From Caballeronia turbans (lineage in GTDB: Bacteria > Pseudomonadota > Gammaproteobacteria > Burkholderiales > Burkholderiaceae): a DNA stretch of 64,000 bases. The translations under genes and the position numbers were made by a program. The stretch's first letter is position 1, and each line of letters begins with the position of its first letter. The stretch is taken from NCBI GenBank assembly GCA_001544655.2, contig FCOD02000001.1, forward strand, positions 310,001 to 374,000. Reading direction: 5' to 3'. Below the pieces are notes generated by a model. The model ran no database searches. It was not told the origin of the DNA and saw only the letters and a list, made by a program, of their open reading frames with translations. Of the stretch, positions 1 through 64,000 are shown piece after piece.

Positions 1-63
1 ATGTGGGAAGACAACCGGGCACTTATGATGGACCACGACCTCCGCCATCGGGCGATGGAGTGA
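1..63 (+). CDS. C-terminal end of an unidentified protein (5' cut by window)
   Basis: The first 20 codons of the window are open in frame 1, end in TGA at 61-63, and use mostly G or C in third position, like the neighbours. The tail reads MWEDNRALMMDHDLRHRAME. The start lies outside the window and I do not recognise the family from this piece. It could be a non-coding open stretch. Confidence 0.35.
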   Translation: MWEDNRALMMDHDLRHRAME

Positions 64-112
64 CGCACCCGCCTGTCAGAACGCCCAAGCCGCCTTATGA
101 TGTTTCAGGGCG

Positions 113-148
113 GCGCCCGATTCGCCCGATGCGCCCGATGCGCCCGAT
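113..148. repeat. Four tandem copies of a 9-bp unit
   Basis: The unit KCGCCCGAT (GCGCCCGAT or TCGCCCGAT) repeats four times without interruption in the leader upstream of the phosphoketolase gene. Copies differ only at the first base. It lies about 140 bp before the chosen start codon, so it may sit in the promoter or leader; no function can be assigned. Confidence 0.7.
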
Positions 149-289
149 TCGCGCGCCGTGCCCGTCCTTGCCAACATAACGCCACACACGTTTCCGATCA
201 TTGAACAGCGCGCGGGATCCGATCTTGCGCGAACGCGAACGCGCACGCACGACGCTCGACCAATCCTCCCACTTCTCAAGGAGACGCAA

Positions 290-2689
290 TTGAACGACGA
301 CGTCACCCGCACGACCGCTCTCGCCACGCCCCTCGACCCCGACCTCCTCGCACGAATCGACGCCTACTGGAGAGCCTGCAATTATCTGTCGGTCGGCATG
401 ATCTACCTGCGCGCGAATCCGCTGCTGCGCGAGCCCCTGAAGCCCGAGCACATCAAGCGCCGGCTGCTCGGTCATTGGGGCTCGGACCCCGGCCAGTCGT
501 TCGTGTGGGTGCATCTGAACAGGCTGATCAGGCGCGACGACCTGAATGTGCTGTTCGTCTCCGGCCCCGGCCACGGCGCGCCCGCGACGCTCGCCAATTC
601 CTGGCTCGAAGGCCATTACTCGGAAATCTATCCCGACCGCAGCGCCGACGAGCGCGGCATGCTCAGGCTGTTTCGCGCGTTTTCGTCGCCGGGCGGCATC
701 GGCTCGCATTGCACGCCGGAAACGCCGGGATCGATACACGAAGGCGGCGAGCTCGGCTACAGCCTCTCGCATGCGTTCGGCGCGGCGTTCGACAATCCGG
801 ATCTGATCGTCGCGACGGTCGTCGGTGACGGCGAAGCGGAAACCGGCCCGCTCGCCACGTCCTGGCATTCGAACAAGTTCCTCAATCCGGCGACGGACGG
901 CGCCGTGCTGCCGATCCTCCATCTGAACGGCTACAAGATCGCCAATCCGACGATCCTCGCGCGCATTCCGCACGACGAACTGGAAGATCTCTTCAAAGGC
1001 TATGGCTACGCGCCGCATTTCGTCGAAGGCGACGAGCCTCGGACGATGCACCAGCGCATGGCCGCGACGATCGAACGCTGCATCGCCGATATCCGCGCGA
1101 TACAGGCCAACGCGCGCGCCAATCCGCAAGACGTGACGCGCCCGCGCTGGCCGATGATCGTCCTGCGCACACCGAAAGGCTGGACCGGGCCGAAGGAAGT
1201 GGATGGTCATAAGGTCGAGAATTTCTGGCGCGCGCATCAGGTGCCGATCGCCGATCCGGCCAGCAATCACCGCAATCTCGCGCTGCTCGAGAACTGGCTG
1301 CGCAGCTACGGGCCGCAAGAACTGTTCGATGAAGACGGCCGCCTGATCGAGACGCTACGCGCGCTCGCGCCCGAAGGCGCGCGGCGCATCAGCGCCAATC
1401 CGCACGCGAACGGCGGCGTGCTGCGCCAATCGCTCGACTTGCCCGATATCCGCGATTACGCGTTCGAGTTCAAGCGCGCGGCGAGTGTCTATCAGTCGCC
1501 GACCGCCGTGCTCGCCACCTTCCTGCGCGACGTCATCCGTCGCAACATGACGAGCTTCCGTCTTTTCGGCCCGGACGAAACCGCAAGCAACAAGCTCGAT
1601 GGCGTGTACGAAGCATCGGGCAAGCGCTGGCTCGCACAGACGCTGCCCGAGGACGCAGATGGCGGCGCGCTCTCCATCGATGGCCGCGTCATGGAAATGC
1701 TCTCCGAGCACACGCTCGAAGGCTGGTTCGAAGGCTACGTGCTGACCGGCCGCCACGGTCTCTTCGCAACCTATGAAGCGTTCGTGCACGTGATCGACTC
1801 GATGTTCAACCAGCACGCCAAGTGGCTCGAAAAGGCGAAGAACGAGCTTCGCTGGCGCGCGCCGGTGCCGTCGATCAATCTGCTCATCACGTCGCTCGTG
1901 TGGCGCCAGGATCACAACGGCTTCACGCATCAGGACCCGGGCTTCCTCGATGTCGTCACGAACAAGAGCCCGGGCGTCGTGCGCATCTATCTGCCGCCCG
2001 ATGCAAACTGCCTGCTGAGCGTCGCGGATCACTGCCTGCGCTCGCACGATTATGTGAACGTGATCGTCGCGGACAAGCAGCCGCACTTGCAGTATCTGAG
2101 CATGCGCGAGGCCATCGTGCATTGCGCGAAGGGCATCGGCATCTGGGACTGGGCGTCGACGGATCAGGGCGCGGAGCCGGATGTCGTGATCGCGTGCGCG
2201 GGCGATATCGCGACGATGGAAGCGCTCGCGGCCGTCGAGATCCTGAAGGCCAACTGCGCGGACCTGAAAATCCGCTTCGTCAATGTCGTCGATCTCTTCA
2301 GGCTGTTGCCGGATACGGACCATCCGCATGGCCTGTCGCACCGCGATTTCGATTCGATCTTCACGCGCGACAAACCGGTGATCTTCAATTTCCACTCGTA
2401 CCCCACGCTCGTGCACAAGCTCACGTATAACCGCACGAATCACGAGAACATGCACGTGCATGGCTATCGCGAGCGGGGCAACATCAACACGCCGTTCGAG
2501 CTCGCGATCATCAACGGCGTGGATCGCTTCACGCTTGCGATCGACGTGATCGACCGCGTGCCGCGCATCGCCGGCAGCAGCGCGCACACGAAGGAATGGC
2601 TCAAGAATCAGATCATCGAGAGCGTGCGGTACGCGCACGAAGAAGGCATCGACCGCGACGAGATTCGTGAGTGGACGTGGAAGGGTTGA
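290..2689 (+). CDS. xfp: Phosphoketolase (xylulose-5-P/fructose-6-P)
   Basis: Thiamine-diphosphate enzyme that splits xylulose 5-phosphate or fructose 6-phosphate with phosphate to acetyl phosphate plus glyceraldehyde 3-phosphate or erythrose 4-phosphate. The reading frame is open from 158, but a TTG at 290 follows AAGGAG at 278-283 and gives a 799-residue product, the usual length. Family blocks are all visible: YLSVGMIYL near the start, GHGAPA, the ThDP segment [43 protein letters not shown], and [16 protein letters not shown] in the middle domain. The gene appears monocistronic and is closed by a strong terminator shared with the convergent MFS gene. In a proteobacterium it would feed acetyl phosphate to acetate or acetyl-CoA metabolism. 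Confidence 0.95.
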
Positions 2690-2704
2690 GGCGGGACAGA
2701 TGAG

Positions 2705-2745
2705 AAAACGCCCGGCGGATGAACGAGGTTCCGCCGGGCGTTCTG
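2705..2745. terminator. Bidirectional intrinsic terminator
   Basis: A perfect 13-bp stem (AACGCCCGGCGGA at 2707-2719 with its complement at 2730-2742) closes a 10-nt loop. An A-run precedes it and T's follow, so it can end both the phosphoketolase transcript and the convergent CoA-transferase/HMGL/MFS transcript. Confidence 0.85.
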
Positions 2746-2766
2746 ACCTTCGCGACAGGTGCCGCG

Positions 2767-4104
2767 TCAGCCCGTGTGCTCCGAATGATCGCGCTGCCTG
2801 AGCGACTGCGGCAATCCGAACAGCAGCAACAGCGCGCACACCACGCTCATCGCGCCGATCGCGTACAGCGCGGGCGTCGTGCTGCCCATCGTGTCGCGGA
2901 TGCGGCCGACCATCACCGGGCTCACGATGCCGCCCAGTTGCCCCAGCGTGTTGATCAGCGCAATGCCGCCCGCCGCACCCGCGCCGGTCAGGAGCTTCGG
3001 CGGCAGCGCCCAGAACGCCGGGATCGACGCGATCACGCCCGCGCCCATCACGCCGAGCGCGGCGATGAGAAGCGTCGTCTGCTTGTCGAAGATGCCCGCC
3101 GCGAAGAAGCCCGCCGCGGCCATCACGAGCAGTATCGCGACGAACTTGCGGCGCTCGCCCGAGCGATCCGACATGCGGCCGACCACGACCATGCAGATCG
3201 CGCCGCAGATGTACGGCACCGCCGTCAGGAGACCGATGATCGTCGGATTCTGCGTGCCCGCCGCGCGAATCAGGTGCGGCGCCCAGAAGTTCAGGCCATA
3301 CGACGCGATCTGGATCAGGAAGTAGATCAGGCCGAGCATCAGGAAGCCAGGCGTCTTGATCGCGCCGAACAGCGAATGGCCGGTGTCGGTATGCTGGCTC
3401 TGCGTCGAAATCTGACTCTTCAGACAGGTCTTTTCCGCGCTCGTGAGCCACGCGGCGTCATCGATGCGGTCCTTCAGCACCTTCAGCACCAGCACGCCGA
3501 GCAGCACGCACGGCAGGCCGCCGAGCAGGAACAGCCAGTGCCACCCCGCGATGCCGAACACGCCGTTCATATGACCGAGCACGAGACCCGAAAGCGGCGC
3601 GCCGACCAGACCCGAAAACGCCGACGCGAGAAACAGCAGCGACGTGATGCGCCCGCGATAGCTCGCCGGAAACCACAACGTCAGGTAATACAGCACGCCC
3701 GGCGCGAAGCCTGCCTCCATCGCGCCGATGATGAAGCGCAGTCCGTAGAACTGCCACTCCGTCTGCACGAAAACCATGAGGGCGGTTGCGATGCCCCAGG
3801 AAATCATGATGCGCGCGATCCAGCGCCGCGCGCCGACCTTGTAGAGCAACATGTTGCTCGGCACTTCGAACAGCACATAACCGATCACGAAAAGACTCGC
3901 GCCAAGGCCGTAAGCCGTATCGGAAAAGCCGAGCGAGCTTTGCAGCTGAAACTTCGCGAAGCTGATGTTGATGCGGTCGAAGAACGCGAAGAGATAACAC
4001 AGCATGATGAGCGGCATCAGCCGCCACGCCACCTTGCGGATGATGTCCGCGGTATTTTCGATTGCCTGCGGCTTGTTTGCCGCGCCTACGCTCAGATCGC
4101 TCAT
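2767..4104 (-). CDS. MFS transporter, ACS (anion:cation symporter) family
   Basis: A 445-residue inner-membrane permease with about 12 hydrophobic segments. The N-terminal half carries the ACS signature around FAFFDRINISFAKFQL, followed by FEVPSNMLLYKVGARRWIAR. Members of this family (phthalate, tartrate, glucarate permeases) import organic anions with protons. The frame is open further upstream, but ATG at 4104 has GGAGAC ahead of it and begins MSDLSVG. It is the last gene of the CoA-transferase / lyase operon, 32 bp after the lyase stop, so it most likely imports the acid those enzymes process. Substrate unknown. Confidence 0.9.
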   Translation of the reverse strand: MSDLSVGAANKPQAIENTADIIRKVAWRLMPLIMLCYLFAFFDRINISFAKFQLQSSLGFSDTAYGLGASLFVIGYVLFEVPSNMLLYKVGARRWIARIMISWGIATALMVFVQTEWQFYGLRFIIGAMEAGFAPGVLYYLTLWFPASYRGRITSLLFLASAFSGLVGAPLSGLVLGHMNGVFGIAGWHWLFLLGGLPCVLLGVLVLKVLKDRIDDAAWLTSAEKTCLKSQISTQSQHTDTGHSLFGAIKTPGFLMLGLIYFLIQIASYGLNFWAPHLIRAAGTQNPTIIGLLTAVPYICGAICMVVVGRMSDRSGERRKFVAILLVMAAAGFFAAGIFDKQTTLLIAALGVMGAGVIASIPAFWALPPKLLTGAGAAGGIALINTLGQLGGIVSPVMVGRIRDTMGSTTPALYAIGAMSVVCALLLLFGLPQSLRQRDHSEHTG

Positions 4105-4136
4105 GGTTGTCTCCAATATTGTTCTGGTCTTGTGAT

Positions 4137-5084
4137 TCAGATGGCCCGCACGTAATCGGGCACCGGATGCAGATCGCAATTTCGTCCCGCCTTCGCGACT
4201 TGTCCCGGCACGTCATGTCCGACGAGCGCGGGCAGCGTGCGCGACAGCGCGATCAGCTTCTGCAGATCGACGCCCGTCGGAATGCCCATCTCCTCGCACA
4301 TGTTCACGAGGTCTTCGGTGCAGATGTTTCCCGACGCGCCCGGTGCGAAGGGACACCCGCCGAGGCCGCCGAGCGCGGCGTCGAAGCGGCGCGCGCCTGC
4401 TTCATAGGCGGCGAGGACATTGGCGAGGCCGAGCCCGCGCGTGTTGTGAAAGTGCAGCGTCAGGTGCGTGGCGGGCATGTCGTCGAGCACGCGCGCAACG
4501 AGCCGCGCGACCTGGCGCGGATTGGCCATGCCGGTCGTATCGGCGAGCGTGATGCCGTCGATGCCCATCTCCCGATAAGCCCGCGCGATCGACACGACGC
4601 GGTCCTCGTCGATGCGCCCTTCGAACGGGCAGCCGAACGCAGTAGCCACCGTGGCGTTCAGCGAAACCGTGGAACCCGCACGCTGGACGAGCCGCACGAC
4701 ATCGCCGAAGCCGGCCAGCGACGCCTCGCAACTCATGCGCATGTTCGCGCGGTTATGCGTCTGACTCGCGGACATCACGAGATTGAGTTCATCGGCGTGA
4801 GCGGCGAGCGCACGTTCCGCGCCCTTCACGTTCGGCACGAGCGCGACATAGATCACGCCCTTTTCGCGCCGGATCCCGTTGAATACCGCGTCGCCGTCGC
4901 GCAGCGCGGGAATCGCCTTGGGTGACACGAACGAGCCCGCCTCGATACGCGTGAAGCCGCACGCCGAGAGACCATCGATCAATGCGACCTTGTCTTCCGT
5001 CTCGAGCCATTGCTTCTCGATCTGCAAGCCGTCGCGCGGCGCGACTTCCTGGACGATCAGCGGTTCTTTGTATGCATGATTCAT
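4137..5084 (-). CDS. Hydroxymethylglutaryl-CoA lyase family protein
   Basis: A 315-residue TIM-barrel lyase of the HMGL/DRE-TIM group, cleaving 3-hydroxy-3-methylglutaryl-CoA (or a related acyl-CoA such as citramalyl-CoA) to acetyl-CoA plus a keto acid. The catalytic Arg-Asp pair is at residues 17-18 (VAPRDGLQ), the metal-binding HFHNTRGLG block lies near residue 200, and the active-site loop Cys is in GGLGGCPFAPGASGN. The start overlaps the stop of the upstream CoA-transferase by ATGA, with AAGGAGCG in front. Its pairing with a CaiB-type CoA-transferase and an ACS permease suggests degradation of a branched hydroxy-dicarboxylate rather than, or besides, leucine. The exact substrate is an inference. 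Confidence 0.85.
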   Translation of the reverse strand: MNHAYKEPLIVQEVAPRDGLQIEKQWLETEDKVALIDGLSACGFTRIEAGSFVSPKAIPALRDGDAVFNGIRREKGVIYVALVPNVKGAERALAAHADELNLVMSASQTHNRANMRMSCEASLAGFGDVVRLVQRAGSTVSLNATVATAFGCPFEGRIDEDRVVSIARAYREMGIDGITLADTTGMANPRQVARLVARVLDDMPATHLTLHFHNTRGLGLANVLAAYEAGARRFDAALGGLGGCPFAPGASGNICTEDLVNMCEEMGIPTGVDLQKLIALSRTLPALVGHDVPGQVAKAGRNCDLHPVPDYVRAI

Positions 5085-6274
5085 TGCACCGCTCCTTCGG
5101 CGCGCAGCCGCTGCACTTCAGCGTCGTTGAAGCCGAGCGATTCCATTACCGATTGCGTATGCTCGCCTAGCGCCGGACCTTGCCAGCGCACTTCGCCCGG
5201 CGTGTCGGAGAGCTTCGGTACGATGCCCGGCATCTTCACCGATGCGCCGCCCGGCAAATCCGCCTGCAGGATCATGTCGCGCGCCTGGTAATGCGCGTCA
5301 CCGACGATGTCCGCGACCGAATAGATGCGGCCCGAGGGCACCTCCTCGCGTTCGAGCGTCGCGAGCACGTCGTCCATCGAGTGATGCGAGGTCCAGGCGG
5401 TGATCGCTTCGTCGAGCATCGCGCTCTGCTTCACACGGCCGTCGTTGTGAGCGAGCGCGGGATCGTCGGCGAGATCGGCGCGGCCGATGACGTGCATCAG
5501 ACGCCGGTAGATCGGATCGCTGTTGCCCGCGATCACGACGAAGCCGCCATCCTCCGTGCGATACGTGTTCGACGGCGCAATGCCCGGCAGTGCCCCGCCG
5601 CTGCGCTCGCGCACATGGCCGAGCAGATCGTATTCGGGCACGAGGCTTTCCATCAGGTTGAACACGCTTTCGACGAGCGAGACATCGACCACTTGTCCGT
5701 CGCCCTGACCGGTCTTCACGCGCAGCAACGACATCAGCGCGCCGATGACGCCGTGCAGCGACGCCAGCGAATCGCCGAGGCTCACACCGACGCGCGCAGG
5801 CAGGCCTTCGGCGTCGCCCGTCGTGTAGCGGATGCCGCCCATCGCCTCGCCGATCGCGCCGAAGCCCGGCCGGTCGCGATACGGGCCCGTCTGGCCGTAG
5901 CCGGAGATGCGGACCATCGTGAGCTTCGGATTGATCGCGTGCAGCACGTCCCATCCGAGGCCGAGCTTTTCGAGCGCGCCGGGCCGCATGTTTTCGATGA
6001 CGATGTCCGCATCCGCAGCCAGCCGCTTGATGACGTCCGCGCCCTCGGGCGATTTCAGATTCACGCACACCGATTTCTTGTTGCGCGATTGCAGATACCA
6101 CCAGAGCGACGTGCCCTCGTGAAGTTTTCGCCATTTGCGAAGGGGATCGCCGCTCTTCGGCGCTTCGATCTTGATGACTTCCGCGCCGAACTCGGCCAGC
6201 ATGCGCGCCGCGAAGGGCGCCGCGATCAGCGTGCCGATTTCGATGACGCGAATGCCCTGAAGGGGTCCGCTCAT
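5081..6274 (-). CDS. CaiB/BaiF family CoA-transferase
   Basis: A 397-residue class III CoA-transferase, which moves CoA between an acyl-CoA donor and a free carboxylic acid through an Asp-bound intermediate. The conserved opening MSGPLQGIRVIEIGTLIAAP, the RNKKSVCVNLKSPEG block and the catalytic Asp168 in VGVSLGDSLASLHG are all present. Start ATG 6274 has AGGAGA. It is translationally coupled (ATGA) to the HMG-CoA-lyase-like gene, so it likely makes that enzyme's CoA ester substrate. A LysR-type box lies about 85 bp upstream. Confidence 0.9.
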   Translation of the reverse strand: MSGPLQGIRVIEIGTLIAAPFAARMLAEFGAEVIKIEAPKSGDPLRKWRKLHEGTSLWWYLQSRNKKSVCVNLKSPEGADVIKRLAADADIVIENMRPGALEKLGLGWDVLHAINPKLTMVRISGYGQTGPYRDRPGFGAIGEAMGGIRYTTGDAEGLPARVGVSLGDSLASLHGVIGALMSLLRVKTGQGDGQVVDVSLVESVFNLMESLVPEYDLLGHVRERSGGALPGIAPSNTYRTEDGGFVVIAGNSDPIYRRLMHVIGRADLADDPALAHNDGRVKQSAMLDEAITAWTSHHSMDDVLATLEREEVPSGRIYSVADIVGDAHYQARDMILQADLPGGASVKMPGIVPKLSDTPGEVRWQGPALGEHTQSVMESLGFNDAEVQRLRAEGAVQ

Positions 6275-6357
6275 GCTGCTCGTCTCCTGAGTTGTACTGT
6301 GGAGACAAGCTTATTGGCGAACGCTCGCGTGCGTCCAACCGCATTTCGGCAAGGACC

Positions 6358-6374
6358 GTTCGCGAAACGCGAAC
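6358..6374. promoter_or_regulatory. Candidate LysR-type operator for the CoA-transferase operon
   Basis: GTTCGCG-AAA-CGCGAAC is a perfect dyad and contains TTCGC-N5-GCGAA, matching the T-N11-A shape of LysR-family boxes. It lies between the lysR stop (6394) and the CoA-transferase start (6274). A further partial copy (GGCGAACGCTCGCG) lies closer to the start, at about 6317-6330. The LysR gene immediately upstream is the natural candidate regulator. Confidence 0.5.
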
Positions 6375-6393
6375 GCTCGGGCGAAGCCGAGCG

Positions 6394-7311
6394 CTAGCCG
6401 CGCGCTTCGACGGTCCGCAGATGATCGAAGAGCAGGCGGCTCACGGGCGAAAGCGCAGCCGAATCGCGCACGACGATCACGAGACTGCGCGCGGCCCATT
6501 CGTCTTCGAGCGCGACAGCCGCGAGCCCGAGCTGGCGGCCCATCGCTTCGAACACCTGCAACGGCAGGACGCCCACGCCCATGCCGGCCTGCACCATGCG
6601 GCACACGGCGTCGAAGCCGGGCACGTGGATGCGCAACCGCAGCGCGCGGCCCGCCTGCCGCGCCGCGAGATGCGTGCGCATGTTGATGGAGCTCGCCGAA
6701 TGCAGGCCGATGTGATCGAAATCGAGCGTTTCCGCAAACGCCGCGCTCGCACGCGGCGCGAGCGGATGATCGCCGGGCACGACGATCGCCAGCCGATCAT
6801 GACGGTAATGGGCGCTTTCGAGTCCGCGCGTGTCGGCATCGCCGGAACAGATACCGAGATCGACGAGACTGTCCGCGACGCCTTCCACGATGCCGCCGCT
6901 CGGCCGCTCTTCGAGATCGATCTTGATCTGGTCGTGCATGGATGAAAACGCGCGCAAGTCTTCCGGCAGGAATTCGACGATCGCGGACAGGTTCGCCATC
7001 ATCCGCACATAGCCGCGCACGCCGCTCGCATGCTCGGCGAGTTCGATGCCGATGTTTTCGACATCGCGCAACACCCGTCGCGCGTGATGAAGAAGCGTTT
7101 CGCCCGCGGGCGTCAGTTCCATGCCGCGCGCCTTGCGCTCGAAAAGCGCGGCGCCGACCGCCTGCTCCAGTTCGAGGAGCCGCTTGCTCGCCGCCGACAC
7201 CGCGATCGCCTCGCGCTCGGCTGCGCGCGTGAGCGTGCCTTCCTCGAACACCGCGAGAAAGAGTTGAAGTGTCGTGAGGTCGAGCCGTCTGAGGAGATTC
7301 CGGGTGGCCAT
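6394..7311 (-). CDS. LysR family transcriptional regulator
   Basis: A 305-residue regulator with an N-terminal winged helix-turn-helix (about residues 8-67, LQLFLAVFEEGTLTRAAE...ELEQAVGAALFER) and a periplasmic-binding-protein-like effector domain. The open frame continues upstream into the thioesterase region, but ATG at 7311 gives the normal LysR start MATRNLLRRLDLTTLQLF. It lies 17 bp after the thioesterase stop and just before the CoA-transferase operon on the same strand, so it is probably a local regulator of that operon responding to the acid or its CoA ester. Confidence 0.9.
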   Translation of the reverse strand: MATRNLLRRLDLTTLQLFLAVFEEGTLTRAAEREAIAVSAASKRLLELEQAVGAALFERKARGMELTPAGETLLHHARRVLRDVENIGIELAEHASGVRGYVRMMANLSAIVEFLPEDLRAFSSMHDQIKIDLEERPSGGIVEGVADSLVDLGICSGDADTRGLESAHYRHDRLAIVVPGDHPLAPRASAAFAETLDFDHIGLHSASSINMRTHLAARQAGRALRLRIHVPGFDAVCRMVQAGMGVGVLPLQVFEAMGRQLGLAAVALEDEWAARSLVIVVRDSAALSPVSRLLFDHLRTVEARG

Positions 7312-7328
7312 CGTCGGACGCGCCGGGA

Positions 7329-7715
7329 TCAGCGCGCGTATTTGAAGGTGCCTTGGGCGCTCGCGATCATCACGCGATCGTCGACCCACGCCTCGCCGCG
7401 CGCAAAATACACGGAGCGTCCCTGTCGCTCGAGGAAACCTTTCGCCACGACCTTGTCGCCGATGCCGCGATCGAGATAGTTCACGGTGAGCGAGAGCGTG
7501 AAGCCGTGCACGGGCGCGGTGCCGGTCGTGAAGAGGCCCGCGTAGCCGCATGCCGCATCGAGCAGCGTGGCGATCGCGCCGCCCTGCAGGATGCGCTGCC
7601 GGTTCAGATGCCCCGCGTGGATCAGCATCGTGAATTCGGCGTAGCCTGCGCGCCATTCGGTGAAGGTCGCGCCGAGCGCTTCGAGAAACGGATTGTCGAG
7701 ATCGAGGTTCGCCAC
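7329..7715 (-). CDS. PaaI-type hotdog-fold thioesterase
   Basis: A single hotdog domain with the hallmark LQGGAIATLLDAACG stretch, as in PaaI/YbgC-like acyl-CoA thioesterases that hydrolyse aberrant or end-product acyl-CoAs. The frame is open upstream, but GTG at 7715 is preceded by AGGAG and yields a 128-residue protein, close to family size. It ends 17 bp before lysR and probably shares its transcript. A thioesterase next to a CoA-transferase/CoA-lyase operon fits recycling of CoA; the substrate cannot be read from sequence. Confidence 0.75.
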   Translation of the reverse strand: MANLDLDNPFLEALGATFTEWRAGYAEFTMLIHAGHLNRQRILQGGAIATLLDAACGYAGLFTTGTAPVHGFTLSLTVNYLDRGIGDKVVAKGFLERQGRSVYFARGEAWVDDRVMIASAQGTFKYAR

Positions 7716-7809
7716 CTCTGCTCCTGATATGCCTGCGGTGCGGGCGATTGTGCCACCGACGGGCGCGCGCTGCCGAGCGCAAGGCATCCTGCAAAGCGCG
7801 CCGTGCATG

Positions 7810-7830
7810 AAAAAACCCGCGCGCGGCGGG
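7810..7830 (-). terminator. Intrinsic terminator on the minus strand
   Basis: Read on the minus strand, CCCGC-CGCGC-GCGGG is followed by six T's. It would end transcription coming from the small protein gene at 8025-8216 before the thioesterase gene. The 309-bp stretch 7716-8024 otherwise holds no supported gene. Confidence 0.6.
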
Positions 7831-7892
7831 TCTCGATTTACACAACGTCGATTGAAAACAATTCCGTTTGTCAACGCACACAAAATCCGCAG

Positions 7893-7913
7893 TGCCGGTC
7901 TTTGCGACCGGCA
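7893..7913. terminator. Hairpin downstream of the small protein gene
   Basis: TGCCGGTC (7893-7900) pairs perfectly with GACCGGCA (7906-7913) across a 5-nt loop. It lies about 110 bp beyond the stop of the minus-strand gene ending at 8025. There is only a weak T-rich tail on the minus strand, so it may be a secondary terminator or a transcript-stabilising hairpin. Confidence 0.35.
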
Positions 7914-8024
7914 TATTGCGTTTCATGAAGTCACGTCATGAATCGCGCGGAAGCGCGTTCATACGCGCTTTGAACTCCTTCGTGACACGCCGTATCACGC
8001 GCGCAACACTCTGCATTAAAGACG

Positions 8025-8216
8025 TCAGTTGTACCCGCGAATCACGCAGGAATTTTTCTCCTCTTCGGTCTTCCCGAAGCGTCCGCAAATTTCGGCGACA
8101 TATTCGGGTTCTGCCGATACCTGGCTGGAACGATGCGACACCGGAACGCTCGTGTCCGGCGGCAGTTCGCCGTCGTCGATCCAGGCATAGAAATGCGCGC
8201 TCGTATTCGCTTCCAT
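8025..8216 (-). CDS. Small acidic protein of unknown function
   Basis: A 63-residue protein, MEANTSAHFYAWIDDGELPP... to ...SCVIRGYN. A strong ribosome site (AAGGAGAT, 6-8 nt ahead of ATG 8216) and a downstream terminator support it as a real gene. It is acidic, has no signal peptide or membrane segment, and has two cysteines. I do not recognise the family. It stands alone between two terminators, so it is transcribed by itself from the AT-richer region above 8217. Confidence 0.6.
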   Translation of the reverse strand: MEANTSAHFYAWIDDGELPPDTSVPVSHRSSQVSAEPEYVAEICGRFGKTEEEKNSCVIRGYN

Positions 8217-8403
8217 GTTTTATCTCCTTTATATAAAGCGCGGAAAAAACGTTTCGATGCTTCCAGAATGCGCTTCTCGAAAGCGGCTGGCCCTAGTGGA
8301 TTACGTTGATGGACTTCGCAGGCCAGCATGACGATGATGATAAGAATGCCCGTTCGAAACGCATACCTGCCCGTTTTCAATCCGCTTGTCTATTTCCGTA
8401 GCT

Positions 8404-8433
8404 AAAAAAATGCCCGGTGCAAATGACCGGGCA
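8404..8433 (-). terminator. Intrinsic terminator of the amaB-amaA-like operon
   Basis: TGCCCGGT at 8411-8418 pairs with ACCGGGCA at 8426-8433 (7-nt loop). On the minus strand it is followed by seven T's (8410-8404). It sits 48 bp beyond the stop of the FAD oxidoreductase gene. Confidence 0.85.
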
Positions 8434-8480
8434 CTTAATTGATCGGTTATGGAAAACGGCTATTTCCAGTCCTCTATCAG

Positions 8481-9653
8481 TTAAACGACATTCTTTTCGA
8501 TGATCGGCCGCCCTTCGAGTACGCGCGTCCAGTCGAGCGGCGATAAATCGATCGTCTCGTAGCGTCCGCGCAAAATCAGCTCGCTCACGCCGCGTCCCGT
8601 CGCCGGGCCTTGCTGCAGGCCGTGTCCGCTGAATCCGTTCGCGAAAATGCAGTTCTCCAGATCCGGATGACTGCCGATGATCGCGTTCTGGTCGAGCACG
8701 TTGTATTCGTAATAGCCGGACCAGCAGCGTTCCACACGCAGCGCCTCGAACGCCGGCACGCGATGCGCGAGCGTCGGCCAGATTACGTCGTCGAAGAGCG
8801 CGTGATCGACTTCGTCGAGCGGCAGGTCGTCAGGATCGTTGTCCGCCGAGGGCGACGTGCCGCAGATATACGTGCGCCCTTCCGGACGGAAATAGACGCC
8901 GGTCGGATCGATCAGCAAAGGCGCGCGTTCGAGCTTCGCCGGCGACGACACGTTGAAAATGCTGCGCCGGCGTGCATACACCGGAATGTCGATGCCGAGC
9001 ATGGCCGCGATCCCGCGCGACCACGCGCCCGCCGCGTTCACGACGACATCGCACGCATAGGTTTCGCCGTTGGCCGCACGCACGGTCGTCGCGCGCCGTC
9101 CTTCACGCCCGATGCCGACGACTTCCGTCGTCACATAACGCGCGCCGAGCGATTGCGCCTTGCGCCGCAGCGCCTGCACGAGACCGTAGCCGTCGAACCA
9201 GCCTTCGCCGCTTTCGCCGAACGTGCCCGCGGCGAGGTCGTCCGTATTGAGCCAGGCAAAGCGCGCGCGCAGCTGCGCGGAATCCAGGAGGCTGATGTCC
9301 GCGCCCAGTTCGCGTTGCAGCGCGTGATTCTCGCGCAGCGTCGCTTCGCCCGGCGCCGTCGCGAGGAAGAGATAGCCGCCTTCGTGCAGATCGATGGACG
9401 GACGCTCGCCGTTCACTTCGAGCCGCTCGCCGATCGAGCGCAGGAACTCGATGCCGAAGAGCGACATGCGCACGGAGAGCGGCGTCGAGAACTGCTGCCG
9501 GATCGACGCCGCCGAGAGCGCCGACGACGAGCGCGCGTAAGTCGGATCACGTTCGATCACCGTGACCTGCACCGTCGGGTCCGATGCGCGCAGGAAATAC
9601 GCGACCGAGCTGCCGATCACACCGCCGCCTACGATGACAACGCTCGAACTCAC
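8481..9653 (-). CDS. FAD-dependent oxidoreductase, DAO family (AmaA-like candidate)
   Basis: A 390-residue D-amino-acid-oxidase-superfamily flavoprotein. The FAD-binding GGGVIGSS motif starts at residue 9 and the C-terminal FAD contact reads NGFSGHGLQQGPATGRGVSE. Such enzymes oxidise amines or imino acids (sarcosine, glycine, pipecolate). It begins with GTG 7 bp after the stop of an aldehyde dehydrogenase of the piperideine-6-carboxylate / aminoadipate-semialdehyde type. In pseudomonads that pair (amaA, amaB) oxidises L-pipecolate to 2-aminoadipate in lysine catabolism. The pairing makes this function likely, but it is an inference; other cyclic amine substrates are possible. Confidence 0.8.
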   Translation of the reverse strand: MSSSVVIVGGGVIGSSVAYFLRASDPTVQVTVIERDPTYARSSSALSAASIRQQFSTPLSVRMSLFGIEFLRSIGERLEVNGERPSIDLHEGGYLFLATAPGEATLRENHALQRELGADISLLDSAQLRARFAWLNTDDLAAGTFGESGEGWFDGYGLVQALRRKAQSLGARYVTTEVVGIGREGRRATTVRAANGETYACDVVVNAAGAWSRGIAAMLGIDIPVYARRRSIFNVSSPAKLERAPLLIDPTGVYFRPEGRTYICGTSPSADNDPDDLPLDEVDHALFDDVIWPTLAHRVPAFEALRVERCWSGYYEYNVLDQNAIIGSHPDLENCIFANGFSGHGLQQGPATGRGVSELILRGRYETIDLSPLDWTRVLEGRPIIEKNVV

Positions 9654-9660
9654 ATCGCCC

Positions 9661-11160
9661 TCAGCTCAGATTGAAGTCGATGCCCTGCGCGAGCGGCAAT
9701 TCCGACGAGTAGTTGATCGTGTTGGTCGCGCGGCGCATGTAGGCCTTCCACGCATCCGAGCCCGATTCGCGGCCGCCGCCGGTTTCCTTCTCGCCGCCGA
9801 ATGCGCCGCCGATCTCCGCGCCGCTCGGCCCGATGTTCACGTTGGCGATGCCGCAGTCGCTGCCCGATGCGCACAGGAAGCGCTCGGCTTCGCGCAGGTC
9901 CGTCGTGAACGCACACGACGACAGGCCGTGCGCGGCGGCGTTGTTCGCGGCGATGGCTTCATCGAAGTCGGCATAGCGCATCACGTAGAGGATCGGCGCG
10001 AAGGTTTCCTTCAGCACGACGTCGGTTTGCGAAGGCATTTCGACGAGCGCCGGGCGCACGTAGTAGCCGTTTTCGTGGCCCGTCACGGCGACGCGCTCGC
10101 CCCCGAACACCTTGCCGCCCTCGCCCTTCGCCTGCTCGAGCGCGTCCTGCATGCGCGCAAATGCCTGTACGTCGATGAGCGGTCCCATGAGCACGCCCTG
10201 CTCGAGCGGATTGCCGACGGGCACCTTCGCGTAGAGATCCTTCAGGCGCGCGACGGTGTCGTCGTAGATGCTTTCATGCACGAAGAGACGCCGCAGCGAC
10301 GTGCAGCGCTGCCCCGCCGTGCCGACCGCAGAGAACAGGATGCCGCGCAGCGCGAGATCGCGATTGGCGGTCTGCGAGACGATGCCCGCGTTGTTGCCGC
10401 CCAGTTCGAGAATCGAGCGGCCGAAGCGCTCCGCCACCGCGACGCCGACCTTGCGGCCCATTTCGGTGCTGCCCGTGGCGCTGACGATATCGGCGCGCTT
10501 GTCCGCGACGAGCGCCGCGCCGACATCGCGTCCGCCGATGATCACCGACGCAAGGCCCTCTGGCGCGGAGCCGAATTCTTCGATGGCGTCGCGCAGAATG
10601 CGATCGACGGCGAGCGCGGTGAGCGGCGTTTTCTCCGACGGCTTCCACACGACCGAATTGCCGCACACGAGCGCGAGCGCGGCGTTCCACGACCACACCG
10701 CGACCGGAAAGTTGAACGCCGAGATGATCGTGCACACGCCGAACGGGTGCCACGTCTCCGCCATGCGATGGCCGGGGCGCTCCGACGCGATCGTCAGCCC
10801 GTACAACTGGCGCGAGAGACCGACGGCGAAATCGCAGATGTCGATCATCTCCTGCACTTCGCCGAGGCCTTCCTGGAGAATCTTGCCCGCTTCGAGCGAC
10901 ACGAGGCGGCCGAGCGCCTCCTTTTTCTCGCGCAGGCGATTTCCGAGCAAACGCACGAGTTCGCCGCGTCGCGGTGCGGGCACATTGCGCCATGCGGCGA
11001 ACGCGGTGCGCGCGGCGCCGAGGGCGGCGTCCACGTCGGCGGTGGTGTTCTGCTTCACCCGGCCGATGACTCCGCCCGTGATCGGTGAAGTGACGGCGAT
11101 GTCGCCATCGGTCACGAGGCTCGCGATGCCGAGGTCGGAAAGAATCGATTGTGTGTTCAC
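9661..11160 (-). CDS. amaB: Aldehyde dehydrogenase, AmaB / L-aminoadipate-semialdehyde type
   Basis: A 499-residue NAD-dependent aldehyde dehydrogenase with catalytic Glu252 (LELGGNNAG) and Cys286 (GTAGQRCTS). The WHPFGVCTIISAFNFPVAVW stretch and LELGGNN are typical of the ALDH7 branch (aminoadipate semialdehyde / piperideine-6-carboxylate dehydrogenase). The frame extends upstream to 11271, but GTG at 11160 with AAGGACATCACC before it matches the family N-terminus. It heads an operon with the FAD oxidoreductase and faces an XRE-cupin regulator. The symbol rests on family resemblance and context. Confidence 0.85.
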   Translation of the reverse strand: MNTQSILSDLGIASLVTDGDIAVTSPITGGVIGRVKQNTTADVDAALGAARTAFAAWRNVPAPRRGELVRLLGNRLREKKEALGRLVSLEAGKILQEGLGEVQEMIDICDFAVGLSRQLYGLTIASERPGHRMAETWHPFGVCTIISAFNFPVAVWSWNAALALVCGNSVVWKPSEKTPLTALAVDRILRDAIEEFGSAPEGLASVIIGGRDVGAALVADKRADIVSATGSTEMGRKVGVAVAERFGRSILELGGNNAGIVSQTANRDLALRGILFSAVGTAGQRCTSLRRLFVHESIYDDTVARLKDLYAKVPVGNPLEQGVLMGPLIDVQAFARMQDALEQAKGEGGKVFGGERVAVTGHENGYYVRPALVEMPSQTDVVLKETFAPILYVMRYADFDEAIAANNAAAHGLSSCAFTTDLREAERFLCASGSDCGIANVNIGPSGAEIGGAFGGEKETGGGRESGSDAWKAYMRRATNTINYSSELPLAQGIDFNLS

Positions 11161-11198
11161 GGTGATGTCCTTTTGACGCGGGTCCGTTCTTCTGGCGG

Positions 11199-11218
11199 AA
11201 GTTTCTGATAAGAAACTT
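11199..11218. promoter_or_regulatory. 20-bp palindromic operator before amaB
   Basis: AAGTTTCT-GATA-AGAAACTT is a perfect dyad with 8-bp arms. It lies 38 bp before the amaB start and just downstream of the predicted promoter (transcription start near 11226), the classical position for a repressor. The divergent XRE-cupin protein is the obvious candidate ligand. Confidence 0.65.
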
Positions 11219-11232
11219 TCGTAAGTCCGGCA

Positions 11233-11261
11233 ACTATACGCGCTGCCGTCGCCGCTCACAA
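11233..11261 (-). promoter_or_regulatory. Sigma70-type promoter of the amaB operon
   Basis: On the minus strand TTGTGA (11261-11256), a 17-bp spacer and TATAGT (11238-11233) form a good promoter. A second dyad, GGACAA-N8-TTGTCC at 11266-11285, flanks the -35 on its upstream side and may be an additional regulator site. Confidence 0.6.
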
Positions 11262-11397
11262 CAACGGACAATATTGGGGTTGTCCCTCATGCGCAGCCCC
11301 TTTTGCGACGGTAGATTCGGCTTGTTTCGCAACGTCGCGAGGTTACGCGGTCCGCGCTTGCCCGATGTTATGATCGGAAACAAAACAGCTCCTCCTT

Positions 11398-12036
11398 ATG
11401 CCCAGTCTCAGTCTAAAAAATTCGCCCGAACAGTCCGCTTCCGATCTGGGACACCGGGTAAGGCGCGCGCGGCTCGCGCATGATCTGACGCTCGAAACCG
11501 CGAGCCGGCTGTGTGGCGTGTCGCGCTCGGCGCTGTCGAAGATCGAAAACGGGTTGATGTCGCCCACTTTCGACGTGCTGCAGAAAATCGTGCGCGGCCT
11601 GCAGATCGATCTCGCCGAACTGTTCGGCACGGCGCCGGCGCTGAATGCAAGCGGCCGGCGAGCGCTCACGCGCCGCAACGAAGGTCAGCGCCACGCGTAT
11701 CGAGGCTATCAAATGGAATTGCTCGCAACCGAGCTCGCGCACAAGGCGATGCTGCCGTTCCGCATCCGCATCTCCGCACACACGCTCGATGCGTTCGACG
11801 ACTGGGGCCGTCACGAAGGCGAAGAGTTTCTCTACGTCATAAGCGGCAGCGTGTGCCTCTACTCCGAACTCTACGCGCCGACACATCTGAATGCCGGCGA
11901 CAGCATCTATTTCGACAGTCGCACCGGCCACGCGGCCATTTCGACGAGCGAGGAAGACGCCGAGGTGCTGTGGATGGCGACGGGCGGCGGCGTGCCGGCA
12001 TCCTCCGCCGCCCCCGATGCAGTGGGCGCCGGCTAG
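11398..12036 (+). CDS. XRE-cupin transcriptional regulator
   Basis: A 212-residue regulator: an N-terminal lambda-repressor-type helix-turn-helix (about residues 15-70, LCGVSRSALSKIENGLMSPT) and a C-terminal cupin (about 120-190) with GEEFLYVISGSV. Members repress amino-acid, amine or polyamine catabolism genes and release DNA when the cupin binds substrate. It is transcribed away from amaB with a 237-bp shared control region. No Shine-Dalgarno is visible before ATG 11398; a TATGAT -10-like hexamer lies at 11369-11374. It converges with the P450 gene, 5 bp apart. Confidence 0.85.
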   Translation: MPSLSLKNSPEQSASDLGHRVRRARLAHDLTLETASRLCGVSRSALSKIENGLMSPTFDVLQKIVRGLQIDLAELFGTAPALNASGRRALTRRNEGQRHAYRGYQMELLATELAHKAMLPFRIRISAHTLDAFDDWGRHEGEEFLYVISGSVCLYSELYAPTHLNAGDSIYFDSRTGHAAISTSEEDAEVLWMATGGGVPASSAAPDAVGAG

Positions 12037-12041
12037 CGCCG

Positions 12042-13511
12042 CTAACGCAAAGTGAGACGCATCGGCATTTCGCTCGGGACCACGGTAAATGTGCAGACTT
12101 CCCGGATATCGGCGGGATTCGTGGCGAGTTGCGCGGTGAAGTTCGCCGTGAGCATGGACACGACGAGGCGCATCTCTACCGCCGCCAGATGCCGCCCCGG
12201 GCACACGCGCGGCCCCGCGCCGAATTGCAGGTAGGCGCGCGGTTCGTGCGCACCGCGCTCCGACGCCGCGTCTTCATGCCGATGATCATGCAGCCATCGG
12301 TCGGGGTCGTAGCGTTCGGGATCGGCGTAATTGTCCGGGTCCATCATCGCGGGCCGGTGAAGCATGAACATCTTCGTTCCGGCGGCGAGGCGCACGCCCT
12401 GAAGCCGCACTTCCTCGAGGGGCTCGAGCGACATATACGGCGCAACCGGATGCAGGCGGCTTGCTTCCGTGCACACCGCTTCGCACAGGTCGAGTTCGCG
12501 CATCGCGCCATAGCTCGGACACACGGCCGAGCCGCCGAGCACCTGCCGCGCCTGTGCGGCGACGCGCGCCTGCAACGCGTCGTCGGTGCCGAGAAAGAAG
12601 AGCGCCCACGCGATCGACGTCGCGGTCGTTTCCTCGCCCGCGACGAGCATCGTCAGCACGTTGGCGGCGACTTCGTCGTCGGTGATGCCGGAGCCGGGCG
12701 CATCGCGCAGGGTGAGCATCGCTTCGAGCAGATTGCGCGGCGCACGGGCTGTCTCTTCGAGCGGCGTCTCGCACGCTTCGACCGCCGCCTCCTCGCGCAT
12801 CCGGGCGCGTGCCCTCGACATCAACTCGCGGATATGACGATGCACGTCGATCATTGCTTCATCGAACTTGCGGTCGCGCGGAAACTTCACGTAGTGCCAG
12901 TAGGCGAAGGGGGCGTTCACGCGCGTCATCAGCATCGGCAATAGCAGCGCCAGTTGCTCCTGGATCAGCACTCGCTCGTTTTCCAGCGTATTCGGATCTT
13001 CGCCGAACGCGAGCGCGCTCGTCACATCGACGGTGAAGCGCTTAAGATCATCGGTCATGTCGACCACGCGCCCCGCCCGCGCCGCGGCTTCCCAGCGCCG
13101 CCGCAGCCGCTCGGTGATCGCGGCGAGCGTGGGGTAGAACGCCTTGATGTGGGGAATCGACAGCGCCTGCATCACGAGGCGGCGCTGCGGCTCCCAGGCC
13201 GCGCCCTCGATCGAGAAGAGCCCGTTGCAGCCGAACTCTTTCAGGATATTTTCGATGGGCGCATAGCGGCGGTAACGATGCGGCCGCTCGCGCATCACGG
13301 CGTGGGAAAGCTCGATGTCGTTCCACACGGTGACGGGCGTCGTGCCCAGGCGGAACACGTAGGGCGTGCCGAGTTCGGCGGCCCAGCGCTCCAGCGTCAG
13401 ATGGTGCGTGGCGGGCGGCAATTGATGCAGGTTGCCCAATAGCGGCAGGCCGCGCGGCGACGGCAAATCATCGATTTCGCGCAGGGATGTGCCGACGGAT
13501 GCTGCGTTCAT
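12042..13511 (-). CDS. Cytochrome P450
   Basis: A 489-residue haem monooxygenase. The I-helix oxygen-binding motif AGEETTATS is at 291-299, the K-helix ExxR is E349-R352 (EASR), and the haem-ligand loop FGAGPRVCPGR has Cys437. There is no fused reductase or ferredoxin domain and no ferredoxin or ferredoxin reductase gene nearby, so electrons must come from elsewhere. No membrane anchor is evident. It follows the IclR gene by 63 bp on the same strand, so it may belong to the same catabolic cluster, hydroxylating a hydrophobic or ring substrate. The length (longer than class I soluble forms) suggests a CYP4/CYP110-like group; substrate unknown. Confidence 0.9.
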   Translation of the reverse strand: MNAASVGTSLREIDDLPSPRGLPLLGNLHQLPPATHHLTLERWAAELGTPYVFRLGTTPVTVWNDIELSHAVMRERPHRYRRYAPIENILKEFGCNGLFSIEGAAWEPQRRLVMQALSIPHIKAFYPTLAAITERLRRRWEAAARAGRVVDMTDDLKRFTVDVTSALAFGEDPNTLENERVLIQEQLALLLPMLMTRVNAPFAYWHYVKFPRDRKFDEAMIDVHRHIRELMSRARARMREEAAVEACETPLEETARAPRNLLEAMLTLRDAPGSGITDDEVAANVLTMLVAGEETTATSIAWALFFLGTDDALQARVAAQARQVLGGSAVCPSYGAMRELDLCEAVCTEASRLHPVAPYMSLEPLEEVRLQGVRLAAGTKMFMLHRPAMMDPDNYADPERYDPDRWLHDHRHEDAASERGAHEPRAYLQFGAGPRVCPGRHLAAVEMRLVVSMLTANFTAQLATNPADIREVCTFTVVPSEMPMRLTLR

Positions 13512-13574
13512 GATCGGCCTCGCGAGGGCTTGATCTGTGCAGGATAGTGCAGGATCGGGACGTCCGGCGCGTCT

Positions 13575-14432
13575 TTAAACAGCCTTCGTTTTCTTCGCTT
13601 TTCCCGCCGCCTTCGCGACCGCCCCCGCCGCTTCCTCCGTCCTCACCACCGGCCGCTTGAAATATGGCGAGCTCAACGTCGCAGCGCCCATGTCCGATGC
13701 CGCTTCGAGCAGCGCGGGCGCAAGTTCCTTCAGACGCGCGTCGGGCAACCGGCTGGTCGGGCCGGCGAGACTCACGACGCCCACGACAACACCCGTCACC
13801 GGATGATGGATCGGCGCGGCCATCGACGTCATGCCGGCCTCGTAGGTCTCGCTCGCGATCCCATAGCCGCGTTTGCGCGCCGCCTGCAATTCAGCGAGAA
13901 ATTGCTGGATCGTCTTCGGCGCCTTCGGACCGCCCGAGCCCGGCTTGCCCAGGCCGCCCTGCTTCGACACGAGCTCGAGCGCTTCCTCGTCCGTGAGCGA
14001 CGACAGCCACGCCTGTCCGCTCGCCGTGCAATGCAAGGGCGGCTGGCTGCCCATGTCGGGGTCGTAGCGCAGGCCGGATTTCGCGCCCTGCGCCTTGCCG
14101 ACGAACGTGATGTGATCGTCTTCGACCACGCCCAGCCGTGCCAGCTCGCCCGATTGCGCCGCGAGCCGGTCGAGCACCGGTTGCGACACATCGAGCACGC
14201 CGCCCGTCGAGAGATAGATGAGCGCAAGCGATACGAGCTTCAGCGCGAGCATGTACTCGCCGTGATCCTCGTCCTGCCGGACATAGCCTTCGTCGATCAG
14301 CATCGCGAGCAGCCGGTGCGTGCCGCTGCGCGGAATGTTGAGCGTATCGGCGATGGCGGCGAGCTGCATCCGCCCGCCGTTTTTCGCCAGCAGCTCGATG
14401 ATGGACAACGCCCGCTCCAGATTTCCTGCCAT
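13575..14432 (-). CDS. IclR family transcriptional regulator
   Basis: A 285-residue regulator with a winged helix-turn-helix (about residues 3-65, AAIADTLNIPRSGTHRLLAML) and a GAF-like effector domain (about 80-250). Unusually, it carries a C-terminal tail rich in Ala and Lys (AAGAVAKAAGKAKKTKAV). Proteins of this family bind small aromatic or organic acids. A dyad of IclR-type half sites lies 43 bp upstream, and 15-bp IclR-type palindromes lie before the divergent pathway genes at 19563 and 22469. It is therefore the likely pathway regulator of the 12-23 kb cluster. Confidence 0.9.
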   Translation of the reverse strand: MAGNLERALSIIELLAKNGGRMQLAAIADTLNIPRSGTHRLLAMLIDEGYVRQDEDHGEYMLALKLVSLALIYLSTGGVLDVSQPVLDRLAAQSGELARLGVVEDDHITFVGKAQGAKSGLRYDPDMGSQPPLHCTASGQAWLSSLTDEEALELVSKQGGLGKPGSGGPKAPKTIQQFLAELQAARKRGYGIASETYEAGMTSMAAPIHHPVTGVVVGVVSLAGPTSRLPDARLKELAPALLEAASDMGAATLSSPYFKRPVVRTEEAAGAVAKAAGKAKKTKAV

Positions 14433-14475
14433 CTTTCAGTCTCTCGAAGTTCCGATGCGGCATGAGTAGAACACG

Positions 14476-14490
14476 ATTCCACGTCGGAAT
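14476..14490. promoter_or_regulatory. Possible IclR autoregulatory site
   Basis: ATTCC-ACGTC-GGAAT is a perfect inverted repeat 43 bp before the IclR start codon. The half sites match those of the palindromes at 19563 and 22469 but face outward with a 5-bp spacer, so binding by the same protein is only possible, not certain. Confidence 0.35.
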
Positions 14491-14504
14491 TCAACCGGCG
14501 CGGG

Positions 14505-15329
14505 TCAATGTTCGGCGTAGGCCGCCTCCAGCACCGCGAGCGTCGCCTCGCGCAGGCGCCTCGCGCGAGTGAGCGCGTTTGCGGTCTTCGCCCATTCGTT
14601 CATCGGCACTTCGATCGACAGCGGCAAGCCATCCGGCAATGCGCGCAGGATGCCCGCGAGATCGATTCCGCCCTCGCCCGGAATCATGCGCTCGGCACGC
14701 GCCTGATATAGCAGCGTGTCGAGGTCGGCCGGACGCTCGGCGGGGGCATCGCAGAACTGCACGTAGCCGAACCATTCGCGCGGCAGTTCGCGCAGCGCGT
14801 GCGTCGACGATCCCGCGCGGTCGAAATGAATCGGATCGACGATCAGGCCCGTGTTCGCGCGCCCGGCCGCCTTCACGATGCGCGCACCTTGCACGATGTC
14901 CTTCGCGTCGGTCCACGGCATCGGTTCGAGCGACGGCGACAAGCCGTACGGCTTCGCGAGATCGCAGAGCGACGCGAGCCGCTCGGCGGTGCGCGCCTCG
15001 TCGGGATCGTTGCCCGCGACGAGCACGTAGCGCGCTCCCAGTGTCGCCGCGGTTTCGAGCATCGGCTCGTAATCGGCGACGTTGGTGTCGGGCTTGAGGC
15101 GCAGGATTTCAGCATCGAGCACGCCGATTCCGGTGTCCTTCAAAGCCGCGAGCGTTTCGCGCCTCAAGGGCGTCGCGCCGACGATCTCGTGGCGCACCTC
15201 GGTATCGGTCGCGGGCACGAGCCGCAGGCCGACGAAATCGTAGCCCGCACGCGCCGCGCACTCGACCATCTGCGGCGGCGTCAATTCGAGGACCGTCAGC
15301 GCGGACAGGGACAGCTTGCGTCGTGACAT
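14505..15329 (-). CDS. TIM-barrel sugar phosphate isomerase/epimerase-type enzyme
   Basis: A 274-residue AP-endonuclease-2 / xylose-isomerase-like TIM barrel. Likely metal ligands are visible in order: Glu of SLEPMPW, Asp and His of VDPIHFDR, a QFCDAP loop and Glu of SIEVPMNEW. The family includes sugar isomerases, inosose dehydratases and 3-dehydroshikimate dehydratases, and the length fits the last group. It starts 12 bp after the NIPSNAP stop with GGAG in front, in the operon with two ring-oxidising flavoproteins. A dehydratase or isomerase step on a polyhydroxy ring acid is plausible but unproven. Confidence 0.8.
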   Translation of the reverse strand: MSRRKLSLSALTVLELTPPQMVECAARAGYDFVGLRLVPATDTEVRHEIVGATPLRRETLAALKDTGIGVLDAEILRLKPDTNVADYEPMLETAATLGARYVLVAGNDPDEARTAERLASLCDLAKPYGLSPSLEPMPWTDAKDIVQGARIVKAAGRANTGLIVDPIHFDRAGSSTHALRELPREWFGYVQFCDAPAERPADLDTLLYQARAERMIPGEGGIDLAGILRALPDGLPLSIEVPMNEWAKTANALTRARRLREATLAVLEAAYAEH

Positions 15330-15341
15330 CGATGTCTCCGG

Positions 15342-15953
15342 TTAGCGCAACGGCGAGAACGGCGCGGGCATGTAGATGGTCGACTCCATCGTCGTCAGAT
15401 GGGCCGGCCCGCCCTTCGGCGGCCAGATGCCGTCCTTCACGGCTTCGGCGCGAATGCGCGAACGCTCGTCGACACTCTTGTACGGCCAGATGTTGAGAAA
15501 GCGCGGCACGGCGCCGTCGAGCGCGTACATCGCGCCGATGAGCGGCGAGCGCGTGGTGCGCTCCGGCACGGCGCTCTTCCAGGCATCGATCGTATGTTGC
15601 AGGCTCGCGAGCTTCGTGCCGTACACGCGCATCTCGTAGATGCCGCCGTGCACGGCCGGCTCGATCGGCGGCAGAAACGGAAAGAGCGCGTAGCTGTTCA
15701 CCTCGACATCGGTGATGAATTCGCCGCAGCCGAACGGATTGCCTTCGAGCAGCAGGCGCTGTCGCGACCCGATCAACGCCGCTTCCGACTCGAAGCCGCG
15801 CAGGACCATGACCTTGCCCAGCGCCCCGATGTCCGAATACCAGCAGCCGAGCAGCGTCGAGCCGGGCGCGTTGCCGCTGTTTTTGATGTTCTCGAAGACC
15901 TGCGCGTTCGCGCCGATCTTAACCGTCAACGTGACTGTGTCGTACAGAGTCAT
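15342..15953 (-). CDS. NIPSNAP family protein
   Basis: A 203-residue protein with two ferredoxin-like alpha/beta repeats of the NIPSNAP/Dabb type. Each half carries the IYEMRVYGTK / QVFENIKNSG style of strand-helix and the second reads FLNIWPYKSVDERSRIR. NIPSNAP proteins often accompany aromatic or alicyclic catabolic enzymes; their biochemical role is poorly known (small-molecule binding or isomerase/oxygenase-like). The start overlaps the stop of the upstream flavoprotein by ATGA, so it is translationally coupled and most likely part of the pathway. Confidence 0.8.
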   Translation of the reverse strand: MTLYDTVTLTVKIGANAQVFENIKNSGNAPGSTLLGCWYSDIGALGKVMVLRGFESEAALIGSRQRLLLEGNPFGCGEFITDVEVNSYALFPFLPPIEPAVHGGIYEMRVYGTKLASLQHTIDAWKSAVPERTTRSPLIGAMYALDGAVPRFLNIWPYKSVDERSRIRAEAVKDGIWPPKGGPAHLTTMESTIYMPAPFSPLR

Positions 15954-17686
15954 TGCAGCGTCCTTGCCTGTTTGAAGTTGGTGAGATTCGGGATGTCTTC
16001 GTGTGCCGGTTCGGCGAGTTCGAGGCCCGCAAGATAGCCGAAGGTCATCGCCGGCCCGAGCGTGATGCCGCCGGCGGGATAGTGCCCGCCCATCATGCTC
16101 GCGGCGTCGTTGCCGACGGCGTAGAGGCCGCGAATCGGCGCGTGCTTTTCGTCGAGGACGCGCGAGCGCGCATCCGTCGACAGCCCCGCGAAAGTGCCGA
16201 GGCTCCCCGGCACGATCTTCACCGCGTGGAACGGGCCCTCAACGATCGGCGCGAGACACGGATTCGGCGTGTGCGATGCATCGCCCTGCACGCGGTTATA
16301 TGGCGTCGAGCCTTTGTGGAACTGCGGATCGAAGCCGTCTTTCGCGTAGCCGTTGTACGTGGCGACGGTATCGGCGAGACCGCGCGCATCGATGCCGCAT
16401 TGCCGCGCCAGCGCATCGAGCGTCGGCGCGGACCTCAGATAGCCCGAGCGTTCGTACGGGCCGAGCGGAAACGGAAAAGGCTTCGCGAATCCGAGGCCGT
16501 ATCTGCGCTGAAACCGGTGATCGCAGACGAGCCACGCGCACGCTTCCTCGCCCGGCGGCGTCGTGCCGAAGAGCGCGCAGACGAAGTCGTAGTACGACGA
16601 CGCCTCGTTGGTGAAGCGCCTGCCCGCGCGCGTCACCGCGATCACGCCCGGCTTCGCGCGCTCGATCAGATGCGCAAACGCGGCCGTCTCGCCCTTACTC
16701 TTGCGCACGAGCGACACGGGCGCCCACGCGGCGGGCGCTTCGAGCGACGCATCGAAATGGGCGCCGGCCGCTTCGCCGATACGAATGCCATCGCCGGTAT
16801 TGCTCTTCGGCGCCGCAGACCAGTGCGGCGTGTACGGAAAAGTTTCTGCCTGACGCTTCGCGTCGTGCGGATAACCGCCGCAAGCAAGCACGACGCCGCG
16901 CCGCGCGCGCACTTCGTGCATCACGCCTTCGATCTCGACGCGCGCACCCGTCACGCGATGCTCCTCACGCATGAGCGACACCGCGCGCGCGCCGGTGCGC
17001 AGATCGACACCGCGATCCGCCGCCGACTTCAACAAACGCGCGACGAGCGCATTGCCGTTCACGAGATGCATCGAACGCCGGTAACGCAGCATGTGCCACG
17101 CGAATCCAGCGAAGCGCTTCGTCACGTGCCATGCCGACTTCGCGCTGCGCGTCGCGTTCAGGAAGTGCGCGAGATCCTGGCCCGATGCGATCGCCATGCC
17201 CTTGATCGTCATTTCCGCGAGCGGCGGACGCAGCTTGTCGATGAGCGGACCGAGCTCGCGGCCGTCGAACGGCATCGCGCAGACCGAGCGCCCGCCCGTG
17301 GCCGCGCCTCGCGTCGTATGAAAGTCGGGAATGCGGTTGCCGTCGATGAAGCGCATCGACGTATTGCGTTCGAAGAATTCGACCATGCGCGGCCCGTGCT
17401 CGATGAGCGCGTCGGCCTTCGCGGCGTCGAAATGCGCGCCCAGCTCGCTCTTCAGATACGTGCGCGGCACGCTGTCATCTTCGACGATGCCCGCGCGCGT
17501 CGCGAGCGGATTGCGCGGAATCCACATCCAGCCGCCCGACCACGCGGTCGTGCCGCCGAACACGTCTTCCTTCTCGCAGACGAGCACGGACAGACCCTGC
17601 GTCGCCGCGGTGACGGCCGTCGACAAGCCGCCCGCGCCGGAACCCAGCACGAGGACGTCGCATTCGAGAATCGGTTCGAGCTTCAT
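15950..17686 (-). CDS. FAD-dependent dehydrogenase, KstD/fumarate-reductase-like (second of pair)
   Basis: A 578-residue flavoprotein with the dinucleotide motif GSGAGG at residues 15-20 and the C-terminal FAD loop GHYPAGGITLGPAMTFGYLAG. The fold is that of 3-ketosteroid delta-1-dehydrogenase, fumarate reductase flavoprotein and related desaturases that take a hydride next to a ketone or carboxylate. The open frame extends to 18028, but ATG 17686 overlaps the stop of its upstream paralogue (ATGA) and gives the family start. No signal peptide, so it is cytoplasmic. Two tandem paralogues suggest two successive ring desaturations. Confidence 0.85.
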   Translation of the reverse strand: MKLEPILECDVLVLGSGAGGLSTAVTAATQGLSVLVCEKEDVFGGTTAWSGGWMWIPRNPLATRAGIVEDDSVPRTYLKSELGAHFDAAKADALIEHGPRMVEFFERNTSMRFIDGNRIPDFHTTRGAATGGRSVCAMPFDGRELGPLIDKLRPPLAEMTIKGMAIASGQDLAHFLNATRSAKSAWHVTKRFAGFAWHMLRYRRSMHLVNGNALVARLLKSAADRGVDLRTGARAVSLMREEHRVTGARVEIEGVMHEVRARRGVVLACGGYPHDAKRQAETFPYTPHWSAAPKSNTGDGIRIGEAAGAHFDASLEAPAAWAPVSLVRKSKGETAAFAHLIERAKPGVIAVTRAGRRFTNEASSYYDFVCALFGTTPPGEEACAWLVCDHRFQRRYGLGFAKPFPFPLGPYERSGYLRSAPTLDALARQCGIDARGLADTVATYNGYAKDGFDPQFHKGSTPYNRVQGDASHTPNPCLAPIVEGPFHAVKIVPGSLGTFAGLSTDARSRVLDEKHAPIRGLYAVGNDAASMMGGHYPAGGITLGPAMTFGYLAGLELAEPAHEDIPNLTNFKQARTLQ

Positions 17687-19482
17687 TTGGCGTGGACGGA
17701 CGATTGGAGTTCGACGGGCAGCGTAAGCGCTTCGTCGCGGGCGTTCGTCAACGCGGCGCTGGCCGGCTGCTGCGCGCGCACGGTCGCATGCCGTGCCGCC
17801 AGAAAGCCGAACGTGAGCCCCGGACCGAGCGTGATGCCGGGGCCGGGATAGACGCCGCCCATCACCGATTGCATGTCGTTGCCGCACGCGTAGAGGCCGC
17901 CGATCGGTCGATCGTCGCGATCGAGCACGCGCGCGTGCGTGTCGGTGACGAGGCCGGTCGCCGCGCCGATATCGCCGGGATAGAGCCGCACCGCATAGAA
18001 CGGCGCCTCGCTGATCGGGCCGAGGCACTTGTTCGGGCCGGTCCAGTTGGCGTCGCCATTGGCGTTCTGGTAATCGGTCGTGCCGCGCTGAAAATCGGCA
18101 TCCACGCCGCTCTGCGCATAGCGATTGATGCGCGCGACGCTATCGGCGAGGCCAGCGCGGTCGATGTCGAGCTTCATTGCCAGTTCGTCGAGCGTCCTGC
18201 CTTCGACGAGATAGCCATCGGCGAGAAACGGCGCGAGCCCCTTGCCGCCCGGACGCACCATGCCGAGCCCGTACTTGCGCAGTCCTTCCGTGTCCGTCAC
18301 GAGATACGCGGGCACCGAAGGCGTGGTCTCGTTCGCTTTTTGCATCGCCATGCCGAACAGGTGATACGACGTGTTCTCGTTCAGGAAGCGCCTGCCCGTT
18401 TTGTCGACGGTGATCATGCCCGGCTTGCCGCGATCCATCATGAAGTGCGGGAACACGGCGGTCGTGCCGTCGGCGCGCTTGCGCACGGAAACCGGCGCCC
18501 AGAAGGCGTGCGACAGCGCGCCCTTGCCGAAGCGCGCGCCCGCGGCGAGCGCGAGATCCTGCGCGCTGCCGGTGTGGCCGGGCGCGCCGGGGCACCACGC
18601 CGGATCGGCGCCCGGCAGCATCTCGCCGCGACGCGCCGGATGCCGGTTGAAGCCGCCGCTCGCGAGAATCACGCCGCCTTTCACATTGACGCGACGCCGG
18701 TCGTTGACGCGGCTCAGCGTTACGGCTTCGATGCCGTTCGGCCCGCTGTGCAACGCATCGACCTTCGTGCTCGTCAGCACCGTGACGCCACGCTCGAGCA
18801 ACGAATACAACAATCTTCCGATCAGCGCGTTGCCCATCACGAGCCGCGTGCCGCGCGGCGCGCTCAGGCGATCGCGCGCGTGACGCGCGAGCAGCTTCGC
18901 CGCATGTCGGAACGACGCGAACGACTTCGTCATGTTGAGCAGATGCCCGACGTCGTCGCGGTCGACCATCATGCCGCCGAGCACGGTGAATTCGGGAATC
19001 GGCGGACGGATCAGCGAAAACGCGCGGCCGAGCTTGCGGCCGTCGAAGGGCAGCGGTTCGAGCGCCCGCCCGCGCAGCGTCGAGCCTTCGAGCTCGGACA
19101 AATAATCGGGATGGAACGGGCGCGCGCGATATTTCACAGCGGAGTTCGCTTCGATATGCGCGACCGCTTTCGGGCCGGCATCGAGAAACGCACGGCGCAT
19201 CGCGACGCTGCTGCGCCCGCCGACCGCGCGATCCAGAAAGCCTTCGGCGTTCACGGATGTATCGTCACGATTGACGCTCGCGGCATGCATCGACGCGGGA
19301 ATCCACGTCGTTCCGGCCGAGAAGGCCGTCGTACCGCCGACGTATTCCGTACTCTCCACAAGGAGCACGCGCGCACCGTCGATGGCCGCGACGAGGGCCG
19401 CCGACATGCCCGCGCCGCCTGCGCCGATTACGACGACATCGAATGTTTCGTCATGTCCCAGATTGTCCAGTGTCTCCACCAT
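17683..19482 (-). CDS. FAD-dependent dehydrogenase, KstD/fumarate-reductase-like (first of pair)
   Basis: A 599-residue paralogue of the next gene. FAD motif GAGGAG is at residues 20-25 and the C-terminal loop reads GVYPGPGITLGPGLTFGFLAA; the VGGTTAFSAGTTWIPAS block is typical of KstD-like ring desaturases. The frame is open to 19536; ATG 19482, preceded by GAGGGAGCGG, is preferred. It opens the operon (dehydrogenase, dehydrogenase, NIPSNAP, TIM barrel) and is divergent from the epimerase gene, with an IclR-type palindrome between them. Substrate unknown; a cyclic ketone or ring carboxylic acid is the inference. Confidence 0.85.
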   Translation of the reverse strand: MVETLDNLGHDETFDVVVIGAGGAGMSAALVAAIDGARVLLVESTEYVGGTTAFSAGTTWIPASMHAASVNRDDTSVNAEGFLDRAVGGRSSVAMRRAFLDAGPKAVAHIEANSAVKYRARPFHPDYLSELEGSTLRGRALEPLPFDGRKLGRAFSLIRPPIPEFTVLGGMMVDRDDVGHLLNMTKSFASFRHAAKLLARHARDRLSAPRGTRLVMGNALIGRLLYSLLERGVTVLTSTKVDALHSGPNGIEAVTLSRVNDRRRVNVKGGVILASGGFNRHPARRGEMLPGADPAWCPGAPGHTGSAQDLALAAGARFGKGALSHAFWAPVSVRKRADGTTAVFPHFMMDRGKPGMITVDKTGRRFLNENTSYHLFGMAMQKANETTPSVPAYLVTDTEGLRKYGLGMVRPGGKGLAPFLADGYLVEGRTLDELAMKLDIDRAGLADSVARINRYAQSGVDADFQRGTTDYQNANGDANWTGPNKCLGPISEAPFYAVRLYPGDIGAATGLVTDTHARVLDRDDRPIGGLYACGNDMQSVMGGVYPGPGITLGPGLTFGFLAARHATVRAQQPASAALTNARDEALTLPVELQSSVHAK

Positions 19483-19562
19483 TCGTCCGCTCCCTCGCGC
19501 CAGGAATCGCCGTCCTTCCGACGATTCGAAACGCATGTTTTCAGTAGAACTCGCTTTGATAT

Positions 19563-19577
19563 TGGAATACTATTCCA
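19563..19577. promoter_or_regulatory. IclR-type operator in the divergent control region
   Basis: TGGAATA-C-TATTCCA is a perfect 15-bp palindrome. It resembles the E. coli IclR consensus (TGGAAATNATTTCCA) at 13 of the 14 defined positions if A/T changes are counted as conservative. It lies 81 bp before the first flavoprotein and 50 bp before the epimerase, so one bound dimer could control both directions. Confidence 0.7.
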
Positions 19578-19626
19578 GAAAATGCATTGAAGCCAAGCTC
19601 TTTTTTTGAGGCGAACGGAGGACGGT

Positions 19627-20526
19627 ATGCGAGTGCTGGTGACAGGCGCAAGCGGCTTTCTGGCGGCGTGGGTGACGCGGCGGCTGCTCGCCCGCGATAT
19701 GGACGTGCGCGTGGACGTGCGCGCCTTCGACGTGCGCGAGGACGCGCGGCTCCTGCGCGCGCTCGCGCCCGAACGCGCCGATGAAGTGCAATGGCGGGTC
19801 GGCGATATCGGGAACGCGCGCGATGTCGCGACGGCGCTCGAGGGCTGCGACGCCGTCGTCCATCTCGCAGGCGTGCTCACGCCTGCCTGCGCCGGCGATC
19901 CGGTGCGCGGCGCGCGCATCAATCTGATCGGTACGCTCAACGTGTTCGACGCGGCTATCGCGTGCGGCGTGCGCTCGGTGCTGTATGCGAGCAGCGCGGG
20001 TGTCTTCGGCCCCGACGACGGCGCGACGCCCTTTCCCATGACACATTACGGCGCGTTCAAGCTCGCATGCGAAGGCTCGGCGCGCGCGTACTGGCACGAT
20101 CATGGCATTGCGAGCATCGGCTTTCGGCCGCTCGTCGTGTACGGCGCGGGGCGCGAGACGGGATCGAGCGCCGGTCCGAGCCTCGCCTGCCGCGCGGCCG
20201 CGCGCGGCGAGCCGTACACGATTCCCTTCACCGGCGCGACGGGCCTCGTCTACGCCGATGACGTCGCCGCCGCCTACGAGCGCGCGCTCACGCATCCGTT
20301 CGACGGGGCGCACGCGTTCACGCTGGCGGGCGACATCACGCCGATGCAGAGCGTGATCGCGACGCTGAAGCAGATCGCGCCGGACGCGCGCATCGACGCG
20401 GCGGGCGCGCCCTTGCCGATCGCGACATCCTTTCCCGACGATCCCGTGCTCGATCGAATGCTTCCAGGCCTTGCAAAAACGCCGCTCATCGACGGATTGC
20501 GTCAAACCGTGGCGTTCTACCGGTAG
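19627..20526 (+). CDS. NAD-dependent epimerase/dehydratase (extended SDR)
   Basis: A 299-residue extended short-chain dehydrogenase with the nucleotide motif TGASGFLA at the N-terminus, a catalytic Ser block (YASSAGVFG) and YGAFK as the YxxxK pair. These enzymes act on nucleotide sugars, but many catabolic relatives oxidise hydroxy acids or lactones. ATG 19627 follows GGAGG; an in-frame ATG at 19606 lacks a site. It shares its control region and IclR-type palindrome with the flavoprotein operon, so it is probably a pathway alcohol dehydrogenase or isomerase. Confidence 0.85.
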   Translation: MRVLVTGASGFLAAWVTRRLLARDMDVRVDVRAFDVREDARLLRALAPERADEVQWRVGDIGNARDVATALEGCDAVVHLAGVLTPACAGDPVRGARINLIGTLNVFDAAIACGVRSVLYASSAGVFGPDDGATPFPMTHYGAFKLACEGSARAYWHDHGIASIGFRPLVVYGAGRETGSSAGPSLACRAAARGEPYTIPFTGATGLVYADDVAAAYERALTHPFDGAHAFTLAGDITPMQSVIATLKQIAPDARIDAAGAPLPIATSFPDDPVLDRMLPGLAKTPLIDGLRQTVAFYR

Positions 20527-20593
20527 GCAAAGCGGCTCTTGGCACCGCATCGTCCTTGGGGCACGATTCGCTTCTTCACGACAGGTGCCACGC

Positions 20594-22312
20594 ATGCAAG
20601 ACACGACCCGACCACCCGCGACGACTGCGAAGCTGCTCAAAGGCATCCTGCCGATCAACCGCGCCGCCGCGTTACGCGACGCGCTCGCCGGCATCTCGCT
20701 CGCGTCGATGGACATCCCGCAGGTGCTCGGCTATGCGCGCATCGCCGGCATGCCCGCGGTGACGGGCCTCTACACTGCGTTCCTGCCGCTCCTCGCGTTC
20801 GCGCTCTTCGGCGCGTCGCGGCATCTCGTGGTCGCCGCCGACTCCGCGACGGCAACGATCTTCGCGAGCCGGCTTTCGTCGATGGCCGCGATGGGCAGCC
20901 CGGAATACGTCGCGCTCGCGGGCATGGTCGCACTGCAGACCGCCGCGCTCTTGCTGCTCGCGCGCCTGTTCAAGCTCGGCTTTCTCGCCGATTTTTTGTC
21001 GCGCACCGTGCTGACGGGCTTTCTCGCGGGCGTGGGGGTGCAGGTTTCGATCGCCATGCTCGGCGACCTCTTCGGCATGACGGTGCCGTATCCGTCCTCG
21101 CGCAGCCTGGCGCAACTCGTCTACGTGATCGGGCATGTCACGCACGCGCATGGGCCGACGCTCGTGCTCGCGCTCGTCGTGATCGTCGCGATTCTGGGCT
21201 GCAAACGCTTCGCGCCGCGCCTGCCGATGCCGCTCGTCGCGGTGATCGGCAGCATCGCCGCGAGCAAGGCTTTCGACTTCGCCGCGCGCGGGATTTCGGT
21301 GCTCGGTCCCATCGAAGGCGGTTTGCCCGCGATCCGCATGCCCGATGTCACCTGGCAGCAATCTCTCGATCTCGTGCCCGTCGCGGCGTCATGCTTCGTG
21401 ATGATCATCGCGCAGAGCGCGGCCGCGGCGCGCGTGTTCGCGCAGCAGTATCACGAGGACGTCGACACCAACAGCGACATCCTCGGCCTTGCCGCGGCGA
21501 ACGCGGCGGCGGCGTTGAGCGGGACGTTCGTCGTGAACGGCAGTCCGACGCAGACGGCAATGGCCGACCGCGCAGGCACCCGGAGTCAGCTCGGACAACT
21601 CGTCTTCGCGGCGGTCGTCGCTGTCGTTCTGCTATTTCTGAGCGGCTATCTGCGCTATCTGCCGCACAGCGTGCTGGCGGGCATCGTGTTCACGATTGCG
21701 ATCGGCCTCATCAACGTGCAGAGCCTGAAGGACATCCGCGCCGAAAGCCCCGGTGAATTCGCGCTCGCGCTCGTCACGGCCGGCGCGGTGGTGCTGGCGG
21801 GCGTCGAGCACGGCATCCTGCTAGCGGTCGCGCTCTCGCTCATGCGGCACGTGCGCCACAGCTATCATCCGCACACGATGGTGCTCACGCCCGTCGCGCC
21901 CGGAAAACCCTGGCAGTTCATGCCGACGAAGCCCGGCGCGATGACTGCGCCGCATCTGATCGTCTACCGCTTCGGCGCGGATCTGTTTTACGCGAACGAT
22001 CATTTCTTCGCGTCGGAAGTGACGAAGCTCGTCGATACGGCATCCGACGGATTGCGTCATCTCGTCGTCGACGCCGGCGCGATCACCGATCTCGACTATT
22101 CAGCGGCCCGCACGATCGGCGAGCTGATCGAAACGCTGCGCGCACGCGGCGTCGCGGTGATCTTCGGGCGCGTGAACCGCTTCCTGCGCAACGACATGGA
22201 CCGGCACGGTCTGACGCGGGTGCTCGGCGCATCGAACGTGTTCGACACGCTGCACGAGGCGCTCGCGGCGGCTGGCGTAAATTCGGGCGGGCATGAGCCG
22301 AACGTGCTATGA
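20594..22312 (+). CDS. SulP family anion transporter with STAS domain
   Basis: A 572-residue inner-membrane transporter: about 10-14 hydrophobic segments to residue ~440 including the SulP block GLYTAFLPLLAFALFGASRH, then a cytoplasmic STAS domain (about 460-560) with LVVDAGAITDLDYSA. SulP proteins carry sulfate, bicarbonate or C4-dicarboxylates. It starts 67 bp after the epimerase and likely shares its mRNA; the frame is open upstream from 20471, but ATG 20594 begins at the usual N-terminus. The operon position suggests import of the pathway's acid substrate, unusual for SulP, though a sulfate transporter placed here by chance cannot be excluded. Confidence 0.85.
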   Translation: MQDTTRPPATTAKLLKGILPINRAAALRDALAGISLASMDIPQVLGYARIAGMPAVTGLYTAFLPLLAFALFGASRHLVVAADSATATIFASRLSSMAAMGSPEYVALAGMVALQTAALLLLARLFKLGFLADFLSRTVLTGFLAGVGVQVSIAMLGDLFGMTVPYPSSRSLAQLVYVIGHVTHAHGPTLVLALVVIVAILGCKRFAPRLPMPLVAVIGSIAASKAFDFAARGISVLGPIEGGLPAIRMPDVTWQQSLDLVPVAASCFVMIIAQSAAAARVFAQQYHEDVDTNSDILGLAAANAAAALSGTFVVNGSPTQTAMADRAGTRSQLGQLVFAAVVAVVLLFLSGYLRYLPHSVLAGIVFTIAIGLINVQSLKDIRAESPGEFALALVTAGAVVLAGVEHGILLAVALSLMRHVRHSYHPHTMVLTPVAPGKPWQFMPTKPGAMTAPHLIVYRFGADLFYANDHFFASEVTKLVDTASDGLRHLVVDAGAITDLDYSAARTIGELIETLRARGVAVIFGRVNRFLRNDMDRHGLTRVLGASNVFDTLHEALAAAGVNSGGHEPNVL

Positions 22313-22468
22313 GACGCGGCTGAACGAGCGGCGTCGTCGCGTATCTGGCTAGCGCTCACGTACCGCTTCTGCTGCTGCGAAGCGCTTTTTCGCAATGCTC
22401 CGCCCTGTCCAGTCCGGTGGTGGCGCTGTTCTTCGACCGTTAGTTGCCTTGAGAACTCGATGAACTTG

Positions 22469-22483
22469 TTGAATGCTATTCCA
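22469..22483. promoter_or_regulatory. Second IclR-type operator, before the AroE-like gene
   Basis: TTGAATGCTATTCCA matches the perfect palindrome at 19563 in 13 of 15 positions, including the whole right half. It lies 56 bp before the AroE-like start in an AT-rich promoter region. Confidence 0.6.
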
Positions 22484-22538
22484 TTTTCAATTAGGATTCA
22501 GGAACAGACTGATCAACGATTCAGGAGGCAATCGAAGC

Positions 22539-23366
22539 ATGGCGCAGGACACTTCTTTTTCCGCATCGCTCGATGCGGGCTTGAGCGGCGCGACGCGCGT
22601 CTATTTCATCGTCGGCGATCCCATCGCGCAGGTGCGCTCGCCTTCCGGCGTGACAGCGGCGCTGCGCGCGGCAGAGCGCGACGCGATCGTGATTCCGGCA
22701 CATGTCGCGCCGGACGATCTCGACGCGTTCTTCGCGGGCATCGCGCGCTTGCAGAACTGCGACGGCGTCATCATCACCGTGCCGCACAAGTTCAGCGCGA
22801 CGGCATATTGCAAGTCGCTGACCGACGAAGGCGCATTTCTCGGCGCGGTCAACATGCTCAAGCGCGACGCCGACGGCACCTGGCACGGCGGCGCATCGGA
22901 CGGCATCGGCATGGTCGCCGCGTTGAGAGACGCGGGTTGCGAGCCGAAGGAAAAGCGCGCGCTGCTGATCGGCGCGGGCGGTGCGGGCTCGGCGATCGGC
23001 CATGCGCTCGTGGATGCAGGCGTGGCGTCGCTCGCGATCCGCGATTTCGATGCCGGGCGCACCGGCGCCCTCGCCTCGCGTCTCGCCGCACTGGGCCGGG
23101 GCGCAGTGAGCGTCGCCGACGATGCGCCCGCCGAAAGCTACGACCTCATCGTGAACGCGTCGCCGGCGGGCATGCGTCCCGGCGATCCGCTGCCGATCGA
23201 CGTCTCGCGCCTGCCTCCGACGGCCTTCGTCGGCGACGTGGTGACGAAGCCGCCGCTCACGCCTTTCATCGAAGCCGCCCGCGCGCGCGGCTGCACGACC
23301 GTCACCGGCACGCAAATGTTCGGCCGCGTATGCGACGCGATCGTCGCGTATCTGTTGAAGGACTGA
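22539..23366 (+). CDS. Shikimate dehydrogenase-like protein (AroE family, non-canonical)
   Basis: A 275-residue NAD(P) dehydrogenase of the AroE fold. Catalytic Lys84 (ITVPHK) and Asp121 (GASDGIG) are present, as is the nucleotide loop GAGGAG at 146-151. But the substrate-binding S-x-S of AroE (usually SKSP) reads VRSP at 32-35, and the NTD motif is replaced by ASD. The usual C-terminal Gln loop reads GTQMFGRV. It is therefore unlikely to be the biosynthetic AroE and more likely oxidises a related ring alcohol. ATG 22539 follows AGGAGG at 22523-22528. An IclR-type palindrome upstream ties it to the flavoprotein cluster. Confidence 0.85.
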   Translation: MAQDTSFSASLDAGLSGATRVYFIVGDPIAQVRSPSGVTAALRAAERDAIVIPAHVAPDDLDAFFAGIARLQNCDGVIITVPHKFSATAYCKSLTDEGAFLGAVNMLKRDADGTWHGGASDGIGMVAALRDAGCEPKEKRALLIGAGGAGSAIGHALVDAGVASLAIRDFDAGRTGALASRLAALGRGAVSVADDAPAESYDLIVNASPAGMRPGDPLPIDVSRLPPTAFVGDVVTKPPLTPFIEAARARGCTTVTGTQMFGRVCDAIVAYLLKD

Positions 23367-23507
23367 ACACGCAAGGCAATTCGCCGCGCGATGAATCAGA
23401 GGAGTCTGGTTCAATCGCGGCGGGCATTCGTTCAACATTCCGGCCGCGCATTCGCGTCCCTCGCGACGCGCACCGGCCTGCTGGCCCCGAAGCGAACCGC
23501 CGATGAG

Positions 23508-23536
23508 CGCCGCCCTCTGCCGGGCGGCGTTTTTTT
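23508..23536 (+). terminator. Intrinsic terminator after the AroE-like gene
   Basis: CGCCGCCC (23508-23515) pairs with GGGCGGCG (23522-23529) across a 6-nt loop and is followed by seven T's. It lies 140 bp beyond the AroE-like stop and about 105 bp before the lipoprotein gene. Confidence 0.9.
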
Positions 23537-23642
23537 GCGCGACGTTTCGACCACGCCGGCGTGAGTGTGCGTTTCCCCGTGAGACTCGCGCGCTCGCTTC
23601 GAGGGCCCATCAAACGCGTGCAGGCGCACGCAAGAGGCTGGA

Positions 23643-24107
23643 ATGAAACTGGATCGAAAAGGAATTCAACGCGTGGCGCGTACGTGCTTCGCGGCCGTCG
23701 CATTCGCCACGCTCGCGGCGTGCGCGACCGGACCGGGCGCATCGGCGCCGCTGCCGGCGGACAGCACGCTCGCGACGGGACGCATCGTCGGCAAGCAATA
23801 TCTGACGACCGTGTCGACGGACGCGGGGGCGTCTTCCGGGCCAACGCTCGGCGTGGGCGCCGGCGGCATCGGCGGGAATGGCTGGAATGGCGTGGGCGGC
23901 GGCGCGGGACTGAGCTTCGATCTGACGAGCCTGTTCCAGAAGACTCCCGAACAGACCGCGAAGGTCTACCGCTACAGCGTGCAGATGAAGGACGGATCGA
24001 AGCGCGATGTCGACAGCACGCTCGATATCGGCAACGGCGCGTGCGTGACGACGATCGATTCCAGCCAGCCCGGCTATCCGAGGCTGACGAGCGCGGACGC
24101 CTGCTGA
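23643..24107 (+). CDS. Small lipoprotein of unknown function
   Basis: A 154-residue exported lipoprotein: basic N-terminus, hydrophobic stretch and lipobox LAAC with Cys27. The mature part has a Gly-rich segment (GVGAGGIGGNGWNGVGGG) followed by a folded region rich in charged residues (YRYSVQMKDGSKRDVDSTLDI) and two further cysteines near the end. The C-terminal half looks like the soluble part of SlyB/glycine-zipper outer-membrane lipoproteins, but I cannot name the family firmly. It stands alone after a terminator. Confidence 0.75.
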   Translation: MKLDRKGIQRVARTCFAAVAFATLAACATGPGASAPLPADSTLATGRIVGKQYLTTVSTDAGASSGPTLGVGAGGIGGNGWNGVGGGAGLSFDLTSLFQKTPEQTAKVYRYSVQMKDGSKRDVDSTLDIGNGACVTTIDSSQPGYPRLTSADAC

Positions 24108-25377
24108 TCTTCCGGCGCGGCTCGTCCGATGAGCCGCGCCGACAGCGCCGCCGCGACGCGCTCGACCACGGGTGCCCAGTCGCCCGGCACGCGCTGGCGA
24201 ATGAGCCGCACCGGGCCGTACCATGGCTGCGTCTCCTGATTGCCCCAACACCAATGCGATACCCGGTCGATCATCGCCCAGTGCGCTGACGAACGCGGCC
24301 GAATCGTGAAAATGCTCTTGATAGTCGGGAAGCGCAAGGATGTGCGCGCCGGCCGAGCGCATCGCCGCGATATCGCCTTCGCGGCCCGGAGCAACCGGAT
24401 AGAACGCGACATCCGGCAAGCGCCACAGTGGCGCGAGGGCATCCACGGGGATGCTGCGCTGGACATCGCGCCGATGCGTCGGACTGCCTGCCGACACGAG
24501 GCCGACACGCAGCGCATTCGTGCCGTCTGACGCGAGCATCCGACGCCACATGTCGATGCGTTCCGGTGCCGCGTCGAGATAGGCGCGGCCATCGACCTGA
24601 TCCGGCAACAAGCCGATGCCGAGCGGCATGCTCATCAAGCCCACGGTGTAATCGATCCGCTCGAAATCGTGCGCTTCGAGGGCGACGCAATCCGGCGCGA
24701 ACCGCCGGATGAGCGGATGCAGCGCCGAGCGCACCGCCAATAGCGCTTCACCGCCGTTTCTCCGCACGCCTTCCGCGAACCGCGGAAAATAGCGCACGAA
24801 CTGGATGTCATCGCCGAGGCCGAGTTCGCTATAGACCACGACACGCTTGCCGTCGAGCGGCTGTCCGCGCCAGCGCGGCGCAATGCGCTCCATGCGCGCG
24901 ACGACACCGTTCTCGCCGTGTTCGGACAGGCGGCGTTCGAAGCGCACCCATCCAGCGCGCCAGTCGCCGTGCCTGCGTTCGAGGTCGGCGAGATCGACAG
25001 CGAGCCAGTTCGCTTGCGGCGTCTGCGAAAGCGCCAGGCGATACATGCTTCGGCCTCTTCGTAACGCGCCTGTTCATTGAGATACATCGCAATTTTGCGC
25101 CGGTCACGCGGCCATCGCCGGGATGATGCAGCGCCGCCTCGCGCATGACGGCTTCCGCCGACACGGCGTCATGACGTATCCAGAGGCAATGGCTCAGTTG
25201 CCAGCGAAGTTCGAAGTCTTGCGCAAACCGCTGCAAGGCTCCGACACAGAAGCGCTCCAGTGCGGATCAATCGCCCGAGCGACGAATATCGAGCGCGATG
25301 GATAACGCGCGCTTCGCATCGGGTGGGACGGCATCTGCGTGCGAATCATGCAGCCATGCGGATGAATCGAAGTACAT
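24074..25377 (-). pseudogene. Decayed TPR / glycosyltransferase-9-like gene
   Basis: Read in pieces on the minus strand, this matches the bacterial family of tetratricopeptide proteins with a glycosyltransferase-9-like C-terminus. An in-frame TGA interrupts it at 25267-25269. The frame changes near 25090 (after ...RVTGAK to IAMYLNEQARYEEAEA) and again near 25048 (to MYRLALSQTPQANWL). The body then runs to about 24260 (WRGQPLDGKRVVVYSELGLG, SAGSPTHRRDVQRSIP). There the frame shifts again and the usual VDT-AHLAG...WRW block is missing before the conserved tail NQETQPWYGPVRLIRQ. The number of independent lesions argues against sequencing error. Intact homologues often serve surface or flagellar glycosylation. 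Confidence 0.8.
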
Positions 25378-25399
25378 GAACGGGTGCAGCAATAAATGT

Positions 25400-25428
25400 T
25401 TGAAAGATGCCTGCCGAGTTTATATGAA
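25400..25428 (+). promoter_or_regulatory. Candidate promoter for a small RNA
   Basis: TTGAAA (25400-25405), a 17-bp spacer and TATGAA (25423-25428) form a sigma70-like promoter in an AT-rich island that follows the pseudogene. No open frame with a ribosome site follows it, but a structured stretch and a strong terminator do. Confidence 0.4.
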
Positions 25429-25434
25429 CCGCAC

Positions 25435-25677
25435 CGCTTGAGATCTCGCATATACACAAGCAAAATCCGAAAAATGCAATGGTTCGATGGATTCATTCGC
25501 ATATCGAACGATTCGGCGTTATCCATCGTGAAACGCAGTAATTCGCGCCGGCGATTGTGCCCGACGCCCGGCTTTGCCATACTGAGTCCAGTCGCCCTGT
25601 CTCCTCAAGCGTCCGCTCTCGATCATCGAGCCCACAAGCGGACGCGCTCTCGCCGCCTCTCGAGGCGGCGTTTTTTT
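25435..25677 (+). ncRNA. Candidate structured small RNA
   Basis: The 389-bp gap 25378-25766 has no supported coding frame. Its 3' half folds well: GCGTCCGC (25609-25616) pairs with GCGGACGC (25638-25645), enclosing a 13-nt palindrome (CTCGAT-C-ATCGAG, 25618-25630). This is followed at once by an intrinsic terminator. With the upstream promoter-like sequence this predicts a transcript of about 240 nt. I know of no named RNA matching it; it may instead be an unrecognised leader with premature termination for the hydrolase gene downstream. Confidence 0.4.
25651..25677 (+). terminator. Intrinsic terminator with no coding gene upstream
   Basis: CGCCGCCTC and GAGGCGGCG form a stem at 25651-25670, followed by seven T's. 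The only convincing plus-strand gene upstream ends at 24107, more than 1.5 kb away, so the terminator points to a non-coding transcript. Confidence 0.9.
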
Positions 25678-25766
25678 GCACGCGGCCTATTACCTTGGAC
25701 GTAATTGCCCGGCTCATTGCCTCCTGCGACGATGCAATCACACTGATCATCGACAAGGAGATGAAG

Positions 25767-26630
25767 ATGCCCGCAAAACATCGAGTCCACGGCGAAACCG
25801 CCCGCCCCGGCTACATCGCGACCGAGAGCGGTGTCGAGCTCTTCTATCGCGACTGGCGGCCCGAAGGCGCGCCCGGCAACGGCGGGACCATCGTGTTCGT
25901 CCCCAGCTATTCGCTGCCGGGCGACATGTGGGCGTATCAGATGCTGCCGCTCGTGCGCCAGGGCTTTCGCTGCATCGCCTACGACAGGCGCGGCCACGGT
26001 CGTTCGAGCGATCCGGGTGGCGGCTACGACTACGACACGCTCGCGGACGATCTCGCCGCCGTCATCGACGCGCTCGATCTTTCGCGCGTCACGCTCGTCG
26101 GGTATTCGATGGGCGGCGCGGAAGCGGTGCGCTATCTGACGCGTCACGGCAGCGCGCGCGTCGCGCGGCTTGCGTTGATCGCATCGACCTTGCCGATGCT
26201 GATGAAGACGCCGGACAACCCGGATGGCATCGATTGCGCCTGCGTCGACGCCTTTCGGCAGGACCTGGCGAGCGACTATCCGCGGTGGCTCGCCGACAAC
26301 GCGCGGCCGTTCGCCGGGCCGGGCGCGTCGCAGGCGATGATCGACTGGATCCGCGAGATGGCGTTGCGCACGTCGCATCACGCGCTTTTCGCGTGCAACG
26401 AAACGGTGAGTCGCGGCGATTTCCGCAACGAGCTGCGCGACATCGACGTGCCGACGCTCATCGTGCAGGGCGACCGCGATGTGTCGAATCCGCTCGAACT
26501 GACTTCGCAACGCACGGCGCGCCTGATTCCGAACGCGCGGCTCGTCGTCTACGAAGGCGCGCCGCATGGCATTTTTCTGAGCGATGCGGCGCGGCTGACG
26601 GCGGATATCGCAGCGTTTGCGTCGGCGTAG
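25767..26630 (+). CDS. Alpha/beta hydrolase
   Basis: A 287-residue alpha/beta-fold hydrolase close to the non-haem chloroperoxidase/esterase group. The nucleophile elbow is GYSMGG with Ser at about residue 114, the acid Asp is in VQGDRDVSNP and the His in GAPHGIF. The oxyanion region is FVPSYSLPGDMW. ATG 25761 directly abuts AAGGAG, so ATG 25767 (6-nt spacing) is preferred. No signal peptide. It stands alone after the terminator. Substrate unknown. Confidence 0.85.
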   Translation: MPAKHRVHGETARPGYIATESGVELFYRDWRPEGAPGNGGTIVFVPSYSLPGDMWAYQMLPLVRQGFRCIAYDRRGHGRSSDPGGGYDYDTLADDLAAVIDALDLSRVTLVGYSMGGAEAVRYLTRHGSARVARLALIASTLPMLMKTPDNPDGIDCACVDAFRQDLASDYPRWLADNARPFAGPGASQAMIDWIREMALRTSHHALFACNETVSRGDFRNELRDIDVPTLIVQGDRDVSNPLELTSQRTARLIPNARLVVYEGAPHGIFLSDAARLTADIAAFASA

Positions 26631-26705
26631 TGAACCGCTGTCTGTGGTAGTGACTTAATATCGTGCGAAAACACGAACGTCACTGCGACGACGGAGGTCC
26701 TCGCC

Positions 26706-27221
26706 ATGCAAGACCCGCTCAAAGCACATTTCGACATGTTCGCGCGCTACAACGCGTGGGCCAATGCCCGCGTCTACGAAGCGGCGCGCGCCCTGTCGGA
26801 CGCCGACTATCGCGCAGACCGTGGCGCGTTTTTCAAGTCCGTGCATGGCACGCTCAATCACCTGCTCGTGACGGACCGCGTGTGGATGCATCGCTTCACG
26901 GGCGAAGGCGCGGCGCCGGAACGGCTGGATGCGATTCTCTTCGATACCTTCCCGGCGCTCGAAGCGGCGCGCCGCGAAGAAGACGCGCGCATCGTCGAAT
27001 ACGTGACCGGTCTCACGCCGCAAACGCTGGCCGGCACTATCAGCTATAAACGCGTATCGACGCCCGAGCTGATGACGCAGCCGCTCATGCCCGCGCTCGC
27101 GCACTGGTTCAATCATCAGACGCACCATCGCGGACAGGCGCACGCGCTCTTGACCGCGTTGACCGGCAAGGCGCCGGAACTCGACCTGCTTTTCTATCAG
27201 CGTTTGTCGGATAAGCGCTGA
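26706..27221 (+). CDS. DinB family protein
   Basis: A 171-residue four-helix-bundle protein of the DinB/YfiT metal-binding superfamily. The three His ligands are recognisable: H52 (GTLNHLL), H137 and H141 in WFNHQTHHRGQ. Members act as thiol-dependent S-transferases or remain uncharacterised. Start ATG 26706 has GGAGGT. It lies between the hydrolase and an unknown gene, with no strong operon signal. Confidence 0.85.
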   Translation: MQDPLKAHFDMFARYNAWANARVYEAARALSDADYRADRGAFFKSVHGTLNHLLVTDRVWMHRFTGEGAAPERLDAILFDTFPALEAARREEDARIVEYVTGLTPQTLAGTISYKRVSTPELMTQPLMPALAHWFNHQTHHRGQAHALLTALTGKAPELDLLFYQRLSDKR

Positions 27222-27362
27222 GTCCTGACGCGTTTGAAAACACTCATATCAATAGACTCTGGAAGAATCCCGGCTCACCGTAGCACTGCGAATTGACATC
27301 CCGGCGCGCGACATGAAAGTATCGCCGCGCAGTCCTCGTCACCTCCATCGGAGTCCATCGCG

Positions 27363-27842
27363 ATGATCTTCCATGCATCCATTCCCGCCAACGATCCGAA
27401 GCACGTCGCGCATGTGCTTGCCGAACTGTGGGACGGCTTCGCCGCGCCCTTCTCGCCTTTTCCCGATGCCTGGATGGCGGTCGCGGGCGACGATCGCGGC
27501 AGCATCATCGAGATCTATCCGAGCGACAAGGTGATCACGCCGGGCGGCGGCCATGAGGAAAGCGTCAGCTACGGCGCCGATACGTTGAAGCGCCCGCAGT
27601 ACAGCGCGTTCCACATGGCGATCGCGACGAAGCTGAGCGCCGAGGACGTCATCGCGATCGGCGAGCGTGAAGGCTGGCGCGCGGTGCGCTGCACGCGCGG
27701 CGACAACTTTTTCCACGTGATCGAGTTCTGGATCGAAAACTCGACGATGCTCGAATTTCTCACGCCCGAAATGCAGGCCGAATATCTCGCTTTCGCCACG
27801 CCCGAAAACTTCAAGGCGATGGCCGCCGCCGTGCCTCAGTGA
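27363..27842 (+). CDS. Conserved-looking protein of unknown function
   Basis: A 159-residue soluble protein (MIFHASIPANDPKHVAHVLAEL...). GGAG precedes ATG 27363. The alternation of short strands and helices and the opening FHASIPANDP recall glyoxalase/VOC-type proteins, but I see no clear metal-ligand set. It overlaps the convergent MFS gene by 7 bp at the 3' ends. Function unknown. Confidence 0.65.
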   Translation: MIFHASIPANDPKHVAHVLAELWDGFAAPFSPFPDAWMAVAGDDRGSIIEIYPSDKVITPGGGHEESVSYGADTLKRPQYSAFHMAIATKLSAEDVIAIGEREGWRAVRCTRGDNFFHVIEFWIENSTMLEFLTPEMQAEYLAFATPENFKAMAAAVPQ

Positions 27843-29185
27843 TCGCTTTCTTTCGCGGAAGGATCGCGGCGCAGCCCCACCATCAGGGCGGCGCCGCTTG
27901 CGAAGAGCAATAGCGAAAGGAGCTGCACGGCGAGATCCATGCTGCCTGTCGCGGTGCGGATCTGGCCGATCACCCACGGACTCACGATGCCGCTCGTGAT
28001 GCCGATACTGCTGATGACCGCGATGCCTGCCGCCGCGCTCCTGCCCGGCAGATGGCTCGCGGGCACGGCCCAGAAGATCGGCAACGCCGCGAAGATCAAT
28101 GTCGCGGCTAGCGAGAGAATCGCGAGCATCAGCAAAAAGCTCGGGAAATGCAGCGTGAGCGCCGCGAGTGCGATGCCGCCGCCGATCGTGCAGCACGCAA
28201 AGTGCTTGCGTCGTTCCGCAACGCGATCCGAATGGCGCGCAATCAAAATCAGCCCCACTGCGCCGATCGCGTTCGGCACGACGGTGTAGAGGCTCACGGA
28301 CATGACATCGGTGATGCCGAAATCGCGGATCATCAGCGGCATCCAGAAACTCAGCGTCAGCGATGCGCAGGTCAGCGAAAAGTAGATGAACGCAAAGAGA
28401 TAGAGGCGCGGGTTGCGCAGCGCGTCGAGCAGACCGCGGCGGTCGTGCGCATCGGTGCGGGCGTTCGTTTCCGGGCACAGCGCGGCCAGGCGCTCCCGTT
28501 CGGCGGACGTGAGCCAGCGCGCATCGCGCGGAGTGTCCACCAGCAGCCGCAACGCGATGAGGCCGAGCAGCACCGCCGGCGCGCCTTCGATCGCAAACAT
28601 CCATTGCCAGCCGTGCAGGCCCATGACGCCTGCCATGTCGCGCATGATCCAGCCGGATACCAGTCCGCCGAACACGCCCGCCACCGCGACGCCCGCGAAG
28701 AACACCGACATCACGCCGGCGCGCCGTTTCGCCGGAAACCAGTACGTCAGATAGAGCACGATGCCCGGAAAGAAGCCCGCCTCGAACACGCCGAGGAGAA
28801 AGCGCAGCAGATAGAAATGCCCGGGCGTCGAAACGAACATCATGCCGACCGACGCCGCGCCCCACAGCAGCATGATCCGCGTGAACGTGCGGCGCGCGCC
28901 GAACCTCGCGAGCAGCAGATTGCTCGGCACCTCGAAGAGCACATAGCCGACATAGAACACGGCGGCCCCGAGGCCGTACATCGCATCTGAGAATCCGAGA
29001 TCTTGCTTCATCTGCAACTGCGCGAAGCCGATATTGATGCGGTCCAGAAACGACACGACGTAGCACAGGAACAGGAACGGAATGATGCGCCACGCAATTT
29101 TGCGAAAGAGCGCATCGTCCGACAGGGCGTGCGTTTCCGCGGCGGCGCTCGGGCTGAGCGCCGCCGTGCTGATCGACTTCGACAT
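27836..29185 (-). CDS. MFS transporter, ACS family
   Basis: A 449-residue permease, a paralogue of the one at 2767-4104, with about 12 membrane segments and the ACS signature FLDRINIGFAQLQM followed by FEVPSNLLLARFGARRTFTR. GGAGCGAGAC precedes ATG 29185. The neighbouring metallo-beta-lactamase-fold gene (stop at 29291) lies on the same strand 105 bp upstream, so the two probably share the promoter facing the IclR pair. It likely imports an organic anion handled by that enzyme. Confidence 0.9.
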   Translation of the reverse strand: MSKSISTAALSPSAAAETHALSDDALFRKIAWRIIPFLFLCYVVSFLDRINIGFAQLQMKQDLGFSDAMYGLGAAVFYVGYVLFEVPSNLLLARFGARRTFTRIMLLWGAASVGMMFVSTPGHFYLLRFLLGVFEAGFFPGIVLYLTYWFPAKRRAGVMSVFFAGVAVAGVFGGLVSGWIMRDMAGVMGLHGWQWMFAIEGAPAVLLGLIALRLLVDTPRDARWLTSAERERLAALCPETNARTDAHDRRGLLDALRNPRLYLFAFIYFSLTCASLTLSFWMPLMIRDFGITDVMSVSLYTVVPNAIGAVGLILIARHSDRVAERRKHFACCTIGGGIALAALTLHFPSFLLMLAILSLAATLIFAALPIFWAVPASHLPGRSAAAGIAVISSIGITSGIVSPWVIGQIRTATGSMDLAVQLLSLLLFASGAALMVGLRRDPSAKESDH

Positions 29186-29290
29186 GTCTCGCTCCAGATG
29201 GGCGTGGGAAGGCCGGCGTCTTTGGCGCGCCTTTTTGCCTGAAGAGAAGAAAGCGCGGCGCGTGTCAGTGCGCGCCGCGAGAGATGAACG

Positions 29291-30250
29291 TCAGTCCTGG
29301 AGAGCGGCCCACATGTCCTTGTCGCGCTGGGCCGTCCAGATGCGCGGATGCTTGATGCCGCTCGCCTCGTCATAGGCGCGCGACACGTCGAACGGCAGGC
29401 AGTGCTCGTAGATGAAGACGTGGCCGAACTTCGGGTCCATCGCCTTGCGGGTATGCGCCATCGAGCCCTTCAGATCGAGCTTTTCGACAACGGCTTCCCG
29501 GCCCGCCTGCAGCAGCGTCGTCACGAAATCCTTCGTGTAGTCGAGGCCCTTGTCGACCTCTGCCGGCGACAAGAGCGCGGGACCGCGGCCCGGCACGAGT
29601 TTCTCCGCCTTCAGCGCGCGCAGCGCTTCGAGCGTCGCGGGCCATTCCTCGAGTTGCGCGTCGCCGCAATAGCAGGCGGCGTCGTACTCGACGAGGTCGC
29701 CCGAAAACAGCACCTTCTGCGACGGCAGCCAGACGACCGTGTCGCCCTTCGTGTGGCCCGAGCCGAGATGCGCGATCTTCACTTCGAGCTTGCCGAGGAA
29801 CAAGGTGATTTCGGTGTCGAAGACGAGCGTCGGCCACGTGAGGCCGGGCACCGTCTCGACACCGGCAAACAGACGCGGGAAGCGCTCAATTTCCGATTTC
29901 ATGTCCTGCTCGCCGCGCTCGACGATCATTTCATACGTGCCGCGGCTCGCGATGACCTGTTGCGCGCCTTCCGCGAAATACGCCGACGCGCCGAGCACGC
30001 GCACCGCGTGGTAATGCGACAGCACGACGTATTTGATCGGCTTGTCGGTGACGCCGCGGATCTTCGCGATGAGGTCCTGCGCCATCGCGGGCGTGGCGGT
30101 CGTATCGACGATCAGGACGCCGTCGTCACCGATAATCACGCCCGAGTTCGGATCGCCCTCGGCCGTGTAGGCGTACGCGTTCTCGGAAAGCTGTGTGAAG
30201 GTGATCTTCTTCTCTTCCAGATCGGCTTGCGATGCGAATGCTTTTGCCAT
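29291..30250 (-). CDS. Metallo-beta-lactamase-fold hydrolase with altered metal motif
   Basis: A 319-residue MBL-fold protein. The first metal motif, normally HxHxDH, reads H79-Y-H81-A-V-R84, so the Asp-His of the second metal site are missing. Other ligands remain: H166 (GSGHTKGD), D185 (FSGDLVEY) and H283 (YEHCLPF). This suggests a mononuclear or redox-type site rather than a normal binuclear hydrolase. The frame is open upstream, but ATG 30250 gives MAKAFASQADLEEKK. It is divergent from two IclR genes over a shared palindrome and upstream of an ACS permease; substrate unknown. Confidence 0.8.
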   Translation of the reverse strand: MAKAFASQADLEEKKITFTQLSENAYAYTAEGDPNSGVIIGDDGVLIVDTTATPAMAQDLIAKIRGVTDKPIKYVVLSHYHAVRVLGASAYFAEGAQQVIASRGTYEMIVERGEQDMKSEIERFPRLFAGVETVPGLTWPTLVFDTEITLFLGKLEVKIAHLGSGHTKGDTVVWLPSQKVLFSGDLVEYDAACYCGDAQLEEWPATLEALRALKAEKLVPGRGPALLSPAEVDKGLDYTKDFVTTLLQAGREAVVEKLDLKGSMAHTRKAMDPKFGHVFIYEHCLPFDVSRAYDEASGIKHPRIWTAQRDKDMWAALQD

Positions 30251-30287
30251 GGTCGTGTCTCGATTCCATTCTCGTGGGGATGGGTGG

Positions 30288-30316
30288 ATGATCGGCGTGA
30301 CGATTATTTTTGTCAA
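30288..30316 (-). promoter_or_regulatory. Promoter of the MBL/MFS genes
   Basis: On the minus strand a consensus TTGACA (30316-30311) is followed, 17 bp on, by GATCAT (30293-30288). The -35 overlaps the -35 of the oppositely directed IclR promoter, so the two promoters share one control point. Confidence 0.6.
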
Positions 30317-30338
30317 CAGCAAGCATGCTTGCTATTTG
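30310..30338 (+). promoter_or_regulatory. Promoter of the tandem IclR genes
   Basis: TTGTCA (30310-30315), a 17-bp spacer and TATTTG (30333-30338) read toward the IclR pair. The spacer is almost exactly filled by a 16-bp palindrome, as expected for repressor control. Confidence 0.55.
30318..30333. promoter_or_regulatory. 16-bp palindromic operator
   Basis: AGCAAGCATGCTTGCT is a perfect palindrome between the -35 and -10 elements of the IclR promoter and next to the -35 of the MBL promoter. A second palindrome, ATTTGCAAAT at 30334-30343, follows directly. One or both IclR proteins encoded downstream are the likely ligands. Confidence 0.65.
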
Positions 30339-30431
30339 CAAATTCCGGGTAAATACCGAATCGCTTCATCCGAGGATTCCTGCTCGGCTAACATCTGCCA
30401 TTCGTTCACTTCTATCGATCGCGGAGTCCTC

Positions 30432-31211
30432 TTGGCTCGTTCCACCCATGCCACGCCTGACGCCGAATCCGGCGAAGAGAAAAAGCAGCGCGGCATCCAG
30501 AGCGTCGAAGTCGGCGCGCGTCTGCTCGAAGCGCTCGCCGCCCGGCGCGAGCCGCTCGCATTGAGCGCAATGGCCGATGCCGCCGGACTGTCGAGCGCGC
30601 AGGCGCATACGTATCTCGTGAGCCTCACGCGGCTCGGCCTCGTCAAGCGCGACGCGCTGACCGGCAATTACGAGCCTGGCCCGCTTTCGCTGCGACTCGG
30701 TCTATTGAATCTAGAACATCAGCCGGCGTATCGTGCGGCCGCGTCACGCGTTCCGGCGCTCGCGCTCGCGACCGGCATGAGCGTCGCGGTCAGCGTCGCG
30801 GGGCCGCAAGGGCCGACCATCGTCCGTTACGAGCGCGGCGGCTATCCGCTGCACGTCAACTTGCATGTCGGCACGGTCATGTCGCTTTCGGCGACGTCGA
30901 CGGGACGCGTATTCCGCGCGTTCGACGATGACGCCCGCGTCGACGCGATGCTCGCGCATCAGGCGCAAACCGATGCGCCGCAGATGAACGAGCGCATCCG
31001 CGAGATTCGGGCACGCGGCATCGAACGTAGCGTCGATGCGCCGAGTCCGGGCGTCAGCAGCATGAGTGTGCCGGTGTTCGACGGCGCGCACCGGTTGCAA
31101 CTCGCGCTGACGGCGATCGGCCCGACCGGCCTGTGCGACGTCGGCTGGGACGGCCCGCTCGCGCAAGCGCTGAAGGACGCGGCACGCGATATCACCGGAT
31201 TGCTTTCATGA
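30432..31211 (+). CDS. IclR family transcriptional regulator (first of coupled pair)
   Basis: A 259-residue regulator with a winged helix-turn-helix (about residues 22-80, AMADAAGLSSAQAHTYLVSLTRLGLV) and an IclR effector domain. The frame is open from 30195, but TTG at 30432 has GGAGTCCTC in front and gives a normal N-terminus. Its stop overlaps the start of the next IclR gene by ATGA. It is divergent from the MBL/MFS genes and probably controls them and itself. Confidence 0.85.
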   Translation: MARSTHATPDAESGEEKKQRGIQSVEVGARLLEALAARREPLALSAMADAAGLSSAQAHTYLVSLTRLGLVKRDALTGNYEPGPLSLRLGLLNLEHQPAYRAAASRVPALALATGMSVAVSVAGPQGPTIVRYERGGYPLHVNLHVGTVMSLSATSTGRVFRAFDDDARVDAMLAHQAQTDAPQMNERIREIRARGIERSVDAPSPGVSSMSVPVFDGAHRLQLALTAIGPTGLCDVGWDGPLAQALKDAARDITGLLS

Positions 31212-32014
31212 CCATGCTCGAAGAAGACACCAGGCCGCAGCGCGGCATCAACGCGCTCGACGCCACCGGCGATCTGTTGCGCGCACTGGTCGCGGCGGGC
31301 CGGCCGCTCTCGCTGCGCGATCTGGCCGCGGCGGCCGGCATGCCGCCCGCGAAGGCGTTCGCGCATCTGGTGAGTCTCGTCAAGGTTGGCCTGCTCGCAC
31401 GCGACGACGCGGGGCTCTTCCACGCGGGCCAATTGAGCCGCGAGCTCGGGCTCATCGCGCTGCAACGCCTTTCGCCGATTCGCGATGCGGAAAGCGAGAT
31501 CGTCAGGCTCGCCGCGAACACGTCGATGACGGTCGCCGCCGCCGCGCTCGGACCGCTCGGCCCGACCGTGATCCGGCTGGAGGAATCGGCGCGTCCGCAG
31601 CATGTGAGCTTGCGCGTCGGCACGGCGATGTCGCTCGTCAACACGGCGATCGGCCGCGTCTGCGCCGCGCATCTGCCGGCGGACATGCTCGTGTCCCTGA
31701 TGGAGCAGGACCAGATCCGCCTCGCGGGTGCGGCGCCGGATGCGATTCTGGATACCGCATATCGCGCACGGCTCGACGACATCAGGGCGCGCGGCCTCGA
31801 CACGGCGCTCGGCGCGCCGGTGCCCGGCATCCACACGCTGGCTGCTCCGGTGTTCGATCACACCGGCAGTGTGTGTCTCGTCATTGCGTTGATCGGCTCG
31901 TCGGGCGGCTTCGATAGCGCCGCTGACGGCCCGCTGGCACGCGCCCTTCTCGCTGCGACGCGGCGCCTGTCCTGGCGTTTCGGCCTGATGGAGGCCAACG
32001 GCGAGGCAAGCTAG
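31208..32014 (+). CDS. IclR family transcriptional regulator (second of coupled pair)
   Basis: A 268-residue paralogue of the preceding regulator, sharing the layout and phrases such as [24 protein letters not shown] and the terminal [16 protein letters not shown] 31208 overlaps the upstream stop (ATGA); an in-frame ATG at 31214 is an alternative. Two coupled IclR paralogues suggest heterodimers or two effector inputs at one operator. It overlaps the convergent pdxY gene by 4 bp (CTAG). Confidence 0.85.
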
Positions 32015-32892
32015 CGGCCCCTGATGGTCTCCGTGCCCACCACGCGGATGGCGGGGAAACGGTCGGTCGGCTTCGCGATCTCGTCCTGCGAAGCGACGAT
32101 TTCCAGCTCGTAACGCCCCGCATCGTAAGTCGACTTGACGACGGCATTCACCGCCGCGAGCGTGTGCTCCAGCGCGGTGCGCAGCGAATCGCCCAGAAGC
32201 GTGCGCGCGACGAACACCGCACTCGTGAGATCGCCGACGCCCACCGGCTGCCGCGCGAACGGATAGAGCGGGCGCTGCGCGAACCACGCTTCGCCCGGCG
32301 CGACGGCAAGCATGTTGAAGGTGTCGGCGCGGCTGTTGCGATCGAGCAGATGCTTCACCAGCACGATGCGCGGGCCGCGGCCGATCACTTCGCGGCACGC
32401 ATCGACGGCTTCTTCCACCGTCTCGATGCTGCGCCCGACGAGCTTTTCCAGCTCGATGTGATTGGGCATGATCGCGTCGGCGATTTCGGGCATCGTCGTG
32501 ACGAGGAAATCCTCGATGCCGGGAGCCACCGTGCAGCCGCCCGTCTGCCCCATGACGGGATCGCAGAAATAGAGCGCGCGCGGATTCACCGCCTTCACCA
32601 TCTTCACGATTTCGACGACCGCGCGAGCCTGCTCCGGCGCACCGAGATAGCCGGACAGCACCGCGTTGCAGCGCGCGAGCACGCCGATCGCGCCGATGCC
32701 CTCGATCAAGTTCTGCAACTCGTCGGCGTCGAATGCGCTACCGGTCCAGCGGCCGTACTGCGTGTGATTGGAGAACTGCACGGTATTGAGCGGCCAGACA
32801 TTGACGCCCAGACGCCGCATTGGAAAAACCGCCGCGCTGTTGCCCGCGTGGCCGAACACCACGTGCGACTGAATGCTCAGGACGTTGTTCAT
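32011..32892 (-). CDS. pdxY: Pyridoxal kinase
   Basis: A 293-residue ribokinase-like kinase that phosphorylates pyridoxal in the vitamin B6 salvage pathway. The PdxY opening [24 protein letters not shown] (shown here as its core [12 protein letters not shown]), the PNTVQFSNH-like [25 protein letters not shown], and the anion-hole [12 protein letters not shown] with catalytic Asp are present. The start ATG 32892 is preceded by GGGAAAT; the frame runs upstream to 32967 without a better site. It is isolated from its neighbours functionally. Confidence 0.9.
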
Positions 32893-33335
32893 CTTCTGAT
32901 TTCCCGATTGATCGTGTCCGGTCAGGTCAAACGTTTGTCGCGCCGGCGCTCGTGCAGCGCAGCGCAACGGTAGCTAGAGATGGAACACCCGGGGACGCCG
33001 GCTCGGGCGTGCGCGGGCATCGCAACCTTCATATTGTGCCGTGCCTCGACGCACTGCGGCATGGCGGTCTCGATATAAATTGTCCCGACACGTTTTATCA
33101 AGCCATCCGGTCGACTCGGATGCCCATCAGGTCGCGTGGACGCAACGCTCCACTCGGCACGCCGCTTGCTCGATCCACCGGCCGCATCTGCGATTCATAT
33201 TCGAGAAAAAAACGGCGACTTCAGCACACGGACTCGAATGCGCGCCGGATAATGCTTCACGATACAAACAGCGAAAGCATACGAGGACGAACACACGGCA
33301 ACATCAATAGTCGCAGGTCAAATCAGGAGGCTGGC
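32893..33335. other. Intergenic region upstream of glgC, no gene
   Basis: This 443-bp gap between pdxY and glgC has no open frame with a ribosome site and coding-like codon use. It is less GC-rich near the glgC side. A GATAAT hexamer at 33247-33252 could be a -10 element for glgC, but no convincing -35 is seen. It must contain the divergent pdxY and glgC promoters. Confidence 0.5.
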
Positions 33336-34610
33336 ATGGAGACGCTGTCTAAGAATCGCACCGATTTGCAGAAGTCGACCCTCGCAATCGTTCTCGCCGG
33401 CGGGCGTGGCACCCGCCTCGGACCGCTCACCGACAAACGCGTGAAACCCGCCGTCCACTTCGGCGGCAAATACCGCATCATCGACTTCGCGCTGTCCAAC
33501 TGTCTCAACTCCGGCATCCGCCGCATCGCCGTGGTCACGCAATACAAGGCCCATTCGCTCATCCGGCATCTCCAGCGCGGCTGGGGTTTCCTGCGCGGCG
33601 AGTTCAACGAGTTCATCGATATCTGGCCGGCGCAGCAACGCGTCGATTCGAGCTGGTATCGCGGCACCGCAGACGCCGTCTATCAGAATCTCGACATCGT
33701 CCGTTCGATCGGGCCGGAATTCGTGATCGTGCTGGCGGGCGACCACATCTACAAGATGGACTACACGCGCATGGTGCTCGACCATGTGGAGAGCGGCGCC
33801 GACTGCACGGTCGGCTGCATCGAGGTGCCGCGCATGGACGCCGTCGCGTTCGGCGTGATGCACGTCGACGAGAACCGCCGCGTCACGGCTTTCCTCGAAA
33901 AACCCGCCGATCCGCCCGCGATGCCCGGCAAGCCGGATATCGCGCTTGCGAGCATGGGCATCTACGTGTTCAGCGCGAAATATCTCTACGACATGCTGCA
34001 GGAGAACATCGAGACATCGAATACGGATCACGACTTCGGCAAGGACATCATTCCGCGGGTCGTGACGACGGGCAAGGCGATCGCGCATCCGTTCGGCATG
34101 TCGTGCGTGACGTCGAGCAGCGATCCGGAAGCGCCCGCCTACTGGCGCGATGTCGGCACCGTCGACGCGTACTGGTCCGCGAACCTCGACCTCGCGTCGA
34201 CGATTCCGGAACTCGATTTGTATGACCGCAAGTGGCCGATCTGGACGAATCAGGAACAGCTGCCGCCCGGCAAGTTCGTGCGCGACCTCAACGGCCAGCA
34301 AGGCGCGATCACCAATCTCCTCGTGTGCGGCGGCTGTGTGATCTCCGGCTCGCAAGTGTCGAAGTCGGTGTTTTCGTCGGCGGTGCGGGTGCACTCGTTC
34401 TGTAACATCAATGAGGCAGTGTTGTTGCCTCAGGTGACCGTCGGGCCGAGTTGCAGGTTGCAGCGCGTCGTGATCGATCGCGGCTGCACGGTGCCGGAGG
34501 GTCTCGTGGTCGGCGAGGACCCGGACGACGACGCCGCGCGCTTTTTCCGGACGGAATCGGGCGTCACGCTCATCACGCGCGATGCGCTGGCGCGGCTCGC
34601 GCAAGGTTAG
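33336..34610 (+). CDS. glgC: Glucose-1-phosphate adenylyltransferase
   Basis: A 424-residue ADP-glucose pyrophosphorylase, the committed step of glycogen synthesis: ATP plus glucose 1-phosphate gives ADP-glucose. The nucleotide loop AGGRGTRL starts at residue 21 and the activator/substrate block [14 protein letters not shown] follows at 38-51. The [10 protein letters not shown] motif, FLEKP and the C-terminal left-handed beta-helix are present. ATG 33336 follows AGGAGG by 5 nt; the frame is open upstream but without a site. It is 54 bp before glgA, and the two form an operon. Confidence 0.95.
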
Positions 34611-34664
34611 ACGCCGGCGCGCCGGATCAACACGACAACACGAATCCATCCGACAGGAGCGCCG

Positions 34665-36128
34665 ATGACCGTATGCGTGCTGCATGCCGCAGCAGAAATG
34701 TTTCCGCTGTTGAAAACCGGCGGCCTCGCCGACGTCGTCGGCGCGCTGCCGCCCGCGCAGTCGCAACTGGGCACGCATGCGCGGGTCGTGCTGCCGGGCT
34801 TTCCCGCCGTGCTCGCAGGCCTCGACGATCTTCAGCCCGTCGCCGATCTGGGCGCCGCGTTCGGCGCGGGCAACGTGCGGCTCGAGCGCGGCGTGCTTCA
34901 GCCGCATGGCGTGGTGGTCTACGTCGTGCGCGCGGATCAGTTCTACGACCGCCCGGGCAATCCGTATCTCGATGCCGCGCATCGCTCCTATGCCGACAAC
35001 GACCGCCGCTTCGCGCTGCTCGGCTGGACGGCGGCGCGCATCGCGACGGGCGCCGATCCGGCGTGGAAGCCGCATATCGTCCACGCGCACGACTGGCACG
35101 CGGGGCTCGCCCCCGCGTATCTGCGCGCATTCGAGCGCGGCGGCGCGGCCAGGGTCGCGAGCGTGATGACCGTGCACAACCTCGCGTATCAGGGCACCTT
35201 CCCGGCGTCCGGGTTCGGGGCGCTGCAATTGCCCGGCGACTTTTATGCGGTGGACGGCGTGGAGTTCTACGGCCACGTCTCGTTCCTGAAGGCGGGTCTT
35301 TATTACGCCGACCGCATCACGACGGTCAGCCCGACCTATGCGCGCGAAATTCAGACGCAGGCGCACGGCGCCGGGCTGCACGGCTTGCTGCAGACCCGCA
35401 CGCACGACATCGCCGGCATCCTGAACGGCGTCGATTATTCGATCTGGAGCCCGTCGGTCGATGAGTCCATCGCGTCGAAGTACACCGCGTCGAAGCCTTC
35501 GGCCAAATCGAAGTGCAAGGCAGCGCTGCAGGAGCGCATGGGACTCGCGCGCGACGACGACGCCCTGCTCTTCGGCGTCGTCAGCCGGCTGACCGAGCAG
35601 AAAGGGCTGGATCTGCTGCTTTCGGCCGTGCCGGACATCGTGCAGCGCGGCGGTCAGCTCGCCGTGCTCGGCACCGGCGATCCGGCGCTCGAAACCGGCA
35701 TGAAGAACGCGGCGGCGGCGCATCCCGGCGCGGTCGCGATCGAGCTCGGTTTCGACGAGACGCTGTCGCATTCGATCATCGCCGGCAGCGACGTGGTGAT
35801 GGTGCCGTCGCGCTTCGAGCCGTGCGGCCTCACGCAGCTCTACGCGCTCGCGTACGGCTCACTGCCGCTCGTGCACCGCGTGGGCGGGCTCGCCGATACG
35901 GTCGTCGACAGTTCGCTCGAAAATCTCGCCGACGACCTCGCGACCGGCTTCGTGTTCGATACCTTCGATCGCGCGGGCATCGTCGGCGCGATCCGGCGCG
36001 CGTTCGCATTGAAGGCGCGCCGCACGGACTGGAAGGCCGTCGTCAAGCGCGCGATGGGCCAGAACTTCAGCTGGGAGGCGGCGGCCCTCGCCTATGCGGA
36101 GGTGTATCAGGGATTGGTGAACGGCTGA
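34665..36128 (+). CDS. glgA: Glycogen synthase
   Basis: A 487-residue GT-B glycosyltransferase (family GT5) that adds glucose from ADP-glucose to glycogen. The ADP-glucose-binding KTGGL is at residues 17-21, HAHDWHAG follows in the N-terminal domain, and the C-terminal domain has RLTEQKGLDLLL and PSRFEPCGLTQLYALAYG. AGGAGCG precedes ATG 34665. It is co-transcribed with glgC. No branching enzyme (glgB) or phosphorylase is in this window. Confidence 0.95.
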   Translation: MTVCVLHAAAEMFPLLKTGGLADVVGALPPAQSQLGTHARVVLPGFPAVLAGLDDLQPVADLGAAFGAGNVRLERGVLQPHGVVVYVVRADQFYDRPGNPYLDAAHRSYADNDRRFALLGWTAARIATGADPAWKPHIVHAHDWHAGLAPAYLRAFERGGAARVASVMTVHNLAYQGTFPASGFGALQLPGDFYAVDGVEFYGHVSFLKAGLYYADRITTVSPTYAREIQTQAHGAGLHGLLQTRTHDIAGILNGVDYSIWSPSVDESIASKYTASKPSAKSKCKAALQERMGLARDDDALLFGVVSRLTEQKGLDLLLSAVPDIVQRGGQLAVLGTGDPALETGMKNAAAAHPGAVAIELGFDETLSHSIIAGSDVVMVPSRFEPCGLTQLYALAYGSLPLVHRVGGLADTVVDSSLENLADDLATGFVFDTFDRAGIVGAIRRAFALKARRTDWKAVVKRAMGQNFSWEAAALAYAEVYQGLVNG

Positions 36129-36187
36129 AGCGTCGCAGTCCTTGGGCGCACGTCTTGCTCCTCACGAAGGACCGTCCATCACTGAAA

Positions 36188-36994
36188 ATGCACATGCACA
36201 AACCCCTCGCAGGCCAGATTGCGCTCGTGACCGGCGCGAGCTCGGGCATCGGCGCGGGCGTCGCCACGGCGCTCGCCGATGCGGGCGCGCACGTCGCCAT
36301 CAACTATCACTCCCACGCGGAACCCGCTGAAGAACTCGCCGCCGCAATCACGGCAAAAGGCGGCGAAGCGTTCGCCGTCGGCGCGGACGTGTCCGACGAA
36401 TCCCAGATCGACGCGATGTTCGAGGCCGTCGTGAAGCGCTTCGGCACCGTCGATATCGTCGTGGCGAATTCCGGGCTGCAGAAGGACGCGAAGTTCTCCG
36501 TGCTCACGCTCGCCGACTGGAACACGGTGATTCAGACGAATCTCACCGGCCAGTTCCTCACCGCGCAGCGCGCCGTGCGCACGTTCGAGCGGCGCGGCAT
36601 GCGCGACGTATCGAAGGCGCTCGGCAAGATCATCTGCATGAGTTCCGTTCACGAGGTCATTCCGTGGGCGGGACATGTGAACTACGCTGCGTCCAAAGGC
36701 GGCATCCAGATGATGATGAAAACGATCGCGCAGGAAGTCGCGCCGCAACGCATCCGCGTGAACGGCATCGCGCCGGGCGCAATACGCACGCCGATCAACC
36801 AGGACGCGTGGGATACACCCGAGAAACTCGACAAGCTCCTGACGCTGATTCCGTACGGACGCGTCGGCGACGTGGAGGATATCGGCCGCGCGGCGGTCTG
36901 GCTCGCGTCCGACGACAGCGATTATGTCGTCGGCACGACGCTTTTCGTCGACGGCGGCATGACGCTTTATCCGGGATTCGCGGATAACGGCTGA
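36188..36994 (+). CDS. SDR oxidoreductase, glucose 1-dehydrogenase-like
   Basis: A 268-residue classical short-chain dehydrogenase with TGASSGIG at 15-22, catalytic Ser152/153 and the Y166-x3-K170 pair (YAASK). The GTTLFVDGGMTLYPGF end is typical of the glucose 1-dehydrogenase group. ATG 36188 and an in-frame ATG 36194 are both possible; neither has a good site. It lies 59 bp after glgA. Oxidation of a sugar to a lactone is plausible, but SDR substrates cannot be read from sequence. Confidence 0.8.
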   Translation: MHMHKPLAGQIALVTGASSGIGAGVATALADAGAHVAINYHSHAEPAEELAAAITAKGGEAFAVGADVSDESQIDAMFEAVVKRFGTVDIVVANSGLQKDAKFSVLTLADWNTVIQTNLTGQFLTAQRAVRTFERRGMRDVSKALGKIICMSSVHEVIPWAGHVNYAASKGGIQMMMKTIAQEVAPQRIRVNGIAPGAIRTPINQDAWDTPEKLDKLLTLIPYGRVGDVEDIGRAAVWLASDDSDYVVGTTLFVDGGMTLYPGFADNG

Positions 36995-37023
36995 TATCGC
37001 ATCGACGCAAAAACGGGAGCGGA

Positions 37024-38460
37024 ATGAAGGACATCAAGGTGGACGTCGCCGTGATCGGCGCGGGCACGGCGGGCATGGCCGCGTTGCGCGCGGCGCGGCT
37101 CGCGGGCGTGAACGCGGTGCTGATCGAAAGCGGCGAGCTGGGCACGACCTGCGCGCGCGTCGGCTGCATGCCGTCGAAGCTGCTGCTCGCGGCGGCCAAT
37201 GGTTTGCACGATGCCCATTCGCTGGCCGCCCGCGGCATCGAAGGCACGCACGCGCTCGAACCGGACTACGCGCACGTGCTCGACTACGTGCGGCGCGAGC
37301 GCGATGACTTCGTCAAGAGCGTGCTCGAGGAAGTCGACGCGCTGCCCGACGGCATCCTGCTGCGCGGCGGGGCCCGCTTCGAAGCGCCGACACGGCTCGT
37401 CGTCGGCGACCGCGTACGCGTCGAAGCAAAAAGCATCGTCATCGCGACGGGCGCGGCGCCGAGCGTGCCCGACGAGTTGAAGGTGTTCGGAGACAGGCTC
37501 ATCACGAGCGACGATCTCTTCGAGCTGCGTACGCTGCCGAAACGCATCGCGGTGTTCGGCGCGGGACCGATCGCGCTGGAACTGGGACAGGCGCTCGCCC
37601 GCCTCGATGTCGACATCTTCATGTTCGGCAAGGGCGGCGGCGTCGCGGCGCTCACCGACAAGCCCGTGCGCGATGCGCTCGCCGCCGCGCTCGCCGACGA
37701 GTTCTATTTCGATCCCGACGCGAAGCTCGACAAGATGTCGCTCGAAGACGGCGTGCCGACGCTGCGCTTCACGTCGCCCGACGGAGAGGAACATGTCGAG
37801 CGCGTCGATCTGGTGCTCGCCGCGACGGGCCGTAAGCCGAATCTCAAGCCGCTCGCGCTCGAAAACGCGGGCATCGAACTGAATGACAAAGGCGTGCCGC
37901 TATTCGACGAAACCACGATGCGATGCGGCACGAGCTCCATCTTCATCGCGGGAGATTGCGACGGCGTGCGCCCCTGGCTCCACGACGCCGCCGACGAAGG
38001 CAAGCTCGCCGGAGACAACGCCGCGCGCTATCCCGACGTGCAGGCGATCAAGCGCAAGGTGCCCTTCTCGATCGTGTTCAGCGAGCCGCAGGTCGCGATC
38101 GTCGGGGCATCTTATGAGGCGCTCGACAGGCAGATGACGGTGACGGGCGAGGCATCGTTCGAGAGCCAGGGCAGAAGCCGCGTGATGCGGCAGAATCGCG
38201 GCCTTCTTCACGTCTACGCCGATGCGAAGACCGGCAAGCTGCGCGGCGCGCAAGGCTGTGGACCGGCGATGGAGCATCTGGGGCATCTTCTCGCCTGGGC
38301 ACTGCAACTGGAACTGACGCTGGATGAGGCACTCACGCTGCCGTTCTATCACCCGGTGGTAGAAGAAGGCCTGCGCAGCGCGCTGAAAGATGCCAACCGA
38401 AAATGCCATGAAGAGCGTTCGGAGACGCCGCCCGCGCTACCGGGCGCGGCGGGTTGCTGA
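37024..38460 (+). CDS. Dihydrolipoyl dehydrogenase-type flavoprotein
   Basis: A 478-residue class I pyridine nucleotide-disulfide oxidoreductase. The redox-active disulfide is C43-x4-C48 in TTCARVGCMPSK, FAD motif GAGTAG is at 12-17, and the NAD motif GAGPIALELG is central. The catalytic His-Glu of the dimer interface reads FYHPVVEEG near residue 450, a variant of the usual HPT-SE form. A short polar tail follows. It starts 29 bp after the SDR with GGGAGCGG. No 2-oxoacid dehydrogenase genes are adjacent, so its partner is unknown. Confidence 0.85.
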   Translation: MKDIKVDVAVIGAGTAGMAALRAARLAGVNAVLIESGELGTTCARVGCMPSKLLLAAANGLHDAHSLAARGIEGTHALEPDYAHVLDYVRRERDDFVKSVLEEVDALPDGILLRGGARFEAPTRLVVGDRVRVEAKSIVIATGAAPSVPDELKVFGDRLITSDDLFELRTLPKRIAVFGAGPIALELGQALARLDVDIFMFGKGGGVAALTDKPVRDALAAALADEFYFDPDAKLDKMSLEDGVPTLRFTSPDGEEHVERVDLVLAATGRKPNLKPLALENAGIELNDKGVPLFDETTMRCGTSSIFIAGDCDGVRPWLHDAADEGKLAGDNAARYPDVQAIKRKVPFSIVFSEPQVAIVGASYEALDRQMTVTGEASFESQGRSRVMRQNRGLLHVYADAKTGKLRGAQGCGPAMEHLGHLLAWALQLELTLDEALTLPFYHPVVEEGLRSALKDANRKCHEERSETPPALPGAAGC

Positions 38461-38481
38461 TCATCCGCGAGTAGCAGCACA

Positions 38482-38520
38482 AAAAATAAAACGCCGGCTG
38501 CTTGCAGCCGGCGTTTCGTC
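38482..38520. terminator. Bidirectional intrinsic terminator
   Basis: AAACGCCGGCTGC (38489-38501) pairs perfectly with its complement at 38504-38516 across TT. A-rich sequence before and T's after allow termination of both the dihydrolipoyl dehydrogenase transcript and the convergent membrane protein gene. Confidence 0.9.
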
Positions 38521-38550
38521 TTCCGAATCAGGCGTGAGAACCGTTACCGT

Positions 38551-38907
38551 TCAGCTCCCGCTCAGACCGTATTGCAGCGCAAGGTCGAAGCCCAGCACCA
38601 CCAGCGAGCAGAACAGACCCAGCGACAGATTCGCCAGCCGGTGGCCGACGTCCTTGTGCCTCGTCAGAACAGCGCCCGCGAGGAACGCGATTTCCACGAT
38701 AACCTGCATGCAGAACACGGCGATCATCAACGCGAACTCGTAACCCATCGAGCTGAAGTTCATGAAGTTGAAGCCGTTCACCGCCACCCAAGACCCCACT
38801 CGCCAAGCTTCGTATGCCAATAGCAGCAACGGGAAGAAATAGCTGGCTACATAAGTCGGCACCGTGGCGTGCCGCAATTCCATATTTAAGTGACGTGTTA
38901 CTTGCAT
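38551..38907 (-). CDS. Small integral membrane protein of unknown function
   Basis: A 118-residue protein with about three hydrophobic segments (PTYVASYFFPLLLLAYEAW, ALMIAVFCMQVIVEIAFLAG, LANLSLGLFCSLVVLGFDLA). GAGGAG precedes ATG 38907, giving MQVTRHLNMELRH; the frame is open upstream without a site. It is monocistronic with a terminator behind. I do not recognise the family. Confidence 0.7.
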   Translation of the reverse strand: MQVTRHLNMELRHATVPTYVASYFFPLLLLAYEAWRVGSWVAVNGFNFMNFSSMGYEFALMIAVFCMQVIVEIAFLAGAVLTRHKDVGHRLANLSLGLFCSLVVLGFDLALQYGLSGS

Positions 38908-39122
38908 CGCGTACTCCTCATCTGATTGCCCGAAAACGACGGGCGTTCTACCTGCACCGTGGCGCAACCGGAGCGTTCAAACCGAACGGCAGACGGGCGT
39001 CGTGCTTTCAGAATAGGACAATTTTCGGGAAAGCGAATCATCGTATTCCCGATGATCGCACCCAGTAAGGCGCTACGCGACGCATTGTGCAGTGCAACTG
39101 AACAACGCAGTTATATAGCCTG

Positions 39123-39154
39123 CGAATTCGGCACGTGCGTGCGTGCCGAATTCG
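39123..39154. repeat. Perfect 13-bp inverted repeat after mmsB
   Basis: CGAATTCGGCACG (39123-39135) pairs with its exact complement at 39142-39154, leaving a 6-nt loop. It begins 17 bp beyond the mmsB stop on the minus strand. There is no T-run, so it may be a Rho-dependent or stability hairpin, or a protein-binding dyad, rather than a standard terminator. Confidence 0.6.
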
Positions 39155-39170
39155 TACTTGGTTGAATTCC

Positions 39171-40067
39171 TTACTGGCCGCTTTGTTGCTTGGCGTATAG
39201 CTTGATGATGCCCGAAAAATCGAGTCCGCCTAATCCCTGCTGGCTCATAGACTGATACAACTGTTGTGCCAGGGCGCCCATGAATACCGGCTGCCTTGCA
39301 GCGCGCGCCGCATCGACGGCAAGCCCGAGGTCCTTCAACATCAGATCCGCGCCGAAGCCGCCCGAATACCCGCGCGACGCGGGCGCCGTTTCGACGATGC
39401 CCGGATAGGGATTACACGTATCCGAACTCCAGCAACGTCCGGTCGATGTGTTGACGATGCTCGCGAGTTTCGTCGGATCGATTCCGAGCGTTTCGCCGAG
39501 CTTCATCGCCTCCGCGACGCCGATCATGGAAATCCCGAGCAGCAGGTTGTTGCAGATCTTCGCGATCTGGCCGGTGCCAGTTTCGCCGCAACGCACCATG
39601 TTTTTGCCCATGCCGGAAAGGACGGGACGAAGCGTTTCGAAGAGGGCCTCGTCGGCGCCGACCATGAATGTCAGCGTCCCCGCCTGTGCCCCGACGACGC
39701 CCCCGGAAACGGGCGCATCCGCGAACGGATTGCCCTGCTTCGCCGCCGCTTCACCGATGAGTCTGGCGGTGGCCGGATCGATCGTGCTGCTGTCGACGAG
39801 CGGCACGCCCCTCGCGACACCGGCAAGCACGCCGTCGCCGCTCAAGTACACCGCCTTCACATGCTGCGCTGCGGGAAGCATCGTGATGACGACTTCCGCG
39901 CCCTCGGCCGCCGCGCGCGGCGATGCGGCCAGCGTTGCGCCCACCGCCTTCGCCGCGTCCAGCGCCGCGGGCACGAGATCGAACGCCGTCACCGCGTGCC
40001 CGGCTTTCAGAAGATTGGCGGCCATCGGGCCACCCATGTGCCCCAGGCCGATAAAACCTGTCTTCAT
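39171..40067 (-). CDS. mmsB: 3-hydroxyisobutyrate dehydrogenase
   Basis: A 298-residue NAD-dependent beta-hydroxyacid dehydrogenase that oxidises 3-hydroxyisobutyrate to methylmalonate semialdehyde in valine breakdown. The Rossmann opening GFIGLGHMGGPMAANL, the substrate motif DAPVSGGVVGAQAGTL and the catalytic-Lys block GTGQIAKICNNLLL are present. AAAGGAG precedes ATG 40067. It follows mmsA by 12 bp, the standard mmsAB arrangement. Confidence 0.95.
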   Translation of the reverse strand: MKTGFIGLGHMGGPMAANLLKAGHAVTAFDLVPAALDAAKAVGATLAASPRAAAEGAEVVITMLPAAQHVKAVYLSGDGVLAGVARGVPLVDSSTIDPATARLIGEAAAKQGNPFADAPVSGGVVGAQAGTLTFMVGADEALFETLRPVLSGMGKNMVRCGETGTGQIAKICNNLLLGISMIGVAEAMKLGETLGIDPTKLASIVNTSTGRCWSSDTCNPYPGIVETAPASRGYSGGFGADLMLKDLGLAVDAARAARQPVFMGALAQQLYQSMSQQGLGGLDFSGIIKLYAKQQSGQ

Positions 40068-40079
40068 CGCCGTCTCCTT

Positions 40080-41612
40080 TTATCGCAGCGAGATGGTCGT
40101 GTTGACGCCGTCGTTCACCGTGGCGTCGTCGAACCAGCGCGCGGTGACGGTCTTCGTCTGCGTGTAGAACTGCACGACCTGCTTGCCGTACGGACCGAGA
40201 TCGCCCAGCTTCGAGCCGCGCGAGCCGGTGAAGCTGAACGCCGGGACCGGCACCGGAATCGGAATATTGATGCCCACCTGGCCGATGTCGATCTCGCTCT
40301 GAAACTTGCGTGCCGCAGCGCCGCTCTGCGTGAAGAGCCCGACGCCGTTGCCCATCGGATTGCGATTGACGAGCGCGATCGCGTCATCGAGCGTGTCGGC
40401 CTCGACCACGCACAGCACCGGGCCGAAGATCTCGGTCTTGTAGATCGACATGCCGGTATCGACGTTCGTGAAAATCGTCGGCCCGATGAAGTTGCCGTTC
40501 TCGTAGCCCTTCACGTCGATGCCGCGGCCATCGAGCGCGAGCGTCGCACCCTCCTCGACGCCCTTGCCGATCAGCCCGAGAACGCGCTCCTTCGCCGCCT
40601 TCGAGACGACCGGGCCGACGTCCGTGTTCGGTTCGATGCCCGCATTGACCTTGAGCGTCTTCGCGCGTTCGACGAGCTCCGGCACCCAGTCCTTCGACGC
40701 TCCGACGAACACCGCCACCGACGTCGCCATGCAGCGCTGCCCCGCCGCGCCGAAACCCGCGCCAGCGAGCGCGTTGAGCGTCTGCTCCTTGTTCGCGTCG
40801 GGCAGCACGACGGCGTGATTCTTCGCGCCCATCATCGACTGGACGCGCTTGCCGTGCTGACTCGCGAGGTTATACACATGCGTGCCCACGGCCGTCGAAC
40901 CGACGAACGAGATCGCCTTGATGTCGGGATGCGTGCAGATCGCATCCACGACTTCCTTGCCGCCATGCACGACGTTGAGCACGCCCGGCGGCACGCCGGC
41001 TTCGATCGCGAGCTCGACGAGCTCCATCGTCGAAAGCGGATCCTGTTCCGACGGCTTCAGCACGAAGGTGTTGCCGCAGACGATCGCCATCGGGAACATC
41101 CACAGGGGGATCATCGCGGGGAAGTTGAAGGGCGTAATGCCCGCGCAGACGCCGATCGGCTGGCGCAGCGTATATGTATCGACGCCGCCCGCGACGTTCT
41201 CGGAGAATTCGCCTTGCTGCAAAGTGCTGATCGAGCACGCATGTTCGACGACTTCGAGGCCGCGGAAGATGTCGCCCTCGGCATCGGCCAGCGTCTTGCC
41301 CTGCTCGGCCGTAAGCGTCTGCGCAATGCGCTTCTGGTTCTGACGCACGAGATCCTGAAACTTCAGCATGAGACGCATGCGCACGCCGAGCGGCGTCGTA
41401 CGCCAGGTCTGAAACGCCTTCTGCGCGGCGGCTACGGCGGCATTCACTTCGTCCATCGTCGCGAAGGGCACGCGGCCCACCACGTCCTGCGTCGCGGGAT
41501 TGACGATGTCCCGCCATTCCGTCGTCTTCGAATCGACGAACTGGCCGTCGATCAGCAGCTTGGCCGTACGGACGGACGCCTTCTGCGCCGGATGTTCAGC
41601 AGCGATATTCAC
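40080..41612 (-). CDS. mmsA: Methylmalonate-semialdehyde dehydrogenase (CoA-acylating)
   Basis: A 510-residue aldehyde dehydrogenase that converts methylmalonate semialdehyde plus CoA and NAD to propionyl-CoA and CO2. Catalytic Cys294 is in GAAGQRCMATS. As in this subfamily, the general-base Glu is replaced (MGAKNHAVVLPD). PFNFPAMIPLWMFP is the family block. It begins with GTG 41612 after AAGGAG. It is divergent from a LysR-type gene, the likely valine-responsive regulator. Confidence 0.95.
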   Translation of the reverse strand: MNIAAEHPAQKASVRTAKLLIDGQFVDSKTTEWRDIVNPATQDVVGRVPFATMDEVNAAVAAAQKAFQTWRTTPLGVRMRLMLKFQDLVRQNQKRIAQTLTAEQGKTLADAEGDIFRGLEVVEHACSISTLQQGEFSENVAGGVDTYTLRQPIGVCAGITPFNFPAMIPLWMFPMAIVCGNTFVLKPSEQDPLSTMELVELAIEAGVPPGVLNVVHGGKEVVDAICTHPDIKAISFVGSTAVGTHVYNLASQHGKRVQSMMGAKNHAVVLPDANKEQTLNALAGAGFGAAGQRCMATSVAVFVGASKDWVPELVERAKTLKVNAGIEPNTDVGPVVSKAAKERVLGLIGKGVEEGATLALDGRGIDVKGYENGNFIGPTIFTNVDTGMSIYKTEIFGPVLCVVEADTLDDAIALVNRNPMGNGVGLFTQSGAAARKFQSEIDIGQVGINIPIPVPVPAFSFTGSRGSKLGDLGPYGKQVVQFYTQTKTVTARWFDDATVNDGVNTTISLR

Positions 41613-41769
41613 GAGTCACTCCTTGTCTGGAAAGTTGCAAACGCGGGTTGGGATGACGGACGAAGACGCGGGGACGGGACGCCGTTGCGGCGCCGAGGGG
41701 ATAGGCATGTCGTCTCCGTTTATGAGAAATCGGCCTGCACTGCTGCACGCTCGTTTCCTTGAGTATAGT

Positions 41770-41820
41770 TATGCAAAAGTCCATCATGGCACCATAAAAA
41801 CACCCGATCGATATGCAAAA
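41770..41820. promoter_or_regulatory. mmsA / lysR divergent control region
   Basis: A short dyad ATGG-CA-CCAT (41786-41795) lies between two direct copies of TATGCAAAA (41770-41778 and 41812-41820). On the minus strand TATACT (41768-41763) could be the mmsA -10, with the dyad near its -35, as in LysR-activated promoters that lack a good -35. Confidence 0.4.
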
Positions 41821-42787
41821 AGACGCCATGCAAACCGCCAAGTTCGACCTCTCCCGGCTCAACTGGGACGATCTGCGCTTCTTCCTCGAAGTTGCCCGCA
41901 CGCAGCGCGCGAGCGGCGCGGCAAAGCGCCTGGGCGTCGATTACACGACGGTCGCGCGGCGCGTGCGTGCGCTCGAAGACGCGCTCGGCACGCTCCTGTT
42001 CGACAAGTCGCGTAGCGGCGGATTCATTCTGACGGCCGAGGGCCAGCGGCTGCTCGGCTTCGTCGACTCGATCGAGACGACGGTGCAGTCCGCCACCGAG
42101 CAGATCGCCAATACGGGTCACGCGCTGTCGGGGCATGTGCGCGTCGGCTCGACCGAAGGTTTCGGCTGCTTTTTTCTCGCGCCGCAGCTCGCGCGCTTTC
42201 AGGACGCGCATCCGAACATTTCCATCGATCTCTTGCCGGTGCCGCATTTCGTGAGCCTCTCCAAGCGCGAAGCGGATATCGCCGTGACGCTCGAACGGCC
42301 CGAGCAGGGCCAGTACGTCTATACGAAGCTCTGCGAATACCGCCTCAAGCTATACGCGACCGCCGAGTATCTGGACGCGCACGAGCCGATCCGCACGAGC
42401 GACGATCTGCGTCATCATCGCTTCGCGAGTTATATCGACGATCTCGCGTTCAGCTACGAACTGCTGTATCTCGAGCGCGCGGTGCCGGGCGCGGTGTCGC
42501 GCTGGCGCAGCACGAGCGCGATCGCCCAATATTTCGCCGCGCTGCAGGGCCGCGCGCTCGCGATCCTGCCGTGCTTCATGACCTCGCCCGATCCGCGCTT
42601 CGTCCCGGTGCTGCCGGACGACATCGTCGTGACGCGCGCCTTCTATCTGTCCTGCCGCGAAGACCTGCGCAAGCTCAAGCGCATCACGGCCGTCTGGGAT
42701 TACCTGCGCGCGGCGGCCGAGGCAAATCGCGCATTCCTGATGGGCGACGGCACGCAGATGGCTTGGGTGGACGTCAAGTCATCCTGA
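41813..42787 (+). CDS. LysR family transcriptional regulator
   Basis: A 324-residue regulator with a winged helix-turn-helix (about residues 18-75, RFFLEVARTQRASGAAKRLGV) and a LysR effector domain. ATG 41813 or the in-frame ATG 41828 could be the start; neither has a strong site. It is divergent from mmsA-mmsB and is their probable activator. The VDYTTVARRVRALEDALG helix is typical of the branch of LysR proteins found beside aldehyde dehydrogenases. Confidence 0.9.
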   Translation: MQKDAMQTAKFDLSRLNWDDLRFFLEVARTQRASGAAKRLGVDYTTVARRVRALEDALGTLLFDKSRSGGFILTAEGQRLLGFVDSIETTVQSATEQIANTGHALSGHVRVGSTEGFGCFFLAPQLARFQDAHPNISIDLLPVPHFVSLSKREADIAVTLERPEQGQYVYTKLCEYRLKLYATAEYLDAHEPIRTSDDLRHHRFASYIDDLAFSYELLYLERAVPGAVSRWRSTSAIAQYFAALQGRALAILPCFMTSPDPRFVPVLPDDIVVTRAFYLSCREDLRKLKRITAVWDYLRAAAEANRAFLMGDGTQMAWVDVKSS

Positions 42788-43038
42788 TCAAACACGCTTT
42801 TTGACGGCCATACGGATCAAACGTGGTAAGCGCCGACGCCCTCCGAACATCACAAAATTTGGCAAAAGGAATTCGTGTAATTTTGATTCGATATCCTGTT
42901 GAAACGTCACCTGGGGCACAGGGTCGGGCATAATCGCCGCCGGTCTTTTCGTTTTGCCGTGGAGAGCGCGGCGCACTCCATCCCCGTGATTTTTCTTAGT
43001 CTTTCTCCCGCCGGCCGTACGGGCCGCCTCGCGCGCTG

Positions 43039-44019
43039 ATGGCTTTCGTCATCTGGTCGCGGCGGACCATGTCCCGCCAGCGCATCCGCTTCGTCGAGGC
43101 GCGCACGGCGCGCGCCATCGCCATCATCGGCGCCATCACGCTTCTGATCGCCGCGCTGGCGCTCGGCATCGCGATCGGCACGATGTTCGCCCGCAGCCAT
43201 CTCGGCGAGGAGCAGGCGCTGATGTCGCGCCGCTCCTATGAGATCGAAGCGCTCGGCCGCCTCAATGCCGCGCTGATCGAGCTCGCGCCGCGCGTCGAAG
43301 GGCTGTCCGCGCAAGTAAACGAGCTTCACGATTTCGACATGCGTCTGAAGGCTGCGCACGGCGCAAGCAATACCTCCGGCGTGCACGAGGTCCCGCCGCT
43401 GCCCGACAGCGAGGAACCGGCCTCGTCGCTCGACGGCGCTGGTGGGCCGGCGCTGCCGCCGCGCCTGTGCGATACCGGCCGCGCGGGGTCCGGCGCGCCG
43501 CGGCAGCGCCTGAAGAGCACGCAGCGCATCATCGATTGTTTGAACGACGAAGTCTCGCAACTCGAAACGCAGACGCTCGCGCGCTATGCCGCGTACATGG
43601 CGTTTCCCGGCCGCGATCCGGCGCCTGGCACGCGCAATGGCTCGCCTTACGGCAATCGTCTGGATCCGTTCACCGGGCACCTGAGCTTTCATCCCGGGCT
43701 CGATCTCGTGGCCCCGAGCGGCACGCCCATCCTCGCGAGCGCGGGCGGACGCGTCGTGCAGGCTGGAGAGCGCAATGGCTATGGCAACGCGGTCGATATC
43801 CGCCACGGCGACGGCATGGTGACGCGTTACGGACATGCGTCGCGCCTCCTCGTGAAAACCGGCGACTACGTGATGCCCGGGCAGGAGATCGCGGAAATCG
43901 GCTCGACCGGACGCTCCACGGGCCCGCATCTGCATTTCGAAGTGATCCTCGACGGCGCGCAGATCAATCCTTCTCCCTACCTCGCGCTCTTCAAGCGCAA
44001 GCCGAATGCGCAAAGTTGA
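43039..44019 (+). CDS. M23 family membrane-anchored metallopeptidase
   Basis: A 326-residue cell-wall endopeptidase: one N-terminal membrane segment (about 25-50), a coiled-coil-like and Pro/Ser-rich periplasmic linker, and a C-terminal LytM/lysostaphin domain (about 210-315). The domain carries the zinc motifs HPGLD and HLHFE, both intact, so it should be active on peptidoglycan cross-links. It overlaps the next gene by 14 bp and precedes a bactofilin gene. This trio matches known bactofilin-peptidase pairs that shape the cell. ATG 43069 is an alternative start. Confidence 0.9.
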   Translation: MAFVIWSRRTMSRQRIRFVEARTARAIAIIGAITLLIAALALGIAIGTMFARSHLGEEQALMSRRSYEIEALGRLNAALIELAPRVEGLSAQVNELHDFDMRLKAAHGASNTSGVHEVPPLPDSEEPASSLDGAGGPALPPRLCDTGRAGSGAPRQRLKSTQRIIDCLNDEVSQLETQTLARYAAYMAFPGRDPAPGTRNGSPYGNRLDPFTGHLSFHPGLDLVAPSGTPILASAGGRVVQAGERNGYGNAVDIRHGDGMVTRYGHASRLLVKTGDYVMPGQEIAEIGSTGRSTGPHLHFEVILDGAQINPSPYLALFKRKPNAQS

Positions 44020-44371
44020 TTCGAAGCGGCTGTCGCTGCAACTGACTCGCCAGTCCTATTCGCTTACGCCCAAGCGTGGCGCGGGCATCTGGCTCGGCCT
44101 GATCGCGGCCGTGTGCGCGATCGCGGCGCTGGCTGCCGCGGGCTTCGCGCTCAAACGCTCGAACGAGGACGCCCACAAGCTGGACGCGCTCTGCGCGCCG
44201 CCCGCTTCCGAGCAGACGCTGCGCGATCAGCTCGTGCACGCGCAACTCGCGCTCGAACAGGAAGCGGCGAGCCGCACGGCGCTGGAGCAGCGCGTGAAGG
44301 ACGGCACGGCCGAGATTCAGCGGCTGCAAACCGACCTCGCTTTCCTCAGGAAACAGCACAAACCCGATTGA
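44006..44371 (+). CDS. Single-pass membrane protein with coiled coil
   Basis: A 121-residue protein overlapping the M23 gene by 14 bp. A basic N-terminus is followed by one membrane helix (GIWLGLIAAVCAIAALAAAGFAL, about 27-49, longer than quoted motifs) and a periplasmic coiled coil (LRDQLVHAQLALEQEAASR and on). I do not recognise a named family. Its place between an M23 peptidase and a bactofilin suggests an adaptor linking the two. Confidence 0.7.
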   Translation: MRKVDSKRLSLQLTRQSYSLTPKRGAGIWLGLIAAVCAIAALAAAGFALKRSNEDAHKLDALCAPPASEQTLRDQLVHAQLALEQEAASRTALEQRVKDGTAEIQRLQTDLAFLRKQHKPD

Positions 44372-44429
44372 GCGCCACGCTCCACGCGCTCGCTTCGTGC
44401 AACCCCTTACCGCATCGCAAGGACTCGAC

Positions 44430-44864
44430 ATGTTTTCATCGAAGAAGGATTCCAACGGAATCAAGATGGCCAAGCTCGCGACGCTCGTCGCGCACAACGT
44501 TCATATCTCGGGCGATCTCGAGTTCAGCGAGGGCCTGCGCATGGACGGCCAGGTGACAGGCAATGTGAGCGGCCGTCCGGGCGAAGAAACGCTGCTCGTC
44601 GTGAGCGACCAGGGTGCGATTCGCGGCAATGTGAGCGCCTACGACGTCATCATCAACGGCTGCGTGACGGGCGATGTCACCGTTGCGCATTTCGTCGAAC
44701 TTCAGTCGAATGCGCGGGTGCTGGGCAACATCTACTATCAGCAGTTGCGCATGGATATCGGCGCGACTGTCGAAGGCAAGCTCACCAAGTTCGATTCGCA
44801 GTCCGCGCATGTTCCGACGCTGCCGGCGCCGCCCGGATACAGCATCGACCTCGCGACGAACTGA
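44430..44864 (+). CDS. Bactofilin (polymer-forming cytoskeletal protein)
   Basis: A 144-residue beta-helical bactofilin: a short basic tail, then repeated hydrophobic-Gly steps (HISGDLEFSEGLRMDGQVTG, GAIRGNVSAYDVIINGCVTG, ARVLGNIYYQQLRMD) that form the filament core, and a short Pro-rich tail. ATG 44430 follows AAGGA; an in-frame start at 44397 is less likely. Bactofilins polymerise without nucleotide and position peptidoglycan enzymes, here probably the M23 peptidase. Confidence 0.9.
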   Translation: MFSSKKDSNGIKMAKLATLVAHNVHISGDLEFSEGLRMDGQVTGNVSGRPGEETLLVVSDQGAIRGNVSAYDVIINGCVTGDVTVAHFVELQSNARVLGNIYYQQLRMDIGATVEGKLTKFDSQSAHVPTLPAPPGYSIDLATN

Positions 44865-45029
44865 CTGCCGGCAAGGGCGCCGCCCGACCGGCGCTCGTTG
44901 GCAACGGCGCACCTATCCGGCTAAGATTCGGTGGATGAAGGCCACGCGCTCGCGCCCACGCGAATCACGCGACTTCGAGCGCCCATCGACGCGTGGCCGG
45001 TGATATCGGAATAACTATAAGGGCGCCCC

Positions 45030-46007
45030 ATGCTGGTCAATTGCGCGGCTTATCAAAACGGCCGAAAACTCGCGGATGTGCATATCGACGATATCAATGC
45101 ATACCGCGATCTGCCCGACTCTTTCATTTGGGTTGCATTGAAGGAACCCGGTCCCGGCGAGCTCGCGCACATGACGCATCAGTTCGGCCTGCATGAACTG
45201 GCGGTTGAAGATGCGCAGCACGGGCATCAACGGCCGAAGATCGAGGAATACGGCGATTCGCTGTTCGCGGTATTCCACACAGTCGAGTTCGATGAAGAAG
45301 GCGAAGTGCTCGTCGGCGAGATGAACGTGTTCGTCGGCAAGAACTACGTGCTCTCGGTGCGCAATCGCACGACGCAAGGTTTTCAGGAAGTTCGGAAGCG
45401 CTGCGAGCGCGAGCCGCATCTGCTCAAGCATGGTCCGGCCTTCGTGATGTACGCGCTGCTCGATGCCGTCGTTGACCGATACTTTCCCGTGCTGGAGACG
45501 CTCGGCGCGGAAGTCGACGAAGTTGAAGAGCGCATCTTCGAGCAGAAAGGTTCGGTGGAATCCCGCGAGATCATCGAAGATCTCTACTCGTTGAAGCGCC
45601 GCATGACGATCCTCCAGCACCACACCGCGCCGCTGCTCGAAGCCGTCAGCAAACTGTATGGCGGGCGCTCGCCGGGCGTCTGTTCAGGCATGCAGGAATA
45701 CTTCCGCGATGTGTACGACCACTTGCTGCGCATCGTGAAGACGATTGAGGGGCGTCGTGAAATGATCGTCACGGCGATTCAGGTGAATCTCGGCCTGATC
45801 GCGCTCGCGGAAAGCGAAGTGACCAAGCGCCTCGGCTCGTTCGCGGCGCTCTTTGCGGTGCCGACGATGATCGCCGGCATCTACGGCATGAACTTCAAGT
45901 CGATTCCGGAACTCGATTGGGTCTACGGTTATCCGACGTGTCTCGCCGTTATGCTGATCGTCGATGTCGTGCTCTACTGGCGGTTCAAGAAGGCCGGCTG
46001 GCTGTAA
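45030..46007 (+). CDS. corA: CorA family magnesium/cobalt transporter
   Basis: A 325-residue divalent-cation channel: a large cytoplasmic domain with long helices and two C-terminal membrane helices, the first ending in the selectivity motif YGMNF. AAGGGCG precedes ATG 45030. Periplasmic loop after GMN is acidic (SIPELDW). No riboswitch is evident upstream. Mg2+ uptake is the usual role; some members export Zn2+. Confidence 0.95.
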   Translation: MLVNCAAYQNGRKLADVHIDDINAYRDLPDSFIWVALKEPGPGELAHMTHQFGLHELAVEDAQHGHQRPKIEEYGDSLFAVFHTVEFDEEGEVLVGEMNVFVGKNYVLSVRNRTTQGFQEVRKRCEREPHLLKHGPAFVMYALLDAVVDRYFPVLETLGAEVDEVEERIFEQKGSVESREIIEDLYSLKRRMTILQHHTAPLLEAVSKLYGGRSPGVCSGMQEYFRDVYDHLLRIVKTIEGRREMIVTAIQVNLGLIALAESEVTKRLGSFAALFAVPTMIAGIYGMNFKSIPELDWVYGYPTCLAVMLIVDVVLYWRFKKAGWL

Positions 46008-46458
46008 GAAGTGTCTTTCAGGAACCTTCGGTCGAATTTCGTTGTCTAATCAAGCGATTTGCGGGAGAATGCGGTGTGGCCTTGCAAACCGGCCCATCGA
46101 CCGCACATGACGTGAACGCACGTCGCATTTTCATCGCTTTTCGTTTCAAACCGCACGTCGGCCTTGCTTTTTTGCCGATGTCGCCGTCCCGGTCATGCCG
46201 GCCACGGCGCGCCGCATCTGCGGTTCGCTTGTCCTCCGGCCTATGCCGTCAAGCTCACAATGAGCCTGAATAGAGACGCGGCGCGCTCCGATCGCACGTT
46301 TGATCGTGCCGGGCGTGCCAGGCCACGCTTTGCATCGCCTCTCACGTTTCGTAGCGACGCCGCCTGAGGGCAGCGGCGCTCGACACTTCATCGGCGTTGA
46401 TTGCGCGTCTCGCAGGATGCGCGGCAGCACCCACTACTATTGACCACAGGAGCCCCAT
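46008..46458. other. 451-bp intergenic region before infA, no gene seen
   Basis: No open frame with a credible ribosome site is present. A short hairpin (GCACG at 46294-46298 with CGTGC at 46305-46309) and other GC-rich dyads occur. It may contain a long infA leader, but no specific element is recognised. Confidence 0.4.
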
Positions 46459-46725
46459 ATGGCGAAAGAAGAACTCATCGAACTCGACGGCATCGTTGAC
46501 GAAGTGCTTCCCGACAGCCGCTATCGCGTGACGCTGGACAACGGCGTCGTCGTGGGCGCGTACGCCTCGGGCCGCATGCGCAAGAACCACATCCGCATTC
46601 TGGCCGGCGACCGCGTGACGCTGGAACTGTCGGTGTATGACCTGACGAAGGGCCGCATCAACTTCCGTCACAAGGACGAGCGCGCAAGCGGCGGCGGCCA
46701 GCGTGCACCGATGCGCCGTCGTTGA
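46459..46725 (+). CDS. infA: Translation initiation factor IF-1
   Basis: An 88-residue S1-like OB-fold protein that binds the ribosomal A site during initiation. It opens [20 protein letters not shown] and has the family [17 protein letters not shown]. It is longer than the 72-residue E. coli protein by a basic, Gly-rich tail ([13 protein letters not shown]). AGGAG precedes ATG 46459. It is not near ribosomal-protein genes, so it is probably the second, extended copy that betaproteobacteria often carry. Confidence 0.95.
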
Positions 46726-46888
46726 TGCCTCACTGTCTTATCTGATTCATCCGCAACCGGCGTGGGCCTGATCCGCAGCGCACGCTCCTGAATCGACTCG
46801 CGGATCATCCTGTACTTCGACGCGGCCGCATGCCCCGCGCCTGGCCGTTCCGGCTGCGCGACGCGTCGATGCCCTTTCCCGCCATACG

Positions 46889-47773
46889 TCAAGCCGCACC
46901 CCGCGCCGCCAGCAGCGCGCCGATGCCGATCGCGAAGCCGTCCTCGTCGTTGCTCTTCGAGACCAGGCTCGCCTGACGCTGCACGGCGTCGGATGCCTGC
47001 CCCATCGCGATCGATACCCCCGCAATCTCGAACATCGCCACGTCGTTGCCCATGTCGCCGAGCACGGCCACGCGCTCGAGCGGCACGCCGGCGAACCGCG
47101 CGAGCTCGCGCACCGCGGTGCCCTTGTTCGCCTCCAGGCTCGTGATGTCGAGATAGTAGGTCTGAGAGCGCGCGGCATGACCACGGCCTTCGAGCTGCTG
47201 CTGCAGACCGCTTTCCACACGCGCGAGCAGCGCAGTATCGGCCGTCGAGCCGACGATCTTGTCGACCGCATCGAGATCGACATCGTCGAAGCGCGTGACA
47301 AGCACGCCCTCGTAGCCGACCGTGCGCGTTTCGAGCGGCACATACGTGCCTTCGGGATTCGTCAGATACCACGCATCGTCGATGAACACCCACGCGTCGA
47401 CATTCGCGGCGGCGAGCGCCTCCAGCGCGGTCTGCACGACATCTCGCGGCAGTTTGTGCGACGACAGCACTTCCCACGTGCCCGGCCGGACCAGACTGCC
47501 GCCGTTGTACGACGCATAAGGCATGTCGACCGTGAGCGCCTCCACGATATGCCGCATGCCTTTGCCCGGCCGGCTGCTGGCCACCGTGAAGCGCACGCCG
47601 GCGTCGCGCAGGCGGCGCACCGCGTCCTTGGCGGGCTGGCCGAGCGCCTTGTCGGTGTAGAGCAGCGTGCCGTCGCAATCGGTGACGACGAGCTCCGCGC
47701 GAGCGAGCGTATCGAAGGCCGCGGTGCCGTCGCCCGTCGCGCTGTGCAGGCCGTATTTGCCTCGAGCGTTCAT
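46889..47773 (-). CDS. HAD-superfamily phosphatase, Cof type
   Basis: A 294-residue HAD hydrolase of the Cof (type IIB cap) group. Motif I is TDCDGTLLYT with nucleophile Asp32 and Asp34, and the C-terminal motif is VLGDMGNDVAMFEIAG. These enzymes dephosphorylate sugar phosphates or pyridoxal phosphate. The start overlaps the upstream kinase stop by one base (TAATG), so it is coupled to the kinase and zwf. Confidence 0.85.
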   Translation of the reverse strand: MNARGKYGLHSATGDGTAAFDTLARAELVVTDCDGTLLYTDKALGQPAKDAVRRLRDAGVRFTVASSRPGKGMRHIVEALTVDMPYASYNGGSLVRPGTWEVLSSHKLPRDVVQTALEALAAANVDAWVFIDDAWYLTNPEGTYVPLETRTVGYEGVLVTRFDDVDLDAVDKIVGSTADTALLARVESGLQQQLEGRGHAARSQTYYLDITSLEANKGTAVRELARFAGVPLERVAVLGDMGNDVAMFEIAGVSIAMGQASDAVQRQASLVSKSNDEDGFAIGIGALLAARGAA

Positions 47774-48594
47774 TAGTGCGCCCCTTCATGCTGATTGAAG
47801 TGCGGCAACTGCCGCGTCTCGCGCACCGAGCGCGGATGCCACAGCCGCGCGCCGCCTTCGATGCCCGCCGCGTTCGACACGATCGCCACGTTTTCCGGCA
47901 GCTTGAACCTGACGTGCGCCGCATTGCCGCCGCCGATCCAGAGCTTGTCGTAGTTCACGAGCGTCGCAAGAATGCCGATGATCTTCTCCACGCGCCGGCT
48001 CCAGCGTTTCTTGCCCGCCTTCTCGCGCGCCGCGTTGCCGATGTACTCGTCGTAGGTCTTGTCCTTCGCGACCGGATGATGCGCGAGCTCGAGATGCGGC
48101 ATCAGCTCGCCATCGCGAAAGAGCGCGGTGCCCGCGCCGGTGCCGAGCGTCAACACCATCTCGATGCCGCGCCCTTCGATCGCCGCGAGCCCCTGCATCT
48201 CGGCATCGTTGATCATGCGCGCCGGCATGCCGCCCAAGCGCTCGGAAATCAGTTGCGCGAGCGGCACGCCACGCCAGGCCGGCGTGCCGAGATTGGGCGC
48301 GGTCAGCACGACGTTTTCGCGCACGACGCCCGGAAAGCCGATGGAAATATGCGTCGGCGGCTCCGCGACGATCGGCGTGACCAGTTCGATGAGCATTTCG
48401 ACGACCACGTCGGGCTTCGCCGGATGCGGCGTCGCCACGCGCACGCGGTCGCTCTTCATCTCGCCATCCTCGGAGATGACAGCCGCCTTCAACCCGGTCC
48501 CGCCGATATCGATCGCGAGGATGCGTTCGGCCTTGATCGCGAGTTTGTCCGCCGAGACATGCGTTTTCTGTTTGGTTTTCGACTCTGTGCTCAC
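47773..48594 (-). CDS. ROK-family glucokinase, polyphosphate-glucokinase-like
   Basis: A 273-residue sugar kinase with the phosphate loop DIGGTG at 29-34. The ROK signature, normally ExGH, reads LELAHHP, and the following KTYDEYIG is typical of polyphosphate glucokinases (PpgK), which phosphorylate glucose with polyphosphate or ATP. GTG 48594 follows AAGGACAACGAGC; the longer open frame upstream lacks a site. It sits between zwf and a HAD phosphatase, so glucose would pass directly to glucose-6-phosphate dehydrogenase. Confidence 0.85.
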   Translation of the reverse strand: MSTESKTKQKTHVSADKLAIKAERILAIDIGGTGLKAAVISEDGEMKSDRVRVATPHPAKPDVVVEMLIELVTPIVAEPPTHISIGFPGVVRENVVLTAPNLGTPAWRGVPLAQLISERLGGMPARMINDAEMQGLAAIEGRGIEMVLTLGTGAGTALFRDGELMPHLELAHHPVAKDKTYDEYIGNAAREKAGKKRWSRRVEKIIGILATLVNYDKLWIGGGNAAHVRFKLPENVAIVSNAAGIEGGARLWHPRSVRETRQLPHFNQHEGAH

Positions 48595-48632
48595 GCTCGT
48601 TGTCCTTGTGGTTGCGTTCCGGTTGGATGAGT

Positions 48633-50198
48633 TCAGTCCTTCTTGCGCGTATCGGTCAGCGCGCGCCAGGTGCGGCCGTCCTGCGCCAGCAGTTGATCCG
48701 ACTCCGCCGGCCCCGCGCTGCCCGCCGCATAACCGTGTACGGCAAGCGGGCTCTCCGGATGCAGCACGCGATCCACCGCCGCCCACGCCGTCTCGATGCT
48801 GTCCGCGCGCTGAAAAAGCGTTGCGTCGCCGAGCATGCAGTCGTAGAGCAGCGTCTCGTAGCCGACGTTCGCCCGCTCCGCGAAGAAATCGGCGTAGTTG
48901 AAGGCCGAGCGCACCTTGCCGATCTGCATCACCGGCCCCGGCACCTTCACGTTGAAGTCGAACGTCGTGCCGTGCGCCGGGTCGATGCGCAGCGTGAAGA
49001 CGTTCGGCGTGAGCGCATCGACGGGCGTGTCGCGAAACAGCAGGAACGGCACGGCTTTCAGTTGCACCGAGATCTCCGTGCGCCGCTCGGTCAGCCGCTT
49101 GCCGGTGCGCAGATAGAACGGCACGCCCGCCCAGCGCCAGTTCTCGACATACACGCGCGCCGCCGCATAGGTCTCCGTGCGGCTGTCCTTCGCGACGCCC
49201 GCCTCTTCCCTGTAGCCCGGCCCGGCGGGTCCGGCTTCATACTGGCCGAGCACGACATCGTTCGCCGTGAGTGGACGGAGCGCATCGAAGACTTCGGCTT
49301 TGCGGTCACGCACGGATTCGGCATCGAAGGAATTGGGCGGCTCCATCGCCACCATGCCGAGCAACTGGAAAAGATGGTTCGGCAGCATGTCGCGAAACGC
49401 GCCCGTCTGCTCGTAGAACTTGCCGCGCCCTTCCACGCCGATCGTCTCCGCCGCCGTGATCTGCACGTTATCGATGTATTCGCGCCGCCAGACAGGTTCG
49501 AACATCGCGTTGGCGAAGCGCACGGCGAGGATGCTCTGCACCGTGTCCTTGCCGAGAAAATGGTCGATGCGATACACCTGCGACTCGCCCGCATAGTTGA
49601 GGATGCAGGCGTTGAGCGCCCGTGCCGACGCCAGATCGGTCCCGAACGGCTTCTCGATGACGAGCCGCCTGAAGTTGCCATCCTTCTCTTCGAGCAGGCC
49701 GGCCGCGCCGAGATGCTCGATGATCGGCTGAAAAAATCGCGCCCCCACCGCGAGATAGAACACGACGTTGCCCGCCTTCGCTTTCGCGAGCCGCGCCTTG
49801 AGCCGCGCGAAGGTTTCGTCTTCCTCGAATTCGCCCGGAAAGTACTCGAGCCGTCCGACGACCCAGTTCCACGCCGCTTCGTTCAACTGCGACGTGTGGA
49901 AGGTGGCGGCCTTGTCGGCGGCGAAGGCGCGCAGCGACTGCGTGAGCTCGTCGCGCCATTCGGACGTCTCGCGCTCGCCGTGGTTCACCCCGATGATCTC
50001 CATGCCGTCGTCGAGTAACTTGTCGGCAGACAGGTTGTAGAGCGACGGCATCAGGAGCCGCTTGGTGAGATCGCCGCCGGCTCCGAAAATCACGAGCGTG
50101 CATGGCGGCGCAGGTTGCTTGCCGGCGCATGTCGCGCTCGCCGGGTTCGCGGGATTCGCTTCGTTCGATTGATTCGCTTCGTTCGATTCCTTCGGCAT
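48633..50198 (-). CDS. zwf: Glucose-6-phosphate 1-dehydrogenase
   Basis: A 521-residue enzyme oxidising glucose 6-phosphate to 6-phosphogluconolactone with NADP, the entry to the Entner-Doudoroff and pentose phosphate routes. The nucleotide motif GAGGDLTKRLL is at 39-49 and the substrate/catalytic motif RIDHFLGKDTVQ is present. The N-terminus has an unusual repeat (SNEANQSNEANPANPAS) made by an 18-bp DNA duplication. ATG 50198 with AGGGG is chosen. It is 38 bp ahead of the glucokinase gene. Confidence 0.95.
   Translation of the reverse strand: MPKESNEANQSNEANPANPASATCAGKQPAPPCTLVIFGAGGDLTKRLLMPSLYNLSADKLLDDGMEIIGVNHGERETSEWRDELTQSLRAFAADKAATFHTSQLNEAAWNWVVGRLEYFPGEFEEDETFARLKARLAKAKAGNVVFYLAVGARFFQPIIEHLGAAGLLEEKDGNFRRLVIEKPFGTDLASARALNACILNYAGESQVYRIDHFLGKDTVQSILAVRFANAMFEPVWRREYIDNVQITAAETIGVEGRGKFYEQTGAFRDMLPNHLFQLLGMVAMEPPNSFDAESVRDRKAEVFDALRPLTANDVVLGQYEAGPAGPGYREEAGVAKDSRTETYAAARVYVENWRWAGVPFYLRTGKRLTERRTEISVQLKAVPFLLFRDTPVDALTPNVFTLRIDPAHGTTFDFNVKVPGPVMQIGKVRSAFNYADFFAERANVGYETLLYDCMLGDATLFQRADSIETAWAAVDRVLHPESPLAVHGYAAGSAGPAESDQLLAQDGRTWRALTDTRKKD
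50153..50188. repeat. Perfect 18-bp tandem duplication in the zwf N-terminus
   Basis: GATTCGCTTCGTTCGATT occurs twice in direct succession (50153-50170 and 50171-50188). It encodes the SNEANQ/SNEANP repeat and keeps the frame, so copy number could vary without breaking zwf. Confidence 0.9.
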
Positions 50199-50405
50199 GG
50201 CGTATCGCCCCTTGTCAGTTGCGCGTGAACCTGGAAAGACCTTCATCGATGCGGCACAGTTCATTTCGATGTCGCGCCGCAAGCCCGCGCGCCGAAACCG
50301 TATGCTTTTTGTAATTTATGAGCTTTCGTGTCGTAAAATATGCGCGCTCGGCGCCCGCGCTGGCGGACCTTGCGACATCGAAGCCGACTCGAGGCCTGGA
50401 CTCCC

Positions 50406-51242
50406 ATGAACGCACACGACAATTCAATCGACCTTGCCGCGTACTTCGAGCGCATCGGCTTTTCCGGACCCGCACGGCCGGCGCCGACGCTCGACACGCT
50501 GCGCACGCTGCATCTGCTTCATCCGCAGACCATTCCTTTCGAAAACCTCGACGTGCTGATCGGACGCCCGGTCAGGCTCGATCTCGAATCGATCCAGCGC
50601 AAACTCGTCGCAAGTCGGCGCGGCGGTTACTGCTACGAGCATAATCTGCTGTTTCGCAGCGTACTGCAGACGCTGGGTTTTCGCGTCCGCAGCTTCGCGG
50701 CCCGCGTCCTATGGGGCCGGGAGACGCCGGAAATGCCGGCGCGCACGCACATGCTCCTGCTCGTCGATCTCGACGAAGGCACCTTCGTCACCGATGTCGG
50801 TTTCGGCGGCATGACGCTGTCCGCACCGCTCGCACTCCAGACGGGCCTCGAGCAGATCACGCCGCACGGCGCTTTCCGCCTCGACGACGCCGGCGGCGAG
50901 CCTTCAGGGTTCGTTCTGCAGGCGCTCGTCAACGGTTCATGGACGCGCGTCTATCGCTTCGACCTCGACCCGCAGTATGACGTCGACTACGAGATGGCCA
51001 ACCATTTCGTGTCCACTTACCCGCAGTCGATCTTCCTGCACAACCTGCTGGCCGCGCGTCTCGCGCCGGGCAAGCGCTTCGGTCTGCTCAACCGGCGCCT
51101 CTCGGTGCACGACGAACGCGAAGGCAGCGATCATCGCGCGCTCGGCAACGTCGCCGACCTGCGCCGTACGCTCGAAAACGAGATCGGCATTCGTCTGCCG
51201 GATAGCGCCGGTCTCGACGCCGCGCTCGCCCGTCTGCCCTGA
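50406..51242 (+). CDS. nat: Arylamine N-acetyltransferase
   Basis: A 278-residue NAT that acetylates arylamines and hydrazines from acetyl-CoA. The catalytic triad is Cys76 (RGGYCYE), His115 (RTHMLLLV) and Asp130 (DVGFGG), all intact. ATG 50406 gives the normal length; the frame is open from 50340. It is divergent from zwf. The 5' region is AT-rich and includes TTGTAATTTA at 50309-50318. Confidence 0.95.
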   Translation: MNAHDNSIDLAAYFERIGFSGPARPAPTLDTLRTLHLLHPQTIPFENLDVLIGRPVRLDLESIQRKLVASRRGGYCYEHNLLFRSVLQTLGFRVRSFAARVLWGRETPEMPARTHMLLLVDLDEGTFVTDVGFGGMTLSAPLALQTGLEQITPHGAFRLDDAGGEPSGFVLQALVNGSWTRVYRFDLDPQYDVDYEMANHFVSTYPQSIFLHNLLAARLAPGKRFGLLNRRLSVHDEREGSDHRALGNVADLRRTLENEIGIRLPDSAGLDAALARLP

Positions 51243-51290
51243 AACGCGGACACTGCGGCCGGCACAACCAAGCTTAATCACAAGACAACG

Positions 51291-52994
51291 ATGTTCAAGA
51301 ACAAGACGCGCGGCGGCAGCGATTTCCAGACGCATCACCGCAGCACGGTGCTCGCGAACCGGCTGCCCGAATGGCGCTCGCGCCTCGTCGTGATCGGCAT
51401 GACCGCGGCCTTCCTGTCGCTCGCCGGGCGCGCGCTGTGGGTGCAGGTCATCGACCACAAGTTTTATCTCGGCGAAGGCCAGAAGCGCTACCAGCGCACG
51501 CTGGCGCTTTCGGCGACGCGCGGGCGCATCGTCGATCGGAACGGGGCGATGCTCGCCGTGAGCCTCGCCACCTACGAAGTCTGGGCGACGCCCAAGTTGT
51601 TCGACGGCGACCACGGCAACGAGATCGCGCGCCTGCTCGACATGCCGCCGAAGGACTTGCAGCGGCGCATCGACGCGAACCGCGCGTTCGTCCTGCTCAA
51701 GCGTCAGGTCGAAGCCGAGACCGCCGAGCGGATCGCGACGATCGGACGCGCGGGCATCACGCTCGTGCCGGACACGAAGCGCTTCTATCCCGAAGGCGAA
51801 TCGGCGGCGCACGTCGTCGGCTTCACCAATAACGAGGATCACGGCCAGGAAGGCGTCGAGCTCGCCGCGGATACTCGCCTGACGGGCGAAGCGGGCCAGC
51901 GCGAGGTGATTCGCGACCGCCTCGGACGCGTGGTCTCGCAAATCGGCGAGCCGGCCATGCCGCAGAACGGCGAGACCATTCAACTGACGATCGACCGGCG
52001 CATCCAGCAGCTCGCGCATTCGCAACTGAAGTCGGCGATCGTGAAGCACAAGGCCCGCGCGGGCAGCGTCGTCGTGCTCGACGCGAAGAACGGCGAGGTG
52101 CTCGCGCTCGCCAACTACCCGAGCTTCGATCCGAATGATCGCTCGCGTCTCACCGGCGAGCAGTTGCGCAACCGCGCGCTCACCGACACCTTCGAGCCCG
52201 GCTCGACGATCAAGCCGCTCGTCGCCGCATTGTCGATCGATCTGGGGAAGGTACGCCCGGACACGCGCATCGACACGGCGCCAGGCACGTTCAAGCTCGG
52301 CCCGAACGTGATCCACGACACATCGAACCACGGCGTCATCACCGTGGCCGAGGCGGTGCAGATGTCCAGCAACGTCGCGCTTACGAAGCTCGCGCTGCAA
52401 CTTCCCGCGCAGACGATCTGGGACAAGTACCGCGAATACGGCATCGGCCGCGCGCCCGAGCTGACATTTCCCGGCGCGGCGACCGGCCGCCTGCGCTCGC
52501 CCGAGCGCTGGAAGCCGATCGAGCAGGCGACGATGGCCTATGGCTACGGCCTCTCGCTCTCGCTCCTGCAGATCGCGCAAATCTATACCGCCTATGCCGG
52601 CGACGGACGCTTTCATCCGGCCACGCTGATTCAGGGCGAATCACGCGGCGACGCCATGCAGGTGACGAAGCCCGCGACCGCGAAGGCCGTGCGCAACATG
52701 CTCGAAATGGCGATCGGCGACCACGGCACGGGGCGCGCCGCGGCGGTCGAGGGCTATCGCGTCGGCGGCAAGACCGGCACGGCGCGCAAGCAGGTCGGGC
52801 GTTCGTACGCGGCGAACAAGTACCGGGCGTCGTTCGTGGGCATTGCGCCGATGAGCGATCCGCGCGTGATCGTCGCGGTGATGATCGACGAGCCCACGGG
52901 CGGCACCTACTACGGCGGCACGGTGGCGGGGCCGGTGTTCTCCGGCATCGTCGGCGGGACGCTGCCGCTGCTCGGCGTTCCGCCCGACGCCTGA
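51291..52994 (+). CDS. Penicillin-binding protein, FtsI/PBP3 type (second copy)
   Basis: A 567-residue class B transpeptidase: a short cytoplasmic tail, one membrane helix (about 30-52), a PBP dimer domain, and a transpeptidase domain with S305-x-x-K308 (GSTIKP), S359-S-N361 and K494-T-G (KTGTA). It is about the length of FtsI. It is outside a division/cell-wall cluster (no mraW, ftsL or mur genes here), so it is probably a second FtsI-like enzyme used under special conditions. ATG 51291 has no strong ribosome site. Confidence 0.9.
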   Translation: MFKNKTRGGSDFQTHHRSTVLANRLPEWRSRLVVIGMTAAFLSLAGRALWVQVIDHKFYLGEGQKRYQRTLALSATRGRIVDRNGAMLAVSLATYEVWATPKLFDGDHGNEIARLLDMPPKDLQRRIDANRAFVLLKRQVEAETAERIATIGRAGITLVPDTKRFYPEGESAAHVVGFTNNEDHGQEGVELAADTRLTGEAGQREVIRDRLGRVVSQIGEPAMPQNGETIQLTIDRRIQQLAHSQLKSAIVKHKARAGSVVVLDAKNGEVLALANYPSFDPNDRSRLTGEQLRNRALTDTFEPGSTIKPLVAALSIDLGKVRPDTRIDTAPGTFKLGPNVIHDTSNHGVITVAEAVQMSSNVALTKLALQLPAQTIWDKYREYGIGRAPELTFPGAATGRLRSPERWKPIEQATMAYGYGLSLSLLQIAQIYTAYAGDGRFHPATLIQGESRGDAMQVTKPATAKAVRNMLEMAIGDHGTGRAAAVEGYRVGGKTGTARKQVGRSYAANKYRASFVGIAPMSDPRVIVAVMIDEPTGGTYYGGTVAGPVFSGIVGGTLPLLGVPPDA

Positions 52995-53120
52995 GCCGCC
53001 GCGCAGGCGGGCGCGGGCCTTGCTGCACCGGTCAGGCGCACCCCCGCGAACCTGCCCGGACTGTAAAGGGCTTATGCTCTAATGTCGTGTCCGGCACCAA
53101 GAGATCAAACGGGAAAGACC

Positions 53121-53486
53121 ATGAAAAAACTCGCCGCGGCGCTCGCGTTGCCTGTGCTTTTCGCCGCTTGCGCACAGTTTCATAACGAAGACGCGGGACA
53201 ACCCGAAGTCGAGAAGTCATCGACTGACAACAAGGTGAACGGCATCGTCCAGTGCATCGCCGACGAGGCGAAGAAGCACGACGCCAAATTCCAGAAGACG
53301 GCCATTCCGCAAGGCGTGATGCTCGAATTCGGCGATTCGAACGTGATCAAGGTCCGTTACGACAACGGCGAGACCACGTATCGCTTCTATCCGGGGCAGC
53401 GTCATCCGTCGAATCTGTGGATCGAGGGCGCGGGCAAGAAATGCGCGCCGGCCGACGCGACCGCCCACGACGAACCCCAGAAATAA
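53121..53486 (+). CDS. Small lipoprotein of unknown function
   Basis: A 121-residue exported lipoprotein with lipobox FAAC and Cys17. The mature part contains two more cysteines (about 50 and 109) that could pair, and the sequence GVMLEFGDSNVIKVRYDNG, a beta-rich segment. GGGAAAG precedes ATG 53121. It lies 11 bp before the next small gene and probably shares its mRNA. Family not recognised. Confidence 0.75.
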   Translation: MKKLAAALALPVLFAACAQFHNEDAGQPEVEKSSTDNKVNGIVQCIADEAKKHDAKFQKTAIPQGVMLEFGDSNVIKVRYDNGETTYRFYPGQRHPSNLWIEGAGKKCAPADATAHDEPQK

Positions 53487-53497
53487 GCAGGCACATC

Positions 53498-53788
53498 ATG
53501 CGCTCGACCAAAGCCATCGGGGCCGTGGAACGGCTCAAGACACGCAGCGGCAACGCGAACTACGCGGCCATCTCGATGCCGGGCGGGCTCTTCTATCTCG
53601 CCGAGCGCTCGGCCGAAGGCTCGAAAAAGCTCTCCGATCCCATGCCGATGGACGAGTTCGTCGCGTTCGTCAATGCGCGCGAGCCAGGCAAGCCGCGCAA
53701 GGTGAGCAAGCTCGATCTCGCGATGGAAGAGCAGATCGGCCGCAGCGGAAAGCGCACGGCGAAAGCGCCCGCCGAAGGCGCCGAATAA
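53498..53788 (+). CDS. Small basic protein of unknown function
   Basis: A 96-residue soluble protein starting MRSTKAIGAVERLKTRSGNA. It has a compact N-terminal part and a basic, Ala/Lys-rich tail (RSGKRTAKAPAEGAE). It follows a lipoprotein gene by 11 bp. No family recognised. Confidence 0.6.
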   Translation: MRSTKAIGAVERLKTRSGNANYAAISMPGGLFYLAERSAEGSKKLSDPMPMDEFVAFVNAREPGKPRKVSKLDLAMEEQIGRSGKRTAKAPAEGAE

Positions 53789-53917
53789 GGGTCGTTGTCT
53801 CGTCGTCCCGATCGATCCGCGCCGCCCTGGCGCGGCGCAACATCGAAATCCCCGCTTCCTCACATGAATGTGCGATGACAGACGGAGCCTGCAGGCTTGC
53901 GTTGCGTACATTTTTGC

Positions 53918-53951
53918 TAACGATCGAACTCGCTGAGACGGGTAACGATCG
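53918..53951. repeat. Direct repeats of TAACGATCG
   Basis: Two copies (53918-53926 and 53943-53951) with 25-bp start-to-start spacing lie in the promoter region of the next small gene. The spacing puts them about two and a half helical turns apart. They could be regulator half sites. Confidence 0.45.
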
Positions 53952-54082
53952 GTCTACCGAAGAAAAGAGCAAGGGCCGCCCGCAACGCTACAAAAAAATG
54001 CGCGGGTGAACGGGGTGCCTGGACGGTGCGCGTGTCCGATGTCGGGACCACGCGCCGTATGGCCGAGAGGAAGACCAGAAAA

Positions 54083-54388
54083 ATGAAGAAGAAAAGCGAG
54101 ACCAAGGGCAGCCTTTTGCCCTCGGCGATGGCGGACGTCGAGCTTCAACACATCGAGCGCGCGCTCGCGCAACTCCGCACCATGCACAAACAATCTTCCG
54201 GCACGCTCAACGTCGAGTACTGGCGCGAGCGTCTTACCGCGGTGATGAAGGGTTACGCGCTCGTGCCCGCGCAGAAACAGCGCATCGAGGCGCTGCGCAT
54301 CGCGCTCGACACGGTAGACAACGGCCCCCGCGACGGCTCCGGCAGCCGCAGGAAGTCGACCAACAGGCTTTGGGCGAAAGCGGCCTGA
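54083..54388 (+). CDS. Small basic helical protein of unknown function
   Basis: A 101-residue protein from ATG 54083 (GAGAGGAAGA ahead); the frame is open from 54026. It opens MKKKSETKGSLLPSAM, then has two predicted helices (DVELQHIERALAQLRTMHKQ and the AQKQRIEALRIALDTV region) and a basic tail. No signal peptide. An 11-bp perfect hairpin spans the stop codon. Family unknown. Confidence 0.6.
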   Translation: MKKKSETKGSLLPSAMADVELQHIERALAQLRTMHKQSSGTLNVEYWRERLTAVMKGYALVPAQKQRIEALRIALDTVDNGPRDGSGSRRKSTNRLWAKAA

Positions 54389-54402
54389 CAACCGCTTTCG
54401 CC
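54373..54402. terminator. Hairpin across the stop codon
   Basis: GGCGAAAGCGG (54373-54383) pairs perfectly with CCGCTTTCGCC (54392-54402). The stop TGA (54386-54388) is in the loop. No T-run follows, so it may stabilise the 3' end or be Rho-related instead of an intrinsic terminator. Confidence 0.4.
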
Positions 54403-54567
54403 GCTCGCGCCGCGGCGCGATTCCGTCGTTCACGCCCGCGTTTCGTGACGAGCCGGGCGTGCAGCGGTGCTCGAACTTTCGACTCCGATGCATTGCGGAC
54501 GCGTCCGGCCGCCGCCGGGCACCGTTCATGCTCGATAGCAAGTCCTTCGATCATGCCGGGAGTTGTC

Positions 54568-54900
54568 ATGTCCACAGTTCGTCACGACCACGCGCGCGCC
54601 TCGCGCCGGCCCGGTCCGCTGCTCGCGAATGCCGTCCTCGCCAGTCTCATGGCAGCGTTCAGCACGTACGGGGTCGCGCAGATCACGAACGGCGGCGGCG
54701 CCGGCAATCAGGACAATCGTCAGTCCGATTCGACATCGAGCGCCGCTCCGTCGGGCACCGCCATGCATGAATCGCAGAAACCGCAGTCGAAGGATGCCGC
54801 CAAGGGCCGCGCCGCGACCGCGGGCAAGGATCGCAAGTCCGAGGGCAGCGGCGGCTTCAATAACGGCCTGTACGGCACGGGCGCGGGCAGCAACAAGTAA
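54568..54900 (+). CDS. Small secreted Gly/Ser-rich protein
   Basis: A 110-residue protein with a long basic N-region, a hydrophobic stretch (PLLANAVLASLMAAF) and likely signal cleavage near GVAQ. The mature part is low in complexity, with Gly, Ser, Gln and Lys (GGGAGNQDNRQSDSTSS and similar). GGGAG precedes ATG 54568. It is convergent with the FNT channel gene. No family recognised. Confidence 0.55.
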   Translation: MSTVRHDHARASRRPGPLLANAVLASLMAAFSTYGVAQITNGGGAGNQDNRQSDSTSSAAPSGTAMHESQKPQSKDAAKGRAATAGKDRKSEGSGGFNNGLYGTGAGSNK

Positions 54901-54936
54901 GGGCGATCGTCTTCGATCGCGGCGTGCTCGCGGCAC

Positions 54937-55794
54937 TCAGATTTCCGGCGCGATCGCCGCATGATTGATGATCGCGACGAGCGACACGCCGCCGATCACG
55001 TTGCCGATGAACGTCGGCACGAGAAACACGAAAAAGTAGTCGGGGATGCTGGCCGCGCCGATCATCACCGCGTACGCCGCTTCGACCGATCCCGCGATGA
55101 CGTGCGTGAGCTTGCTCACCGCGACCGTGTACGTCACGAGCAGGATGGTCAGGAGACGCCCCGAGCGCGCGCTCGGCAGGAGCCAAACCATGAGCGCGAT
55201 CAGCCAGCCGGAGAACACGCCGCGCACGACGGTCACGCCGAACTCGGCGGAAAGCGGCGTCATCGCGACCTTGGCGAGCGCATCGATCACTTCTGGCGCG
55301 AATACGCCGCGAATCTGCAGGATGGCGGCGAAGATCGCCGTGCCGACGAGGTTGAAGAAGAGCACGATCGCCCAGAGACGCAGCGTCTTGAACAAGGTCA
55401 CGAGATCGCGCCGCGTGAGCACGGGCAGCACCGCCGTGAGCGTGCTTTCGGTAAAGAGCTGCTGACGTCCGAGGATGACGAAGACGAAGCCGATCGTATA
55501 GCCGAAGCTCGAGATGAGGCCGCGCCATGCCGTGTCCGGCAGCGCGCCTTCGAGGATCGACTGGACGAGAAAGGAGAAGCCCATCGAGAGGCCGGCGGCG
55601 AGCGCCGACCACATCAGCGCGGCGAACGTGCGCTCCATCGCGACTTCGCCTTCCTCGCGCACGATCTCATGGATGACGAGCGGATGCGGCGCCGAGTGTT
55701 CGGCGGCCTGTTCCTGTTCGGCGCTATCGAGGTGCGGCGAGTCCGCTCCAGCGGAATTCCCCTTGGCGGAGTCGCCGGCTTGCGGCTCGTTCAT
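54937..55794 (-). CDS. Formate/nitrite transporter family channel
   Basis: A 285-residue inner-membrane protein with six hydrophobic segments of the FNT fold, preceded by an acidic, polar tail (residues 1-50). Motifs include LFTESTLTAVLPVLTRRD and NVIGGVSLVAIINHAA near the end. It is close to the YfdC-like branch, whose substrate is uncertain, and not clearly FocA or NirC. AGGGAG precedes ATG 55794. It lies beside a nickel/cobalt permease on the same strand, but 83 bp separate them. Confidence 0.85.
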   Translation of the reverse strand: MNEPQAGDSAKGNSAGADSPHLDSAEQEQAAEHSAPHPLVIHEIVREEGEVAMERTFAALMWSALAAGLSMGFSFLVQSILEGALPDTAWRGLISSFGYTIGFVFVILGRQQLFTESTLTAVLPVLTRRDLVTLFKTLRLWAIVLFFNLVGTAIFAAILQIRGVFAPEVIDALAKVAMTPLSAEFGVTVVRGVFSGWLIALMVWLLPSARSGRLLTILLVTYTVAVSKLTHVIAGSVEAAYAVMIGAASIPDYFFVFLVPTFIGNVIGGVSLVAIINHAAIAPEI

Positions 55795-55877
55795 GTTCGT
55801 TCTCCCTGAACGCCGCTCGATACGGAGAGTGGATGAGCGGCTGAGGCATTGACGAAGCACGAACGATGCCCATGACG

Positions 55878-56957
55878 CTAGCGGGCGATGGTGCGGTCGA
55901 TCGAGTCATAGCCGCGCCACTTGTAAATGAGCGCGGAAACCAGCCAGCACGCGGCGAAGATCGCAACGATTCCATAGCCGAGCATCCCGAAGTGCTCGGA
56001 CAGCGACGCGCCCATGTCCCACAGTCCGCCCTTCAGTTGCAGCCGGTCCGCGATCAGCCCGAGCGCCTCGATGCCGCCGACGAGCAACGCGATCAGCACC
56101 GACACGAGCGTGACGGTGAGGTTGTAGTAGAGCTTGCGGATCGGTTTCGTGAACGCCCAGCCGTAGGCGCCCGTCATCAGGAGGCTGTCCGCGGTATCGA
56201 TGAGCGACATGCCGGCCGTGAAGAGCACCGGAAACACGAGAATCGACCAGACCGGCATGCCGCGCGCGGCTTCGGCGGCCGCGATGCCCATTAGACCAAT
56301 TTCGGTGGCCGTGTCGAAGCCGAGCCCGAACAGAAAGCCGAGCGGATACATGTGCCAGCTCTTGCCGATCAGCCTGAAGAGCGGCCGCGCGATGCGCGCG
56401 AGCGGTCCGCCGCCGACCGCGAGCATGTCGATGTCTTCGTCGCGGCAGGACTCGCCGCGCCGCACGCGTCTGAATGCGCGCCACACGCCGCGCAGCACGA
56501 AGAGGTTCATCGCAGCGATGGCGAACAGGAATAGCGACGACACCGACGTGCCGATGATCCCGCCGATCTCGCGAAACTCGGTGAAGCGGCCCTGCACGGC
56601 CATCGCGGTCGCGGCGATCAGCGCGGTGGCCGCGACGACGATCGTCGAATGTCCGAGCGAAAAAAAGAATCCGGCGAAGAGCGGCCGCTTGCCTTCCTGC
56701 ATCAGCTTGCGGGTGACGTTGTCGATCGCGGCGATATGGTCGGCGTCGACCGCATGACGCAGCCCGAGCGAATACGCGAGCAGCGATGTGCCGAGCAACA
56801 GCGGATAGTGGCGGAACGCGGCGAGCGCCCAGAGCCACGCGAACACGTTGAAGGCGATCAGGCCGGCGATGAGACGCGCGGATTTGCGCGGCGATTTTCG
56901 ATGCGTCGGATGCGACGCGGAAGCGGGCTCGAACGATTCGGTCATAGGCGCGCGCAT
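55878..56957 (-). CDS. Nickel/cobalt permease, NiCoT (HoxN/NixA) family
   Basis: An inner-membrane high-affinity Ni2+/Co2+ importer of about 359 residues with eight membrane segments. The signature LRHAVDADHIAAIDN (HX4DH) and the second motif LGFDTATE are both present. ATG 56957 or the in-frame ATG 56945 could start it; neither has a clear site. No urease or hydrogenase gene is in the window. An imperfect dyad lies just upstream. Confidence 0.9.
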   Translation of the reverse strand: MRAPMTESFEPASASHPTHRKSPRKSARLIAGLIAFNVFAWLWALAAFRHYPLLLGTSLLAYSLGLRHAVDADHIAAIDNVTRKLMQEGKRPLFAGFFFSLGHSTIVVAATALIAATAMAVQGRFTEFREIGGIIGTSVSSLFLFAIAAMNLFVLRGVWRAFRRVRRGESCRDEDIDMLAVGGGPLARIARPLFRLIGKSWHMYPLGFLFGLGFDTATEIGLMGIAAAEAARGMPVWSILVFPVLFTAGMSLIDTADSLLMTGAYGWAFTKPIRKLYYNLTVTLVSVLIALLVGGIEALGLIADRLQLKGGLWDMGASLSEHFGMLGYGIVAIFAACWLVSALIYKWRGYDSIDRTIAR

Positions 56958-56959
56958 GC

Positions 56960-56983
56960 GGTATTGAAGTAATCAAGGATACC
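56960..56983. promoter_or_regulatory. Imperfect dyad before the NiCoT gene
   Basis: GGTAT (56960-56964) and ATACC (56979-56983) face each other around TTGA-N5-TCAA. The position, 3 bp before the first possible start codon, would suit a metal-responsive regulator. It does not match the known NikR site spacing. Confidence 0.3.
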
Positions 56984-57122
56984 GTGGGCGAATGCGTGGC
57001 CAAAAATCGGCCGCATCGACGAATGCTTATTGCGCCGATCGCGCAATCCTTAGCCGAATTCCTTGGTTGGGACGGGCAAGCGGCGCCGCTAGCATGGCCC
57101 TTCGTCTTTATCGAAGTCCGCC

Positions 57123-58130
57123 ATGCCCCGCTATCTCGACGACGCCCAGCGCCAGGAACTCCAGAACCAACGCGAAAGCTGGCGCTGGCGCAGCGAATGG
57201 CCGACGTGGGCGGTGATCGTCGCGATCTACGGCGGCTGGTTCGGCGTCGCGCTCAACGCCCGCACGATCGGCCTCGTGCCGTCCATCGCGCTGCTCGCGG
57301 CGCTGTCGTGCTGGTATATGTCGCTGCAGCACGAGCTGATGCACGGGCATCCAACGCGCTGGCCGCTTCTCAACATGCTCTTCGGCATCGCCCCGCTCGC
57401 GGTGTGGTTTCCCTACGAGGTCTACCGGGAATCGCATCTGCGTCATCACGACGACGCGCATCTGACCGAACCCGGCCGCGACCCCGAAAGCTTTTACGTG
57501 ACGCCGGCGCAATGGGCGAGCGCCGGCCCCGTCTTGCGCGCCGCCCTCGCCGCGCGCAACACCTTCGCGGGCCGCATGCTGATTGGACCGTGGTTCTCGA
57601 TCGCGGCATCGTGGCGCGAGGCGGCGCAGGCCGTCGTCGAGCGGCGCTGGCGGATCGTCGCGAGCTGGGCGGCGCATCTCGCGTCGCTCGTGCTGCTCGC
57701 GAGCTGGCTCGAAACGCGATGCGGCATTCCGTGGCGCGCATTCGTGTTCGGCGTCGGCTATGCGTCGCTCGCGCTCGCTTCGGTGCGCTCGTTTCAGGAG
57801 CATCGTGCGGCGGAGAAGGAAAGCGAACGTACGGTCGTGAACGAAGCCGCGTGGCCGTGGCGTCTGCTCTTTCTCAACAACAACTATCACGCCGTCCATC
57901 ACGACCTGCCCGGCGTGCCGTGGTTCGCGCTCGGCCAGGTGTATGCCCGCCGGCGCGACGGCTATCGCGCGAGCAACGGCGGGTTCGTCGTGCGGGGATA
58001 CGGCGAATGGGCGATTCGCCATGCGTTCGCGCAGGCGGCCGAACCGGTGCATCCGTTCGCCGTTGCCGAGTCGCCGAGCGGCCGACGCCCGAGCGCGCGC
58101 AGCGGCGATACGGCCAGCCTCGCGAGCTGA
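57123..58130 (+). CDS. Fatty acid desaturase
   Basis: A 335-residue membrane di-iron desaturase. The three His boxes are HELMHGH, RESHLRHHDD and NNNYHAVHHD, all intact, with hydrophobic pairs between them. It introduces a double bond into a fatty acyl chain or hydroxylates a lipid; related proteins include carotenoid and alkane enzymes. It is divergent from the NiCoT gene. No electron-transfer partner gene is adjacent. Confidence 0.85.
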   Translation: MPRYLDDAQRQELQNQRESWRWRSEWPTWAVIVAIYGGWFGVALNARTIGLVPSIALLAALSCWYMSLQHELMHGHPTRWPLLNMLFGIAPLAVWFPYEVYRESHLRHHDDAHLTEPGRDPESFYVTPAQWASAGPVLRAALAARNTFAGRMLIGPWFSIAASWREAAQAVVERRWRIVASWAAHLASLVLLASWLETRCGIPWRAFVFGVGYASLALASVRSFQEHRAAEKESERTVVNEAAWPWRLLFLNNNYHAVHHDLPGVPWFALGQVYARRRDGYRASNGGFVVRGYGEWAIRHAFAQAAEPVHPFAVAESPSGRRPSARSGDTASLAS

Positions 58131-58177
58131 CGCGCCGCGCTGTACGATCCGTCATCGTCATTCGTTACCCGTTCCCG

Positions 58178-58990
58178 ATGCACTGGCTCGCCGCCCTGCC
58201 GATGTACAACGTGACGCCCGCGCTCGCCGCGGACTGGCGCACGCTGCTCGCGCATGTGCGTGAGCATCTCGCGGACTGGCTGAGCGCGCGCGGCGATACG
58301 CTCGACATTGTCGATCCCGATAGGGATCTCACCGCCTTCTGGCTGCGCGGCGATGTGCTGTTCTCGCAGACCTGCGGCTATCCGCTCGTGCATGCGTTAG
58401 CCGATCGCGTGCGGCTCATCGGCGCGCCCGATTTCGATGTGCCCGGCTGCGAAAGCGGCACCTATCGCAGCGTGCTCGTCGCCGGCGGGCATGTCGGCGC
58501 GCAGACGATCGAACGTTGCCGCGGCCTGCGCGCCGCCTATAACGACGATGATTCCAACAGCGGCATGAATCTCTTCCGCCACGCAGTCGCCCCTTTCGCG
58601 CACGACGGACGGTTCTTCGCCTCGGTGACGAAGACCGGCGCGCATCTCGCCTCGCTGCGTGCGCTCGCCGAGGGGCGCGCGGATGTCGCCGCGATCGACT
58701 GCGTCACGTTCGCGTTCGCGCAGGCGCACCTGCCGGAACTGACGGACGGCGTGCGCGCGCTCGGCATGACGGCGAGCGCGGCCGCGCTGCCTTTCATCGC
58801 GTCGATGCGCGTGCCGCAGGACGCAATCGACACAATTTTGCAGGCACTCGCCGGCGCGCTCGATCACGATCCCGCGCTCGCCGCCCGGCTGAGGCTCAGA
58901 GGCGTCGTACGGCGCACACAGGCCGACTACGCGCCGATTCTCGACTACGAACGCGACGCCATCGGCCGCGGCTATCCGCGACTCGCCTGA
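58178..58990 (+). CDS. PhnD-like phosphate/phosphonate-binding protein
   Basis: A 270-residue protein of the periplasmic-binding-protein fold related to PhnD, with [26 protein letters not shown] and the hinge [13 protein letters not shown]. It has no evident signal peptide and no ABC permease or ATPase gene beside it, so it may be a cytoplasmic or orphan sensor instead of an importer component. ATG 58178 is chosen as the first in-frame start after the desaturase stop; the open frame overlaps the desaturase. Confidence 0.8.
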
Positions 58991-59112
58991 CCGAGCCGCG
59001 CCCGCCCGATCCGGCAGGATTCTCCCAGTTTCGGCACAATCAATTCTTTCAGCGCGTGGCATGCGCCGCGGTGCGGTCGCATCGCGATCCGCCGCGCTTT
59101 CGGAACGCCGCA

Positions 59113-60108
59113 ATGATCCCCTTCTCGCTACTCGACCTTTCTCCGGTTCCGCTCGGCTCGACGCCGGCCGACGCCTTCGCCCATTCGCTGGATCTCGCCC
59201 GGCACGCCGAGCGCTGGGGCTATCTGCGCTACTGGCTCGCGGAGCACCACAACATGACGGGCATCGCCAGCGCGGCGACTGCTGTCGTGATCGGCCATAT
59301 CGCGGCGGGCACGACGACGATTCGCGTCGGCTCGGGCGGCATCATGCTGCCGAATCACGCGCCGCTCGTGATTGCCGAGCAGTTCGGCACGCTCGCGTCG
59401 CTGTTTCCGGGGCGCATCGACCTCGGGCTCGGGCGCGCGCCCGGCACCGACCAGACCACCGCGCGTGCGCTGCGCCGCGATCTGCACGGCAGCGCCGAGT
59501 CGTTCCCGGATGATGTCGTCGAGTTGCAACGCTATTTCGCCGATCCGGTCGAAGGCCAGCGCGTGCGCGCCGTGCCCGGCGCCGGGCTGCATGTGCCGAT
59601 CTGGCTGCTCGGCTCATCCCTCTTTTCGGCGCAGCTCGCGGCCGCGCTGGGGCTGCCGTTTGCGTTCGCGTCACATTTCGCACCGGATTATCTGCTGACC
59701 GCGCTGGAGGTTTATCGCAAGCAGTTCCGCCCGTCCGCGTCCCTGCAAAAGCCCTATGTGATGGTCGGCGTCAACGTCTTCGCCGCCGATACCGCCGAGG
59801 AAGCGCGCTTCCACTTCACGTCGCTGCAACAGCAATTCATCAATCTGCGTCGCGGCACGCCCGGCCAGTTGCCGCCACCGGTCGAATCGATCGCATGGAG
59901 CGACGCCGAGCGCGCGGGCGTCGAACACTCGCTGGCGTGCTCGGTAGTGGGCGCTCCGGCCGATGTGGAAGCCGGCCTGCGCTCGGTGATCGACCAGACG
60001 CAGGCGGACGAGCTGATCATCACCGCGCAGATTTTCGATCAACAGGCACGCCTGCGTTCCTTCGAGCTCGCGAGCCAGGCGCGGGACGCGATCGGCCAGG
60101 GCGCGTGA
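59113..60108 (+). CDS. LLM class flavin-dependent oxidoreductase
   Basis: A 331-residue luciferase-like TIM-barrel flavoprotein using reduced FMN. It opens [18 protein letters not shown] and has [27 protein letters not shown] and [17 protein letters not shown], the MsnO8/YhbW-type group. ATG 59113 is chosen over the in-frame 59056. Its substrate is unknown; many relatives are of unknown function. A weak terminator follows. Confidence 0.9.
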
Positions 60109-60150
60109 GCCCAAACGACGCCGCACAAAAAAAAGGGCCACAAGTTTCCC

Positions 60151-60180
60151 GCGCGCCTCACGCTGGACGCGCGCACTTTT
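60151..60180 (+). terminator. Weak terminator-like hairpin after the LLM gene
   Basis: GCGCGC (60151-60156) pairs with GCGCGC (60169-60174), followed by ACTTTT. An A-run lies further upstream at 60126-60134. It is 43 bp beyond the LLM stop. Confidence 0.4.
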
Positions 60181-60342
60181 GACAGGCAATAATGAGATAC
60201 CGGAGGGTGGCGCTGGCCGCGCCGCCTTTCGCGTCCGCCTCATTCGCCAATCTGAATCCCAATGCAGCGCGCCCGAATTTCGTGCACGCCGGTGGATGGC
60301 GCGGTGAAACAACAACAATGACGTCGCAAGACGGGAGGAAGA

Positions 60343-60594
60343 ATGTCAATGCCGAGAAGCGCCGCCACCGGCGCCATGACGCTCCTGACGGAATACGACG
60401 ATGCCAGCGGACAGGAAGTGCGTTCGCTGCGCCTCGAACCCGCTGCGGACGGCAAAGCCGTACTGCTGATTGAAATCGACGAGCGCAAACCCGGCATTCA
60501 CCGCGAAGTGCGTTATGAAATAACACCCGCGGAACTGATTGCCGCCATTCGCGCGCATGGTGCCGAATTACCGGGGGAACAACACAGTCGTTAA
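60343..60594 (+). CDS. Small protein of unknown function
   Basis: An 83-residue soluble protein from ATG 60343 with GGAGG 6 nt ahead. Sequence alternates strands and helices (VRSLRLEPAADGKAVLLIEI, REVRYEITPAELIAAIRAHG). No signal peptide. The stop codon is part of a 14-bp AT-rich palindrome. Family not recognised. Confidence 0.65.
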   Translation: MSMPRSAATGAMTLLTEYDDASGQEVRSLRLEPAADGKAVLLIEIDERKPGIHREVRYEITPAELIAAIRAHGAELPGEQHSR

Positions 60595-60604
60595 AACGTT
60601 TTAA
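60591..60604. repeat. 14-bp AT-rich palindrome
   Basis: TTAAAACGTTTTAA is perfectly self-complementary and overlaps the stop of the 83-residue protein gene. It could be a protein-binding site in the 365-bp gap before the H-NS-like gene. Confidence 0.5.
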
Positions 60605-60959
60605 TAGTTGCCACAAGCAGCATACAATAGGGTTAAGCGAGGTTCGAACGCCATGCTTCATGGCGGTGCGGGCCTCGCCATCGGTTCGTGGCTCCCCGAC
60701 GTGACTTTCCGCTCGCATATGTTTCGCGCGTCCGTCACGGCGATGCGCGGGGCGGGCCAACGTTCGCATTCGGGCAATGCCCGTATTAAAGGCCAGGTCA
60801 CCGGGCGAATTAATAGACGTGCGGTAAATACACTAATTGACGCGAGCCAGGCACTGCGTCACGCTTCATAAAACACTTATATTCGAGTCATCGAGCCGCC
60901 CCGGTCCGCGCGGGGTTTCGGCTCGTCTTCTGAAAATCAAAAGCTGAATCAGGAAAGCC
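60595..60959. other. Intergenic region before the H-NS-like gene, no gene
   Basis: This 365-bp stretch has an 87-codon open frame from 60608, but it would start with TTG without a ribosome site and its composition is not coding-like. It is AT-richer than the surroundings near 60800-60900, as expected for a promoter. I report no gene here. Confidence 0.45.
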
Positions 60960-61289
60960 GTGGACGAAAGAAAGCGAGACAGCATCATTGCGTATTTGCG
61001 CAGCCGAATGGCTGAGTTCGGCATTACCGAGACCGCGTTGGCTGAAGCACTGGCCGAAGCGCCGGTGGTAACACCACCGCCCTCCTTCACCAAGACCAAC
61101 GGGGCTCATGGCGCGTCCAAGGCAAAACGGCCGATGCCGCAATTGCCTTTGTTTCCGCACTCCGGGGATGGCGCCGCACCGATATTCCGAAACGCAAATG
61201 GCGATACGTGGGACGGCCTCGGCGATATGCCCGAGTGGCTCAAGCGCGCGGTTCACGCCGGCCAGGACATCGAGTTCTATCGCGTTTGA
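60960..61289 (+). CDS. H-NS family DNA-binding protein (short form)
   Basis: A 109-residue H-NS-like protein. The N-terminal helix (ERKRDSIIAYLRSRMAEFGI) matches the dimerisation region and the C-terminal segment NANGDTWDGLGDMPEWL matches the DNA-binding loop (usually W-G-R-G), here W-D-G-L-G-D. That change replaces the Arg of the usual Q/R-G-R AT-hook-like motif. GTG 60960 has AGGAAAG ahead. It may antagonise or modify full H-NS silencing. Confidence 0.75.
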   Translation: MDERKRDSIIAYLRSRMAEFGITETALAEALAEAPVVTPPPSFTKTNGAHGASKAKRPMPQLPLFPHSGDGAAPIFRNANGDTWDGLGDMPEWLKRAVHAGQDIEFYRV

Positions 61290-61808
61290 CACGTCGTCGA
61301 TCACCTGGATACGTCCGTTCCACGGCGCACGGCGCATGACGCACGTGCGGCGTATGAATGGCATGTCGTTCGTCTGAATGCCACCGAACACACGCGTTGA
61401 AACGGACGCGCGCGGCATTGCACGCCGCGTCGCGCCTTGCGTCGCCGATCGCGCATCCGCTGCTCATCGGCAGCGTTCATAGGCAATTCGCCGAAATTTA
61501 TCAAGCCGAAAAAATTTTCGCCGATGGTTGCCCGTCGAGCCTGAAAACGTTTATTGGTACTTCTCTGTAAGTCGGCCCGGCTATGCGAGCCGCACATCGG
61601 CCGACGTCAAGCACGCCCGATCAAGTCCCGCCGTCTCCATTCGACAAGGGGGCAAGCATGAACGCATACGGACGCCGCAACGTTGCATCCATCGCTCGCG
61701 CGCATCGACGGGCACAAGGACGAGCATCAGGGCCGGCTCCGCTTCTCGCGGCCGTGCCTGACGTCACGAACGATCGCACGTAATCCGAACGATCGAGCGG
61801 CGCACGCC
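61290..61808. other. 519-bp region without a supported gene
   Basis: Open frames here are short and lack ribosome sites, except the small one at 61658. The stretch is moderately GC-rich with several short dyads but no terminator, repeat or tRNA that I can support. Confidence 0.4.
61658..61783 (+). CDS. Possible 41-residue basic protein
   Basis: ATG 61658 follows AAGGGGGCAAGC, a good ribosome site, and opens a 41-codon frame rich in Arg and Ala (MNAYGRRNVASIARAHRRAQ...). It is too short to judge by composition. It could be a leader peptide or chance. Confidence 0.25.
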   Translation: MNAYGRRNVASIARAHRRAQGRASGPAPLLAAVPDVTNDRT

Positions 61809-62213
61809 ATGCTCTCCCGTCCCGACACACTGCCGAGCGTCGTGCGACGCATGACGGCGGGACGCATGCTGCTCGATGGCGCGTCGGTCGAGGCGGTGGC
61901 CGAGCAACTGCATCTTTCCGTGCAGACAGTGCGGCGCTACAAGGCCATCGTCACCGAGGGCGGTCTCGACGCGCTCGCGAAGATGGGCGTCGGCGGGCGC
62001 GCGTCGGTGCTCGATCGCGAGGCGCTCGACTGGATCGCCGCCGCGCTGCAAGGGTCGGCCAGAGAGCATGGCTTCGGGAGCGATACCTGGACCAATGCCC
62101 GTCTGCGCGAAGTGATCGAGCGGCGCTATGGCGTGCGCTACTCGCGCGTCTATATCTGGCAGATCGCCACCAATCTCGGGCTGGGGCACTTGTTGTCGAA
62201 GTCGCGCCGATGA
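61809..62213 (+). CDS. Stand-alone helix-turn-helix protein, IS630-type N-domain
   Basis: A 134-residue protein with two helix-turn-helix units (LHLSVQTVRRYKAIVTEGGL and the second near TNARLREVIERRYGVRYSRV). This layout is that of the DNA-binding half of IS630/Tc1-type transposases, but the DDE catalytic part is absent and no inverted repeats flank it. It ends with a normal stop. It may be a domesticated regulator or a transposase remnant. ATG 61809 is chosen; the frame is open from 61683. Confidence 0.7.
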   Translation: MLSRPDTLPSVVRRMTAGRMLLDGASVEAVAEQLHLSVQTVRRYKAIVTEGGLDALAKMGVGGRASVLDREALDWIAAALQGSAREHGFGSDTWTNARLREVIERRYGVRYSRVYIWQIATNLGLGHLLSKSRR

Positions 62214-62267
62214 GGGCGTCGTTTGTGACAGTGAATGAAGCGCTATCTGAAAACAAGGAGGCAACCC

Positions 62268-62873
62268 ATGATTCGTTCGTCAACTCAATGGCCGCATCGC
62301 TCCGTCACGCTTCTCGCGACCTGTGCGGCTCTCGCCTTCACGGCGATCGGCAATGCATCGGCTCAGGATGCGGCGTCGGCGCCGACCGCGCGCGGTGCGG
62401 CAGCAATCGCGCAAGTGCAGGCACGCGTGGTCGGCATCGATCCCGTGACTAACAGCGTGTCGCTGCAGGGTCCGGCCGGCCGTGTCGTGGAAGTGGCGGT
62501 GAATCCCGAGATCGGCAATGTCAAGAAGCTTCAGTTGGGCGATATCGTCAACATCGAATATCGCAGCGCACTGCTCGTGCGCGCGACGAAGATGAAGTCC
62601 GACGGGATACGTCAGCGCATCGACACTGAAGCGGCGATCCCGGCGTCGGGCGGCGTGATGGCGCAGGCGCGCATCGTCGAGGTGATCGGGACGATCGAGC
62701 GGGTCGATGCGAAGAACCGGCGCGTGACCTTGCGCGGGCCGAGCCGGACGGTGACGCTCGAAGTCGCGCCGGACGTGTCGCTTGCGGGGCTGAAGGCAGG
62801 CGATACGGTCCACGCGCAGTTCGAATCGGCGACGGCGGTGCAGGTGCTGAGAGCCGGGCAGGCGATCAAATGA
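62268..62873 (+). CDS. Exported protein of unknown function with two internal repeats
   Basis: A 201-residue protein with a signal peptide (hydrophobic core SVTLLATCAALAFTAIGNASA, cut near NASAQD). The mature part has two similar OB-like beta modules: QARVVGIDPVTNSVSLQGPA...VVEVAVNPEI (about 56-90) and IGTIERVDAKNRRVTLRGPS...VTLEVAPDVS (about 146-180). Strong AAGGAGG precedes ATG 62268. It is likely periplasmic. The family is not named with confidence. Confidence 0.75.
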   Translation: MIRSSTQWPHRSVTLLATCAALAFTAIGNASAQDAASAPTARGAAAIAQVQARVVGIDPVTNSVSLQGPAGRVVEVAVNPEIGNVKKLQLGDIVNIEYRSALLVRATKMKSDGIRQRIDTEAAIPASGGVMAQARIVEVIGTIERVDAKNRRVTLRGPSRTVTLEVAPDVSLAGLKAGDTVHAQFESATAVQVLRAGQAIK

Positions 62874-62946
62874 CTGTGTGCGGTTGTCCCCGGTTTTCGA
62901 AGCGGGGCAAATTCGAGGCGCGGGGTTGATGCACCACATCGCAAAT

Positions 62947-62981
62947 CTATCCACAGTTTTTGTGGAGAGCCCTGTGGATAG
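62947..62981. repeat. Inverted DnaA-box-like repeats
   Basis: CTATCCACAG (62947-62956) and CTGTGGATAG (62972-62981) are perfect complements and each contains CTATCCACA, one mismatch from the DnaA box TTATCCACA. Between them TGTGGA (62961-62966) can pair with TCCACA of the left arm in an alternative hairpin. It could be a DnaA-binding site or an RNA structure. Confidence 0.5.
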
Positions 62982-63056
62982 CCCTGGGAGCATCGACCCA
63001 ACTCGCTGATCGAAAAGGCATTTGCGGCACGCATCGACAACACGGCACCCGCTGAA

Positions 63057-63086
63057 AAACGAAACGCCCCGAAGGGCGTTTCGTTT
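63057..63086. terminator. Strong intrinsic terminator
   Basis: AAACGAAACGCCC (63057-63069) pairs perfectly with GGGCGTTTCGTTT (63074-63086) around a CGAA loop. The minus strand has T's after the stem, so it ends the ABC binding-protein transcript; it may also stop transcripts from the plus-strand exported protein gene. Confidence 0.9.
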
Positions 63087-63114
63087 CTCTCAGGTCCGCA
63101 GCGACCCCGCGTCC

Positions 63115-64000
63115 TCAAAAATTGAAGTTATCGATATTCGCCGCATCGAACGTAGTCGGCGGCCCGAGGATCACTTCGCCGCTCTTGCCCACCGTCCGCT
63201 TGCCGAGCTTGCCGGCATCGAACGAATCGCCTTCCTTGCCGGTGATCGTCCCCGATGCGAGATTCGCCGCCGCGAATGCCGCGAGATAACCCAACTGGCC
63301 CGGATCCCACAACTGGAACGCCTTGACCGTGCCGTTCTTCACGAACGCGCGCATCTGATTGGGCGTGCCGAGCCCCGTCACGACGACCTTGCCCTTTGCC
63401 GGCGAACTCGAGATATAGCGCGCCGCCGCCGCGATCCCCACCGATGTCGGCGCGACGATGCCCTTCAGATTCGGATACGCCTGCAACAAGCCCTGCGTTT
63501 CGACGAACGACTTCTGATCGTCGTCGTTACCATAGGCGATCTTCACGAGCTTCATCTTCGAATATTCGGGCTTCTTGAGCTCCTCCTGCATCCATTTGAT
63601 CCAGGTGTTCTGATTCGTGGCGTTCGGCGTCGCCGAGAGAATCGCGAACTCGCCCTCGCCGCCGATCAGCTTCGACAGCAACTGAATCTGCCCGCGCCCG
63701 ATCGCTTCCGAATCGGCCTGATTCACGAAGACCTGCCGGCCATCGGGCGCAGTATCGGAATCGAACGTCACGACCTTGATGCCCTGCGACATCGCTTTCT
63801 TCAGATACGGCACGACCGCGTTCGCATCGTTTGCCGCGATCACGATCGCATTTTGCCGCTGCGTGATGAGCGTGTTGATATAGCTCACCTGCGATGAAGC
63901 GCCCGCATCCGACGGCCCGACCACCTTGCCCTCGCCCTTCATCTCCTTGATCGCGGCCATGCCGCCGTCGTCGGCGATCACTTCGTACGGATTGTTGATC
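63115..64000 (-). CDS. rhaS: Rhamnose-type ABC transporter substrate-binding protein (5' cut)
   Basis: The C-terminal 295 or so residues of a sugar-binding periplasmic protein (ribose-binding, type I fold). The window end cuts the N-terminus; the frame continues as NNPYEVIADDGGMAAIKEM to the edge. Blocks such as SYINTLITQRQNAIVIAAND, VTFDSDTAPDGRQVFVNQAD, KGIVAPTSVGIAAAARYI and FQLWDPGQLGYLAAF match the rhamnose/autoinducer-2-type group. The ATPase and permease genes would lie outside the window. The symbol is given for the family and is tentative. Confidence 0.8.
   Translation of the reverse strand, partial: INNPYEVIADDGGMAAIKEMKGEGKVVGPSDAGASSQVSYINTLITQRQNAIVIAANDANAVVPYLKKAMSQGIKVVTFDSDTAPDGRQVFVNQADSEAIGRGQIQLLSKLIGGEGEFAILSATPNATNQNTWIKWMQEELKKPEYSKMKLVKIAYGNDDDQKSFVETQGLLQAYPNLKGIVAPTSVGIAAAARYISSSPAKGKVVVTGLGTPNQMRAFVKNGTVKAFQLWDPGQLGYLAAFAAANLASGTITGKEGDSFDAGKLGKRTVGKSGEVILGPPTTFDAANIDNFNF

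Follow-up and report, generated by a model that had tools for sequence, protein, structure and literature searches.

A conserved IclR-linked gene cluster in Caballeronia turbans and a candidate route from hydroxylated cyclohexanecarboxylic acids to aromatic acids

What might be achieved by a set of neighbouring genes whose products match only general models, such as 'FAD-dependent oxidoreductase', 'NIPSNAP' and 'shikimate dehydrogenase'? The question is raised by positions 12042-23366 of a 64,000-nucleotide stretch of the Caballeronia turbans genome (contig FCOD02000001.1; hereafter the window), which a first-pass annotation had read as a probable IclR-controlled cluster for the degradation of ring acids.

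Gene content and conservation

A Pfam scan of 12042-23366 recovered nine genes with the strands and families of that first description, and ATGA overlaps were found to join flavA to flavB and flavB to the NIPSNAP gene. Together, these confirm the nine-gene arrangement with its coupled flavoproteins and NIPSNAP (Table 1). The gap between the NIPSNAP and TIM-barrel genes is 12 nt, as measured between ORF ends. An in-frame upstream start of flavA is also present at 19536; the start given in the table was picked by its spacing to the operator in relatives.

Table 1 Features of the cluster, in window coordinates.
Feature	Position	Strand	Evidence or remark
Cytochrome P450	12042..13511	-	PF00067, 238.9 bits; probably accessory rather than core
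IclR-family regulator (IclR1)	13575..14432	-	IclR_C and HTH_IclR; proposed binder of TGGAATANTATTCCA
Weak palindrome copy	14467..14481	.	3 mismatches; between TIM-barrel gene and iclR
TIM-barrel enzyme (AP_endonuc_2)	14505..15329	-	Pfam; proposed metal-dependent dehydratase or isomerase
Two-domain NIPSNAP protein	15342..15953	-	PF07978, twice
flavB, KstD-type flavoprotein, candidate desaturase	15950..17686	-	FAD_binding_2; PRK06134
flavA, KstD-type flavoprotein, candidate desaturase	17683..19482	-	FAD_binding_2; PRK12843
Putative operator TGGAATACTATTCCA	19563..19577	.	Inside divergent promoter
SDR, epimerase/dehydratase type (candidate alcohol dehydrogenase or epimerase)	19627..20526	+	PF01370, 116.6 bits
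SulP-family anion transporter with STAS domain, candidate importer	20594..22312	+	PF00916, 238.2 bits; PF01740, 53.3 bits
Second putative operator copy TTGAATGCTATTCCA	22469..22483	.	Upstream of AroE-like gene
AroE-like, RifI2-type shikimate-dehydrogenase homologue	22539..23366	+	Shikimate_dh_N; best PDB match 4k28

Conservation was assessed in 57 closer loci anchored on the TIM-barrel gene, 23 distant TIM loci and 22 Pseudomonas RifI2 loci. Flavoprotein genes are present in 52 of the 57 closer loci, iclR in 53, NIPSNAP in 50 and an AroE-family gene in 46. The core consists of the AroE-like dehydrogenase, two KstD-type flavoproteins, NIPSNAP, the TIM barrel and IclR; the gene set is present in Caballeronia, Paraburkholderia and Burkholderia, with a related form in Pseudomonas. 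L083 and L110 carry an AroE-family gene of the other, 37% type.

Both the SDR gene, found in 32/57 loci and mostly at the operator, and the SulP gene (15/57) are dispensable. The SulP protein passes the Pfam gathering thresholds (Sulfate_transp, 238.2 vs 23.2 bits; STAS, 53.3 vs 22.6) but does not reach TIGR00815 (288.7 vs 380.45). Its position is taken in relatives by MFS, ABC, TRAP or Tct transporters, among them a PcaK-like protein (496 bits, cut-off 770) and TctABC and DctPM systems recognised by Pfam. The P450 gene occurs in 16 of the 57 loci, each among L055-L072, and lies approximately 0.4-0.8 kb from iclR in many relatives. The outline of the first reading stands, but its assignments of SulP as the importer and of the P450 as a pathway member are both weakened. 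A decayed P450 copy was seen in L091.

A palindrome shared by the cluster promoters

The palindrome TGGAATANTATTCCA has three sites in the window, each upstream of a cluster gene: an exact copy at the divergent promoter, one with two mismatches before the AroE-like gene and one with three before iclR. The 7.35-Mb genome contains three places with at most two mismatches, two of which belong to this cluster. At the same tolerance, 102 sites were found across 52 of the 57 closer loci, as against a mean of 0.6 and a maximum of 10 for arm-shuffled control palindromes in these loci (n = 120 shuffles). In relatives the sites precede flavoprotein, SDR, AroE-like, Gfo/Idh, ABC transporter and IclR genes. 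The L116 copy sits between aroQ and iclR. The AroE-proximal copy is kept in many relatives, and the weak copy near iclR has three mismatches in two more genomes (L032 and L033). A whole-genome search placed no palindrome with up to two mismatches near the quiC or pca genes of the organism itself; among 12 distant IclR1 genes, 5 have none upstream.

By their operators the nine genes look like one regulon, and we infer that IclR1 binds the palindrome. Within the limits of what a common palindrome can tell, this supports IclR-type control that includes the separate AroE-like gene. The first-pass annotation had asked whether relatives might never hold these genes together; the opposite was found and, because the set recurs within the genus and in other genera and one palindrome marks its promoters, the arrangement is more than chance.

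Enzyme families and their relatives

FlavA and FlavB are paralogues of different subfamilies (38% identity), scoring 923.7 bits against PRK12843 (cut-off 758) and 847.8 bits against PRK06134 (cut-off 747), respectively. Their best matches among solved structures are KstDs (7p18, 321.3 bits for one protein and 295.1 for the other), whereas the curated KstD equivalogs were not reached (PRK12844, 461.9 bits for FlavB and 429.7 vs 789; PRK07843, 436 and 366.5 vs 788). Alignment with KstD, whose catalytic residues include Tyr318, Tyr487 and Gly491, located equivalents of these three in both proteins; Tyr119 has an equivalent in FlavA, while Phe replaces it in FlavB. Among 105 flavoproteins (two of 107 were left out for length), Tyr318 and Gly491 are conserved in 105 and Tyr487 in 104. 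Sharing KstD's fold family and catalytic residues, both proteins belong by sequence to the KstD-type superfamily and are candidate desaturases.

At least two flavoproteins are encoded in 35 of the 57 loci and one in 17. An A-like (clade C) partner was found in all nine genomes searched for these 17 loci, as in two of two positives. Judged from the fetched locus, the single flavoprotein is B-like in L093, L096 and L108 and C-type in L097 and L098; many distant loci have the TIM-barrel gene and one flavoprotein, with no NIPSNAP on the fetched stretch. The expectation of two desaturase-type flavoproteins is borne out in most full clusters by the locus survey and residue alignments, and loci with a single flavoprotein suggest that a second desaturase may be dispensable in some cases.

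The AroE-like protein misses the canonical AroE and quinate/shikimate dehydrogenase cut-offs (aroE, 134.2 vs 200.2 bits; PRK12549, 118.6 vs 235; PRK14027, 93.6 vs 515). Its best PDB match is 4k28 (153.3 bits; the next scores 88.7), which we take to be RifI2 of Pseudomonas putida. The Pseudomonas relative in L121 matches 4k28 at 375.9 bits; the window protein shares 36% identity with this orthologue, along with a V[RK]SP motif, and its K84 and D121 are invariant in 12 homologues. From this closest solved member and the operon partners in common, the AroE-like protein is assigned by sequence to the RifI2 type. RifI2 prefers NAD+, and to our knowledge no pathway has been assigned to it.

RifI2 orthologues head an operon of the same kind in Pseudomonas. 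The order RifI2-FLAV-NIPSNAP-FLAV was found in 16/22 loci; 20/22 have at least one flavoprotein and two have none. The regulator (IclR2) of L121, the one locus scanned and the basis of the family assignment in Pseudomonas, passes the PcaR/PcaU/PobR model (TIGR02431) at 298.8 bits (cut-off 284.75), whereas the window IclR falls below it (131.4 bits) and goes with a different palindrome, TGGAA-N5-TTCCA. An exact copy of TGCGATTATCGCA or of its complement occurs in 18/22 Pseudomonas loci; the sequence differs by one base from the published PcaR site core. Since RifI2 here shares its operon with a beta-ketoadipate-type regulator and a pair of desaturases, its substrate can be looked for among saturated shikimate-like acids in place of shikimate. 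The Pseudomonas operon is sometimes located within a quinate/shikimate locus; in L164 it is flanked by aroQ-QSDH and tetR-quiC.

In the TIM barrel, E135, D165, Q191, E240 and R214 are invariant across 23 homologues and align with 5hmq, which we take to be QuiC1; all but R214 presumably bind metal, as in the family. With the four ligands (E, D, Q/H, E) present, the protein is proposed to be a dehydratase or isomerase of the divalent-metal AP_endonuc_2 type. Its model (pLDDT 96.3) has as nearest folds Lmo2234 (2g0w), IolI (1i60) and QuiC1. The first two are the top matches by fold and sequence: the Lmo2234 entry is a putative sugar isomerase, and IolI acts on 2-keto-myo-inositol. Lacking the HPPD-like half of QuiC1, the window protein scores 39.5 bits, far below the QuiC cut-off of 1200 (NCBIfam NF042435), and its equal nearness to all three makes dehydratase and isomerase inseparable. 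The NIPSNAP model (pLDDT 89.1) has alpha+beta-barrel structural neighbours.

Distant TIM loci carry quiC (12/23), aroQ (11/23) and an intradiol dioxygenase pair (7/23), family representatives having been confirmed; here the TIM-barrel gene stands beside a genuine quiC, and also beside pcaGH, pcaB and pcaC. Such neighbours are rare in the 57 closer loci (quiC 1, aroQ 0, intradiol dioxygenase pair 1, pcaB 1), so that the product is deduced via the distant relatives. The sole quiC among them, in L083, occurs without the remaining cluster. The organism's own genome encodes a full-length quiC-like protein (890 bits, cut-off 1200) together with QSDH, a PcaH above its cut-off and, on the same contig as the cluster, a pobA-like gene (515.7 bits, slightly below cut-off). 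These distant neighbours, the L121 regulator and the genome's own quiC-like and pca genes support a shikimate-type ring acid whose aromatic product would leave for the general protocatechuate route.

Proposed route and its alternatives

Gene identities, the conserved set, the common palindrome, catalytic residues and the quinate/shikimate and pca placement of relatives were obtained by computation. On these grounds we consider it reasonably probable that the cluster encodes an IclR-controlled peripheral route, in which a hydroxylated cyclohexanecarboxylic acid with a fully or partly saturated ring would be converted to protocatechuate or hydroxybenzoate for the beta-ketoadipate route. Substrate, reaction order, product and direction of regulation we infer to be as follows. 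An acid of the dihydroshikimate or dihydroxycyclohexanecarboxylate type would be taken up, and a ring hydroxyl oxidised to a ketone by either the RifI2-type dehydrogenase or the SDR, a step for which relatives would use a Gfo/Idh/MocA enzyme. The TIM barrel would remove water beta to the ketone or isomerise a hydroxy-ketone, and one KstD-type flavoprotein would desaturate the ring adjacent to the ketone. Desaturation by the other flavoprotein, or dehydration, would finish the ring, with tautomerisation to a phenolic acid; for 3-oxo-4,5-dihydroxycyclohexanecarboxylate, loss of the 5-hydroxyl and then C1-C2 desaturation would give protocatechuate directly. Protocatechuate or hydroxybenzoate would be passed on to the beta-ketoadipate route, whose genes lie at other places in the genome. 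With no inducer, IclR would hold the promoters via TGGAATANTATTCCA.

A route for the aromatisation of cyclohexanecarboxylate is cited in a passage of PMC5906575. A proteobacterial version, with C4-hydroxylation by the P450, a dehydrogenase forming 4-oxocyclohexanecarboxylate and two desaturases yielding 4-hydroxybenzoate, strikes us as rather improbable here. ChcC1 and ChcC2 of Sinomonas (formerly 'Corynebacterium cyclohexanicum') are likewise two KstD-type desaturases acting in turn from an oxo-cyclohexanecarboxylate to a hydroxybenzoate, and they are among the best functionally named matches of the flavoproteins; the adjoining P450, the pobA-like gene and the family of the L121 regulator would also fit. 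However, both flavoproteins miss the NCBIfam cut-offs for ChcC2 (900; FlavB 504.1, FlavA 410.1 bits) and ChcC1 (1000; 342.8 and 288.6), which places the cluster outside the known route, and the P450 is restricted to a minority of loci. The cluster adds a RifI2-type dehydrogenase, TIM barrel, NIPSNAP and IclR; that route has no need of a TIM-barrel dehydratase or shikimate-dehydrogenase homologue, and the quiC and aroQ accompanying distant relatives mark loci of the quinate/shikimate kind. That same context, with the adjoining QSDH and the metal ligands and fold of QuiC1 in the TIM barrel, could point to an accessory of quinate/shikimate catabolism, in which the AroE-like protein would form 3-dehydro compounds, the TIM barrel would act as another 3-dehydroshikimate dehydratase, and a side compound or stereoisomer would be left to the flavoproteins. 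We judge this unlikely too: the genome already holds the quiC-like gene and QSDH, TIM and quiC genes are adjacent in relatives and thus not positionally redundant, a desaturase is superfluous for ordinary quinate or shikimate, and RifI2 has little activity on shikimate and almost none on quinate.

Degradation of a neutral cyclitol or polyol ring such as inositol, with the Gfo/Idh/MocA enzyme and TIM barrel as IolG/IolE/IolI analogues, is very improbable. The Gfo/Idh/MocA neighbour does match IolG (154 bits, cut-off 355) and IolI matches the TIM barrel, but the shikimate-dehydrogenase homologue, carboxylate-type transporters and pca/quiC neighbours indicate a carboxylic acid. We assign still slighter odds to a steroid- or xenobiotic-type desaturation set unrelated to shikimate-type acids; solved KstDs are the best structural matches, yet the equivalog scores lie far below cut-off, and in relatives both the regulators and those neighbours that were identified are of pca/quinate type.

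The conversion of a hydroxylated cyclohexanecarboxylic acid thus stays the preferred reading. It would offer a testable pathway for genes so far matched by general models and, if true, another use of paired KstD-type desaturases, beside the Chc route, in turning an alicyclic acid into an aromatic ring. More tentatively, and with considerable doubt, the cluster may belong to a widespread, so far undescribed proteobacterial route taking saturated hydroxycyclohexanecarboxylic acids of the dihydroshikimate type to protocatechuate, skipping 3-dehydroshikimate, via a dehydrogenase, a TIM barrel resembling QuiC and desaturases of the KstD type. This would be RifI2's native role, and Burkholderiales would have fused under one IclR operator two modules separately regulated in Pseudomonas: TIM/flavB-like with TGGAA-N5-TTCCA, and RifI2/flavA-like with TGCGATTATCGCA.

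Gene content of the cluster and its conservation within the genus

Nine genes occupy the cluster, each of which matched its family in Pfam. ATGA overlaps join flavoprotein A (flavA) to flavoprotein B (flavB) and flavB to the NIPSNAP gene; together with the family matches and strands, these confirm the nine-gene arrangement described in the first-pass annotation. The two KstD-type flavoproteins are 38% identical and fall into separate clades among the flavoproteins compared (105/107). The residue numbers and roles of KstD1, and the roles of the catalytic Lys and Asp of AroE, are taken as general background.

Features of the cluster and its surroundings, with two genes from other loci
Feature	Position	Strand	Remarks
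Nine-gene cluster	12042-23366		
P450, IclR, TIM barrel, two-domain NIPSNAP, flavoprotein B, flavoprotein A (in order)		-	
SDR/epimerase, SulP, AroE-like dehydrogenase (in order)		+	divergent
Operator TGGAATACTATTCCA	19563		perfect 15-base palindrome; divergent promoter
Operator copy	22469		two mismatches; immediately upstream of AroE-like gene
Operator copy	14467		three mismatches; between TIM gene and iclR
Further IclR-family regulator gene	31208-32011	+	
Gene group leftward of cluster	4140-11259		
TIM-barrel paralogue	G000:C22:157419-160239 (L144:9420-12240)		33% identical; adjoins IclR-like gene
Extra flavoprotein	G339:C11:114807-116498		52% to clade-C type; elsewhere in L102 genome (Paraburkholderia unamae)

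An orthologue of the NIPSNAP gene was present in 20 of 36 other same-genus genomes, at 85% identity or above in 19 and fragmented, at 62-84%, in G026. All 20 regions were compared, along with three holding low-identity matches. The AroE-like, flavA, flavB, NIPSNAP and TIM genes occurred together in 18 of the 20 (L052 among them being fragmented), and the three low-identity regions were without any other cluster gene. In L041, flavB lies in pieces and neither flavA nor the AroE-like gene was found in the fetched region; in L048, a Gfo/Idh/MocA gene and a 40% identical flavoprotein occupy the place of the missing genes.

In a variant represented by Caballeronia terrestris and C. humi (L048, L097/L098), Gfo/Idh/MocA replaces the AroE-like gene and a single clade-C flavoprotein lies on the fetched stretch, with NIPSNAP, TIM, IclR, SDR and a perfect operator retained. 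The records L041/L064, L052/L091 and L046/L072 bear the names Candidatus Paraburkholderia kirkii, Candidatus Paraburkholderia calva and Candidatus Burkholderia verschuerenii. The cluster is decayed and fragmented in the two Paraburkholderia, which are plant symbionts; in Candidatus Burkholderia verschuerenii, flavA is seemingly split and two operator-like sites are still there.

In the group leftward of the cluster, an aldehyde dehydrogenase adjoins an XRE-cupin regulator, and the remaining members, named by eye, are a CaiB-type CoA-transferase-like protein, a LysR regulator, a thioesterase-like protein and an FAD oxidase. L072, which carries the P450, and L073, which does not, both retain parts of this group on the downstream side of the cluster.

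Core and changeable genes among relatives

The best 80 of 252 confirmed loci were compared using the TIM barrel as anchor, comprising 57 closer loci (TIM at least 69% identical) and 23 distant loci (54-61%). Decayed and incomplete loci were retained and scored as misses, the relatives are non-independent samples, and genes were called by a custom codon-usage ORF picker that misses some genes visible to tblastn (AroE in L073). Among the 57 closer loci, the core consisted of a flavoprotein (52), IclR (53), NIPSNAP (50) and an AroE-family gene (46, that in L083 and L110 being of another type, at 37%). Other neighbours were SDR (32), Gfo/Idh (23), PcaK-like MFS (20), ABC transporter (16), P450 (16) and SulP (15); thus, SulP, SDR and P450 are changeable parts. 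The transporter type swaps between clusters (ABC, TctABC, DctPM by Pfam). The identities of the ABC, Tct, TRAP, TetR and Gfo/Idh neighbours were confirmed in relatives; the names MFS2/c30 and EamA-type c31 for further neighbours are tentative.

At least two flavoproteins were present on the stretch in 35 of the 57 closer loci from the best 80 of 252, and one in 17. A clade-C A-like partner was found in all 11 genomes searched, representing nine of the 17 single-flavoprotein loci (all except L087, L093, L094, L096, L097, L098, L106 and L108) and two known positives. To judge from fitting coordinates, the partner would lie 0.7-2.6 kb past the fetched stretch in eight of the nine; in L086 its coordinates are inconsistent with such a place.

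The first-pass annotation had proposed an IclR-controlled route from a ring acid to an aromatic acid through paired desaturases, with SulP as importer and a P450 gene downstream. In outline this proposal holds, while its SulP and P450 parts are weak. The proposed route resembles in principle the known ChcC1/ChcC2 route for cyclohexanecarboxylate, whose organism has been renamed Sinomonas; the window flavoproteins, however, fall under the ChcC1/ChcC2 cut-offs, so the cluster is classed as a variant, not a member, of that route. No description of the cluster was found among the matches listed in a literature search of titles and abstract openings, largely outside subscription journals.

A candidate palindromic operator and the putative regulon

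Shuffled controls gave 0.33 expected operator sites per window, and three sites were reached in two of 100 shuffles. Across the whole 7.35-Mb genome, the operator occurs at two or fewer mismatches in three places, two of them within the cluster; the backward control pattern occurs in one. The same threshold yielded 102 sites spread over 52 of the 57 closer loci (best 80 of 252), and 120 arm-shuffled palindromes gave a mean of 0.6 and a maximum of 10. Since the relatives share common descent, these numbers reflect conservation, not independent events.

Of the 104 sites in the full set (best 80 of 252 loci), 98 fall outside gene calls. Starts within 400 nt past a site (one site may score for two genes) belonged to flavoproteins (62), SDR (32), AroE-like (27), Gfo/Idh/MocA (15), ABC transporter (12), IclR (6), SulP (6) and TIM (4) genes; the operator therefore accompanies genes that differ between clusters. 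The consensus TGGAA-N5-TTCCA, at one mismatch or fewer, precedes iclR in seven of 12 distant loci (six Pseudomonas, one Rhizobacter), where 0.02 are expected per promoter, and was not found before iclR in the other five. In L116, a perfect palindrome is located between aroQ and iclR-TIM. From these patterns we infer that the cluster genes form one regulon, with IclR the probable ligand of the operator.

Links to quinate/shikimate metabolism and to RifI2

The 23 distant loci (of the best 80 of 252) contained quiC (12), aroQ (11), an intradiol dioxygenase pair (7), pcaB (4) and pcaC (3), together with flavoprotein (13), IclR (12), AroE-family (11) and Gfo/Idh (10) genes, the AroE-family members aligning mostly with the quinate/shikimate dehydrogenase (QSDH) type. 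NCBIfam confirmed representatives of QuiC (1309.4 against a cut-off of 1200), AroQ, PcaG, PcaB, PcaC, PcaH and PRK12549 shikimate dehydrogenase. L112 carries NIPSNAP-TIM-aroQ-quiC followed by two intradiol dioxygenase subunits. In the 57 closer loci (of the same 80), quiC occurred once (L083, otherwise without the cluster), aroQ never, the intradiol pair once (L100) and pcaB once (L099); given this rarity, the window's link is one of homology. The window's own genome holds a full-length quiC-like gene with QSDH and TetR (890 bits, below the cut-off of 1200), pcaH above cut-off and a pobA-like gene below it (515.7 against 538.7 bits). We take the solved structure 5hmq to be QuiC1. IolI acts on 2-keto-myo-inositol, and dihydroshikimate and dihydroxycyclohexanecarboxylates occur naturally.

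The AroE-like protein fell below canonical NCBIfam cut-offs; its best solved match was 4k28 (153.3 bits, the next being 88.7), which we take to be RifI2 of P. putida, reportedly the subject of a 2013 study by Peek and colleagues. The Pseudomonas relative L121 scored 375.9 against 4k28, and matches at E 1e-50 occurred in 26 of 199 genomes of its genus: L121 itself, 22 at 58-79% identity and three at 40-41%. All 25 others were compared as loci, L157 and L163 being limited by contig ends. A flavoprotein lies beside the RifI2 orthologue in 20 of the 22 (fragmented in L163 and L167), and the full order RifI2-flavoprotein-NIPSNAP-flavoprotein in 16; on the fetched stretches, none was found beside it in L168 and L170, nor anywhere in the three loci at 40-41%. 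The fetched stretches of the 22 hold a TIM gene in six and quiC with aroQ in two, and in L164 the RifI2 operon is flanked by aroQ-QSDH and tetR-quiC.

The divergent regulator of L121, the one scanned, exceeded the PcaR/PcaU/PobR cut-off (298.8 against 284.75). Before RifI2, TGCGATNATCGCA is exact in 18 of the 22 loci and has one mismatch in another; it was not found there in three, nor in the three distant (40-41%) loci. It differs at one of 13 positions from the PcaR site GTTCGATAATCGCAC, as it appears in an excerpt of a published study (PMC12455658). Judged by sequence, then, enzymes of the same kinds appear to answer in Pseudomonas to a regulator of the beta-ketoadipate type and in Burkholderiales to another IclR protein.

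At L144, the TIM-barrel paralogue is bordered on its other side by a gene resembling intradiol dioxygenases (163 bits to chlorocatechol dioxygenase, below the cut-off), and next to that stands a gene resembling iron-type alcohol dehydrogenases. The group has the look of an operon of hydroxyquinol or resorcinol type, where the TIM family may likewise serve as an aromatising dehydratase.
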